Source of the DNA: Zanthoxylum bungeanum
Lineage: Eukaryota; Streptophyta; Magnoliopsida; Sapindales; Rutaceae
DNA: 64,000 bases
Direction of reading: 5' to 3'
NCBI GenBank assembly: GCA_019454045.1
Contig: SKCR01038158.1
Location: forward strand, 214,570 to 278,569
The notes beneath the pieces are model-generated. The model ran no database searches. It was given only the letters and a program-made list of their open reading frames with translations, and was not told where the DNA came from. The translations under genes were made by a program, and so were the position numbers. Within the stretch, counting starts at the first letter, position 1; every line of letters starts with the position of its first letter. Of the stretch, positions 1 to 64,000 are shown in pieces.

Positions 1-248
1 AGAAGAAGAAGAAGAAAGCTCCTGTTGCTGCACTGAGGATTCCAAACCACAGGAAAAAATTAGTCTTCCAAAAACTTGCAATGCATTATTATCTCCCACT
101 AATATGCTAATATTAGAATAAAAGAAAAACTCAATTCATAACACTATCAGTTTTGTACAGCTCAGGATTTAAACAAAGAAAAATGCCAAGGGGGTTTAAA
201 AGATTCTGAACGGTGAATAGCACCAGAAGAAAAGAAAGCAACCATCAG

Positions 249-3200
249 CTAACTTGTCTGGCCTCCAGATGAAGACATTGATGATAGAACTTCTGTCACA
301 GAAGCCATAATACTCAAAGCTGCTTTCAATACCTCTTGTGAACACCCTGGTTTCACAATGGTTCGAACCTGTGAAACCCAAAAAAAAAAAACATTTAACG
401 AGCCATACATCACAATTGCATGAGCACACACTTCATAAAGCTCAAATAATAAGAGATGGAAAGTCAGTCTCATCAACAATTCTTTGAGTCTCTCTCTCTC
501 TCTCTAGAAAGAGATCAATGGAATAACAAAAATTTAAGCACCTTGTTGAGATACTCCTGCAGTTGCTTAATACGACCCATGTAATCCCGATCTTCAACAC
601 ACAAAGTTACAGCCTTAGCATCTGCACCTGGACCATCGAACTGAATGGGTCCAGGATTTCTGTAGAGATCATCCAACAAGAATCTTGTTGCATTTTCTCT
701 CAAGAGCCTGCAACCAAGACCATACAGTAGGTAAAAATCAAAGCAACCGTTGAACTTGCTTGCATTTTCATTATTTGTGTGTGTCCGTGAGAGAAATAAT
801 CACCAGCCAATATGTATTCACTCCCCACAAATAATTTTCTCACTCACAAGGGTTAAATTAAACATGCAAAATTTGGACTGTGAAAAGGGACTTACTCATA
901 TGCTTTGCCTCTCAAATCCACAGTAGCTGGGTGAATAGCCGGACGTCCAATTGAAGAAGCACCCGGATTTTGAGACCAACGTTTGACAGTCATCATTGAC
1001 TAAGGTTTAGCAAAAACAGTAAAAGAAGTCAACATCTCTTCTTTAAAAGGTAGAACTAAAAATGCATAGGATGAAGAAAAGAAGTTTGAGCCATGTAACC
1101 ATTCAAAATATACAATAGAAAAAGAATGATAAACTAACTGTAATTGGTGCAGCACCACAACGCCACTTGTCCACAGGATTCTTCAGATTAGTCACGGTAG
1201 CCATGTAACCATTCAAACCAGCAGCAAGCATATGGTAGCAGACGTGTCCAAGAACCTGAACATATATTGCATGATAAATTATTAACAGATGAGTACACAT
1301 AGGAGAACTAGCTCCAACAAGATTAAAAAAATAAAGATTATTCTAAGGAGTCATTCACTTAGTGATAACCTACATAGGCATAGTCACAGTCAAATTTTGA
1401 TGCCAATGATCCACGAGCCTGATAACCAAAAAAGTGGCAGATTGCATTGAACTTTTTACCCTTGTATGTGCCCTCTTTCTGTACAAAACAATAAAAATAT
1501 TAGTGACTAGAAGTTTCATAATAATTACGTTCAATCAGATTTTCCTCTAGAGTCTAGCCTGCCTTCAGAGAACTGCTTTCTGTGCTACCGTTTCATGATA
1601 CTTATTTATTTATTTATTTTTTCTTGGGGAGAGAAGACAGTACAGTAGGAAAGCAACATGAGATAGCTATCATACCAGGCGCTTGTTCATTTCAACTTCC
1701 ACAAGATGTGCCAGAAGTTTCTCCGTCTCAATCTGGAAATATATAAAATGAGATATCTAGAACCCAAAGTCAAAATTTTTATAACAAGTATCTCAAGTGT
1801 ATTACCTGGGATAATTGTGCAGAATCATCTGATTCAGGATGAAGAAGAAGCTGTGACATCAAACATAACAATCTTAATTAAGCATCATCACTCATTAAGG
1901 TTATAGTAACTGGAAAGTATCTTTAAAACAGGAAATGTCGACTTAAATTAGAACCTGTTTCTTGATGAAGGCTGGTAAAAATTCAATCAAAGCAGAAGCC
2001 CAGGGTGAAAGTTGAGAAGAAATGTTATCAACAGAAACTCCTTGCCGCAACAAACTGTGAATTTCCTGAGGTACAAAAAAGCCAAATGTGAAATCAATGT
2101 GTCTCACTTACAGAATCATATAACAAGTAACCATGAAAATTGTTGAAACCTTGACTGCAGGAAAGGAAGAAACAATATCAATAACATGGAGATTCAAACA
2201 AGAGAAACCTCTTCTTGCTGTTGAGGGACAGCAAGAAGAGGCACCAGAAAAGGAGTCACTAAGATACACAAGTTACCTTCAATAGAGCATATACTTCAGG
2301 AATGCTTTCTATAAGCCCTTCTGGCAGCAGGATGACCCCATGGTTCTTGTCTGGTCCAGATACATTAGGTTAGCAACATAACAATAATCAGAAGCAACAT
2401 GAAACAAAAGTGACATTAATTTAAAACCTTGTTCTGCTCTGGCTTGAACAGCATCACAAATTTGTTTTGTCAGGTCAAAAAGAGTAAACTTTGAAACAGA
2501 CACTTCCTCACCAAGAATTACCTGCAAAAATTTTCAAAACGATATGTTAGAAGTGTCTACAAATATAGAAGGCATATAATATCTACACCGCAGAGATATA
2601 GCAATAAGAAAGAAATGCTAACCATATTCGGATGAGACTGAAGGGTGCATTCCAAAGCAACATGTGATGCCTTCCGACCCATCAGACGGATAAAATAGTA
2701 ATACTGAAAAGGGAAAGAAATAGAGCTTTTGGAAAGACAAGTAACAAGATACAGAAACTTTACAATAGTTTCTAATCTACCAACATCAAAAGGTTTATGT
2801 TATGCAAGTTTAGCAATGCCACACTATGATCCCAGTTGAGATTGAATGACCAGTTCTTAGAGGAGATATCAAATTATGTCAGAAGAACCCATTACCTTCT
2901 CTGCAGATAGAGCATCAGTGCACACATTGCTGATTAGTTGTGAATTGACCTGTACATAACACAAGGAAGAACCGTTAGTTCGCATATGGTCTCTACAAAA
3001 TAATAAAACAAAATTAACGTTTACATTATTAGTTATTACTAAAAGCTCATAGGTCACTGCAAAAGTTTGCAAGTATTAGAATATTTTCATATAATTGTCA
3101 AACTTAAGTTTACAATATGTCTGAGTTGCCTTTTTCCTAAGTAGCCTAGATCATTTTCTTCACACATCCTGTTCTGTGAATAAATGGCAGTGGCATAAAT

Positions 3201-5293
3201 TTTTTAATGTTCCCCTGAATTCTACTTCTGTTCTCCATTGAAAGGATAAAAGATGAAAATAGATGAGAAGGAACCTTGTACAAAACAATTTTTACTTTTG
3301 TGAAAATTGAGACCTTTGACTCATACCTTGCATATTGTATCAAAACCAACATTGGTTTCCACAAATTGATTCTTGAGATCTCCATTCAATGTAACAGGAA
3401 CACCAACCACCTGCAAAATTCCAATAGTGCATTAATATATCAATATCACTCAACGATCATACTTAGCAAGAGATATACAGATTGCCAGGTGCATAACTAC
3501 AATAGGAGCATTGAAAAAGACAACTAATTCCAACAAAACAGAGAAGCCTATTGTTTTATAAATAAATAAATAAATCTGAATTTCTCCTTTAAAGAAGACG
3601 GAGAACTACCTTTGTCGGGCATTTTGCTTCAGCGAACGTTTCAGCAAGGTAAGCAGCATCTGTGTTAGATGTGACCCCTTAAAAGCCCCAATTTCACGTT
3701 AAATAACATAAAAAAGAAGATATACAGTAGGTATATGTGCAAATCCTAAAGCACATTCACCTCCAATAATGACAAGGCCATCCAATTTTAAATTTTTGCA
3801 TGCAGTTAGTGCAGCATTAACTTGCTCTGTTGTTCTGATTTGATCTTTTGTGCGTCCCAGCATATCATAACCACCTGGTCAAGCACAATTATTTTTAAAG
3901 CGTGTTAGATTTTATATCATGTGCGAATTGGATCTCTCAATATAACAACTGTCGCCTGCAATATCTACCTTGATTTTTGTAGGTTGAAAGAATTTCTTCT
4001 GTGACCTCAAGAGTTTTCTGTGCAAATAAACCTTCAGAACCACCTGTTGATGGAAAGGTTGACATTAGACCAAATGACAGTATATATGTTTGCTTCATCA
4101 TAAGAACCAATCCTGCGCTAAAAATGGAAAGCAAAATGCTTCTTACCCAAAAACCCAAGCAAAGTACTCTTAGGGTTGTGTAGTTTGAGTGCATTGTGAA
4201 GGCCCCAAACGACATTATGTCCACCAGGAGATTGTCTTCCACAGAAAACAATTCCCACCCTATTAAAAGAAAATAGATTATCCATGAATGAACTTTCAGT
4301 AACTAAACATTGCAGATAAATTCAAAAAAAATATTAATGCACAGCCAGTTCCTTTTATAATGGAACCAAATTAACATCATTCTTTCAAACTACAGCAAGA
4401 ATTAGTGAAATAAATATTACAATGTGTTAATGAAAGAAATATTAATAAAATGCACACCTAATAGCAGGATGCTCGGTTATAACTTGAGCATCAGGTACTT
4501 TAGCTGTTGCCCTAAGAAAGTGAGCCAAAGGCTGCCCATAAGTGTGGGGAAAAGATCGACTTATGGCGTGGATATCAGCTGGGTCAGCAGTTGTAGTTGA
4601 ATCACCAAATTCCACCCTGACAGTAGTTCCCTACAAGTCGCCATTTAACGAAAATAAAATTAACATTTCTTTTCCAACAAATAAATAGCCATGAAAAAGA
4701 GAGAGAGAGATTAGGATACATACAATGAAATGTTCCGAAAATGAAATGATTGCCACACATAAAAATCATAATAAAAATAATACCATGTTTACATAAAAGA
4801 CATTATTTAAAACGGATTGCACTAAACTTACAACAAGAATCATTTTTAGCATTAGATGTTCAGTCTGTACCAAAATTCAAAATTTATTATTATCCCATTC
4901 TGCATTATATTGGAACTAATAAAGTTCATTTACAAGTTACAAATAGACAATCAACAACGAAGAAACTGACCGAATTCTCTACCAAAACAGAATTACAAAT
5001 AAACATGAGATCCAGTCATATAAATCAACCAAAATAATCAGAGACGTCAGTAGATCTAGCCGACAACCGAACCACAATAAGCTGCACACTGAGTAGGAAA
5101 AAAAAATAAAAAATCTTTCACCACTATTGGCAAAAAAAAAAAATCGATGCAAAGGCGCAAAACTAGAACTCAAAATCAATAAAATGAAAATGGACGGAGA
5201 AACCTGAAGGCAGGGAGGGAGCACCGGCTGGTAAATAGATCGGAGTTGTTGAAGACCGGAGAGTTCTCTCGGAATCCCGAAATCTGAGTCCAT
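249..5293 (-). CDS. PFP-ALPHA: Pyrophosphate--fructose 6-phosphate 1-phosphotransferase, alpha (regulatory) subunit; 19 exons
   Basis: Regulatory subunit of the cytosolic PPi-dependent phosphofructokinase, which interconverts fructose 6-phosphate and fructose 1,6-bisphosphate with a catalytic beta partner. Exons in coding order: 5204-5293, 4458-4630, 4147-4259, 3969-4043, 3761-3874, 3610-3677, 3327-3410, 2896-2949, 2623-2703, 2428-2521, 2277-2350, 1955-2065, 1806-1850, 1676-1732, 1374-1478, 1139-1255, 896-999, 542-707, 249-368. All introns are GT..AG; exons total 1845 nt, i.e. 614 codons plus TAG, close to the family length. The product starts [29 protein letters not shown] segment and the phosphofructokinase [10 protein letters not shown] loop are present. 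Where catalytic beta subunits have a TIDGD-type motif this has TLNGD, which fits the non-catalytic alpha subunit. No premature stop or frame break was seen. It is the only clear host gene in the window and its promoter faces the transposon block. Confidence 0.96.
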
Positions 5294-5342
5294 TGTTGTT
5301 TGGTTTGGTTTGGTTTTAGTGAATTGAAACTTTGAAAGACCG

Positions 5343-5349
5343 TTTTATA
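5343..5349 (-). promoter_or_regulatory. TATA box of the PFP alpha gene
   Basis: On the minus strand this reads TATAAAA, about 50 bp upstream of the ATG at 5293. It would place transcription start roughly 20-25 bp before the start codon, implying a very short leader. The position relative to a confident first exon supports it; the start site itself is inferred. Confidence 0.6.
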
Positions 5350-5878
5350 GGTGGAATTGGGACCCAGGCGATATTACCAACCAAGCCATTTTTTTTTGTT
5401 TTTGAAATTACTATGTTGCCCCGATTCTCTTTGAATCTCCACAACACATACGCACGCAAATATATACATGTTAATGAAATGAAACCATGCTTCTTATTTC
5501 TAGAAGGAAATTGAATCATAGAATTATGAATCAAATCAATCTTCTCATTTCTAGAAGGAATCATATAAATAATTCGTAGTTTAGTCACGAATTTGTAGTT
5601 CAGTTTCGTTGGCAGCTCCTAGATTTGACGTCAAGTTCCAAGTAAAGAATTGAATTATTTTGGATGCATATCTCGTGAAATACCATTTAATAATAAGTCC
5701 TGGTCCTGCATATTCGCTTGGAATATGCTGACATGACAAGGATATTTAGGTAAATTTGCTTAAACCCACTGACTTACCAGTTGTTGCATCTCTCTCACCA
5801 AACAACTGAACTTTGTAATGTGGACGTTATGTCTCTCATCATTCTAGGAAATTCTCTGAAATATATATAATTGTAGAG
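5350..5878. other. Intergenic promoter region of the PFP gene, AT-rich, no gene seen
   Basis: About 530 bp between the PFP TATA box and the first transposon. I see no coding potential. It includes an inverted arrangement of the short string tttctagaagga around 5500 and 5550. It should carry the upstream promoter of the PFP gene. Confidence 0.5.
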
Positions 5879-5883
5879 AGACA
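5879..5883. repeat. Target-site duplication (left) of element G0
   Basis: agaca directly before the TG of the left LTR; the identical agaca follows the CA of the right LTR at 11255-11259. Confidence 0.9.
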
Positions 5884-6714
5884 TGTTGACGGCTGATTTT
5901 GGTCTCAGTGCAATATGAGAATATTACTCCCGAGACAATCCTCCCTCAATAGTGAATTTGTTTGGTTATGGGGGACCAAAAGCAAACTTAGCAAAAGACA
6001 GATAAATACGCCAATCGACAAGGAGATTTAACGTGGTTCGGCGGATCTTGGTCCGACCTACGTCCACGGGCACAAAAAGGATGATACTTTTATTACTCAA
6101 ACACGCTTCTCAGCTCTGCTTCTTGTTTTTACAAGTCTGATGGTAATTATTCTGATGATCATTCTTAATGCTCTCCACTTGTTCTTCTCCACTTTTTCCT
6201 CTCCACTTGTTCCTCTCTTTATGCACACTCTACCCTTCTATTTATAATAGTGTAGAAATCAGATTCCTTCTCCTATAAGAATTTCCTAGTTGAAACTATT
6301 CCATTTTCCCATAAGGATTCCTAGTCAAAACTATTCCCTTTTCCCATAAGGATTCCTAATCAAAACTACATTTACTTTCTTTATCCTACTAGGACTCTGT
6401 CTCACCAGTTTTCCCCATGAAAATAGGATAACTTGTCGTCTTATCCGCAAGAATAGGGTGTCATCTTCTGGAGCATATCTCGCTATCTGGTCGGTCTTCA
6501 TGAGGTTGGTCATGATGGTCCTTTGAACTGAGAATGCTTCTGCCGATCTGATAATGCCCGGTCATCCGAACCGAAGTGGTCGGTCACCTACCATTAAGTG
6601 CTCGACCCTCACTTATGTGGTCGGTCATGATGGTCCTTTTTAATGATTTTGACCAACCCTTTTACCCCTGCCGTGATGCTTAAATATCATAGTGCCTAAA
6701 AAACACCATCAACA
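5884..6714 (-). repeat. G0 3' LTR (831 bp)
   Basis: Starts tgttgacggctg and ends caccatcaaca on the plus strand; pairs with 10438-11254. Carries a shared segment with pyrimidine-rich short repeats (ctccacttgttcctctc) and, in element sense, the TG..CA boundaries expected of an LTR. Confidence 0.9.
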
Positions 6715-6937
6715 TATATCCCCTAGTTCTCGGTAACAACGAGTTTGTGAGTTGATGCCGGGAACTATAAAAAAGATGGTGTGTCAATGAATCTGTCGGT
6801 GGTCACTTCAGGAACTGCAGAGAAAAATGCTTTGGCTGCAAATCTGGTCATTCCTGCCATCTTCATGAGCTCAGTTAACGAGGATCCCGATATCTACCTG
6901 TGGAGAAAATGATTTGCCCTTATGCTGATGACGATCG
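6715..6937 (-). other. G0 polypurine tract and 3' untranslated segment
   Basis: In element sense the sequence just before the 3' LTR reads AGGGGATATA, a plausible polypurine tract for plus-strand priming. The remaining ~210 bp have no ORF I recognise. Confidence 0.55.
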
Positions 6938-7300
6938 ACTCGGTAGGACGGAACCCGACCCCGAGCTGAAGAAAGACTTGGCTCTGGGGGAATATTACAT
7001 CCCCAGTCCAAAGAAGCCGACTCGGTGGGACATAACCCGACCCCGAGCTGAAAGAAAGACTTGGCTCTGGGGGAATGTTACATCCCCCGTCCAAAGAAGC
7101 CGACTCGGTGGGACGTAACCGACCCCGAGCTGAAGAAAGACTTGGCTATGGGGGAATGTTACATCCCCAGTCCAAAGAAGCCGACTCTGTGGGACGTAAC
7201 CCGACCCCGAGCTGAAAGAAAGACTTGGCTCTGGGGGAATGTTACATCCCCAGTCCAAAGAAGCCGACTCGGTGGGACGTAATCCGACCCCGAGCTGAAT
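6938..7300 (-). repeat. Tandem repeat, about 82-bp unit, four full copies plus a partial one
   Basis: Units start near 6938, 7019, 7102, 7183 and 7265, each beginning gactcggtgggacgtaac-like and containing ccgagctga and gggggaatgttacatcccc. They differ by a few substitutions. Translations through the array are open in several frames simply because the unit lacks stops; I do not call a protein. Confidence 0.92.
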
Positions 7301-7313
7301 AAACCATAAGGCC

Positions 7314-8645
7314 TCGGCGGAACAAAATCCAGCCCCGAGTCGAATAACCAAGCAGCCTCGGCGGAACGAAGTCCAGCCCTGAGCCGAATAAACAAGTGGC
7401 CTCGGCGGAACGAAGTCCAGCCCTGAGCCGAATAAACAAGTGGCCTCAGCGGAATGAAGTCCAGCCCCGAGCCGAATAAACATGTGGCCTCGGCGGAACG
7501 AAGTCCAGCCCCGAGCCGAATAAACATGTGGCCTCGGCGGTACAAGAGCAGCCCCGAGCCGGAAAGAGACATCGGTCTCGGCGGTACAAGAGCAGACCCG
7601 AGCCGGAAAGAGTCATCGGTCTCGGCGGTACAAGAGCAGACCCGAGCCGGAAAGAGACATCGGTCTCGGCGGTACAAGAGCAGACCCGAGCCAGTAAGAG
7701 ACATCGATCTCGGTGGTACAAGAGCAGACCCGAGCCGGAAAGAAACATCGATCTCGGCGGTACAAGAGCAGACCCGAGCAGAAAAAAAAAACATCGATCT
7801 CGGCGGTACAAGAGCAGACCCGAGCCAGAAAGAAACATCGGTCTCGGCGGTACAAGAGCAGACCCGAGCCGGAAAGAAACATCGGTCTCGGTGGTACAAG
7901 AGCAGACCTGAGCAGAAAAAAAAACATCGGTCTCGGCGGTACAAGAGCAGACCCAAGCCGGAAAGAAACATCAGTCTCGGCGGTACAAGAGCATACCCGA
8001 GCCGGTAAGAGACATCGATCTCGGTGGTACAAGAGCAGACCCGAGCCGGAAAGAAACATCGATCTCGGCGGTACAAGAGCAGACCCGAGCAGAAAAAAAA
8101 ACATCGGTCTCGGCGGTACAAGAGCAGACCCTAGCCAGAAAGAAACATCGGTCCTCGGCGTACAAGAGCAGACCCAAGCCGGAAAGAAACATCGGTCTCG
8201 GCGGTACAAGAGCAGACCCTAGCCGGTAAGAGACATTGATCTCGGTGGTACAAGAGCAAACCCGAGCCGGAAGAAACATCGATCTCGGCGGTACAAGAGC
8301 AGACCCGAGCAGAAAAAAAAAACATCGTCTCGGCGGTACAAGAGCAGACCCGAGCCAGAAAGAAACATCGGTCTCGGCGGTACAAGAGCAGACCCGAGCC
8401 GAAAAGAAACATCGGTCTCGGTGGTACAAGAGCAGACCTGAGCAGAAAAAAAAACATCGATCTCGGCGGTACAAGAGCAGACCCAAGCCGGAAAGAAACA
8501 TCGGTCTCGGCGGTATAAGAGCAGACCCGAGCCGGAAAGAAACATCGGTCTCGGCGGTACAAGAGCAGACCCGAGTCGTAAAACATATATCAACAAAACG
8601 GACTCGGCGGTACAAGAGCAGACCCGAGCCGTAAAACAAATATCA
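7314..8645 (-). repeat. Tandem repeat, about 43-bp unit, roughly 31 copies
   Basis: Units share ctcggcgg followed by aacgaagtccagccc (first ~5 copies, about 7314-7530) or tacaagagcagacccgagcc (about 25 copies to 8645). Copies are 42-47 bp with A-run length variation. Long overlapping ORFs arise on both strands because the unit has no stop codon in several frames. The GC content is well above the flanks. This is the satellite-like 3' region of element G0. Confidence 0.93.
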
Positions 8646-8829
8646 AAACATATTGTGTGAGCCATAACAAAAAAGCATAATCAAATGTCAACCTAAGACA
8701 GAAAAGGTCTTACTCACCTTTTGGATCCTTTGCCTTTCTTGCAACTCTACAAGGGTCACTACAAGCAAAGCTCTTCTTAATACATCCTCTCTGCATCTCA
8801 TCATTCCACGCATCCGACCGGATGACTTC

Positions 8830-10386
8830 CGCTATCAACTTGGTCGACCTCAAAAACCGAATGGTCTATGTACACACTGAGATAGCCTTCTTTCACCAAG
8901 TCTTCCACCTGCTCCCGCAGGTCTCTGCACCCATTCGTGGCATGTCCTCTTACGTTATGGTAGATACAGTATGCCCTACTATTTCCCTCCTCAATCGGAA
9001 CCTTTCAAATTAGGCTCGGCCAACAGACCTTTATCCTGGATTTCCCAAACTATCTGGGCCATAGGTTTGTTCAGGAGGGTGTATACTGTTTCTCCCGCGA
9101 CACGGTTGACTTGGACAGATGACTTTATCTTTTGAACATGACTACTCGGAGGTGTCGGTCTGAGTTTCTTCTGCTCCGGGATTGGTCTTCTCAAATTTCT
9201 AATCGAATCCCACTGATTGTCTGACCTGAGTATCTTAGCCTTTCGGGTGTCTACTCCCCGGGCAATCTTTTCTCCTCCTCTATTAAGATAAACTTCCTGG
9301 CCAACTCCAGGGCAGTGGCATAATCCGATACGTCTTGAATCCTCAGGTGAGTCCACAACTTCCCGACCTTCAAACCTCCCCTGAGACTTTCTAGCGCTTC
9401 CGATGACTCGTACGCTCCGACCTCGAGCACCAAATTGTGGTATCTTTCAATAAAATTCCTCAGGGGCTCATCATCCCCCTACTTCATCAGTCTCAATTCT
9501 CCCACCATTTTCTTGGGGACGCAGGCCCCTTTGAAGTGTCGAACAATGACCTTCTGAGTTGAGCGAAGCTACTGATGCTTCCCGGGGCAAGACTTCTGAA
9601 CCACAGAATGGCAGACCCGCCCAAGGTTAGGGGGAATACTTTGCAAATGGCATCCCCTACTACCCTACCCTTGGACCTCCATCAATAAGACGAAACTTTC
9701 AATAGAGACTTTGGATCTGAATGGCCTGTCTGTCATGGCCCATGGCTTCATGGATCATGTTGAAATTTCTTGGGAATTTTGCCGACCTTATTTCTTCTGT
9801 GAAGGGAGATTCACCTCACCGTCCTGAGCATCTGATGTATCAATTTTGGGGTTTACTCCCCACTTGGCCATTTCTTTTCTTAACCAAGACTTTATACTGC
9901 CATCTGTGTCACTATGCCGCCTCCCGCCTCCTTCGCGTCTGTCACCACGGGTGCGGCGTTCCTCATCTCTTGAGACTTCCCGTCCAGTTTCACCATGCTT
10001 CATATTTCCCCTTCTGGTGTCGCGGGGGCTATCATAGGAAGAATATGGTGATTGTCTCCCCTCTTCTTCTTCCCACGTATCCTCCTCCTTTTGTAAATCT
10101 TTTTCTACCACTACGGACCTCATCCCGTAGGGACCCTTCCTCATTGGTTCATCATCATCACTCACATCGGCGACCCTTTTTCCATCTGCTATCTCTTCTC
10201 TTCTTTGATTAGCTCTGGTTTCAGGCTTCTCGCGGTTCCCCCCCCTTCCATTTTCTCCAGTCGGTGTATCATGGTTTTTAGGAGGGTCTGACTATCCTCC
10301 ATGTCCTTTCTTATGCTTTCTTCTATCTTCTTCATCCAATCTGTAGCCGGATTCCCCGATGATTGGTGATTTCCACCTTCTGCCAT
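8830..10386 (-). pseudogene. Degenerate Tat-type gag of element G0
   Basis: Begins MAEGGNHQSSGNPATD at 10386, the first ATG after the PBS. A charged, arginine- and glutamate-rich stretch follows at 10165-9788. A capsid-like segment at about 9690-9490 contains GGSAILWFRSLAPGSI, typical of Ty3/gypsy gag. Near 8972-8925 there is a knuckle of the form C-x2-H-x4-H-x4-C (YCIYHNVRGHATNGC), a type seen in Tat/Ogre gag. The reading frame is broken several times (around 10190, 9780-9700, 9480, 9360-9250). It therefore cannot give one full-length Gag. It would have supplied the particle shell protein. No pol follows. Confidence 0.75.
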
Positions 10387-10418
10387 CGTCTTACTACGCG
10401 AGCCGCTTTTTGTTGAGT

Positions 10419-10437
10419 CCTCACAGACGGCGCCAAC
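10419..10437 (-). other. G0 primer binding site
   Basis: In element sense the bases right after the 5' LTR read GTTGGCGCCGTCTGTGAGG, matching the TTGGCGCCG type of plant gypsy PBS. This fixes the element's orientation as minus. Confidence 0.8.
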
Positions 10438-11254
10438 TGTTGACGGCTGATTTTGGTCTCAGGGCAATATGAGAATATTACTCCCGAGACAATCCTCCCT
10501 CAATAGTGATTTTTTTTGGTTATGGGGGACCAAAAGAAAACTTAGCAAAAGACAGATAAATACGCCAATCGACAAGGAGATTTAACGTGGTTCGGCGGAT
10601 CTTGGTCTGACCTACGTCCACGGGTACAAAAAGGATGATACTTTTATTACTCAAACACGCTTCTCAGCTCTGCTTCTTGTTTTTTACAAGTCTGATGGTA
10701 ATGATTCTGATGATCATTCTTAATGCTCTCCACTTGTTCCTCTCCACTTGTTCCTCTCTTTATGCACATTCTACCCTTCTATTTATAATAGTGTATAAAT
10801 CAGATTCCTTCTCCTATAAGAATTTCCTAGTTGAAACTATTCCCTTTTCCCATAAGGATTCCTAGTCAAAACTATTCCCTTTTCCCATAAGATTCCTAAT
10901 CAAAACTACCTTTACTTTCTTTATCCTACTAGGACTTTGTCTCACCAGTTTTCCCCATGAAAATAAGATAACTTGTCGTTTTATCCGCAAGAATAGGGTG
11001 TCATCTTCTGGAGCATATCTCGTTATCTGGTCGGTCTTCATAAGGTCGGTCATGATGGTCCTTTGAACTGAAAATGCTTCCGCCGATCTGATAATGCCCG
11101 GTCATCCGAACCAAAGTGGTCGGTCACCTACCATTAAGTGCTCGACCCTCACTTATGTGGTCGGTCATGATGGTCCTTTTTAATGATTTTGACCAACCCT
11201 TTTACCCCTGCCGTGCTGCTTAAATATCATAGTGCTTAAAAAACACCATCAACA
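10438..11254 (-). repeat. G0 5' LTR (817 bp)
   Basis: Near-identical to 5884-6714, with the same tgttgacggctg start and caccatcaaca end. It adjoins the PBS and is therefore the 5' (promoter) LTR of the minus-strand element. Confidence 0.9.
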
Positions 11255-11259
11255 AGACA
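11255..11259. repeat. Target-site duplication (right) of element G0
   Basis: agaca, identical to 5879-5883. Confidence 0.9.
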
Positions 11260-11427
11260 TGTCCCTTAAAAAGTGTATTATAAAAAAGAAACAAGTTGAA
11301 TGGACATATCATATAAGAATGAAAGAATATAATTATAGAGTTCAAAGGGCATTATGAAATGGTATAACCTTTAAAAAGGATTACACAATTAAACTAAAGG
11401 GTGTCCACAAAGGCACTCATCTATATC

Positions 11428-11435
11428 TATAAAAA
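11428..11435 (+). promoter_or_regulatory. TATA-like box
   Basis: TATAAAAA followed by GGG, with a T/C-rich then A-rich leader-like segment downstream. It is compatible with an LTR or gene promoter reading toward the gag fragment at 12848. Confidence 0.4.
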
Positions 11436-11911
11436 GGGATTTTGGGGTTCATTTTCATTCATTCAAATTAATCACATACTTACATACTTGAAGTTTAGAA
11501 TTTGAGAGTTTCCACCATTATTCCAAGTTAAAGTTCTTGAAGAAGAGAGTGTCCCTTCTACAAGAAACAACCAAGTTATCCTAGGAGAATGTTAGCCACA
11601 ATGAATCCGTTGAGCACCGAGGTGAGGCTAATAAGTTCTTAAGGACATAGATTTTCTTAACTTGGTTTATATCCATCATCTTTTACATAATATTTTCCAG
11701 GTTTTCCCAAGTCTTTATGTTTATGTTTGATTGCATGTTTGGTAGTAATAATTTAATTGAATTATGCATGTTAAAAATGATTAATAATATATCCGCTCAA
11801 CAATCTTTTTTTTTTTGAACTTATTAACTTACATGTGTTGTTAACTCTGATTTTACATGTCTTATTCTTATTTTCTCTGGAAAATGTATTATGTGCATGA
11901 AAAATACGTAA

Positions 11912-12075
11912 GGGTGTTCGAACACCCAACAAATGCACAAGGAGAAACCTTGTATTCTGTATTTTCGTTCGAACGTCACACGAACGCAAACTCTCTAGAA
12001 AGATTCGTTTGAACTCGTTATCAAACGCTACACGAACGTAAACTCTCTAGAAAATTTCATTCGAAGGATTGAACG
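11912..12075. repeat. Perfect 16-bp palindrome and 54-bp tandem repeat
   Basis: 11912-11927 reads GGGTGTTCGAACACCC, its own reverse complement. 11966-11975 is CGTTCGAACG, also a palindrome. The phrase acacgaacgcaaactctctagaaa near 11977 recurs 54 bp later with one change. I know of no function. Confidence 0.8.
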
Positions 12076-12847
12076 AATGTGACAATAACGCAAGTCATAC
12101 TTGGATTTTTCCAGATTTGAAATAGTAGCATACACTTGGATTAATCTATTAGTTTACAGAATTCATAAAACATATATTAACTTGATAATTTTCATATGAT
12201 ATTTATATACACACACACATACACACATATGCTTCAGTTATGAAATTTGGTAAAATAAGTTGAATAAATGTTTAATATAATATTAACTTTATAAAAATCA
12301 TATACATGAAAATTTGTAAACTTGGTAGTATAGATTTGAGTTAATATTAGGGGTTCAATTATCACATGCATACACCTAGTTGATTATGTGATAAAGTTGA
12401 GATTTTTTAATCTGGTTTATTTTTTATTTGTTGTATACTTGGTTTAGAGGTAAATTGTAGTTATACATAAGTAATTTCATCCAAGCTTGATTGAATTTTT
12501 ATATATCTATTTTAAAATTATTGTATTTCTTGCTGAGATTTAAAATGTAACACTAAATATTGAATGCCTAAGATTTTCTATTGAGAAAGTGATTAAGGAA
12601 ATTTTGTCACCAAGGCGATAAGAGCCTACGTGGGTAGGGATTTAAATGGTTACACTGGACCCCCTTATCCTCTGGGAATTTTCCTTTGTTCACCTATCAT
12701 AAGAAATTCTGGTCACAAATTTAAGGACTTGTGTTATTTAGTATTACTATCTTAAATAACAAAAAGAAGATTTTTAGTGTAACAAAAAAACAAATCATAA
12801 AGTTGATCTTTGTGTGAGTTGTCTTGTGTACAGTTTTCCAGTTACAC

Positions 12848-13075
12848 ATGGCGACTGGAAATATCAAAGTACCGGTCGCTCATGGAGAGAAACCGGATAA
12901 AATTGGTGGAGCAAACTTCAAACAGTGGCAGGGAAAAATGATATTCTACCTGACAACACTGCAGTTAGCTAAATATCTCAAAGAAGATCCTCCGGGTCTT
13001 GTGGATGGAGAAATGGAAACGGCTAAGCAACTGCGAATTAAGGCATGGTCGCAAGATGACTTCTTGTACAAAAAC
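12848..13075 (+). pseudogene. C0: N-terminal fragment of a Copia-type gag, interrupted by element C1
   Basis: Translation starts MATGNIKVPVAHGEKPD and continues with FKQWQGKMIFYLTTLQLAKYL, the N-terminal Gag signature of plant TNT1-like Copia elements (UBN2-like gag). The frame ends at 13075, where the LTR of C1 begins after aaaac, so only about 76 residues remain on this side. The rest of gag-pol should lie beyond the nested block and is not seen in this window. The start at 12848 is preferred over an in-frame ATG at 12824 because family members begin MAT. Confidence 0.75.
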
Positions 13076-14864
13076 TGTTGGGATTTATGTCCTAAAACTT
13101 CATGTATTGTAAACGGAATTGATTATTGTGATAAATATAAATATATTATTCATTTTATTAAAGTTGTTTGATTTATATCGCATATTGTCCAATTGTCTTG
13201 TTTACCTTGATTACTATTGTACCTTCAGACTTAGTGTATGTTTGATGCACAAGAGGATTTAAGTCTGAAGTTAGTAATCTAAATAGTCCATAGAGAGCAA
13301 ACAAAGAGGGTACTTTGTTTGTGGTTTATCTATAGCTGCGGTTCATTCTATACTTGTATGATGACCTTGATCCGGGATCGTTCATGTAGTGATATGAGAA
13401 TAGAGGCACCTTGTATGATGAGATCATATAGGACTGGACTCAGATAAATACGAATTTCTTTTAATATCCGTTAACCAAATAAATTCATTTTATCTAATAA
13501 ATGGTCATATATCGATTCAATCTTAATCCTGAGTGTACTACGAACTCCTACATGACAGGCTATGTCCTTTGATTTACTATGGTGAGGTTGGTTGCATTCC
13601 CGGCCAATAACTACGTATTTTGGGGATATGGTTTGGTGTGTAGCTGGGAATATTTTACATAGATATGGAATTCACTACTTTTTATGAGAAGTAGAAGAAT
13701 ATCTCTTTTAATAGTTGATTCGAGACTTGAACAATTTGAGTGCTCAAATTTTCTATTGCGAATAGAAAGTTTTATATTCATAATTGTTATGAATTAATTG
13801 TTCATTATAGAATCAATTGTGCTTAAGAGAAAAATATTTAGAGGGGTTTAACAGACTTTTGACCCGGCTCTATTAATGAGATATTCGTGAAGGGTTATAT
13901 TCATATGTAATAACTATATCGATGGACACCAAAGTTATTCGGTTTATTTTATCCATCTACGGTAACAGGGAGTTCAACTTCAAGTTTTTAGTGGAATAAC
14001 GCAGAGTTAATAATTCTTAATATTTGATTAAAGAGTTTATTTAATATTTCAGAATTATTGGAGCTCAGAACCGTAGGTTCATTTAGTCCCCGTGCTAGCT
14101 CAATTAACTGTAGCAAACCTAATATAATTAGATTGTCTAATTATATGCTCACTTTATATTTATATATTATTAATTAGATTAATAATATTTATTGTCACAA
14201 AGCCATATGGTTTGCCATGCTCTCCAATTTATTATGTCTATTAGGTGGCTTGTATACACCTAATAATTTTGTCATTAGCTAATCCATTCTTATGTTTTGG
14301 TATGGCCTCCACATTTATATATTTTCCATTGAAAGAAAGCATTAGATGCTTAATGACAAAGTCATTGTCTTTAGCTTATCATTTCTTATGCTTTAGTATA
14401 GCATTCACATTTTTGTGTTGGCCATTGCAAGAAAGCATTAGATGTTTAATGACAAGGTTAGTTGGCTTGTGTAAGAGAATATAATCTCTACCGTTTCTCT
14501 CACTTCAAAGGTTAACATTTTACATTCATTCACACAAGTATAAATTGAGAGAAAATAGAGAGAGTTTAAACATTCACAAGTGTTATGAGAGTGTTTGAAA
14601 TTCCAAAAGCCAAACACCATTGTGACATCTTAATTCTCTAAATTATTTAGAGTTTTGATCTTTGTGAGTGAAACCCACACTTCGCTTTGTTGGTTTCGAG
14701 TCATAGTTCGGAAGATCGAGTGGTTGATCCAAGCTTTGGACATCAAGAGATTGATTTCGGCTACTACAACAAATGGAGAAGGCAAAGAAAATTTTAAAGA
14801 TCCATACCGGAGCCGGTGCCACCACAAGCTTCTCCCGCCGCGCTAAGGAAATTAGTTTCCTACA
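13076..14864 (+). repeat. C1 5' LTR (1789 bp)
   Basis: Starts TGTTGGGATTTATGTCC and ends CCTACA directly before a tRNA-Met-type PBS. The first ~215 bp are repeated at 60889-61111 after the polypurine tract of the same element, which proves the boundary. The interior is AT-rich without real genes. Confidence 0.88.
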
Positions 14865-14883
14865 ATTGGCATCGAGAGCTTAA
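14865..14883 (+). other. C1 primer binding site
   Basis: ATTGGCATCGAGAGCTTAA immediately follows the LTR. It is a variant of the TGGTATCAGAGC initiator-tRNA-Met primer site of Copia elements. Confidence 0.75.
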
Positions 14884-16799
14884 GGTTGAAAATTTTTCTT
14901 AACCCTTCTCATTTTAGTTTTAATAATTTATATAAGATATAGATTATTAAAATGCATTTTGTAATAGTAGGCACAATTAGATTCATAAGATAAATGGTTT
15001 TAATGTTCATGTGATGAATGTTTACTTTTGATTCATGTGATGAATGTATTGCATTGATCGTTATTTTTTCCGGCTCTTGTTTTTAGCATTGGAAATGTAA
15101 GACCAAAAGGTCATATTCTTTCAAATGTTTTAAGTTAAGACCATAAGGTCATATTCTTTCAAGTGTTGTAAGTTTATTTCCTTTGTAATAAGTCCATTAT
15201 GTAACCCTTTTTGTAAGTTAGAGGAGTCGATGTCGCGAAGGACTTTTGACGGAAGAATTCCGCGAAGAACTCAACAACACTACATGGAACAAGATTTGAA
15301 GACCAAAGGATGCCTCAGATTTATTGTACTAATTAGATTAGTATAGAAAAATAAGAGCCCGGTCAACGAAATATGAAATATGTATGTTTTTACAATTTCC
15401 AGCCCTAGACATGTCGCGACGCGCTACGCATGCAAGAACTGAGGCTATTACCTCGATAGCATCACGATGGAGGTCACTTCGCGTCGCGACGTGACCTAGA
15501 GCTGGTACTTTTCCAGTTTCTGGTTTTCTAGGTGTCGCGACGCCCACCAGTTCGCGTCGCAATGCCCAGACCTGGGTAAATATGTATGTTTTAAAGTGTT
15601 TAATAACATGTCATATAGCCTAGGGTGCCTACTCTTGTATTTTCACATGCCATAACATGTAGATATGCATGATATTCTAGTCATAAAATATGATTTTATG
15701 TAATTTAAAAGTTAAATAAGAATATGAGATGCATGCAAACAGATTAATAAGATTAATTGGTTTAAAGGTTTAAAAATTGCGAATTTAAGTTTTAGAAACA
15801 AATGGACATTTTGAGTACATTATTTTCCTTGGTATATCAGATGGAAACCCGGACGTAAATTCCATACTCGGTTCCGAATGGACGGTAATATGGTCTGCAC
15901 TCGGGTATAATACCACGTACCTTTGGAATAAATAATGTGCTTTTATTGATTAAATGATTTAATGACATTTGGTCCGTTCGTTGAATTCTAAATTTTAAAA
16001 CCTATATGTGTATTAATAATTTAAGAGTTAAATTGATTAGATCACTATAACAACTTGATTAAATTAGTTTAATTAAGTTAATTGGTTAGTAGATACTAAT
16101 CGGGATTAGTGAATAAAATTTTAAGAGTTAAAATTGGTTAGATCACTAAATTATCAACTAGTATTAATAAGGTTATGACTTTAGCCGAGCATAATCTAAG
16201 ATTCATAAGATACTAGTAAGATAGAAACCTTACACTTAAAAATAGTGAGTGGGAGAGGGGTATACCACAATATATCCCGCGATCTCCATTGTTATCCAGA
16301 AAAGTGAGATTCAATAGGCGCCTCGAGACGGGTTGCTTTCGTCCCCCTACGGATGGTTTCCTTTTTGGGTCAATATCAGGTTTATATTCCGAAAGGACAG
16401 AGACTCTAGATGTATATGATGATTTGACCTATCCTACGGTGGCAGTTCCCTAGTTAAGTCCAAGGGTTCCGAAATAATGGGTCACACTCATAAATGAATG
16501 ATTAAGTGGTTAATCAAAGCTTCATTGATCAAAATAATGATAGTTCATTAATATAGGAATAAGAGTTATTTCAGATATGATAATCAATTGAGAATGTCTG
16601 AGTCTATCATACGAATACTTGACCCACCCTACGGCGGCACTTATTTGTGGGATGATAGATAACGTAGCATAGTAATCATTTTAGGTTTCTAATTCATTAT
16701 ACATTAATAATGCATCATGTTTAATTTTATGCCTAAATGTTTGACAATTTTAATATGCGACGAATGAATGTTGAATGCACTTTTATTATTTTTTAAGCC
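14884..16799 (+). other. C1 leader, about 1.9 kb, no gene recognised
   Basis: Long AT-rich stretch between PBS and gag. It includes a GC-rich island at about 15405-15575 with three gtcgcgacg-type motifs. I see no ORF with family features. The start codon of gag follows at 16800. Confidence 0.6.
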
Positions 16800-17630
16800 A
16801 TGGCATCTACAATTATCTCAATTCTCAAACAACAAGAAAAATTAACCGGGGATAATTATGTTAACTGGAAAAGTGACATGAATGCTATTTTGGTATGCGA
16901 AGACCTTAAATTTATCCTAATGGAGGGATGTCATCCTGAGCCAGCACCAAATGCTCGCAGAGCTGCACGTAATGCCTATAATAATTGGATTAAAGCTGAT
17001 GAGAAAGCCCATAGCTATTTGATATCATCCATGTCTGAGGTTCTTGCTGCATAGTATGAGCCTATGGAGACAACATCAATGATTATACAGTCATTACAGA
17101 ACATATTTGGGCAACCTTCAGACCGGCAACAACATGAGGCAATAGTCTCTGTATTGACTGCTAGAATGAAGGAAGGCACATCAGTCCGAGACCATGTGTT
17201 AAGATGATGTCTCATCTTAATATGGTTGAAACCCATAGTGCACGTATCAATGTGCAATTCCAGGTGACAATGATCATGGAAACCCGTCTGAAGAGTTTCA
17301 TGCAGTTTAAAAGCAACTGTTCTATTAATAAGTTGACTTTTACGTTGACTGAACTACTAAATGAGCTGACCAATTACGAGTTCGTTATGAATGGTCCTCG
17401 TAGGTCAAATACCGAGGCAAATGTTACCGAATCTTCTAAATCTGCAAAGAAGAAGAAGAACGGCAATTGGAAGGCAATTGCAAAACCAATGAAAAAGAAG
17501 AACAACAAAGGCTCTAAAGGAACCAATGCCAAAGGAAAATATTTCCATTGTGAACAACAAGGACATTGGAAAAGGAATTGTCTGAAATACCTTACTGAGC
17601 TTAAAGAGAAGAAAAATACAGGTAAATATG
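16800..17630 (+). pseudogene. C1 Copia gag, broken
   Basis: Begins MASTIISILKQQEKLTGDNY and continues with LTGDNYVNWKSDMNAIL, the N-terminal Gag pattern of plant Copia elements. An in-frame stop at 17052-17054 and a frame change around 17200 split it. The zinc knuckle near 17541-17583 reads YFHCEQQGHWKRNC. The first cysteine of the usual C-x2-C-x4-H-x4-C is tyrosine. Gag would coat the RNA genome. It lies just ahead of protease in the same frame, as in Copia polyproteins. The element cannot make an intact Gag. Confidence 0.85.
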
Positions 17631-18832
17631 ATTTACTTGTCATTGAGTCTCTTTTAGAGGAGGATGATAAATCCATATGGATTGTTGATTCTGGTGCCAC
17701 TAACCATGTTTGTTGTTCTTTGCAGCTACTTGACTCATGGAGGGACCTTGCTGAAGGTAGCTTTACCATGAGAATTGGGACATGGAATGCTGTTTCAGCA
17801 AAAGCAGTAGGAGTTTAAAATTTGAATTTTAATAAGAGTTATTTATGTTTGAATGGTGTGCTATATATTCCTGGTTTTCACAGGAATTTGATTTCTGTAA
17901 CAAAACTTATGGAATGTGATTTTTCTATTTCATTTAATAATAAATCATTTATTAGTAGAAATGGATTAAATATATGCACGAGAAACTCTGAAAATAATCT
18001 ATATGTATTAAGGTCGTTAATGCATGAATCATTGCTTAATACTGAAATGTTTAAGATTGAAAAATCTAAAACTAAACGGCAAAAGATTTCTCATGATGAT
18101 TCCTATTTATGGTACCTTAGACTTGGTCACATTAACCTTGACCGGATAGATAGACTAATAGAGAACGAGGTTTTAAATCAGTTAAGACTCGGTATTTTAC
18201 CTGTCTATAAATCCTGCCTAGAAGGCAAAATGACTAAGAGACCTTTTACTGGAAAAGGGATAAGGGCCAAAGAAACACTTAAGCTAATACATTCGGACAT
18301 TTGCGGACCGATAAATGTAAAAGCCCGAGGTGGTTATGAAGACTTCGTCACTTTCATTGACGATTATTCCAGATATTGGTATGTTTACCTAATGCAACAC
18401 AAGTCAGATACATTGGAAAAGTTCAAAGATTATCATGCTGAGGTTGAGAACCAGTTAGGTCAAAGCATCAAAATTCCACGATCAGATCGTGGAGGAGAGT
18501 ACCTTGATAGAAATTTCTAGGAATTCTTAGTTGAGCATGGAATTATTTCACAGCTCACAGCACCTGGAACACCACAACAAAATGGTGTTGCAGAAAGGAG
18601 AAATCAGACCCTAGTAGACATGATAAGATCAATGTTTAGTTATAGCATTCTACCTAGTTCATTATGGGGGTATGCATTGCAAACTGCAATGTATATCCTG
18701 AATGTAGTTCATTCTAAGTCTATTTCTAAGACTCCCTTAGAGTTGTGGAATGGTCGTAAAGCTAGTTTTTTATATTTCCGCATATGGGGTGTCCGACAAA
18801 TGTGCTAAAAAACAAGACTACTAAGTTGGAAC
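17631..18832 (+). pseudogene. C1 protease and integrase, broken, cut by element C2
   Basis: The protease motif WIVDSGATNHVC is at about 17676-17711. A stop at 17817-17819 is followed by a frame that continues the pol. The integrase zinc region shows LWYLRLGH and KSCLEGKMTKRPF, with tyrosine replacing an expected histidine and an expected cysteine. The catalytic core includes HSDICGPI, FIDDYSRYWYVYL and RSDRGGEY; a stop follows at 18518-18520. Homology resumes with [18 protein letters not shown]. Reading ends at 18832 inside the integrase C-terminal region. The remainder continues in register at 59265, on the other side of the 40-kb C2 insertion. Confidence 0.88.
18828..18832. repeat. Probable target-site duplication (left) of C2
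   Basis: ggaac before the LTR; gaaac follows the other LTR at 59265-59269 (one mismatch). The C1 integrase frame is continuous if one copy is discounted, which supports the duplication. Confidence 0.75.
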
Positions 18833-21353
18833 TGTTGGGGTTTCGGGCGATGGGCGCAGCGGAAACGCGGTTCGGGCGAAATCATATTTGAAAACTTTTT
18901 CAAATTACCGAATAAATTATTCAATATCTAATATGAATAGTTTATTCATATTTCTTCTAAACCTATTTATTCGATATCGAATAACGACATAAATATATAT
19001 GAAATGTCGCGAAATTTTTACGAAAAACATTTTTCCATAAAACACGTTTTTGACTGAACCGACCACCCGACACTTATGGAGACTGCCCAGGTCAGCCCCA
19101 ATAGTGTCAGGGCAGTTCATGGGCTGCCCGAACAAAGACGAACTCACTGTTTGGACAGCCGTCACCTGGTTGGCTCAAAAGTCACCTGGTAACGCCGTTT
19201 TTTGGCCGTTTACGCTTATTTCAACTCCGAAACACTTTCCGGCAATTGTTCCAACTCCAAAAACACATCCATTACATTCAAAACACATCAAATGCATCAC
19301 AAAAAATTTAGTTTTAATAGATCTGATCAGGAACCGAAATTAATGAATTTTTCATGCTTTAAATCCAAATTTTCAAGATTAATCAAATTAATCAAAACAC
19401 CAAATCAAGTCACCACATATGAACAACCCAAGAACAATTATAGGTGTCACAAGAGTGTTCATAACTCTCTAGAATAGAAACTCATCAACAATTGATCAAA
19501 TTGGAAACTAATTACACTAATTACTTCCAAAACTACTTCACACATGCAATACAACTTCCAATCCATCATCCACAACCAAAACCCCAAAAATTTCAGATTT
19601 GAAGGAACCTTATAACATTTCTAAATCACCAAGAAATAAGAAATCAAATTTCTAAGCTTAGGGTTTAAGTGGATTACCTTTAATCACTTGGTTCCTCTGC
19701 TTTTTTCTTGATTTTTCCTTCAATTCTTCATGGAATCATCAAACAAAGTTGAAACCCATTTTTTCTTGGAGACTCACGGCCATGGAACCATCTGGAAGAA
19801 GATGAAAACAATTTTCAATTTAAATCCCCTTTGACCGACTTTTTGAGGGCATTTTTGTCCAATCCAAAAAATTAAATCAATTAATTAAATTGAACTTTAT
19901 TTCAACAAATCAAATTTGGACAAATAAAGTCTAATTAAATCATGCCACACAAACCAATAATAATTGCACAAATTCCATAACAATTATGAAAAAAGTTTAA
20001 TTAATTAATCATTTAAATATTTAACAATTAAATATATAAATAAATAATTAATATAATTATTATTATATATGTATTTTTATTTACAATAAATAACAAATAC
20101 ATATATTTATGGCATGTCTCAAAATCTCATTTGAAGAATAATTAATGTGTATCTAATCATATTATGTATCAAATACAAATACACAATAATTATTAGCGGA
20201 CAAAATCCCCTAATGCATGTGTTATCGTTTAACCGATTAAACGATCCGAATTAACTCATATTAATCCGGTGAAGTATTATGAATAATCAGTATTATTCAT
20301 ATCGCGTTGCCCAAGTGCTCAACGAATACACTTCATATTGTGGGACTCTCTAAGTTTAGGTTTATCTGTCACGAAATCCAATTTCGTGTCCATAACCCAC
20401 CCACTCATGGATTATGACGACCACGAATAATCTCGCTAAACTATGCAAGCCGAGGTCATTACATACGTATAATCCCTCCGTCATAGGCTATCAGTATTAT
20501 ACCTGGGATATAGATGAAAATGTCAAATCCATTTGGTATAATACAGTCGACTTTCAATTTACAATCTCTAAATAACACTCGGAACTGATTTTCGAAGTTA
20601 TACCATGGTCATGGATTTACTAGATCGTAAACACGTGAGGATGCATATGCCTTGTACACAGGACTGACATATCCTATCTTGATACGCACTGGATATCATG
20701 AGCATCAGTCCACACCCAACGAACAAGAAGATGTCTGATCATGAATAGATCGTTGACGTGACTGCCATCAAAGTGTGGAGGATAACTCATAAATCCCACT
20801 GTGGTATCTCAAGTCAGATGACCACTATGCTCGCTAAACTAGTGAAGATTCATATTGACGTTGGTGTACCATCTATTAGGAAATCTTCAGTGAGTCGTTC
20901 GGTGTCTTATCAAATAAACACCTACATGTCTATACGAGTCTCTCGAGACTCATGGTTCACTAGGATAAACCATCAGACCAAGTCACAATATACGACATAT
21001 ACTGGTCTCAATGTATTTTACTAACCGACCCGTGTTAGTAAATCATGACCATGAACTTTATTTAAGGACATATATCTTATAGTGTGTTTCCCAATGTCAA
21101 TTACAAACTACGTTGTAACTGCACACTATACTGTAAATCCTAGGGTCTTTGTCTAATATACACGTATCACTAAATCAGAATTAGTTTTGATCTAATCGTA
21201 ATCAGATATCTAATCGTAATTAGATCGAATAAGTGTATAAAAGACAATGGTGCTACCATTAAATTAGTAATATTATGGAAAATAGAATTGCTCGTATTTA
21301 TGAATTAGACATAAATACGATCTGGATTGGCACTCTGAGCACCAACCCTAACA
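18833..21353 (-). repeat. C2 3' LTR (2521 bp)
   Basis: Pairs with 56736-59264 along its length with scattered substitutions and small indels. Followed on the plus strand by atttctcccacttgctc, i.e. the polypurine tract in element sense. No gene inside. Confidence 0.88.
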
Positions 21354-21688
21354 ATTTCTCCCACTTGCTCTAGTGTCAATCCATGGTATCATATACACAT
21401 CTCAATGTGTATCACATACTCATAGCCCTCAAGAGCTCACCTCGCACTCAAGAGGTAGGCAATAACAAGTGAGCCTGTTTTAATAAATTGAGTCCGTCCA
21501 ACAAACTCAATCTTTTTCCTTAGCCAGCATCATTCATATTTCGCAGAATCCAAATTCCACATCAATATGACTCAGACACTATATTAGTATTGTGCTATAG
21601 CTACTAAGTTGTCTATGTATTTAGAGATCAAATCCAAATACTTTAATACAACCGCAAACACTATACTAATATGAAACTTCTAATCTAT
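21354..21688 (-). other. C2 3' internal segment with polypurine tract
   Basis: The first bases read AGTGGGAGAAAT in element sense. The rest is non-coding and runs up to the TSD of G1; C2 resumes at 41883. Confidence 0.65.
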
Positions 21689-21693
21689 AGGGT
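21689..21693. repeat. Target-site duplication (left) of G1
   Basis: agggt, identical to 41878-41882. Confidence 0.92.
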
Positions 21694-23084
21694 TGACCGG
21701 CGTAAACACACACGTATAACGCAAGCGCACATATCGTTCAAGTAGTATAAAAATATCGATCCCACGATGACTTAATATCTAAACTATTATTTTTATGAGG
21801 TCAAATGATTACTAACATCTAACAGGTTATTTGATTGATTTGAAATGGTGACGATTCTAAATTTAAAAACAAGTAAATAAAATTATTCGAAAGTAGATTT
21901 TAAGAAAATTCAATATTAAAAACTATCCATGGTTGTGATTTCTTCAAATATCATTTTAAAGATGAAGTGGTTATTTTAAAGTTGGGTAATATATTGATTT
22001 ATTAACCTGGAACACTAAATTATGTGTAAGCCTCTGTCGATGGTCAGACACAAATACCCAGTTTAACCCAATTGAACCATATGTCTATGTCAACCAAATT
22101 ATCTGGATTCATTAAGTTTAAGTTCCAATTATGGCTACCCCCGCCCGAAAGATATATGTCTATCCTGTAAGGAAATCTATTAAATGGTTATCTTTCCTCA
22201 AGGAAGATCGTGGGCTATTGAGTCTAAGGTCTTAAACTTAAAATCTCTATGTCTAGTTCATTTTAAGTTTCACAGTTCAATTTTATTAATGGCCAGTTAA
22301 TGAAAAAAGCATTAAGATTAAGAGTCAATAAATAAATCTTTATAATACCCAAACTATAATCTAACCCCTTATAAACCGGTGATATAAAAGTCATCAAAAC
22401 CCTAGATAACTAATTTAGTTACAAGACATAACTAGGGCTAGTAAAAACTTGAAAATAAAATACATAAAGTAAAAATGCGGTAAAGTAAAAACTGAAAAGT
22501 AAATTACAATAAAATAAAATGCTAAGGTAAAATGAATTAATTTTACTACTACTAATTTAGATATCTCCCATAATATAATATATAAACTTGTGATAACATT
22601 ACCAACCAGCCATATAGGCGGTATCCTGATTAAGTCAAATTAAGTCCAATCAGCCATTAAGGCGGTAAAAAGATTTGTCCATGAACATACCATATAGGCG
22701 GTAAGAAAGTTTAATTACCAACCGACCAATCTGGCCGTATCCTTGATTAGTCAGGTTTAAACCAGAAAAATGAATTACCAACCGACCAATCTGGTGGTAT
22801 CATTTTTAAGTCAATATTTTAAATAGTGAATATATTATATTTAAGGGAGATTAATCTAAATAGCAATAGTAAAAGAATTACCTTTCACCTTAGCTGGGGA
22901 AGTTACCTCCTCATGGTGAATAGTAAAAACTGTAAAATGTAAGAAAGTAAATTACTATTATTACAAAAAGTAATTAAAATTTAATTACAAAACTAAAATT
23001 AAAAGAAACTAGAGAGAGAAACTCCCTATTTACATCAAAGAAATGAGAGAGAATGGTACATCTCAAACTGAAATTTCGCTCTCT

Positions 23085-23091
23085 ATTTATA
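23085..23091 (-). promoter_or_regulatory. TATA box of the G1 LTR
   Basis: Minus strand TATAAATAG, with the ABRE-like cluster immediately upstream in element sense. The same box is at 41069-41075 in the 5' LTR. Confidence 0.65.
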
Positions 23092-23152
23092 GGCATCAGC
23101 AAGGGTCGTGCGTCGCGACGCCCAGCTCACGTCGCGACACCCGTTTTGGTCG

Positions 23153-23587
23153 ACGTGGCAGCTTCTGGTTCGTCGAGTGAGATTCTGGATAAGGTGATAA
23201 GGTGACACGTGGCAAGGTTGTTGGAGACTCAATTATTGTGACACGTGGCGGCTTCTGATTGGTCGGCTAGATTCTTATCCGCCACGTTTCAGATAGGGAT
23301 AAAAGAGCCAATAATTGATGGTGACGTGGCAGTGACGTGGCGACACGTGGCAAAGTGTCTGTCGGCACCATAGAATTGCGACACGTGGCACTTCCTGATT
23401 GGCTGATGATGACGTGGCGGTGAGGTGGCATGTTGACTCGGTCAACTGATGATGTGGACGATGACGTGGCTGATAGGTGGAGTGACACATGGCGGCACGT
23501 GGCAATGGTGACTGTCGGCACCTTAGGATGATGACACGTGGCACGACGCATGTTAGCAGATCAGCTGTGATGGTGACACGTGGCATG
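23153..23587 (-). promoter_or_regulatory. Cluster of 12 ACGTGGC (ABRE/G-box) cores in G1 LTR U3
   Basis: I count twelve ACGTGGC cores in about 435 bp: seven CACGTGGC and five GACGTGGC. ACGTGGC is the established ABA-responsive element core bound by bZIP factors. The 5' LTR counterpart (about 41118-41596) keeps nine exact cores and several with one mismatch. All lie upstream of the LTR TATA box. A regulatory role is inferred. Confidence 0.7.
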
Positions 23588-23879
23588 GCGCACGTTAGCA
23601 AAGTCAAATTTTCTCAGATTCTGAACCGTTGACCCGGCGCACGTTAGCAGCTCTGGTGCATGTTACGCGTCGCGACGCCAAGGGCTTGTGAGTCGTGACG
23701 TGCCTAAATTACCAAAATGCCCTTTTGTCAATTTTCAAAGTTTTGCTCCAAATCACCTCCAGAATGTCCTGAAACTTTATTTATCTACAAAACACATCAA
23801 AATATTCACAAAACTCAAGAAACTATACCAAATATTAGGTTAAATGAGTGGGAAATAGTGATAGATTTACCACTCATCA

Positions 23880-25207
23880 CACCCCCAAACCTAACATTTT
23901 GCTAGTCCTCGAGCAAAACATAAAATAAAATAACATAAGTAAAATTTAACTAAGCCATTTTCGTAGGGATCACGGTTGCATTTAGCGTATGCAACATGCC
24001 TTTAAACCCCTAGGTGTCCCTAGTGGACGAGTTGTAGTCTCGTGAGGGTTTACAGCAATGATACCCACAAACATTTTACAAAAGTAAGAAGGTAGTAAAA
24101 CTAATGCAAACAAAAGCAAAAAGACAAGAGAAAAGAGAATAAAGAAAGTTAGTGACTAATCAGGTGAAACTTCTACTCCAAGTTACTAGTTGTTTTCTTT
24201 CTTTCTAATTTACTGAATAAGTAAATTCTCCGATTATATTTACCATTCTTCATTTACACAACCAACAAAATATTAAACAACTCATTTTTTCCCACAACAG
24301 TCATAAGTGCAGTTGATAAGAGAGTAATATTTTTGTCCTAAAGTTCTATCAGATTTCACACCTTTTTGTAGCAATGGAATAATTTTTCTCATTTTTCAGA
24401 TTTTTTCTTTGATTTTTTTTTCTATTTTTTATTTATATACAATATCTTCCATCTAAGTAGCGAGTGTTGGGTCGGTGGCTCCCAAACCAGTTGGCTTTAG
24501 GGCACCAGGTGTTAAGACACCCATACATACTTAATTACTCAGACTTCATATATATTTATATTTTTGCAGCATCTTTGATCCATGTAACGAGCTTTGGGCC
24601 AGTGACTCCCAAACCAGTTGGTTTTAGGGCACTAGGTGTTAAAACACCCTTACAGACTTAATAACTCGAATCTCAGACGCCTTTTTTTTTTACTCCATTG
24701 CTTTTTGAGATGCTTCCTCCAATTAAACTAGTGCACTGAATATTACAAACTTTTCAATTATAGCTCATGTCTGTATGTTACTATGTATGTTGATAATACC
24801 TGTCAACTAAGCATACGAAGATCCATTTTAGTCTGTTATATGGAGAATTTACAAATTAAATAATTTAAAAGGAAATAAACAAAAATTAACTTATTTCGAA
24901 AATAGGCTTGAGATACGTCTCAGGAGTGGAAACTCCTTACTCAGCTATCTCTTACCAATTTCACCTTTTTAGTCAAACTAAAAACACAAAACACAAAAAA
25001 AAATTTGTAATTTTTGAAAAAATATCATTTTTTTTTGTATTTTTCGAAAAATTTTGGACACAAAATAAAAATAACACACAAACTAAAAATAAGGTACTGA
25101 TTAACTAATTCCCTCCCCCAAACCTAAATGAGACATTGTCCCCAATGTCTTAAACAGTAAGAAGAGTTTAGAAGGTAGTACCTGGTTAGCTGAAATTCTA
25201 CAAGAAA
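23880..25207 (-). other. G1 region between LOG pseudogene and 3' LTR, with PPT and a ~120-bp direct repeat
   Basis: Directly next to the LTR, element sense reads AGGTTTGGGGGTG, a polypurine tract. A ~120-bp unit (accagttgg..ttagggcac..ggtgttaa) is present twice, near 24470-24530 and 24590-24665. The same two-copy arrangement recurs in G2. No gene seen; long T and A runs. Confidence 0.7.
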
Positions 25208-25858
25208 TTAAAGGTTAAGATCCAGATTAACATGACGCCTCTTACCACGATCGTCCTCAGGCCAATTTATCTTTGAAAGGATAGGGTCAACTTGTGGTTC
25301 ATAGGCTAAGAGTTGGTCTATAGATCTGGAGCAGTTCTGGCAGTAAAAAGGAGTTCTTTAAAAGGTTTTGACACGAACCCATTTCTCCGGGCATCATCAA
25401 GAAACACACAAAGAAAAATAAAATCCATCAACATTAAACAGCCCAATTGGTTTTTGGTGTATGTTCAGGTTCGCCCAAGATAGCACAATAAAAATTTCCT
25501 CCAGTGTACCCAAGCCACCTGGCAAAGCAATAAAAGCATCAGCACGGTTAATCATTTCTACCAATCGTTCAGACATACCTGGCACGATCAGTTCCTCTCC
25601 GTTTGATGGTCCAATAAGATTTGCCTCCGCCAAGGGTTTTGGGATGATTCCCAAAACGTGACTGCCTCATTCCTGTACGGCCTTTGAAACGATCCCCATA
25701 AGTCCAAGATTACCCCCGCCATATATTAAGTGCATATTCCTTGCAACTATGACTCGACCCAATTCTTGTGCTGCTTCTACGTATTGTGGCTTAGTACCAA
25801 CACTACTACCTCAAAACACACAGATGTTTTCAACTTGTCTTCTCGAAGTGGCTTCCAT
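25208..25858 (-). pseudogene. LOG-type cytokinin riboside monophosphate phosphoribohydrolase, broken copy in G1
   Basis: Intronless LOG homologue starting MEATSRRQVENICVF. Recognisable motifs: [10 protein letters not shown], the Rossmann-type GIIPK segment, GMSERL and the family signature PGGLGTLEE. Two in-frame TGA codons (one replacing the cysteine of the usual CFCGS, one after AVQE) and two frameshifts near 25400 and 25310 inactivate it. The C-terminus is still readable in one frame as KRRHVNLDLNL before TAA. This is a basic patch plus a textbook LxLxL (EAR) motif. LOG enzymes release active cytokinin bases from their nucleoside monophosphates. Sense orientation within G1. Confidence 0.88.
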
Positions 25859-25916
25859 TTTTTATATGTATTTCTTTCTCAACTCTGGATGCCTTCAAAA
25901 GTGCAATGACGGCTAA

Positions 25917-25923
25917 ATTTATA
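25917..25923 (-). promoter_or_regulatory. TATA box of the G1 LOG copy
   Basis: TATAAAT on the minus strand, 59 bp before the LOG start codon; equivalent boxes precede the LOG copies in G2 and G3. Confidence 0.6.
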
Positions 25924-26217
25924 GTTGCTGAAAAGGGTGAGTAAAAATAGCACAAGTATCTTCCAGAGGACGATTAGTAGCGAAATAATATCGTGATAGT
26001 CAAAAAAGGTCTGGATCCTGTCGGAGAAAATAAAAGAAAACAACAAAACAAATTACAATTATTAAGAAAAGACAAAGAGATATAATATTTACAAGAAAAG
26101 TAACGGCTTGATTTACGTCTATGCGTCAGGGACAAGCTTCCCATCCAATTTTCTTATAAATTGGCAAATAGGGTCTTTTTGAGTCAGATTCCCGAGACTT
26201 AACTGTTGTCTTTCTTT

Positions 26218-26700
26218 TTAAAATTGTGTATGTAATTTGCGAATGGCTATGTATACATATCCATTGGGATGCGTCTCAAGAGTCGAAGATATATTATCTA
26301 TAGACTCTTTACTCAAGCCATCCCTAATGAATTTAATTTTGTCTTCACGATTATCAGACATCATTCCTAAAGAACGACAACGAGTATTGCAATTACAGCG
26401 TGCACATTTGTAACAAACACCCATTTGCTTAGCTCTACGTTTCTTTGCATAGGTGCTTCTTCCAAAACCAGGCAGATGTGAAATAAATGAGTCAGAAGAC
26501 TCACCTGCCAATCGGACTCTTGCTTCAATTACCCAACGAATATCATTAGGAACACTGTGAATTGTTAGTAGTCTCATCCGTTCTAAGCGAGCTTTGTAAA
26601 CTTTCATCAGAGATTTTTGAGGGAGAAAAGGAAATTGCTTGTGAATATTTGCGAGAGCTTCTTCCATCATGAAATGACTTAATCTGCAAAAACTAAACAC
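26218..26700 (-). CDS. Accessory ORF resembling viral cysteine-rich nucleic-acid-binding proteins (NABP)
   Basis: Open frame of 160 codons between integrase and LOG in G1. The middle (about residues 77-108) reads GRSTYAKKRRAKQMG followed by CYKCARCNCNTRC. That is a G-x-S-x-Y-A-x2-R-R-A-type basic stretch leading into clustered cysteines. This combination is characteristic of the small NABP encoded at the 3' end of carla- and related flexivirus genomes (Viral_NABP/Carla_C4 families). The N-terminal part is helical and basic, the tail acidic. The true start may be an internal ATG (MMEEALANIH). G2 and G3 keep only eroded remnants of its C-terminal part. A retrotransposon-derived zinc-knuckle protein that looks similar by chance is the alternative. 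Confidence 0.5.
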   Translation of the reverse strand: MFSFCRLSHFMMEEALANIHKQFPFLPQKSLMKVYKARLERMRLLTIHSVPNDIRWVIEARVRLAGESSDSFISHLPGFGRSTYAKKRRAKQMGVCYKCARCNCNTRCRSLGMMSDNREDKIKFIRDGLSKESIDNISSTLETHPNGYVYIAIRKLHTQF

Positions 26701-26759
26701 ACCAAATTAAATCACACCAAATCACAATATATACAAAAATTGCATGGGTTGCCTCCCTG

Positions 26760-27545
26760 CGAGTGCTAAGTTTAAAGTTGTTAGCCAGACGTGACTGCCT
26801 GAACGTTATGCTGGATCTAAAAGTGTGACACTTTCTTTTTGTCGCTCAAATGATTCTCCCCAGTAGTGCTTGACACGCTGACTGTTAACCTTGAATTTGT
26901 TGTTGGTATTGGGATCCAGTAACTCAACGCTCCATAAGGTAAAACCTGAGTGATCACAAATGGACCTGACTACGTAGATTTCAACTTTCCAGGATAAAGT
27001 TTCAACTTCGAGTTGTACAACAACACCTGCTGCCTTGGTTCCAACTGTCTGTGCACTATTTTTCGGTCATGCCATTTTTTGGTCTTTTCCTTGTACAATT
27101 TGGCATTCTCATAAGCCTGTAGGTGAAATTCCTCCAATTCGTTGAGTTGGTGAAGTCTTTTATCTCATGCAGCTTGTGAATCAAAATTCAACTTCTTCAG
27201 TGCCCAGTACGCCTTGTGCTCAAGCTCAACTGGCAGATGGCATGCTTTCCCAAACACCAATCGATATGGGGACATACCAATTGGTGTCTTGTAAGCTGTC
27301 TGGTAGGCCCATAATGCATCATCTAGTTTTGTAGACCAGTCCTTCCTTGTTGATCCAACAGTTCTCTCCAAGATTCTTTTGATCTCCCTGTTTGAAACCT
27401 CAACATGTCAATTTGATTGTGGATGGTAAGTTGTGGCAACCTTGTGAGTAACTCCGTATTTGGATAGGAGTGCATCAAAGTATCTATTACAGAAATGTGA
27501 ACCACCATCGCTGATGATTGCCCGAGGTGTTCCGAAGTGAGTGAA
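26760..27545 (-). pseudogene. G1 Athila integrase, core C-terminal half and tail
   Basis: Starts at the G2 insertion point, in frame with sequence at 35580. Core motifs THFGTPRAIISDGGSHFCN and TTYHPQSN are followed by a stop near 27416. Homology continues through [30 protein letters not shown] and [13 protein letters not shown], a typical Athila stretch. The C-terminal region near 26930-26860 has GPFVI and NSQRVKHYWG. Frame breaks and stops occur. It would insert the cDNA into host chromosomes. Confidence 0.88.
27541..27545. repeat. Target-site duplication (left) of G2
   Basis: gtgaa, identical to 35580-35584. Confidence 0.93.
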
Positions 27546-29612
27546 TGACCGGCGTAAACACACACGTATAACGCAAGCGCACGTATCGTTCAAGTAGTAT
27601 AAAAATATCGATCCCACGAGGACTTAATTTCTACTGTTGTTATTAATTATTGAATCTATTTATTTACAGATATCTAATTAAATAGAGAAGAGAATGATTG
27701 TTTGATTGATTGAAAGTGGTTTTACAAAATAAATAAATAAATAAAAAGACAAAAGAAAATACTAAGGAAAATAACAAAAGACACAAAGATCTAGGGTCGT
27801 GAATCATTCTAATATCATTTAAAAGATGAAGTGGTTATTTTATGTTTGTGTAATAAATCAGTTTACTAACCTGGAACACTAAATTATGCAAAAGCCTCTG
27901 TCGATGGTCAGACGCAAATACCCAGTTTAACCCAATTGAACCATATGTCTATGTCAACCAAATTATCTGGATTCATTAAGTTTAAGTTCCAATTATGGCT
28001 ACCCCCGCCCGACAGGTATTCCTATCCTGTAAGGAAATCTATTAAAGGGTTATCTATCCTTAAGGAAGATCGTGGGCTATTAAGTCTAAGGCTGAAACCT
28101 AAAATCCCTATGTCTAGTTCATTTTAGATTTACCACATCAATCTTATTGGTGATCAGACAACAAGAAGCATTAAGCTTAAGACTTAATAAGTAAACCATT
28201 AAATTACCCAAACTATAAAATAACCCCTTATAAACCGGTGATATTAGAATTCATCACGACCCCAGATAACTAACACATAACTAGGGCTAGTAACAACTTA
28301 AAAGTAAAAGACATAAAGTAAAAATACTGAAAAGTAAAAGACATAAAGTAAAACTGAAAAGTAAAATAAAATAAAATGCTAAGGTAAAAGGAATTACTTT
28401 TACTACTACTAATTTAGATATCTCCCATAAAATAATATATAAACTTGTGATATTATTTTACCAACCGACCAATCTGGCGGTATCCTGATTAAGTCAAATT
28501 AAGTCCAACCAGCCATATACGCGGTAATATTTGTCCATAATCCAGCCATAAAGGGGGTACCAAAATAAATTTACCAACCGACCAATCTGGCGGTATCCTT
28601 GATTAGTCAGGTTTAAACCAGATTAAATTGAATTGCCAACCGACCAATATAGCGGTATCTTTATTAATCAGTATTTTAAATAGTGAATATATTATTTTTA
28701 AGGGAGATTAATCTAAATAATAACAGTAAAAGAATTACCTTTCACCCTAGCTGGGGAAATTACCTCCTCATTACTGAAAAAAAATAAAAACTAAAATTAA
28801 AGAAAGAAAAGTACTGTGCGTAAAAGTAAATTGCGGAAAGTAAAAACTGAAAAGTAAAAAAAGAAAGTGCGAAACTGAAAATTAATTACTGAAAACTAAA
28901 AATAAACAAACTAGATACAATCTTCTTATTTATTCATTAAGAATTTCAAAGAAGAAAGTATGATTTTACAAATGAAATGGCTTGGTATTTATAGGCAAAA
29001 TTTTGCCACCATCAAATCATCCATCAAATTCTCCACCAAATCCATTATTAATTTCTCCACTAATTACTCCACCAAATCCATAATTGCTCCACTAATTGCT
29101 TATCTTGTTTGGTGTTGATTTGATAATTTTTATTAATTATTAATTAATTAATATTTTGCTTTGAAAATGATTGATAATGACTTTTAATAATTACACTCCA
29201 CACACTTCTGGATGGTTCATCAATTTCGGTCATGAAATCATCAGAATTTGAAAATTGTCTCTTTGAAAGTTGTAGATCTTTGAGTCTTCTTTAATCAGGA
29301 ACTTGAATCAGCTCAATCCGATATCTGAGTAAACAGTTATGCCCAAATACGACAGATGCGCAAAACTAGAATTTCCAAAACTGCACTTCGTCAAAAACGC
29401 CCTTTCAAGTTTCCAATCTCCAAATTAATATATCAAGTCCAATAATTGTCCTTATTTGATCCACATTTCGTCCTAAATGATTTCATTGAGTCCTGATATT
29501 ATTTTATCTGCAAAATAAACTAAAACACATCAAAACATTCATCAAACCCGAGAAACTAAACAAAATATTAAGTTAAAGGGGCGGTAAATATTGATATATT
29601 TTCCGCTCATCA
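27546..29612 (-). repeat. G2 3' LTR (2067 bp)
   Basis: TGACCGGCG..CCGCTCATCA; near-identical partner at 33512-35579. A TATA box lies at 28987-28993 on the minus strand. It shares R/U5 with G1 LTRs but has a different U3, with no ABRE-like cluster. Confidence 0.93.
28987..28993 (-). promoter_or_regulatory. TATA box of the G2 LTR
   Basis: TATAAATACC on the minus strand; same relative position as the TATA box of the G1 LTR. Confidence 0.6.
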
Positions 29613-30935
29613 CACCCCCAAACCTAAGATTTTGCTAGTCCTCGAGCAAAACAACAAAATAAAATTAAAATTAAACTAAGCCACTTTCGTAGGGATCACG
29701 GTTGCATTTAGCATATGCAACAAGCCTTTAAACCCCTAGGTGTCCCTAGTGGACGAGTTGTAGTCTCGTGAGGGTTTACAGCAATGATACCCACAAACAT
29801 TTTACAAAAGTAAAAAGGCAGTAAAACTAATGCACACAAAAGCAAAAAGACAAGAGAAAAGAGAATAAAGAAGATAGTAACTAATCAGGAAACTTCTACT
29901 ACAAGTTTCTAGTTGTTTTATTTCTTTCTAAATTACTAAATAAGTAAATTCTCCGATTATTTTTACCATTCTTCATATACACAGCCAACAAAATATTAAA
30001 CAACTTATTTTTGCCCACAACAGTCATAAGTGCAGTTGATAAGAGAGTAATATTTTTGTCCTAAAGTTCTATCAGATTTCACACCTTTTGTAGCAATGGA
30101 ATAATTTTTCTGATTTTTCTGATTTTTTCTTTGATTTTTTTTTCTATTTTTTTTTATTATACACAATATCTTCCATCTATGTAACGAGTGTTGGGTCGGT
30201 GGCTCCCAAACCAGTTGGCTTAGGGCACCCGGTGTTAAGACACCCCTACGGACTTAATTACTCAGACTTCAGATATATATATATTTTTGCAGCATCTTCG
30301 ATCCATGTAGCGAGCTTTGGGTCAGTGACTCCCAAACCAGTTGGTTTTAGGGCACTAGGTGTTAAAACACCCTTACAGACTTAATAACTCGGATCTCAGA
30401 CGTTTTTTTTTTTTTTTTTTTTTTTTACTCCATTGCTTTTTTAGATGCTTTCTCCAATTAAACTAGAGCACTGAATATTACAAACTTTTCAATTTTAGCT
30501 CATGTCCGTATGTTACTATATATGTTGATAATATCTGTCAACTGAGCATATAAAGATTCATTTTAGTCAGTTTTATGGAGAATTCACAAATTAAATAATT
30601 TAAAATGAAATAAACAAAAATTAACTTGTTTCAAAATAGGTTTGAGATACGTCTCAGGAGTGGAAACTCCTTACTTACTCGGCTATCTCTTACCAATTTA
30701 CCTTTTTAGTCAAAAAAAAAAACACAAACGCAAAATATTTTTGTAATTTTTGAAAATTTTTTCAATTTTTTTTGTATTTTTCGAAAAATTTTGGACTAAA
30801 AAATAAAAAAAAACACACAAACTAAAAACAAGGTACTGATCAACTAATTCCCTCCCCCAAACCTAAATGAGACATTGTCCCCAATGTCTTAAACAGTAGA
30901 AGAAGAGTTTAGAAAATCGTACCTGGTTAGTTGAA
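29613..30935 (-). other. G2 3' internal region with PPT and duplicated ~120-bp unit
   Basis: Homologous to 23880-25207 of G1. It has the same polypurine tract, the ctagtcctcgagcaaaac stretch and the twofold accagttgg..ttagggcac unit (near 30200 and 30320). No gene. Confidence 0.7.
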
Positions 30936-31595
30936 CTACCGATTAAGATCTATGTCCAGTTTACGCTTCTTACCACAATCGTTGTCTGTCCAGTCCAACT
31001 TGGAGAGAATGGGATCGAGTTTTGGTTCAAAGGCTATGATTTGGTCAATTAATTCTTCGGCCTTTGTCGCAGTCAGGAAGATATCATGTACTGATTTCGT
31101 GACGAACTCATGTCTTTTGGCTTCTGCAAGAAATACAAACAGAAAATCGAAGAAATGCTCAATGTTAAGTAACCCAATGGGCTTCCGATGAATATTTAAG
31201 TGCGCCCATGATGCTACTGTAAACATTTCCTCAAACGTCCCAAGCCCTCCTGGTAACGCAATAAACGCATCTGCAGTATTGATCATTTCATGAATTTGTT
31301 CGGGGTATTCCAGATACGATGCGTTCATCTCCATTTGTTTTTGTCCGATTAAGTGTTCGTCCGCCAAAGGTTTTGGAATGATTCCCAAAACATGACCGCC
31401 ACCATCCTGTACAGCTTTTGATACTTCCCATCAATCCAAGATTGCCACCACCGCCATATACCAGTGCATATTTCGCTCCGCTATGACTCGCCCCAATTCC
31501 TTTGCTGCCTCGATGAATTCTATTTATTACCAGAATTGGATCCACAGAAAACACAAATACGCTTGATTGATTCGCTGCTGTGAATTTGCTTCCAT
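30936..31595 (-). pseudogene. LOG-type gene, broken copy in G2
   Basis: Starts MEANSQQRI and then carries frame breaks and a stop in the first ~70 codons, so the N-terminal Rossmann region is lost. From 31388 it is open for 150 codons: [45 protein letters not shown] and a C-terminus KKRKLDIDLNR before TAG. The last leucine of the EAR-like tail is arginine here. Intronless, sense orientation, with its own TATAAAT box. Closest in the window to the intact copy at 48686-49339. Loss of the N-terminal nucleotide-binding half makes activity unlikely. Confidence 0.9.
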
Positions 31596-31654
31596 TTTCT
31601 CTCTCTTATTTGGATGTGTATTTAGATGTGTCGAAGAGAGAAATGACGAGCTGA

Positions 31655-31661
31655 ATTTATA
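31655..31661 (-). promoter_or_regulatory. TATA box of the G2 LOG copy
   Basis: TATAAAT on the minus strand, 60 bp before the LOG ATG at 31595. Confidence 0.6.
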
Positions 31662-31979
31662 GAACCTGAAAATGGGTGAGTAATAATTGCACTAGTATCT
31701 GCCAAATGACAATTATTAGATGAACGTTAAAATAAATCGTGAAAAGTCAAAAAGTATAAATCTTGTCTGCGAAAATAAAGATAAGTACAAAAGAAAAGCA
31801 AATCAAAGCAATAATTAAGGCAACAGAATTGTGTACGCAATACACCACTCGCTTAGTATAAATTCATTAGGATGTGTCTCAAGATTTCATTCCTTACTCA
31901 GCCATCTAATGAATTGTTTCTCTTCTTTGATTGCGAAACACAATTCCTTCTGTCTTAAAAGGCTTCGTTTGTGCTTTTC

Positions 31980-32127
31980 CCTACAAAAAATAACACACAA
32001 AATTAAAAAAAATTCTACAACATGTATACACAAAATATAAAACAGAAATTACAACAAATTGCATGGGTTGCCTCCCTGCTAGCGCTGAATTTTTCGTCTT
32101 CAGCCAGACGTGACTGAAATTCATCTG
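31980..32127 (-). repeat. Conserved post-integrase block shared by G1, G2 and G3
   Basis: Contains attgcatgggttgcctccctg and cagccagacgtgactgaa. The same block lies at about 26700-26800 in G1 and twice in G3 (about 49870-50010 and 50085-50215). It marks the upstream edge of the LOG-bearing cassette. Confidence 0.75.
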
Positions 32128-32994
32128 TTAAGGAGGTTTCAATGTCGTTTTGGATGTCCGATCAAAAACAATCCCGTGAGCGTTGCTTTTGAAGGGTCTC
32201 TTCCAACGGTAAGGTGGCAAAAAGAGTTTTGTCTCATTCAGTGCTCGTGCCACCTTTTTGCTCCTTATTGTTCCAGTGGTTCCTGTAAAGAAAGAAATAA
32301 AATCAGGAGGTCTTATATGGTGCTTGACTTGGAATGGAAGTTCCATTCTGTCAAGCTTCTGGGTGATATCTTTGATTTGTACTCCCCAAAACAGCGATGT
32401 TTCTCTTGAATGCTCTGGATCTTTATTAAGGTCAGACATTTGCTCCTTCATTTGCTCTGTTTCTTGCTCCACATTTTCTTCACAGATGTATTTTAAAATT
32501 TCCATATTCAGCTCTCCATCTGTCATATGTGAAATACATGCTTCAAAATTGTCAACCTGAGGATGCAAAGATGTTTCTGACATTAGGTTTTCATCCTCTG
32601 ATACGACTGGAATGGATGGTTCAGATAGATCTTCTTCAAACATCAAGGTAAAGCATGCTCCAAGATCTTCATTTGAGGATTGAAAGTTGATCCTCCGTTG
32701 TTGGTGCAGTTGGTACAAATAGATCAGCTTCATCCTCGTCAGAATCTGAATAATAAAAGTCAAATTGAGACTTTGCCGGTTCGGGCTCCTGAACTGATGC
32801 CTCTGGTTGTTGATACTACTGTGCTCAGCCTCCTCCTCTGTTGAAGTGTCATTGTGAAATGATTGGTACTCGAAGGCTTCATCAGTGTCATCTGAAACTG
32901 GTTCTTGAGGTATGTAGTCCTGGTTTTCTGTGAATTGTCTCATTTGATCTGTCATCATTTGAAGGATTTCTGATTGTCTCTGAATTTGTTGCAT
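32128..32994 (-). CDS. G2 internal ORF, no recognised domain
   Basis: Open for 288 codons from an internal ATG. The N-terminal part is glutamine- and acid-rich (QRQSEILQMMTDQMRQF, STEEEAEHS). The C-terminal part is basic (RSKKVARALNETKLFLPPYRWKRPFK). I do not recognise a domain. It may derive from Athila gag or spacer sequence, since it lies downstream of the PBS where gag belongs, but it lacks capsid signature and zinc knuckle. It could be a remnant without function. The preceding 33000-33380 has a further open stretch with stops between. Confidence 0.4.
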   Translation of the reverse strand: MQQIQRQSEILQMMTDQMRQFTENQDYIPQEPVSDDTDEAFEYQSFHNDTSTEEEAEHSSINNQRHQFRSPNRQSLNLTFIIQILTRMKLIYLYQLHQQRRINFQSSNEDLGACFTLMFEEDLSEPSIPVVSEDENLMSETSLHPQVDNFEACISHMTDGELNMEILKYICEENVEQETEQMKEQMSDLNKDPEHSRETSLFWGVQIKDITQKLDRMELPFQVKHHIRPPDFISFFTGTTGTIRSKKVARALNETKLFLPPYRWKRPFKSNAHGIVFDRTSKTTLKPP

Positions 32995-32999
32995 CTAAT

Positions 33000-33511
33000 T
33001 GAGCTTCCCGTTCTACGAGCCAATCTTTAAGCATGTGAATCTTTGATGGTTCTGATTGTTGATGAAATCATAGGTAGATGGTGGATAAGATGAAAAATGT
33101 GGTTCTGTGAAATGTGATGGCTCGTCATACCATGAAGGATCTTGATAGCTCTGCCACCCTAAACGGTATATACATTGATCGCTCGGGTGGTTACCATCAC
33201 AATATCATACATCTCCCCATCTCGTTCTGTGAGCAAATGTGGTATTGCTTGGTTCTGGCATCCAGTAAAATTGTTGGGCTGGACAACAGGCCTCAGAAAA
33301 CCGGACTGTTGCTCCCAGATGTGGGGTGTATCTTCTTGTAAAGCTCGTAATCTTTCAATCTCCCAGTAGTGTTCCATTTTTTTTTAATCACCTGAAAAAG
33401 AAAGAAATAAAAATTACAGATAAAATAAAGAAAATTAGATACAAATAAATTAGATAGCTTCAAAATTAACAACTCAAGAAATATAAGTCCCCGGCAACGG
33501 CGCCAAAAACT
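33000..33511 (-). other. G2 5' leader with short ORF and primer binding site
   Basis: Element-sense PBS TTTGGCGCCGTTGCCGGGGA at about 33488-33508 directly follows the 5' LTR. It is the classical Athila-type primer site. A 72-codon open stretch at 33159-33377 (starts MEHYWEIERLRALQED) may be the start of an eroded gag-like ORF. Confidence 0.7.
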
Positions 33512-35579
33512 TGACCGGCGTAACACACACGTATAACGCAAGCGCACGTATCGTTCAAGTAGTATAAAAATATCGATCCCACGAGGACTTAATTTCTACT
33601 GTTGTTATTAATTATTGAATCTATTTATTTACAGATATCTAATTAAATAGAGAAGAGAATGATTGTTTGATTGATTGAAAGTGGTTTTACAAAATAATAA
33701 ATAAATAAAAAGACAAAAGAAAATACTAAGGAAAATAACAAAAGACACAAAGATCTAGGGTCGTGAATCATTCTAATATCATTTAAAAGATGAAGTGGTT
33801 ATTTTATGTTTGTGTAATAAATCAGTTTACTAACCTGGAACACTAAATTATGCAAAAGCCTCTGTCGATGGTCAGACGCAAATACCCAGTTTAACCCAAT
33901 TGAACCATATGTCTATGTCAACCAAATTATCTGGATTCATTAATTTAAGTTCCAATTATGGCTACCCCCCGCCCGACAGGTATATTCCTATCCTGTAAGG
34001 AAATCTATTAAAGGGTTATCTATCCTTAAGGAAGATCGTGGGCTATTAAGTCTAAGGCTGAAACCTAAAATCCCTATGTCTAGTTCATTTTAGATTTACC
34101 ACATCAATCTTATTGGTGATCAGACAACAAGAAGCATTAAGCTTAAGACTTAATAAGTAAACCATTAAATTACCCAAACTATAAAATAACCCCTTAAAAA
34201 CCGGTGATATTAGAATTCATCACGACCCCAGATAACTAACACATAACTAGGGCTAGTAACAACTTAAAAGTAAAAGACATAAAGTAAAAATACTGAAAAG
34301 TAAAAGACATAAAGTAAACCTGAAAAGTAAAATAAAATAAAATGCTAAGGTAAAAGGAATTACTTTTACTACTACTAATTTAGATATCTCCCATAAAATA
34401 ATATATAAACTTGTGATATTATTTTACCAACAGACCAATCTGGCGGTATCCTGATTAAGTCAAATTAAGTCCAACCAGCCATATACGCGGTAATATTTGT
34501 CCATAATCCAGCCATAAAGGGGGTACCAAAATAAATTTACCAACCGACCAATCTGGCGGTATCCTTGATTAGTCAGGTTTAAACCAGATTAAATTGAATT
34601 GCCAACCGACCAATATAGCGGTATTCTTTATTAATCAGTATTTTAAATAGTGAATATATTATTTTTAAGGGAGATTAATCTAAATAATAACAGTAAAAGA
34701 ATTACCTTTCACCCTAGCTGGGGAAATTACCTCCTCATTACTGAAAAAAAATAAAAACGAAAAATTAAAGAAAGAAAAGTACTGTGCGTAAAAGTAAATT
34801 GCGGAAAGTAAAAACTGAAAAGTAAAAAAAGAAAGTGCGAAACTGAAAATTAATTACTGAAAACTAAAAATAAACAAACTAGATACAATCTTCTTATTTA
34901 TTCATTAAGAATTTCAAAGAAGAAAGTATGAATTTTACAAATGAAATGGCTTGGTATTTATAGGCAAAATTTTGCCACCATCAAATCATCCATCAAATTC
35001 TCCACCAATCCATTATTAATTTCTCCACTAATTACTCCACCAAATCCATATTGCTCCACTAATTGCTTATCTTGTTTGGTGTTGATTTGATAATTTTTTA
35101 ATTATTATTAATTAATATTTGCTTTGAAAATGATTGATAATGACTTTTAATAATTACACTCCACACACTTCTGGATGGTTCATCAATTTCGGTCATGAAA
35201 TCATCAGAATTTGAAAATATGTTCTCTTTGAAAGTTGTAGATCTTTGAGTCTTCTTTAATCAGGAACTTGAATCAGCTCAATCCGATATCTGAGTAAACA
35301 GTTATGCCCAAAATACGACAGATGCGCAAAACTAGAATTTCCAAAACTGCACTTCGTCAAAAACGCCCTTTCAAGTTTCCAATCTCCAAAATTAATATAT
35401 CAAGTCCAATAATTGTCCTTATTTGATCCACATTTCGTCCTAAATGATTTCATTGAGTCCTGATATTATTTTATCTGCAAAATAAACTAAAACACATCAA
35501 AACATTCATCAAACCCGAGAAACTAAACAAAATATTAAGTTAAAGGGGCGGTAAATATTGATATATTTTCCGCTCATCA
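33512..35579 (-). repeat. G2 5' LTR (2068 bp)
   Basis: Near-identical to 27546-29612. Flanked by PBS on one side and the gtgaa duplication on the other. Confidence 0.93.
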
Positions 35580-35584
35580 GTGAA
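35580..35584. repeat. Target-site duplication (right) of G2
   Basis: gtgaa, identical to 27541-27545; G1 integrase frame resumes across it. Confidence 0.93.
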
Positions 35585-35973
35585 AATGTTCTTTTTAAGG
35601 AACTTGATCACCATTTTTGAATCGTTGGATGATAGTGCAATTACTTCGACCCTTTGGAGACGTAGTCTACAACAACCAGGATGTACAGTTTCCTAATGAT
35701 GGAATAAAGGGTCCCATGAAATCAATACCCCCACACATCAAAATTTCCACTTCCAAAATATTTTACAACGATCCTTCATTTCTCCTCGAAATATTGCCCA
35801 TTCTCTGGTATTTGTCACATTGAAGAGCAAAAAGATAAGCATTTAAAAAGAGTGGGCCAGAATAAACCTGATTGAAGGACTTTGGCTGCAGTTTTGTTTC
35901 CGCTGAAGTGTCCGCCATATGGTGATGAATGACAGTGCTGCAGAACACTGTTGACCTCCTCATGTGGAACACA
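35580..35973 (-). pseudogene. G1 integrase N-terminal (H2C2 zinc) region and start of core
   Basis: In a broken frame the translation shows a histidine-rich H..H stretch with PYGGHFSGNKTAAKVLQSG and FWPTLF, typical of the Athila integrase H2C2 zinc domain. It then runs up to the G2 insertion point, where VIKFLKKNIF leads into THFGTP at 27545. Several stops interrupt it. Confidence 0.75.
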
Positions 35974-36480
35974 TCATCTCAATAATTGATCAACACACAC
36001 CCGTTTGAACAGGTACAGCTCATCCCAGACATAATGCTTGACTTTTTTGAAGAACTTCTTCCGTTGCTGAGTTGTCCATTCCAACGGCCATTTTCCTGAC
36101 ACAATGTAGTTGACATAGTCAGCATACCAAAGGACTTCCTGTTGTTTCATGGCAAACAGCTGTTCATCTGGAAAAGTTTCTTTGATTGACAGATCTTTGT
36201 CAGCTGTTTCTCCATTCTCGAGCCTCGATAGATGATCTGCTACCTGATTCTCTGTCCATTTCCTGTCTCGAATCTCCACGTCAAATTCTTGTAGAAGAAG
36301 TATCCAACGGATCAATCTGGGTTTGGCATCCTTCTTCATGATCAAGTATTTGATTGCTGAATGATCTGTGTAGACCACCACTTTGGGACCCAGCAGATAG
36401 GAGCGGAATTTGTCAAAAGCATATACAACTGCAAGCAACTCCTTTTTAGTGGTTGTGTAGTTGAGTTGAGCTTCATTCAG
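35974..36480 (-). pseudogene. G1 RNase H domain
   Basis: Open for 154 codons from an internal ATG. It has [42 protein letters not shown] and [11 protein letters not shown], i.e. the RT-linked RNase H of Ty3/gypsy elements. It degrades the RNA of the RNA:DNA hybrid. A frame change near 36480 separates it from RT. Confidence 0.9.
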
Positions 36481-37579
36481 AGTTCTGCTGGAGTAGTAAA
36501 TGGTGTGAAAAATCTTTGCTTTGCGTGTGTCCCAAAACTGCTCCTACAGAAAAATCACTAGCATCACACATTACCTCAAATGGAATGGTCCAGTCTGGTG
36601 CTACAATGATGGGGGCAGAAACCAGCTTCTGTTTTAAGATCTCAAAAGCTTTCTGACATTCTTTGGTGAAGTTGAAAGGCACATCTTTCTCTAGAAGATT
36701 GCAAAGAGGTTTTGCAATTTTGGAAAAGTCTTTCATAAATCTCCTGTAAAAACCTGCATGTCCAAGAAAACTTCGAATACCTTTTACTGATGTTGGTGGA
36801 GGTAGTTTTTCAATTGTCTCTATCTTTGCTTTGTCAACCTCAATCCCCTTTTGTGAGATCCGGTGTCCAAGAACAATGCCTTTTTGTACCATAAAGTGGC
36901 ATTTCTCCCGGTTGAGTACCAGGTTTGTATCTTCGTACCTTTGTAACACCTGTTCCAAATTTTGCAAACAATGGTCAAAAGAATCTCCAAACACAGAAAA
37001 GTCATCCATGAAAACCTCCATACTCTGCTCCAGCATGTCTGAGAAGATGGCCATCATGCAACGCTGGAATGTGGCATGGGCATTACATAATCCAAATGGC
37101 ATCCTGCGGAAAGCAAAAGTACCATAGGGACATGTAAATGTGGTTTTCTCTTGATCTTCTGGTGCGATGGGAATTTGATTGTACCCTGAATATCCATCCA
37201 GAAAGCAATAGAACTCATGTCCTGCCAGTCTGTCCAACATCTGGTCAATGAATGGTAGCGGAAATTGATCCTTCCTCGTGGCTTTGTTCAGCTTCCTGTA
37301 GTCCATGCATACTCTCCATCTAGTCACCGTTCTTGTTGGGATTAGCTCGTTCTTTTCATTGGTAACCACAGTAATTCCTTATTTCTTCGGCACACACTGC
37401 ATAGGACTTACCCAACTGCTGTCTGAGATGGGGTAAATGATGCCAGCATCTAACCATTTGATGATTTCTTTCTTCACGACTTCCTTCATGATTGGATTGA
37501 GTCTCCGTTGATGTTCCACTGTGGGTTTGTACTCATCGTTCATCAGGATCTTGTGCATGAAAAATGATGGACTAATGCC
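36473..37579 (-). pseudogene. G1 reverse transcriptase, Athila type
   Basis: Contains RVCMDYRKLNKATRKDQFPLP, FCFLDGYSGYNQIPI-like sequence, the catalytic FMDDFSVFG and GHRISQKGIEVD, in the order expected for a gypsy RT. A TAA near 37380, just after the PKK of the N-terminal palm, and the frameshift toward RNase H inactivate it. The protein would copy the element RNA into DNA. It lies directly downstream of protease in element sense. Confidence 0.92.
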
Positions 37580-38450
37580 TCAAATGTCTGCTATAGTCCA
37601 GCCAATGGCTTTCTTATGCTCTCGTAACACTCTCAGTAGCTTTTCTTCCTGCTCCAATGTTAGTGAAGAAGAAATAATAATAGGTAATTCAGAAGAGTTT
37701 CCAAGAAAAGCATACCTGAGATGACTCGGAAGTAACTTCAGCTCCAGCTGTGGTGGTTCTTCAATCGAAGGCTTGATTCGATCTTTCTTTGGCAGTTCCA
37801 AGCTTTCAACTGGTGGTGTTGCTTTGAATCGGAATGGTTTGTCAAGGTAGTTGATACATTCTAGGATTTCATCATCTAGCTCGCTGTCAGTCATGTTGGT
37901 GATGCAAGCTTCAAGTGTATCTGTGGGATTTGGCTCAGTATCCTGAATGATACTGTCAACAACATATACTCTGAAGCATTCTTCTTCCTTATCATCACCC
38001 GGGAATTTCATGGCTTTGAAAACATTAAAGGTCACTTCTTGGTCCTGTACTTTCATGGTCAGTTCTCTTTTTTGCACATCAATCACAGTTTTACCTGTAG
38101 CCAAGAATGGTCTCCCAAGAATGATAGGTATTTCTTTGTCTTCTTCCATATCAAGGATGATGAAATCTGCGGGGAGAATTAGTTTGTCTACTTTGACCAG
38201 CACATGTTCAACAACACCTCTTGGAAATGCGAGTGTTCGGTCAACAAGTTGCAATGAAACTGAGGTAGGCATTGCTTCTCCAATCTGCAGTTTCCTGTAA
38301 ATAGAAAAAAGCATCAAGTTAACACTGGCTCCTAAATCACATAAAGCCTTACCTATGTAATGTTCTCCAATGGTGCATGGGACAGTGAAACTGTCAGGAT
38401 CTTTCAACTTCGGGGGAAGTTTCCTCTGAATGATGGCACTTCATTCTTCC
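37580..38450 (-). pseudogene. G1 aspartic protease region
   Basis: Translation shows GEHYIGKALCDLGASVNLM, where the Athila-type catalytic D-x-G-A-S is present. ILGRPFLATGKTVIDV follows. A long acidic linker continues toward RT. A stop near 38440 and breaks upstream separate it from gag. Protease would cut the polyprotein. Confidence 0.88.
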
Positions 38451-38914
38451 GTTAATGCTACTGTTTCGTAGTCTCCCAATCTCCGTTTTCGTGAAAGAAC
38501 GTCTTTCATGAATTTGACATAACTGGGCATTTCTTCCAAGGCTTCTACAAATGGAATGTTGATGTGAAGCTTTTTGAACACCTCCAGGAATCGAGCAAAC
38601 TACTTGTCCAGTTTGTTTTTCTGAAGTCGTTGAGGAAAATGTGGAGGTGGAATGATCTGTTCTTTTTCTTTTGCTTTTTTTTCCTCCATATGTGGAACTG
38701 CATCTGTTGGAACTTCTTCTTGGGACACCTTGATTCCAACATCTTTGTTGATTTCAATACCGCTTTTCAAAGTAATGGCTTGACATTGCTCCTTCCCTCG
38801 GTTCCTTGGATTGGGTTCTGTGTTGCTGGGAAGATTACCTGGTGGTCTGTAACTCTGAGCATTGGCCAGTTGTCCGATTTGATTCTCCAGTGCTTTGATG
38901 GAAGCTGATTGACT

Positions 38915-39750
38915 CTAAAAGATATCATCGTACTTTTTTAACTGAGCCAGCACTTCTGCTATTCCTGGTTCTCTATTCTGTTGCTGGAATCCAGGTGGTG
39001 GATAGTTCTGTTGTTGGCTTGAATTGTTGCTCCATGAAAATTTAGGATGATTCCTCCACCCTGGGTTGTAGGTGTTGGAATAAGGATTGTTCCCATGTCT
39101 GTTGAAATTGTTGACATAATTCACCGTCTCTTCAAGTTGGTTTGACTCTGGTGCTCCTCCATATGGTGAACTTGTGGATCCAGTGGTAAGAGTCTCCATG
39201 AATTTGCATATCTGATCTAGCTTGGCGTTGACTGCTGTATTGGCTCCACTTTCATAAATTCCTGCAATTCTTTGGATCATGCTCCTTTCTGTTGGCCACA
39301 AGGAATTGTTGTTGGCCATTTCTTCGATTAGGTCCCAGGCTTGATCTTCTCTTTTTGCCATTAAAGCTCCTCCAGCAGCAGCATCAATTGTGGTTCTCAT
39401 TATTCCAGAAAGTCCATTATAGAATGTTTGGACTTGTAGCCATTTTGGAATCTCATGGTGAGGACATTTCCGGAGCAAATCTTTGTACCTTTCCCAAGCT
39501 TCGTAGAGAGTTTCTGAGTCTTGTTGCACAAAGGATGTGATGTCATTCCTCAGCTTTCCAGTTCTGGCTGGTGGAAAATACTTTGCAAGAAATTTGGTGG
39601 CTAAAGTGTTCCAAGTTGTGATGGAACCAGCTGGTAGTGAATGTAGCCAAGCTTTTGCTCTGTCCTTCAAGGAGTATGGGAAAACACGCAGTCTCATTGC
39701 TTCTTCAGCTTCTCGGTTGTAATTGAAAGTGCCGCAAACTTCCAGGAAGT
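38915..39750 (-). pseudogene. G1 gag, N-terminally truncated
   Basis: Open for 260 codons from MRLRVFPYSLKDRAKAW. Signature LHSLPAGSITTWNTLATKFLAKYFP is the Ty3/gypsy capsid core. The start of gag, the leader, the PBS and 77 bp of LTR are missing, because at 39751 the sequence passes directly into the LTR interior. The stop at 38915 is followed by degraded sequence toward protease (38450-38914). Confidence 0.9.
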
Positions 39751-41877
39751 CTTAATATCTAAACTATTAATTTTATGAGGTCAAATGATTACTAGCATCT
39801 AACAGGTTGTTTGATTGATTTGAAATGGTGACGATTCTAAATTTAAAAAAAAGTAAATAAAATTATTCGAAAGTAGATTTTAAGAAAATTCAATATTAAA
39901 AACTATCTAGGGTTGTGATTTCTTCAAATATCATTTTAAAGATGAAGTGGTTATTTTAAAGTTGGGTAATATATTGATTTATTAACCTGGAACACTAAAT
40001 TATGTGTAAGCTTCTGTCGATGGTCAGACACAAATACCCAGTTTAACCCAATTGAACCATATGTCTATGTCAACCAAATTATCTGGATTCATTAAGTTTA
40101 GGTTCCAATTATGGCTACCCCCGCCCGACAGGTATATATCAATCCTGTAAGGAAATCTATTAAAGAGTTATCTATCCTCAAGGAAGATCGTGGGCTATTG
40201 AGTCTAAGGTCTTAAACTTAAAATCTCTATGTCTAGTTCATTTTAAGTTTCCCAGTTCAATTTTATTAATGACCAGTTAATGAAAAAAGCATTAAGATTA
40301 AGACTCAATAAATAAATCTTTATAATACCCAAACTATAATCTAACCTCTTATAAACCGGTGATATTAAAAGTCATCACAACCCCAGATAACTAATTTAGT
40401 TATAACACATAACTAGGGCTAGTAAAAACTTGAAAATAAAATACATAAAGTAAAAATGCGGTAAAGTAAATACTGAAAAGTAAATTACAATAAAATAAAA
40501 TGCTAAGGTAAAATGAATTACTTTTACTACTACTAATTTAGATATCTCCCATAATATAATATATAAACTTGTGATAACATTACCAACCAGCCATATAGGC
40601 GGTATCATGATTAAGTCAAATTAAGTCCAATCAGCCATTAAGGCGGTAAAAAAGATTTGTCCATGAACCTACCATATAGGCGGTAAGAAAGTTTAATTAC
40701 CAACTGACCAATTTGGCGGTATCCTTGATTAGTCAGGTTTAAACCAGATTAAAATGAATTACCAACCGACCAATCTGGCGGTATCCTTTTTAAGTCAATA
40801 TTTTAAATAGTGAATATATTATATTTAAGGGAGATTAATCTAAATAGCAATAGTAAAAGAATTACCTTTCACCTTAGCTGGGGAAGTTACCTCCTCATGG
40901 TGAATAGTAAAAACTGTAAAAAGTAAGAAAGTAAATTACTATTATTACAAAAAGTAATTAAAATTTAATTACAAAACTAAAATTAAAAGAAACTAGAGAG
41001 AGAAACTCCATATTTACATCAAAGAAATGAGAGAGAATGGTACATCTAAAACTGAAATTTCGCGCTCTATTTATAGGCATCAGTAAGGGTCGCGCGTCGC
41101 GACGCCCGTTTTGGTCGACGTGGCAGCTTTTGGTTCGTCGAGTGAGATTCTGGATAAGGTGATAAGGTGACACGTGGCAAGGTTGTTGGAGACTCAATTA
41201 TTGTTACACGTGGCGGCTTCTGATTGGTCGGCTAGATTCTTATCCGCCACATTTCATATAGGGATAAGAGAGCCAATAATTGATGCTGACGTGGCACTGA
41301 AGTGGCGGTGACGTGGCACTGACGTTGCGGTGACGTGGTAGTGATGTGGCAACACGTGGTAAAGTGCCTGTCGGTACCATAGAATTACGACACGTGGCAC
41401 TTCCTGATTGGCTGATGATGACGTGGCGGTGAGGTGGCATGTTGACTCGGTCAACTGATGATGTGGATGATGATGTGGCTGACAGGTGGAGTGACACGTG
41501 GTGGCATGTGGCGATGGTGACTGTCGGCACCGTAGGATGATGACACGTGGCACAACGCATGTTAGCAGATCAGCTGTGATGGTGACACGTGGCATGGCGC
41601 ACGTTAGCAAAGTCAAATTTTCTCAGATTCTGAACCGTTGACCTGGCGCATGTTAGCAGCTCTGGTGCATGTTACGCGTCGCGACGCGCCCAAATTACCA
41701 AAATGCCCTTTTTTGTCAATTTTCAAAGTTTTGCTCCAAATCACCTCCAGAATGTCTTGAAACTTTATTTATCTACAAAATAACACAAAACACATCAAAA
41801 TATTCACAAAACTCAAGAAACTATACCAAATATTAGGTTAAATGAGTGGGAAATAGTGATAGATTTACCACTCATCA
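39751..41877 (-). repeat. G1 5' LTR, missing its inner 77 bp
   Basis: Aligns with 21771-23879. The part equivalent to 21694-21770 is absent. Ends CCACTCATCA directly before agggt. ABRE-like cluster at about 41118-41596 and TATA box at 41069-41075. Confidence 0.9.
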
Positions 41878-41882
41878 AGGGT
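41878..41882. repeat. Target-site duplication (right) of G1
   Basis: agggt, identical to 21689-21693. Confidence 0.92.
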
Positions 41883-44026
41883 CAATATGCAACTTCATAA
41901 GTCAATACCTCAAAAGTTGCAACTGATTCCATTAATTCAGTAGAATCAACGGTGACATTCCCACTGCATCTTTTCTGACTTTATATGACATAGACCATCT
42001 AATGTCATAATTAGAATCAAAACTAATCTCACCTTATAGTTGCAGACTAAATTCTCCATGAATAAGAAACCCTTCTTAATATCTCAAAGATCATAAAGAA
42101 CATGTTTCAAGACCCATCATATGGTCTACAGCATATCAAAATAACTGGTAACAATTACGATTAAATTGATATCTTTAATCGCACATAATATAGTATTCAT
42201 TACGCCATCATCCTATGATACATAAGATTGACTAGACATTATAATCAATCTTTCTTTCGATAAAAGGAATCATCCTTTACGAAAGATGAACACTAAATAT
42301 ACAAAAGACTCGTTAACTATCAAACAGTTATACTAACTGTCATACATATAGTCTTATTGTGTCATTTTTTAGATCATATCTAATACGCGACTAATGAGAG
42401 TATCTCACAAGTCTTCAGTTTTATATCTAATATAAAACTTTATATCAAATATAACAGAGACTACTCTCACTGCTTACACGGAGAAAAGAAGACTCATGAT
42501 ATATAATACTAGAAAGAAATTTGTACGCTCCCACTGACCCTACTGACAAATACGTATTCTCTATACTTCGATAAAACCAGACAATCTGACTAATATCAAA
42601 ATCAGAGAACACGAATTTTCGGAAAACTTATATGAATCTACAATAGGCTCCATAAGCTAATATATCAAACTGTGATCTTAGCATAATACAAACTCTAGGG
42701 CCATTCTAGAATGAATTCTTCAAACAAAGAAATCACGACAGATCTCTCTTTCGAAGAAATCACTCAAGAACGCCACTTTGCATTCTTTAGCCAAAATACA
42801 CTGTTTAATATCAACATCAACCAACAGATCTTTAATTGTTCAATTAGTGCGACCAGAGACAGGTATTCTCAGAATCTACAATAGACTACTGAGGATAACC
42901 TTTATCATTGTCATACTATAAAGGTCAAACCTTTATCAAGCTCACTTTGCTTTTGCTGCATAAATAATTTGTATATTTTATGAACGATTCATAACGAAAG
43001 TTTAATCAAGTTTAAAACTTGATCATAGTAAGCCATGAACAATCTTAGATCTATGGTTCAATGCTAAGTTTCGGAATCGATATCAAATATCACTCCCACT
43101 ATAAGTTATAGGATAATTTTCTTCGATAAGAAAATAGTAGAACTAATAAGTATCAAATACTTCGCAAACGATTCTGACATCCTTTTGAACTTATGTGGAA
43201 GTTGTCTAAGGGTCTTTTCATCTTATTAATTATGTAATTCCATTACAGTTTATCATTCTCAAATTTGACTTCAATAAGTCAAATCTTTTCTGCAATCGTC
43301 AACATCCAATGTTAACCACCAAGTAACAAAACAATTTTATTACTCGGGATCGTAGAAAAGATATTATATCAAATAGAATACAATATTATATTAAATAGAA
43401 TAAATGATAAACCTTACTTGTACCTCCATGGCACAAGTACTTTCAATTATATAACAATTATACAAAAGAAAGTTTCAAATCTCAAACTTTTCAAGATTTA
43501 AATTTTCTACTATACATATCATATATGTAACTGTAGAAACAAATGGAACCTAAATTACAGAGATGAATAAGTTTTACTGGAGCATAACCCCAAGAGTATT
43601 GAAAACCAATTCGGTAACACTCAATATCAACGAATCAAATCATATAAGATTCAATTACTCCCACTGACCAATTCCATCAAAATGGAATCGCAGAAGTTTA
43701 ATATTGAGTAAGAATCATAGTCATTAAATAAGTCTACAACTAATTGCCTTAAATTCATGTGTTTGATCATATCAAACATCTTCGAACAATTCAAAGACTC
43801 ATAATGAATTTTATAGTTTTCAATACTTCAAATAGAATATCTTTGAACCATTCAAAATATTATATCCACGTTTCATCAGAAATATATTGAAAGTTCTCGA
43901 ACCATTCAAGACGTTCAATATATATTCTTTTAGAAACTCGTAACTAAGTCATGACAAATCATTAACAAAGTTACGGAATAAAGAAAACTATCTAAGGCAA
44001 TTTCAAATTCATTAAACTACATACAG
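41883..44026 (-). other. C2 internal segment, non-coding
   Basis: Continuation of C2 between its two insertions. AT-rich, no recognisable protein. Several ctcccact motifs (polypurine-like in element sense) recur at about 42530, 43090 and 43655. The part from 42970 on is duplicated at 52151-53211. Confidence 0.6.
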
Positions 44027-44031
44027 CCAGT
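44027..44031. repeat. Target-site duplication (left) of G3
   Basis: ccagt; the same five bases follow the last LTR at 54982-54986 and precede the LTR at 53212. Confidence 0.88.
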
Positions 44032-45800
44032 TGTAGACAACAGAAACTGACGACGCTGTTCTAGGCTCGCGGCCTAGTTGAGAAGTACGAAATAACATGG
44101 AGTCGCCACCCGGTGTGAGCCGGGAAAATGAGATTTAAGGCCGCACTCACCCCTCGCAAGAGAAGACCTCAAACCTTTGGGTTCGGAATGGTCTCTTACT
44201 TTATGTCATCTTGTAATGTTTGTGATTTGTGCAATATTAATCAAAACTACTTAACATACATGTATAATGATAATTCAACCTAATTCACATTCATAAAAAT
44301 AAATCTTACATTTAAATTTACATGCTTCGAAAATGAGTTTTCATAACATAACAAATACAAAATAAACATGTGGGCCAGTAACTTGGCCACTATTAATGTA
44401 GGACCTCGCATACCTGATTAGACGTATCTGATGTCAACCGAATACGCCGCGTCCGTAACAGTAAAGTAACAAAGGGTGCCCTCAGGTCTTACCTTTTAGT
44501 CGCTGTCCGGGAGTGCGTTCTGCGGTGCCGGAAGGGGTTATCATTCCACTGTTCTCACTGATGCGATTTTTCCGCTGTTTTGTCCGGGTTCGCCGTTTTC
44601 AATATTTTGTCCGTTTTCAACGGATCCGCTGTTTCTGCCGTTTTCACTGTTTTCACCCGCGGTAACAGTTTACCGTTTTATCTGTATTCTCACAGTTTCA
44701 ACTCGCCGTTTTTGCCGTTTCACTCGTTATTTCCACTCATGATTTTTCTGTACTTTTCTGTTATTTTCACTCGCTGTTTTCTCTCTTTTTCAACTCAAAT
44801 TCTCTTTCTCTCTCTTGGTTATTTTGGTCATGGTTTTGGGAATTAGGGTTTGCGGGCAGTTTGTTCGTGGGTTGCCGAGAGGAGATGGTGGAGAGCTAGG
44901 GTTTATTCATGTGCATGGTTTACTCACGTGAAACAGTGGGGGTGTTGCATGGCTCTCGGCAAGGGGAATTTAGATTGAGGGTTACATGAAGCTTGGAGGT
45001 TGGTCTCGGCTGGATGGCTAGGGCAGTGAGTGTGCTCGGTTTGGTGAAGAGCTAGTTGGTTTGTGTGCGGTGAGGTGTAGGCAGAGAGGTGTGGGACTGG
45101 TTCAGTGCATGAGCTGCTGTGTGTTTGATGGTGTTAGGGGCTGCCGAGAGTCGTGAAGCTTGCTGAGTGAGGGGTCAGGTTGTGTTTCTGATGATTGTGT
45201 CTTTGTGAGTGGCTTTTTGGGGGTTTATTCAAAATAGCTTAAGACAGTATGTAAGGGCTATTGGAGTGAAGGTTTATTAGCTGATCTTGCCCTTGGCCAA
45301 ATGATGATCTTGGGTGTGGATGATCAAAGTCCTCAAGCTGTGAAGATTAGTGGTGATGGTCGGTCTGAAGCATGGGAGTTGTGGGCTTGTTATTATTTGG
45401 TTTGTATTTTTTATTTATGTTTGGTGGAATTATTTGTTATTTTTGTTAAAGTTGTTATTTAATTGGTTTGTATTTTTTAATGGTTTAATTTAATTCAAAT
45501 TAATTTAAGTGGTTGGTAGATTTTAATTTTGCATGGAAGTTAAAGGGTCACAAGCAAGGAAAATTAGAGAGAGAGAATATGTGTGAGAAAGAGCGAGGAA
45601 AAGGTTCCGAGCGAAGGATGATTCTGAAATGGAAAAGGCGACGACGAACCCGAAGCAAACGAGCGAATAAAATCCATAAAACGTCAATTCTTGACTTTCC
45701 CTTTCCGACGACCGCTTTCCGCGACTTCCACGACATGAAAACGTAGTGCCTCTTTACGAGGCTCGTCATTGGGCTGGTATGCAAAAATGCAATGCCTACA
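44032..45800 (-). repeat. G3 3' LTR (1769 bp)
   Basis: TGTAGAC..GCCTACA; next to the polypurine tract. Almost identical to 53212-54981 (differences include one base near 44660 and two near 45680-45715). Open stretches inside (e.g. 45513-45746) recur in the other copy and look non-genic. Confidence 0.9.
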
Positions 45801-45815
45801 GTCGCCCCCACTTTG
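45801..45815 (-). other. G3 polypurine tract
   Basis: Element sense CAAAGTGGGGGCGAC directly before TGTAGGCATTG of the LTR. Confidence 0.75.
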
Positions 45816-45944
45816 ATGGGATTTGTTCAGTGTGTGCCAGTGACAATCCTATCAAAGTTCGTGCAATGTATTTTTACTCACCTGGTTCGCCAGCTGCCAC
45901 CTGGCTTACCTGCTGCTTCGAACTGAGTTGATGATGCAGTGGAC

Positions 45945-46566
45945 CTCGATCCTGGGATGCATCCCAATACCTGCAATTGACAAAATGGGCCTCGGCCCGG
46001 GGACGCATCCCCAAAATGGAATCTATGATCCAGTGGGTCTACGACCCTGGGACGCATCCCAATAACTGCAACTGACAACGGGGGCCTCGACCCTGGGACG
46101 CATCCCAATACCGCTGACAAAATGGGCCTCAGCCCGGGGACGCATCCCCAAAATGGAATATATAATGCAGTGGGTCTACGACCCTGGGACGCATCCCAAT
46201 AACTGCAACCGACAACGGGGGCCTCGACCCTAGGACGCATCCCAATGTCGTTGTCAAAATGGGCCTCAGCCCGGGGACGCATCCCCAAAATGGAATATAT
46301 AATGCAGTGGGTCTACAACCCTGGGACGCATCCCAATAACTGCAAATGACAACGGGGGCCTCGACCCTGGGACGCATCCCAATGCCGTTGTCAAAATGGG
46401 CCTCAGCCCGGGGACGCATCCCCAAAATGGAATATATAATGTAGTGGGTCTACGACCCTGGGACGCATCCCAATAACTGCAAACGACAACGGGGGCCTCG
46501 ACCCTGGGACGCATCCCAATGCCGTTGTCAAAATGGGCCTCAGCCCGGGGACGCATCCCCAAAACA
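45945..46566 (-). repeat. Tandem repeat, 137-bp unit, about 4.5 copies
   Basis: Copies begin near 45990, 46127, 46264 and 46401 with gcctcagcccggggacgcatcc. Each unit contains three versions of gggacgcatccc, an imperfect palindrome. Reading frames through the array repeat the same peptide and are not taken as genes. Confidence 0.9.
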
Positions 46567-46639
46567 TTGTTGATAATTGAGAATTGAGTTGGTCGTGCCG
46601 TACCTGGCAGATCTGATCTGATACCGAATTGTGGGGTTC

Positions 46640-47390
46640 GTCTTCATGGGTCATGTTCCCGAATCTGATGTGAAGGTCTTGTTCCCTGAATTGTGTCAAG
46701 ATAGGGCTTTATTCCCCTGGGCTTTCTTCCCGAACTGTGTTGAGATGGGGCTTTCTTCCCCTGGGCTTTGTTCCCGAACTGTTTTGAGTTGGGGCTTTAT
46801 TCCCCTGGGCGTTGTTCCCGAACTATTGAGATGAGGCTTTATTCCTCCGAGCATCGTTCCCGAACTGTGTTCATATGAGGCTTTATTCCTCCTGAGCTTT
46901 ATTCCCGAACTGTGTAGATGAGGTTTTATTCCTCGAGCTTCATTCCCGAATTGTTGAGATGAGGCTTTATTCCTCCCGAGCTTTATTCCCGAACTGATGA
47001 GAGATAAGGCTCTATTCCCCTAGGCTTTCTTCCTTCAATTATGTTGACCGTGGGCTTTGTTCCCTGACTGTGTTAACTGTGGGCTTTGTCCTTGAACTGT
47101 ACTGAATGTGGGCTTTATTCCCGAACTGTATTGGATGTAGGCTTTCTTCATGAACTGAACTGGATGCAGGCTTTATTCCTGAACTGTACTGAATGTGGGC
47201 TTTATTCCTGAGCTGAACTGAATATAGGCTTTCTTCCTGGACTGAGCTGAATATAGGCTTTATTCCCGTACTGAGCTGAATGCAGGCTTTCTTCCTGAAC
47301 TGAACTGGATGCAGGCTTTATTCCTGAATTGTATTGACTGTGGGCTTTGTTCCCTGATCTGAGCTAATTGTGTGGCTTTAGCCTCTCAAG
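46640..47390 (-). repeat. Degenerate short tandem repeats, about 35-50 bp
   Basis: About 18 variants of ggctttattcccgaactg, progressively diverging from left to right. They follow the 137-bp array within G3. Confidence 0.75.
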
Positions 47391-47720
47391 CTGATACTGA
47401 TGAAGTGGGTTACAACCCTGGGACGCATCCCTCAAAACTGTGTTGATGCTGATGTGGGCCTCGACCCTGTGCCTCGTCCAAAAAACTGATACTGTAACAG
47501 ATGTGGGCCTCGGCCCTGTGACTCATCTCTGAAAACTGATGCTGAAGCTGATGTGGGCCTCGGCCTTGGGACTCATCCCTGAAAATGATATAGATATGGG
47601 CATCGCCCCAAACTGATACTGATGTGGGCCTCGGCCCTGGGACTCATCCCCAAACTGATGCTGAAATTGACATGGGCCTCGCCCCCAAGCTGATATGAGG
47701 CCTCGCCCCTAAGCTGACAT
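47391..47720 (-). repeat. Tandem repeats with gatgtgggcctcggccctggg units
   Basis: Seven or so units of about 45-60 bp containing gggcctcg and gggactcatccc, related to the motif of the 137-bp array. Confidence 0.75.
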
Positions 47721-48685
47721 GATATTCTATTTCACACATTACATCACTTCTCACGAGATAATCTTTGATATATAGACATATCTTATCCTCAACGAATGCT
47801 TTCGCGTTGAAACCGAAGAACCTTCAAAGTACTCGACATACTCAAACCCAATCATCTGAACGGGTGATCTGAGCTAGACCCCATGTGTGTGTGTGCCAAG
47901 GCTCTTTCGCAGCTTAGTCCTTAAGTAAGCCAACTTGGTGATTTCGTTTCAGAGAATCGAACCAGTGGGTCTAACCAACCTGGATGTCTTAATCACATCC
48001 TGTGATTACTTCAGCATACTCAACATGATATGGTTTTCATTTTTTTTTCTTTTGTCTCTTTCTTTTCATTTTCTCTTTTTTTTCAATTTTTTTCTTTTTC
48101 TTTTTCTTTTTTCTTTCTTTCTTTTTTTTTTTTTTTTTTTTTTTTGACACACCTACCCTTTAAGGTAGCATTTCTCCTCATGGTGGTCCTAATACTCGCC
48201 CATGGGTAGCTTCACGCTTATCGGTTATAGGCGGTCTATTTTTTTTTTTTCGGAGAGACTTTTTCTTCGTTTCCAACCATATCATATATCGTAGCATCAG
48301 TAAACCAGGGTGGAAATCCAGGCAAACGGTCATTCACTGATCCACTATCTCTTCAACTAGTCACCTCGATAACTACTCAGGTTTCTACTGCTAGGATTCT
48401 GTAATCAAGTGCTCGTGAGTCTAACTGAGATCAATCCATTCAGGATATCGGAAGAGAGCGTGTCTCGTACTTATCGTTTCTAGGGTTTCCCCCTACAGCA
48501 TTCAATGTCATCACCGGACATATGTCTAACTATCAAAGATTTCTCTCACTCATATTTTTTTTTCTTTTTCATTTTCATTTTTTTTTTTCATTTTTTTTCA
48601 TTTTTTTTTAATAATTAAAATAGAACACAAACTTTCAAACTTTTAAATAGGTCTCATGCATGTAGTACCTGGTCAGCAGGAAACA
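47721..48685 (-). other. G3 non-coding stretch before LOG, with long T/C runs
   Basis: Low-complexity T-rich segments at 48030-48150 and 48540-48615; no gene seen. Just after the LOG stop (element sense) lies a conserved ACCAGGTAC that also follows the other two LOG copies. Confidence 0.6.
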
Positions 48686-49339
48686 TCACAGATTCAGATC
48701 AATGCCCAATTTGCGCTTCCTGCCACGATCACTATCCGTCCAATCCAATTTGGAGATGATGGGGTCGAGCTTCGGTTCAAATGCTAGGATCTGATCAATC
48801 AGCTCTTCGACATTTGTTGCAGTCAAGAAAATGTCTTCCACAGATTTGGTGACGAATTCGTGTCTCTTGGCTTCCGCAAGAAACACAAACAGGAAATCGA
48901 AGAAGTGCTCAACATTAAGCAGCCCAATGGGCTTCCGGTGAATGTTCAGGTGTGCCCATGACGCCACTGTAAATATTTCTTCGAATGTGCCAAGTCCACC
49001 TGGTAATGCAATGAACGCATCTGCAGTATTAATCATTTCATGGAGTCGTTCAGACATACCTGATACAATGCGCTCGTCTCCATTTGTTGGCCCGATTAAC
49101 TGTTCATCTGCCAAAGGTCTCGGGATGATTCCCAAAACATGACCGCCACCATCTTGAACGGCTTTTGAAACAGCTCCCATCATTCCCAGATTACCACCGC
49201 CATATACCAAGTGTATGTTTTTCGCAGCCATGACTCGCCCCAATTCCTTAGCAGCTTCCAAGAATTTAGGTATGTTACCAGGGTTAGATCCACAGAAGAC
49301 ACAAATTTTCTTGAATCGTTGCTGTGAGGTTGCTTCCAT
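48686..49339 (-). CDS. Intact intronless LOG-type cytokinin riboside 5'-monophosphate phosphoribohydrolase carried by G3
   Basis: 217 codons, MEATSQQRFKKICVFCGS to a TGA stop, without interruption. LOG enzymes hydrolyse cytokinin nucleoside monophosphates to active cytokinin base plus ribose 5-phosphate. Motifs: CGS at 16-18, YGGGNLGMMG at 46-55, GIIPRPL at 70-76, SGMSERLHEM at 93-102 with the conserved arginine (98), and PGGLGTFEE at 113-121 with the conserved glutamates. Length fits the family. Plant LOG genes normally have several introns and this has none, which suggests capture through an RNA intermediate. The tail differs from LOGs I know: GRKRK (206-210) followed by IDLNL (213-217), a basic patch and EAR-like motif. 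A TATAAAT box lies 60 bp upstream. Activity and expression are unknown. Confidence 0.92.
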   Translation of the reverse strand: MEATSQQRFKKICVFCGSNPGNIPKFLEAAKELGRVMAAKNIHLVYGGGNLGMMGAVSKAVQDGGGHVLGIIPRPLADEQLIGPTNGDERIVSGMSERLHEMINTADAFIALPGGLGTFEEIFTVASWAHLNIHRKPIGLLNVEHFFDFLFVFLAEAKRHEFVTKSVEDIFLTATNVEELIDQILAFEPKLDPIISKLDWTDSDRGRKRKLGIDLNL

Positions 49340-49398
49340 TTTTTTCTCTTACTTTGGATATATGGCTGATCGTGTTGAGGAGAGCAATGCCGAGCTGA

Positions 49399-49405
49399 AT
49401 TTATA
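49399..49405 (-). promoter_or_regulatory. TATA box of the G3 LOG gene
   Basis: Minus strand TATAAAT within CCTATAAATTCAGC, 60 bp before the ATG at 49339. The same box and spacing precede the LOG copies of G1 and G2, so it is probably part of the captured cassette. Confidence 0.65.
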
Positions 49406-49870
49406 GGACCTGCAAAAGAGGTGAACAATAATTGCAATAACGATGGTTAGCTAAACCACAAAATGAGTCGTCAGAAGTCAAAAAGGTTACTGGATCCTGT
49501 CTGCGAAAACAACAAGAGAAAATCGTGAGATGTCAAAAAGTTGTGGATTCGTTCCACGAAAATAACAGGAAATAACAAAGGAGATCGTGATATGTCAAAA
49601 AGATGTGGATTCTTTCAACGAAAATAACAGAAAATACCAAAAGAAGTCCTAAAATGTCAAAAAGTTGTGGATCCCTTCCACCTCAACATGTCATGAAAGG
49701 TCCCAAAAGTTGTAGATTCTGTTCAATACGTTGCTCGCTTGGTATAAATTCATTAAGGTGTGTCTGATGAATTCTTTCCTTACTCTGTCACCACTAATGA
49801 ATTAGCTCCCATCTTTGTGATCGCCAAGCACCATTCCCTCTGTCTTAAAATGCTATGTCTTCGCCTTTAC
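49406..49870 (-). other. G3 segment upstream of LOG with three short direct repeats and an eroded NABP-like tail
   Basis: A ~60-bp phrase (atgtcaaaaag..tgtgga..cgaaaataac) recurs at about 49530, 49590 and 49650. The stretch 49725-49860 resembles the C-terminal coding part of the NABP-like ORF of G1, with no open frame. Confidence 0.6.
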
Positions 49871-50320
49871 CTACCAAAATAACACAAAATTAGAAATTCC
49901 ACATAAACACGAAACAGAAATCACAGCAACTTGCATAGGCTGCCTCCCTGTTAGTGTCAACTTCATTGTCTTCAGCCAGACATGACCGAAGTTCTTCTGT
50001 CAGTGTGGCATCACCTCGTCTTTAGTGTTTGCCGCTTTTGATCTTTGCTGCTTTCCTTGCTTCGCCTTTGCTTTTTCCTGCAAAAATAACACAAAATTAG
50101 AAATTCCATAAAACATAAAACAGAAATCACAGCAAATTGCATATGTTGCTTCCCTTTCAGCATTAATTTCATCATCTTCAGCCAGACATGACCGAAATTC
50201 TTCTGTCAGTGTGGCTTCACCGTCGTCTTTTTGTGCTCGCCGTTTTTTTATTTTTATTTTTGCTGCTTTCTTTTCTTTCTCTCTTTCTTTTTTTTCTTTA
50301 AACCTGCAAATACAAAACAA
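49871..50320 (-). repeat. Tandemly duplicated post-integrase block in G3
   Basis: Two ~165-bp copies (about 49871-50035 and 50078-50240) with ataacacaaaattagaaattcca and agccagacatgaccgaa; each matches the single copies in G1 and G2. An open stretch at 50000-50320 rich in Lys/Glu arises from it and is not called as a gene. Confidence 0.75.
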
Positions 50321-50479
50321 CAGAATAAATACGTGTGCATGTAAGTATGCAAGTGTAGAGATACTCCCTTTTCGTGATGGGTTGGATCCTCATTGTGCTC
50401 CTCGGCGCCATATGTCCCCGGTCGCCCCTTGATGGTTCCCATCTGTTTGAAATCTGTAAAAACAAAACACAAAACAAGA

Positions 50480-50765
50480 ATGCAAGTTACGTGTATGCAT
50501 GTATGTATTTCCTATCCTGTTGGGTTAGGTCTTCCGCCTGTTCCCTCGGTGACCGCTCAATTCTTTTTTTTCCAGCAAAGTGCAGTTTCAATCTGCTTAC
50601 GTCGACCGACTTGGTGAATTCCTCATTTCCCAAATCTAGTAGTCTCATTGCCTTGTTTCCCAATCTTCTGTCTTTTCTGCTTATTTCTTCTGAGAATTCT
50701 CCATGTTTCAGATACCTCTGAACATCATAATACCAAGGCCTTCTGTCATCGGCTTCCACATCCGA
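50480..50765 (-). pseudogene. G3 pol fragment (RNase H/integrase junction type)
   Basis: A 90-codon open stretch beginning MEADDRRPWYYDVQRYL and continuing through HGEFSEEISRKDRR. A WYYDI-type motif followed by a K/R-rich helix is typical of the segment before the integrase zinc finger in Tat-type gypsy elements. RT, protease and integrase core are missing. It marks G3 as a deletion derivative of a pol-bearing ancestor. Confidence 0.5.
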
Positions 50766-51811
50766 TATCTCTCATGTCTCATACACCGGCTTGCTTGCAG
50801 TTGTCAGCACAAGTGGTCCCATCACCAATTTCTCTGGATTTTCTCAAGCCGCAGCTAGTGTCACCAATGTGTCAGTCATCTGATTTTTTCCGACAAGTGC
50901 TGAAATCTAAAGTCAGAGATTTTATGTGCCAGACTTCTGAGGTAGAACAACAATTATCCCTTTAACTCTTATTCGCATTGCATCTTCAGTTTTTCAAACA
51001 TCTTTTGACAACGGTTTACTCAAACTGGAGAGTTGTCTGTTTCTGATAGGAGAAGTCTTTGAGGAAGTAGACTCGGTCTTTGAAGGTTTCCCAATGATCT
51101 TTTCATTCTGGTTGCACAAGTCTCTGTTACTAGCTGTATATGGCACGGTCAAACTGGTCACATCATTGTTCAGGACTTGCAACTGCTCAAAATCTCAGCT
51201 ATCTTGGCTTCCAATTGATCCAGGCGGGATTCTTCGTTGACTGCCTCACTTATTCTGGTTGACGATTCTTTTGACGGATCTTTCTTCTTTCCTAATCCAA
51301 CGGGAGTCTACTATGGCTTTTAAGACAAAAAGGGTTAACATGATGCGTGTATGCGTGACATGATGTATGATGTAAACCTATTCAAAAATAATTTACACTA
51401 ATTGGCTCGTTATCATTTTAAAGTATTCAATCACACTATTGCGCAATGCAAACTTGTCCCAGTTGAAAAGGCCCAACAAGTTTACACTTTTGCGATAACA
51501 CGGCTAAATAACTTCAAATGATAAAAGGCCCAAAAACAAACTGGCCCATCGGCATTTCAGAAATTTCGGCCTAATTGTCAAAAGGACATGAACTTGTCCC
51601 GGTTTAAACGACAACGAGTTCATATCTTTTAACAAAGAGTCCAAATAAATCCAAATGACAACAGTCCAAAACACAAACATAAACACAAATGACAACAATC
51701 TAAAACACAAGCATAAACACAGTAGTCATGATTAATTAAAACAAAAATCACAAACATTACAAGATATCATTTCGGAGCCAATTCTCTATATCCCCAGTGG
51801 AGTCGCCAGAC
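50766..51811 (-). other. G3 5' internal region: gag N-terminal trace, leader and primer binding site
   Basis: A stretch near 51300-51185 translates to ESRLDQLEAKIAEIL, a coiled-coil-like gag start. 51182-50994 is open without known domain. PBS TGGCGACTCCACTGGGGA lies at 51791-51808. No intact gene. Confidence 0.5.
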
Positions 51812-52153
51812 TGTAGGACACAGAAACTGGACGACGCTGTTCTAGGCTCGCGGCCTAGTTGAGAAGTACGAAATAACATGGAGTAGCCACCCGGTGTGAG
51901 CCGGGAAAATGAGATTTAAGGCCGCACTCACCCCTCGCAAGAGAAGACCTCAAACCTTTGGGTTCGGAATGGTCTCTTACTTTATGTCATCTTGTAATGT
52001 TTGTGATTTGTGCAATATTAATCAAAACTACTTAACATACATGTACAATGATAATTCAACCTAATTCACATTCATAAAAATAAATCTTACATTTAAATTT
52101 ACATGCTTCGAAAATGAGTTTTCATAACATAACAAATACAAAAATAAACATGT
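51812..52153 (-). repeat. G3 5' LTR, truncated to ~340 bp
   Basis: Begins TGTAGGACACAG next to the PBS and follows the LTR sequence to aaacatgt. It then switches to C2 internal sequence equivalent to 42970 onward. The join has only ~3 bp of shared sequence (tgt). Confidence 0.88.
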
Positions 52154-53211
52154 ATATTTTATGAACGATTCATAACGAAAGCTTAATCAAGTTTAAAACT
52201 TGATCGTAGTAAGCCATGAACAATCTTAGATCTATGGTGCAATGCTAAGTTCCGGAATCGATATCAAATATCACTCCCACTATAAGTTATAGGATAATTT
52301 TCTTCGATAAGAAAACAGTAGAACCAATAAGTATCAAATACTTCGCAAACGATTCTGACATCCTTTTGAACTTATACGGAAGTTGTCTAAGGGTCTTTTC
52401 ATCTTATTAATTATGTAATTCCATTACAGTTTATCATTCTCAAATTTGACTTCAATAAGTCAAATCTTTTCTGCAATCGTCAACATCCAATGTTAACCAC
52501 CAAGTAACAAAACAATTTTATTACTCGGGATCGTAGAAAAGATATTATATCAAATAGAATACAATATTCTATTAAATAGAATAAATGATAAACCTTACTT
52601 GTACCTCCATGGCACAAGTACTTTCAATTATATAACAATTATACAAAAGAAAGTTTCAAATCTCAAACTTTTCAAGATTTAAATTTTCTACTATACATAT
52701 CATATATGTAACTGTAGAATCAAATGGAACCTAAATTACAGAGATGAATAAGTTTTACTGGAGCATAACCCCAAGAGTATTGAAAACCAATTCGGTAACA
52801 CTCAATATCAACGAATCAAATCATATAAGATTCAATTACTCCCACTGACCAATTCCATCAAAATGGAATCGCAGAAGTTTAATATTGAGTAAGAATCATA
52901 TTCATTAAATAACTCTACAACTAATTGCCTTAAATTCATGTGTTTGATCATATCAAACATCTTCGAACAATTCAAAGACTCATAATGAATTTTATAGTTT
53001 CAATACTTCAAATAGAATATCTTTGAACCATTCAAAATATTATATCCACGTTTCATCAGAAATATATTGAAAGTTCTCGAACCATTCAAGACGTTCAATA
53101 TATATTCTTTTAGAAACTCGTAACTAAGTCATGACAAATCATTAACAAAGTTATGGAATAAAGAAAACTATCTAAGGCAATTTCAAATTCATTAAACTAC
53201 ATACAGCCAGT
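52151..53211 (-). repeat. Duplicated C2 internal segment (copy of 42970-44031)
   Basis: 1061 bp nearly identical to 42970-44031 (a few substitutions, one 1-bp deletion). It includes the ccagt target site and runs straight into another full G3 LTR. Confidence 0.92.
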
Positions 53212-54981
53212 TGTAGACAACAGAAACTGACGACGCTGTTCTAGGCTCGCGGCCTAGTTGAGAAGTACGAAATAACATGGAGTCGCCACCCGGTGTGAGC
53301 CGGGAAAATGAGATTTAAGGCCGCACTCACCCCTCGCAAGAGAAGACCTCAAACCTTTGGGTTCGGAATGGTCTCTTACTTTATGTCATCTTGTAATGTT
53401 TGTGATTTGTGCAATATTATCAAAACTACTTAACATACATGTATAATGATAATTCAACCTAATTCACATTCATAAAAATAAATCTTACATTTAAATTTAC
53501 ATGCTTCGAAAATGAGTTTTCATAACATAACAAATACAAAAATAAACATGTGGGCCAGTAACTTGGCCACTATTAATGTAGGACCTCGCATACCTGATTA
53601 GACGTATCTGATGTCAACCGAATACGCCGCGTCCGTAACAGTAAAGTAACAAAGGGTGCCCTCAGGTCTTACCTTTTAGTCGCTGTCCGGGAGTGCGTTC
53701 TGCGGTGCCGGAAGGGGTTATCATTCCACTGTTCTCACTGATGCGATTTTTCCGCTGTTTTGTCCGGGTTCGCCGTTTTCAATATTTTGTCCGTTTTCAA
53801 CGGATCCGCTGTTTCTGCCGTTTTCACTGTTTTCACACCGCGGTAACAGTTTACCGTTTTATCTGTATTCTCACAGTTTCAACTCGCCGTTTTTGCCGTT
53901 TCACTCGTTATTTCCACTCATGATTTTTCTGTACTTTTCTGTTATTTTCACTCGCTGTTTTCTCTCTTTTTCAACTCAAATTCTCTTTCTCTCTCTTGGT
54001 TATTTTGGTCATGGTTTTGGGAATTAGGGTTTGCGGGCAGTTTGTTCGTGGGTTGCCGAGAGGAGATGGTGGAGAGCTAGGGTTTATTCATGTGCATGGT
54101 TTACTCACGTGAAACAGTGGGGGTGTTGCATGGCTCTCGGCAAGGGGAATTTAGATTGAGGGTTACATGAAGCTTGGAGGTTGGTCTCGGCTGGATGGCT
54201 AGGGCAGTGAGTGTGCTCGGTTTGGTGAAGAGCTAGTTGGTTTGTGTGCGGTGAGGTGTAGGCAGAGAGGTGTGGGACTGGTTCAGTGCATGAGCTGCTG
54301 TGTGTTTGATGGTGTTAGGGGCTGCCGAGAGTCGTGAAGCTTGCTGAGTGAGGGGTCAGGTTGTGTTTCTGATGATTGTGTCTTTGTGAGTGGCTTTTTG
54401 GGGGTTTATTCAAAATAGCTTAAGACAGTATGTAAGGGCTATTGGAGTGAAGGTTTATTAGCTGATCTTGCCCTTGGCCAAATGATGATCTTGGGTGTGG
54501 ATGATCAAAGTCCTCAAGCTGTGAAGATTAGTGGTGATGGTCGGTCTGAAGCATGGGAGTTGTGGGCTTGTTATTATTTGGTTTGTATTTTTTATTTATG
54601 TTTGGTGGAATTATTTGTTATTTTTGTTAAAGTTGTTATTTAATTGGTTTGTATTTTTTAATGGTTTAATTTAATTCAAATTAATTTAAGTGGTTGGTAG
54701 ATTTTAATTTTGCATGGAAGTTAAAGGGTCACAAGCAAGGAAAATTAGAGAGAGAGAATATGTGTGAGAAAGAGCGAGGAAAAGGTTCCGAGCGAAGGAT
54801 GATTCTGAAATGGAAAAGGCGACGACGAACCCGAAGCAAACGAGCGAATAAAATCCACAAAACGTCAATTCTTGACTTTCCCTTTCCGACGGCCGCTTTC
54901 CGCGACTTCCACGACATGAAAACGTAGTGCCTCTTTACGAGGCTCGTCATTGGGCTGGTATGCAAAAATGCAATGCCTACA
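53212..54981 (-). repeat. Additional full G3 LTR (1770 bp), outermost right copy
   Basis: Nearly identical to 44032-45800. Flanked by ccagt on both sides (53207-53211 and 54982-54986), so by itself it looks like a solo LTR. Confidence 0.9.
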
Positions 54982-56735
54982 CCAGTGTATCACTTTAATG
55001 AATCCGTAGTCCAATGACAATCATGGTTAAATGAGATTTAATCTCATCCTGAATATATTCATTAAATGGATAAGGATATATGGTGTGAATTTGTATCAGA
55101 CCATCCTTTACCATACGGTACAAGTATCCAATGCTTTTATGTGATAAAATCTCATAAAACATCGTTCTAAGTTATTTATTATATCGAATATTTTTCTTAA
55201 TGCTTATCTTTCATTAATGACACTACTAGTCGTCTTAAAATATGTAACAATTGTTTTTACAGAACAAGTAACTATCCAATAGTCACAAGTTCTAATATCA
55301 AATATCAAAACAGTTATTGAGCATTATTTTAAATAACTAGACGGGAGATCCGGTATCCAATACCTATAATTGTCGTATTGTGAGAATCAAAATTCTCTAT
55401 ACACAACTATACACATCTCATTTCTTAAGCTTTACAATTTGCGTTCAATTATTCACAATAATTGTAAATGATTGATTAGCAAACTGTGTCAGACACGTGA
55501 CTTCTAAAAGTCACTAAAGCCAAGAAACGTCATTATAAGATAAACAAATACTAATGAGGTTTTCTTAAAGTCAGTCAAGAATCTCGAGACATGAACCGAT
55601 TCGTGTCAATTCTCACTGCATAAGAAACTAATCTTACTAGATTACTATATCCAAAACAGATATCTATTTAGATTACTAATCGTGACTTAGTAACTAAGTC
55701 ACAAACCATCTTGATTTTCAAGAAAATCGGAATATTAGTTCCTGATGGTTTGAACTAATCTAATAATATCTAAGTCTACTGTCTTTCTAGAACCTATTGT
55801 AGAACTACGCAACCATAACTAAAGTCAGAAAATATATATATAAGAAATATAAATGCAGTGGATTAGAAGTATAAATCTATAAACAATATAGAAGAAAGGA
55901 AAACAAAGCAGAATTTTCCAAAATATTACACACTTATTAAGTTATGGATTTTAAACTCAGCAGTGTCTCTCACTACTTTACGTAATACGGTAATCTTTAA
56001 TGGACAACAGAAATTCAATAATTAAATTGAATTCCATAAAGAGAGTAGGATCCCATGAATATATTTCGACTCACAGCTTTGACACGATCTCGCCTACGTA
56101 TATTCATTAGGTAGACAACTCATTGTCAATCACTCACCAGTGACTCCTGGTTTTGGTCCTGATCGTTTCTCGTTATGACAGCTTTGGCACGTTCACAAGG
56201 AGGCGTATCAAGGCTACAATTGTCAATGACAAACTCAAGCTACCGATGTAGTCCTGACAACTTTGGCATGTTCAGGATTTCCACTTTCACTTGAATTTGT
56301 CCAGTATCAATATACAACCGGTATGGATAATAATTCTATAACCTACACCCTCATAGCTTTGGCACGATCTTGGATGCAGTTATAGAAAGATACCTATAAA
56401 CCGTACTAACAAGACAGACCAAGAAACATGTATCCAATACATGTTACTTTACAACCATATTTAAAAGCGGGGATTTTCCTCTGGAAGCTATAATCTACAT
56501 CAAATGCAGAATTTTAATCTAAATCATTTTCTAAACATTCCAATTCTACCTTAGAAAACATAACACAATTTAACTATTAAATTTCAGTTACATTTCTGTT
56601 AGTGTTGAACCGAAAAGTAAAGAAACATATATATATTCCAAGCATGTGCGAACATTAAAATTGGATTAAATATCAAATTTCAAGCATGAATAATGTAATG
56701 GATGAAGCATCAGACTCGTTCTGATACCATTTTTT
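54982..56735 (-). other. C2 5' internal region with primer binding site and repeated ttggcacg motif
   Basis: No gene recognised. Minus-sense TGGTATCAG (56721-56729) is the initiator-tRNA-Met type PBS of C2, next to the LTR. Between about 56075 and 56370 the phrase gctttggcacgatc or a close variant occurs four times. Confidence 0.65.
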
Positions 56736-59264
56736 TGTTGGGGTTTCGGGCGATGGGCGTAGCCGAAGCGCGATTCGGGAGAAATCGTATTTTAAAACTT
56801 TTTCAAATTACCGAATAAATTATTCAAAATCTAATATGAATAATTTATTCATATTTCACCTAAACCTATTTATTCGATATCGAATAACAACATAAATATA
56901 TATGAAATATCACGAAACTTTTATGAAAAACATTTTTCCGTAAAATGATGCAAAATGAGTTTTTGACTTAATCGACCGCTCGACACTTATGGGGACTGCC
57001 CAGGTCAGCCCCAATAGTGTCAGGGCAGTTCATGGGCTGCCCGAATAGTGACGAACTCACTTTTTGGACAGTCGTCACCCGGTTGGCTCAAAAGTCACCT
57101 GGTAATGGGATTTTTTGGCAATTTACGCTTATTTCAACTCCGAAACACTTTCCGGAAATTGTTCCAAGTCCAAAAACACATCCATTACATTCAAAACACA
57201 TCAAATGCATCACAAAATTTTCAGAATTAACAAATCTGATCTGGAACCGAAATTAATGAATTTTTCATGCTTTTAATCCAAATTTTCAAGATTAATCAAA
57301 TTAATCAAAACACCAAATAAAGTCACCACATATGAACAACCCAAGAATAATTCTAGGTGTCACAAGAGTGGTCATAACACTCTAGAATAGCAACTCATCA
57401 ACAATTGATCAAATTGGAAACTAATTACACTAATTACTTCCAAAACTACTTCACACATGCAATACAACTTCCAATCCATCATCCACAACCAAAACCCCAA
57501 AAATTTCAGATTTGAAGGAACCCTATAACATTTCTAAATCACCAAGAAACAATAAATCAAATTTATAAGCTTAGGGTTTAAGTGGATTACCTTTAATCAC
57601 TTGTTTCCTATGCTTTTTTTCTTGATTTTTCCTTCAATTCTTCATGGAATCATCAAACAAAGTTGAAACCCATTTTTTCTTGGAGACTCACGGCCATGGA
57701 ACCACCTGGAAGAAGATGAAAAGAAATTTCAATTTAAATCCCCTTTGACCGACATTTTGAGGGTATTTTTGTCCAATCTAAAAAATTAAATCAATTAATT
57801 AAATTGAACTTTATTTCAACAAATCAAATTTGGAAAAATAAAGTCTAATTAAATCATGCCACATAAACCAATAATAATTGGACAAATTCCATAATAATTA
57901 TGAAAAAAGTTTATTTAATTAATCATTTAAATATTTAACAATTAAATATCTAAATAATTAATTAATATAATTATTATTATATATGTATTTTTATTTACAA
58001 TAAATAACAAATACATATATTTATGGCATGTGTCAAAATCTCATTTGAAGAATAATTAATGTGTATCTAATCATATTATGTATCAAATACAAATACACAA
58101 TAATTATTAGCGGACAAAATCCCATAATGCATGTGTTATCGTTTAACCGATTAAACGATCTGAATTAACTCATTTAATCCGGTGAAGTATTATGAATAAT
58201 CATATTATTCATATCACGTTGCCCAAGTGCTCAACAAGTACACTTCATATTGTGGGACTCTCTAAGTTTAGGTTTATCCGTCACAAAATCCAATTTCGTG
58301 TCCATAACCCACTCACTCATGGATTATGACGACCACAGATAATCTCGCTAAACTATGCAAGTCGAGGTCATTGCATAAGTATAATCCCTCTGTCACAGGC
58401 TATCCGTATTATACCTGGGATATAGATGAAAACGTCAAATCTGTTCGGTATAATACAATCGAATTTCAATTTACGATCTCTAAATAACACTCGGAACTGA
58501 TTTCCGAAGTTATACCACGGACATGGATTTACTAGATCGTAAACACGTGCGGATGCCTATGCCCTGTACACCGGACTGACGGATCATATCTTGATACGCA
58601 CTGGATATCATTAGCATCAGTCCACACCCAACGAACAGGCAGAGGTCTGATCATGAATAGATCGTTGACGTGACTTCCATCAAAGTGTGGAGGATAACTT
58701 ATATATCCCATTGTGGTATCTCAAGTCAAAGGAACACTATGCTTGCTCAACTCGTGAAGATTCATATTGACATTGGTGTACCATATATTAGGAAATCTTC
58801 AGTGAGTCGTTCGGTGTCTTATCAAATAAACACCTACATGTCTATACGAGTATCCCGAGACTCATGGTTCACTAGGATAAACCATCGGACCAAGTCACGA
58901 TATACGACATGTATTGGTCTCAGTGGATTTTTCTAACCGACCCGTCTTAGTAAATCTTGACCATGAACTTTATTTAAGGACATATATCTTATAGTGCGCT
59001 TCCCAATGTCAATTACAAACTACGTTGTAACTGTGCACTATATTATAAATCCTAGGGTCTTTGTCTAATATACACGTATCACTAAACCAGATTTAGTTTT
59101 GATCTAATCGTAATCAGATATCTAATCATAATTAGATGAATAAGTGTATAAAAGATAAGGGTGCTACAATTAAATTAGTAATATTATGGAAAATAGAATT
59201 TCTTGTATTTATGAATCAGACATAAATACGATCCGGATTGGCACTTTGAGCACCAACCCTAACA
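56736..59264 (-). repeat. C2 5' LTR (2529 bp)
   Basis: Partner of 18833-21353, bounded by PBS on the left and the degraded TSD gaaac on the right. Confidence 0.88.
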
Positions 59265-59996
59265 GAAACCACGTTTACATGTGTGCCTATTTGTAGGTTA
59301 TCCTAAGGAAATTAGGGGCAGATTCTTTTATAGTCCTGGAGATAATAAAGTATTTGTGTCGACAAATGCTACATTTCTTGAGGAGGACTATATGAGAAAG
59401 TTCAAACCTCGAAGTAAAGTGTTACTTGAGGAGTTACTTGCTGGTACGACAAGTACACCATTGTTAAATGTTGACAAAGACATAACACCTGCTACATCTG
59501 AAAGTCAGATACAATTTTATCAGGATATCATACCATCTAGAAGTAGTGGGAGGGTTGTAAGACAACCTGAACGCTATCTAGGAAATAGTGAGTTGCAAGT
59601 TGTTGCATCTTGTGATGATATAGATGATCCATTGACCTATCGTAGTGCAATGGAAGACATTGATAAAGAGGAATGACTCGAAGCCATGAACCTCGAGATG
59701 GAGTCTATGTACTCTAACTCAGTCTGGGAACTCTTAGACCAACCTGATGGGGTAAAACCTAGAGGTTGCAAGTGGATCTACAAGAGAAAAAGAGGAATAG
59801 ATGGGAAAGTACAGACTTTCAAGGCTAGACTAGTGGCAAGATGTTATACCCAAAATAAGGGAGTTGACTATGAAGAAACTTTCTCGCCAATAGCCATGCT
59901 AAAATCCATCAGGATTCTTCTTTCCATTACCGCATATTATGACAATGAGATTTGGAAAATGGACATCAAGACTGCATTCTTGAATGACAAGTTATG
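59265..59996 (+). pseudogene. C1 pol, integrase C-terminus and start of reverse transcriptase
   Basis: Resumes the frame interrupted at 18832 with CLFVGYPKEIRGRFFYSP, the Copia integrase C-terminal motif. A linker follows with SGRVVRQPERYLG. RT then starts with NSVWELLDQPDGVKPRGCKWIYK, FKARLVARCYTQNKGVDYEETFSP and WKMDIKTAFLND. A TGA lies at 59675-59677. After FLND the sequence jumps: the palm region carrying the catalytic YVDD is deleted. Confidence 0.9.
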
Positions 59997-60874
59997 TACT
60001 TGGGATCCAGATTATTCGGGATCGCAACAAATGACTGTTAGCAATATCTCAAGCATCCTATATCGATAAAATTCTTATGAGATTTGGTATGTAGAATTCC
60101 AAGAAAGGTAATTTACCTTTCAGGCATGAAATTCATTTGTCTAAGGAACAGTCTCCTAAGACACCTCAAGGAGTTGAGGAGATGAGACATATACCATATG
60201 TTTCAGCAGTTGGAAGTCTTATGTATGCTATGTTATGCATGAGAACATACATCTATTTTGCAGTGGGAGTATTCAGTAGGTTTCAATCCAAACTAGGATT
60301 AGATCATTGGGTAGCGGTGAAACATATTCTCAAGTATCTTCGGAGAACGAGAAATTATATGCTTGTATATACAAGTCCGGATATGATTCTGAGAGGATAT
60401 ACTGACTCTGATTTTCATACGGATGTTGATTCTAGGAAATCAACATCTGGATTAGTGTTCACCCTAGGTGGTGGGGCTATAGTATGGAGGAGCATAAAGA
60501 AATCTTGTATTGCTGACTCCACCATGGAGGCTGCATATGTAGCAGCTTGTGAAGCAGCTAAGGAAGTAGTCTGGCTCCGTAATTTCTTGGCAGATCTGGA
60601 AGTTGTTCCAGATATGGATAAACCGCTCACACTTTATTGTGATAATAGTGGTGCAATGGCGAACTCCAAAGAACCAAGAAGTCACAAGAGGGGTAAGCAT
60701 ATCGAGAGGAAATATAACCTCATTGGGGAGATAATACAAAGAGGAGATGTCGTTGTCACGCAGATTCCATCCGCAGACAACCTGGCTGATCCGTTTACAA
60801 AGACCTTATCAGCTAAAGTGTTTGTAGGTCACCTAAAGGGTTTAAAATTACATGACATGTCCCATTTGCTCTAG
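59997..60874 (+). pseudogene. C1 RT C-terminal remnant and RNase H
   Basis: After the RT deletion, broken frames retain YIDKILMRFGM-like sequence. From 60137 an open stretch of 245 codons follows: PYVSAVGSLMYAML, AVKHILKYLRRTRNYML, GYTDSDFHTDVDSRKSTSG, STMEAAYVAACEAAKEVVWL, LYCDNSGAMANSKEP and SADNLADPFTKTL, ending in TAG. This is the RT thumb and RNase H of Copia elements. It is the 3' end of the C1 polyprotein, directly before the polypurine tract. Confidence 0.92.
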
Positions 60875-60888
60875 TCCAAGTGGGAGAT
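60875..60888 (+). other. C1 polypurine tract
   Basis: TCCAAGTGGGAGAT immediately before TGTTGGG of the 3' LTR; the GTGGGAG core is standard for plant Copia elements. Confidence 0.8.
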
Positions 60889-61111
60889 TGTTGGGATTTA
60901 TGTCCTAAAGCTTCATGTTTTGTAAACGGAATTGATTATTGTAATAATCATAAATGCATTATTCATTTTACCAAAGTTGTTTGATTTATATCGCATATTG
61001 TCCAATTATCTTGTTTACATTGATTACTATTGTACCTTCAGACTTAGTGTATGTTTGATGCACAAGAGGATTTAAGTCTGAAGTTAGTAATCTAAATAGT
61101 CCATAGAGAGC
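60889..61111 (+). repeat. C1 3' LTR, first ~220 bp, cut by element C3
   Basis: Matches 13076-13297 with a few substitutions and stops at ccatagagagc, where another LTR begins. Confidence 0.9.
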
Positions 61112-62383
61112 TGTTGGGAAGCGGCCGCAAGTGCACAGCGGAAAATCAAGAAGAAATTAAATTATGATACCGTTATCCCTTGCCCAAGACCCATTTACTA
61201 TTCATGTTACTATTCACATTTTTATTTATTTATTCCAATTCCCAAAGTGCCCCTATCGTCATTCACCAATCCCTAAGCCACTATGTAACCTCATAAATGA
61301 TCTGTTCAATAATTAAACACATTGAACCATTTATGAACAATTCTTACAGCAATCATATATGTTGTTAAATTTGTACTGTGCACTGTTAACCATTGATTTC
61401 GACTTTGTTTTGTATGACCTTTTGGGTTCCCCTCAAGTTGGACATGAAATGAATCGTGATAATTTAATCGAACATAAATTATCATCCGATCAAGGTTGAC
61501 ATCTAGCAACATGCCAAGGCCCCCAAATGAGAAGTAAAGATATATATACCCATTATGTATGCGATTTACATATGATACGGTCCCTCGCTTCCTGTATCCC
61601 CACCGTTTGACCTAGGGTATGGAAAATGTCTACCCATATAGTCAAATGTATGATTTGATAGTGTCATGAATCGTGCTAACCCAAGAATCTCATATGATTC
61701 TTCCGTGCGGCCATAGTCTCAAGTACTGATCACACATATCAACCCGTAAACTGAAATACTACTCTTATAAGAAAATATTATCCGAGAGAGTGGTGATTCT
61801 CTGTTGTATCTTTACAAACTTCATGTGTTTCAACAAATGACCCAATCATACCCTTATGACCATATCTTTTGAACTGGGGAAAGAGAATGTCAAAGTTATT
61901 TGATCCACACATAAGATTGTAAAGACCTCAAGTCTAAGGACTAGTCATACAATCGATACATGAAAGTTCTCACAGACACATGGGATAAACACTCCATGTG
62001 AAAACTTTCGGCGGTCAGTTCGATGGACATGAGCAACTCATGCATCCATGTGATACACCAAGTGGACGGATCTCCGCTAGTAGCATATGAGATCGACTAC
62101 CCCACTTAAGGGCTGATCATATCATCATGCTAGTCTCTCCGCTTTGTGAACGCCAAGATTATTCACAAAACTATGACTAGGAACATTTAAGAGTAATGAT
62201 TCTCATAAGACGTGGAAGCCATCATCTTATTATTCCAAGGGCTTTATTACAGTGTTTGATGATTCATGTAATTTATATAAGACACGTATAATAAAGATTT
62301 CCATTTTATTAATTAATGAAAATATTACAAATACATGTACATATAGCCCATCCACAAGTTGGGTATAGGGCATATCCCTAACA
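61112..62383 (-). repeat. C3 3' LTR (1272 bp)
   Basis: Element sense TGTTAGGGATATGCCC..TTCCCAACA. Preceded in element sense by the polypurine tract CAAATGGGAGAT (62384-62395). The partner LTR is outside the window. Confidence 0.82.
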
Positions 62384-62397
62384 ATCTCCCATTTGTA

Positions 62398-63084
62398 CTA
62401 TAGCCAACTAGTATGAATTTGGACACCATACTCCCGGGTGTGCCTATCATGCTTTTGTTGAGTCAGCCATTTAGTCAGAGAATCTGCAAGATTATCTTCT
62501 GTGGGTATTTTCTCTATAATAACTTCTTTTCTCTCAACAATCTCCCTGATGAGATGAAATCGCCTGAGTACATGCTTGGATTTCTGGTGGGACCTTGGTT
62601 CCTTTGATTGAGCAATGGCGCATGTGTTGTCACAGTACATCGTGACGCCATTCTTTATCGCGGGAAGCACTTCTAGCTCCGTGATGAACTTCTTTATCCA
62701 GACTGCTTCTTTAGCTGCCTCAGATGCTGCAATATACTCGGCTTCAGTGGTGGAGTCCGCTGTAGTGACTGCTTTGACCTTTTCCAACTGACAGCACCGC
62801 CATTCAAACTAAATAGATATCCTATTTGCGATCTGCTGTCATCCCTATCGGTCTGAAAACTCGCATCACAGTAACCAATGACTTTCATCTCAGAACAATC
62901 TACGTATGTCAAGAACACATCCTTAGTTCTTCTCAGATACTTGAGGATTGTTTTGACAGCTGCCCAGTGTTGCTCACCAGGATTTGCCTGATACCTGCTC
63001 GTTATGCTAAGAGCATAAGAGACATCAGGTCTTGTACATAGCATGGCGTAGATGATCGATCCTATTGCTGAAGCATAAGGGATC
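62398..63084 (-). pseudogene. C3 Copia RT end and RNase H, frameshifted
   Basis: Element sense begins IPYASAIGSIIYAMLCTRPDVSYALS just after 63084. It continues with AVKTILKYLRRTKD, VIGYCDASFQTDRDDSRSQIGY and GGAVSW. A one-base frame change near 62785 leads to the second frame: DSTTEAEYIAASEAAKEAVWIKKF, MYCDNTCAIAQSKEPRSHQKSKH and TEDNLADSLTKWL. The upstream pol is cut by an LTR at 63085. It is the 3' end of a minus-strand Copia element. Confidence 0.9.
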
Positions 63085-64000
63085 TGTAGGCATTGCATTT
63101 TTGCATGTGAAACCAGATGATGAGTCTCATTTGGAGGCACTACCTTTTGAGTCACGAAAGCCGCGGGAAACAGATATCGGAAGGGGAAATTCAGAATAAA
63201 CAAGCTCACTGTCTTCATTAGTGCTGCGTTCGTTACTTCGTTCGAACGACAACCAGATTGCGAGTGTTCGTGTCGCGTTCGAGGAAGCGTTCGAACGGTG
63301 TCGGTAATTCTGGTTTTGCTGCTAGCCTCACACCCAGCCCATTTAGCTCCCCAAAGCCCATAAAACACATCCTAAATTAAATAAATAAATATTAATTTAA
63401 ACATTAAACAGTAAAATAAAATATTTAAACCATTTACCAATTAAATAAAATATTTACCTAACTTAAACTAAAATCATGCCTAATTTAAATAATTTGAATA
63501 TATTATATACTAAAGCTAAAAAGAAGATATGCCTAATTAAAATCAATCCTAACCAATTAAAGCCAATCATATATTTGACTTCTTAATCTAATAAGATAAT
63601 TACCAATCTAAAATATTTGTATTCCTAAACCAACACAAATTAAATATTACAACTTCCTAATTTAAAATATTTTGTCCCCCCTCAATCTTGTGTATACCTT
63701 TCTTGGAAATCCTAATTGAATACCAAATCCTTTCCTTGTGAGACAAGAAGAAAACCCTAGACATCTTCTATATAAACAACCCCTAACCAAAGCCATCCTC
63801 CGGCTTGACAGATATAATTCACACCCAAACTCTCTCTTATCTCTTACAAGTCACGGTATTAGAACCATAACAAGAAAAGAATAATTCTCTTCATCTCACT
63901 CTCTCTTGGCCGAAGAACCATACATCCACCATCCCCCCTCCTTAGCCGATTCACAATACCCCCTATCACCACCAAGAACACATCCCCCCATACAACCCTT
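63085..64000 (+). repeat. Start of a plus-strand LTR related to the G3 LTR, running off the window
   Basis: Begins TGTAGGCATTGCATTTTTGC, identical to the element-sense start of the G3 LTR. The similarity continues in patches for ~150 bp (ggaggcactac, agccgcgg, tcggaaaggg-like). It interrupts C3 pol. Further right it is AT-rich, with CGTTCGAACG at 63239-63248 and 63288-63297. A TATA-like tctatataaac lies near 63767-63777, followed by a CT/A-rich leader-like segment. No gene of its own is visible. Confidence 0.65.
63768..63776 (+). promoter_or_regulatory. TATA-like box in the right-hand LTR
   Basis: ctatataaa about 685 bp into the LTR-like sequence, a reasonable U3 length, followed by a C/A-rich leader. 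An unrelated host promoter is an alternative. Confidence 0.4.

Follow-up and report, generated by a model that had tools for sequence, protein, structure and literature searches.

Plant retrotransposons carry extra open reading frames (ORFs), mostly of unknown use. Such extra ORFs are most often located between pol and the 3' LTR (PMC7264820). Ty3/gypsy consensuses from Citrus sinensis, C. clementina and Populus trichocarpa have been reported to contain a YgdH/LOG domain, and Ty3/gypsy elements of Phalaenopsis an m6A-demethylase (2-ODD) domain (PMC9289625, citing Steinbauerova et al. 2011). In Arabidopsis, non-autonomous Athila elements have selected gag/env ORFs and include recombinant lineages (PMC2410132). 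Here we describe a 64,000-nucleotide stretch of the Zanthoxylum bungeanum genome (contig SKCR01038158.1; hereafter the window), in which an intact LOG ORF lies inside an LTR retrotransposon, G3. This ORF has likely served for a long time as an accessory gene of a Ty3/gypsy lineage of OTA type, and is neither a recent capture nor a host gene; OTA type here means relatives of Athila and Tat, labels that we base on the type of primer-binding site (PBS).

The ORF occupies positions 48686..49339 on the minus strand and comprises 217 codons and a stop, without an intron, while the opposite (plus) strand of the same interval contains seven stops. Its 217-residue product carries the sequence PGGLGTFEE and matches both the Pfam profile PF03641 (1.5e-34, 119.4 bits against a cut-off of 27) and TIGR00730 (5.5e-47, 159.8 bits against a curated cut-off of 96.35). 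The features of the LOG/TIGR00730 family, PGGxGTxxE and the catalytic Arg and Glu, are all present, and the best solved relative is At2g37210 from Arabidopsis (6.3e-55). NF058542, the cytokinin-specific equivalog of NCBIfam, gave 113.9 bits against a cut-off of 300, on a scale where an Arabidopsis-type cellular LOG (P0122) itself reached only 132.4 bits. In viral contigs, 18 pattern matches were obtained, and tblastn identified none of the 18 as a relative.

G3 and the ORF share the same orientation, and G3 has the hallmarks of an LTR retrotransposon: LTRs with TG...CA ends, a 5-bp target site duplication (TSD), a PBS and a polypurine tract (PPT). The 3' LTR (44032..45800, minus strand) pairs with an outer, 5'-side LTR (53212..54981, minus strand) at 99.72% identity, with two mismatches and three gaps over 1772 aligned positions. 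The TSD, CCAGT, flanks the element on the left (44027..44031) and on the right (54982..54986). A purine-rich tract, the PPT, adjoins the 3' LTR (45801..45825, minus strand), and the PBS, TGGCGACTCCACTGGGGA (51791..51808, minus strand), is located three bases from an LTR end. We take this PBS to be tRNA-Arg-like; the exact motif was found in 18 of 20 long copies (L009-L028). Between the PBS and the ORF is a leader of ~2.45 kb with no recognisable gene (49340..51790, minus strand), and the 3' internal region (45826..47720, minus strand) contains tandem arrays with registers of 137 bp x 4 and 29 bp x 10. These arrays lie at 45941-47390, and the 137-bp array looks longer in copy L010 (7709-9596). 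The 5' side of G3 is rearranged (51812..53206, minus strand), running from the PBS to an LTR remnant of ~340 bp, then to a duplicate of ~1.06 kb of the left flank detected by BLAST, and then to the outer LTR. The 1.06-kb flank at 42970-44026 thus recurs, with part of the LTR, at 52151-53206, an arrangement suggestive of either unequal recombination or a template switch. Because of this rearrangement, the identity of the two LTRs may date the rearrangement rather than the insertion.

A preliminary description of this locus, made from the sequence of the window, had placed an intact, intronless 217-codon LOG ORF with PGGxGTxxE in sense orientation within G3, in an element without complete gag or pol. 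Our reading of the ORF and the profile matches agree with this, and a Pfam scan of the internal frames detected neither gag nor pol. The same description called the ORF the only intact one in G3. It is the only recognisable gene there; besides it, 45801-51811 contains four stop-to-stop frames with 120 residues or more, none with a Pfam match. Nine of the 20 long copies L009-L028 supplied nine longer non-LOG frames, which likewise had no Pfam match.

Two further LOG copies are found in the window, both broken. One, frameshifted (30936..31595, minus strand), is inside the element G2 (27546-35579), which has LTRs 98.9% identical and a PBS, TGGCGCCGTTGCCGGGGA, that we assume to match tRNA-Asp, as is typical of Athila. 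G2 and G3 are ~75-78% identical across the ORF and across portions of the leader. The other copy, with stops and frameshifts (25208..25858, minus strand), is located behind the integrase fragments of G1 (21694-41877), the element within which G2 is nested. Fragments of gag, a protease-like domain, reverse transcriptase (RT) and RNase H remain in G1 at 35977..39751 on the minus strand (PF03732, PF08284, PF00078 and PF17917/PF17919), the protease-like PF08284 match scoring 19.9 bits, below its cut-off of 20.3. Integrase-region fragments (26809..27545, minus strand) are on the LOG side of the nested G2; one of the three pieces scanned matches PF00665 (rve), and the frame of that piece continues into G2. 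The order in G1 is gag, sub-threshold protease, RT/RNase H, integrase fragments, LOG and 3' LTR. Elsewhere in the window, self-BLAST revealed a near-repeat array (6936-8646), both strands of which hold several long open frames that overlap. Ty1/copia-type fragments are present at 17165-18517, with gag-pre-integrase above its cut-off and the integrase core and Pol_BBD below theirs, and 2.5-kb direct repeats, 93.6% identical, are found at 18833-21353 and 56736-59264.

A search of the host genome for other copies of the ORF found many, in at least two subfamilies. An identical LOG ORF is present on contig C21737, in an element 99.94% identical to that in the window over 10 kb, and a 751-bp stretch of C21737 outside the element is 98.9% identical to the window flank, so the 3.96-Gb assembly seems to hold both haplotypes at the G3 locus. 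Most host LOG last exons are also present two or three times in the assembly, and the copy counts given here are counts of places, not of independent insertions. Two protein queries were used, and since each list consists of the best-scoring rows, the fractions of stop-free copies, 147/150 for the window protein (best 150 of 67,888 candidates scored, window and allele included) and 145/150 for Arabidopsis LOG3 (best 150 of 57,849 scored), are biased upwards. Within these best 150, matches to the window protein are 88-100% identical and mostly full-length. The best 150 for LOG3, which are intronless, full-length and 49-52% identical to the query, represent a second subfamily, and all 12 of the places that we read have 217 open codons. 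The two lists should be disjoint because the window protein scores ~190 bits against At2g37210, and the weakest row in the second list scores 205.

For a sample chosen independently of the ORF, we used 401 bp of the leader as the query; the best 40 of 1,612 candidates were scored, leaving 38 after removal of the window and its allele, and the 20 highest by leader similarity were taken (L029-L048). Eight of these 20 are open over at least 214 codons (L030, L031, L032, L034, L036, L039, L041 and L045, of which L039 has no ATG and L036 has a 6-base in-frame deletion), and stops or frameshifts disrupt the remaining 12. The many genomic copies rule out a single-copy host gene into which repeats were inserted. 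One of the long copies, L028, contains a tandem duplication with two open LOG ORFs 2 kb apart, the repeats being 99.4% identical.

How are these ORFs related to the LOG genes of the host itself? Using as the query a LOG C-terminus that is absent from the element LOGs, we found 14 host LOG places in the assembly and read seven. All seven are multi-exon, as judged by split tblastn matches, and where their ends are covered they lack the basic cluster and LxLxL tail described below. The window ORF has none of the features of a host cellular LOG gene, which would be multi-exon, low-copy and placed within the cellular group. One of the host LOGs is closest to proteins from Citrus (93%), Pistacia and Xanthoceras (91% each) and Acer (90%), all of which are Sapindales. 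In a tree of 30 rows, a single branch with 93/93 support separates 17 element-type rows from 12 plant cellular rows, which include the seven host genes, stitched from tblastn pieces, as well as a gymnosperm and monocots; the paralogs sampled are of the LOG1/3/8 types, and the single bacterial row does not place the root. The best 120 database relatives of the window protein include named proteins from Xanthoceras, Reevesia, Diplodiscus and Populus, and some of the Reevesia and Xanthoceras clusters have 20-39 member sequences. When 103 rows, the window included, were set against 19 sampled LOG3-type rows, one branch again separated them (SH-aLRT 92). By their sequences, the relatives from several rosid orders form one group. 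Close relatives with names such as 'LOGL10' in Populus are also an annotation trap, as they may inflate counts of LOG genes.

The preliminary description had suggested a recent capture, in which the mRNA of a host LOG gene would have been taken up by the element. The intronless ORF would agree with such an event, and an origin by reverse transcription at some time is compatible with it. However, the window protein is only 42-43% identical to the five cellular LOGs aligned with it, and it groups with relatives from other plants, in a group common to several rosids and apart from all seven multi-exon host genes read. The ORF is also multicopy, with at least two subfamilies. Judged against those seven host genes, a recent capture is rejected, and we regard it as extremely improbable.

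Selection on the ORF, which the preliminary description had offered as the other possibility, was examined in 30 open ORFs: 21 ranked by protein similarity, eight ascertained by leader and the window, with L044 among them, whose N-terminus is clipped and which is classed as broken in the count of 8/20 against 12/20. The ratio of mean dN to mean dS among these ORFs is 0.51 at dS<0.02, 0.23-0.25 at dS 0.02-0.08, 0.18 at dS 0.08-0.12 and 0.10-0.17 at dS>0.12. For leader-ascertained pairs, broken copies included, the ratio is 0.52 and then 0.45 in the lowest two dS bins and 0.18-0.29 in all higher ones; it stays near 0.2-0.3 at high dS, which counts against the reading that we favour. The averages are 0.26 for broken-broken, 0.22 for mixed and 0.13 for open-open pairs. 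A codon model gave an omega of 0.263 for the 30 open ORFs (2dlnL against omega=1 of 119), 0.257 for nine sequences comprising the window and eight leader-ascertained copies (89), 0.167 for 12 ORFs of the second subfamily (157) and 0.395 for 21 sequences including broken ones (100), values for which the omega=1 fit used a coarse kappa grid and the trees of recombining copies are approximate. Pairwise, the ratio in the second subfamily is 0.172 (66 pairs). Mismatches also fall unevenly over the codon phases of the ORF, at 278/181/847 for L029-L048 and 97/60/282 for L010-L028; the corresponding counts in the leader are 81/88/112 and 123/155/238, so the leader shows some codon-phase excess of its own in L010-L028. 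The PF03641 match, the dN/dS among copies and this phase bias of the mismatches rule out a chance ORF. Purifying selection is seen between diverged copies and its relaxation between near-identical ones, a pattern that fits a gene selected during transposition and drifting after insertion.

The LOG gene is found in two chassis, one of Athila type, behind gag/pol remnants, and one without gag/pol and with a tRNA-Arg-like PBS, both of them backbones in which little or nothing of gag-pol is left. L068, the 4-kb stretch upstream of a second-subfamily copy, has the PBS TGGCGCCGTTGCCGGGGA and a gag match; where it matches G1, the protease region (37943) is followed directly by the C-terminal region of integrase (27165), and it therefore lacks RT and RNase H. 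L069, upstream of a copy of a third lineage, has a tRNA-Arg-like PBS and no match to the gag-pol of G1. Priming by tRNA-Arg and tRNA-Asp, among others, is described for non-chromoviral elements (PMC6317226). A limited search found no autonomous helper for the tRNA-Arg-like chassis.

Divergence from the window, followed in 60-bp windows, jumps in 17 of the 20 leader-ascertained copies. The leader of these copies is 90-100% identical and the ORF falls to 73-83%, with the jump in the first 60-bp window behind the ATG in 10 copies and in the second in 7. L029, L030 and L032 show no such jump, and in L047 and L048 the identity climbs again within the ORF. From these breakpoints, the ORF is best read as a cassette that has been exchanged between backbones. 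If cassettes recombine, autonomous relatives may be where some of the selection took place, and any tree-based omega can only be approximate. A rival reading confines selection on LOG to autonomous relatives of Athila type: gag/pol-less elements would acquire the gene through recombination and multiply without making use of it. In favour of this are the jump in divergence, at the ATG or shortly behind, and the position of LOG behind gag-pol in G1. Against it, within the gag/pol-less type, comparison of copies between groups A1 and A2 gave a pN/pS of 0.131 at a pS of 0.129 (121 pairs), the A1 group being 11 copies of which L030 and L032 are covered over the leader and ORF only. Within groups (55 pairs each) the ratio is 0.131 for A2 and 0.370 for A1, the higher A1 value speaking against the reading that we favour. 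Selected ORFs have, moreover, been reported in pol-less Athila elements of Arabidopsis (PMC2410132), and we consider such passive carriage of LOG unlikely. The proposal that the ORF is under selection is thus supported by pairwise ratios, by the codon model and by A1 x A2, and the many copies maintained by selection suggest that the elements use the LOG protein and did not pick it up by accident.

What, then, might the protein do? Across 103 proteins, the window included, PGG is conserved in 103/103, the Glu of the motif in 101/103 and the Arg in 93/103, and where plant LOGs have a Lys directly behind this catalytic residue, most of these proteins have Leu, Met or Ile. One reading is that element RNA would be translated into a LOG-fold enzyme that releases the active cytokinin base from its riboside monophosphate, and that the released cytokinin would keep the cell dividing or meristem-like, so that further copies arise and enter the germ line. 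We see the chances of such a cytokinin-releasing role as evenly balanced. SLOG-type related proteins act on or bind varied nucleotides, and the selected activity might be some other nucleotide reaction, either supplying the nucleotide pool for reverse transcription or removing a nucleotide defence signal. The poorly kept Lys beside the catalytic Arg is in line with this; so is rice LOGL5/GY3, a family member with another activity (PMC12066119), and given such members cytokinin activation by the element LOG is not guaranteed. However, PGGxGTxxE and the catalytic Arg and Glu, common to characterised LOGs (PMC6864091), are retained, and a different nucleotide reaction is a tentative alternative that we hold to be rather unlikely.

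The C-terminus of the window protein, GRKRKLGIDLNL (minus-strand ORF 48686..49339), has a basic cluster and an LxLxL-like motif, which at the level of motifs we take to be NLS- and EAR-like. Both are present in 79/104 relatives of 190-260 residues, the window included, versus 0/178 cellular LOG1/LOG3-type proteins, one of which has a basic cluster. LxLxL by itself occurs in 83/101 relatives that retain the C-terminus and in 0/178 of the same cellular proteins; when the last 20 residues were shuffled in 1000 rounds, it turned up in 7.5 relatives on average and never in more than 15. A run of at least three basic residues is found at the tail of 41/42 open ORFs from the host genome, and eight Xanthoceras-side rows of the tree have the basic cluster without LxLxL. 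The tail has a pN/pS of 0.35 versus 0.15 for the core in the A/B/C set, and of 0.20 versus 0.19 in the second subfamily. Such a tail could bring the enzyme into the nucleus and let it bind TOPLESS-type corepressors, unlike plant LOGs, which are described as cytosolic (PMC12066119); we put the likelihood of this at somewhat below even. The excess of LxLxL over the shuffled and cellular proteins could also mean that the protein is mainly a nuclear scaffold that binds or titrates TOPLESS corepressors, weakening silencing or defence, with catalysis secondary. The nearly invariant active site argues against this, as does the weaker constraint on the tail than on the core in one set, and a scaffold would be read from one short motif; we consider it quite doubtful.

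Returning to an enzyme that the elements themselves use, the steps above could be combined into a selfish 'meristem drive', in which the lineage's own nuclear, corepressor-coupled cytokinin enzyme biases cells to dividing and germ-line fates, and which even gag/pol-less members must encode. As a whole this is speculative, and we judge it very unlikely to hold in every part. LOG is a real accessory gene of this retrotransposon lineage, and apparently one under selection; its part in hormone release, its nuclear location and its value to the element are inferred. The accessory ORF here is of a recognised hormone-pathway enzyme type, is stop-free in hundreds of matches and is selected even without gag/pol, which makes the role of retrotransposon accessory genes directly testable.

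Among titles and the opening lines of abstracts, a coverage with most subscription papers outside it, we recognised no study of how a retrotransposon LOG is selected or what it does. The occurrence of the domain in Ty3/gypsy elements is already published. The YgdH elements of Citrus and Populus likewise have a LOG-type domain within Ty3/gypsy LTR retrotransposons, and are treated in a short passage of a domain screen of RT-centred consensuses, whose available text uses the word YgdH twice and the words 'purifying' and 'non-autonomous' nowhere (PMC9289625). Beyond that report, the present locus and its relatives provide a chassis lacking gag and pol, a large number of copies without stops, purifying selection as measured here, an apparent exchange of cassettes and the C-terminal tail. 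The pol-less Athila elements of Arabidopsis have also retained an ORF under selection and originate through recombination, but theirs is gag or env, whereas the ORF here encodes an enzyme of a host-metabolism type (PMC2410132). In the 2-ODD elements of Phalaenopsis, as here, a cellular-type enzyme domain has become fixed in a retrotransposon lineage, although the enzyme is a different one and the available text places it in one orchid genus. Finally, the cellular LOG1/LOG3 proteins of plants, such as At2g37210, belong to the same protein family and share PGGxGTxxE, but the host genes that we read are multi-exon and without the basic and LxLxL tail, while the element LOG is intronless.
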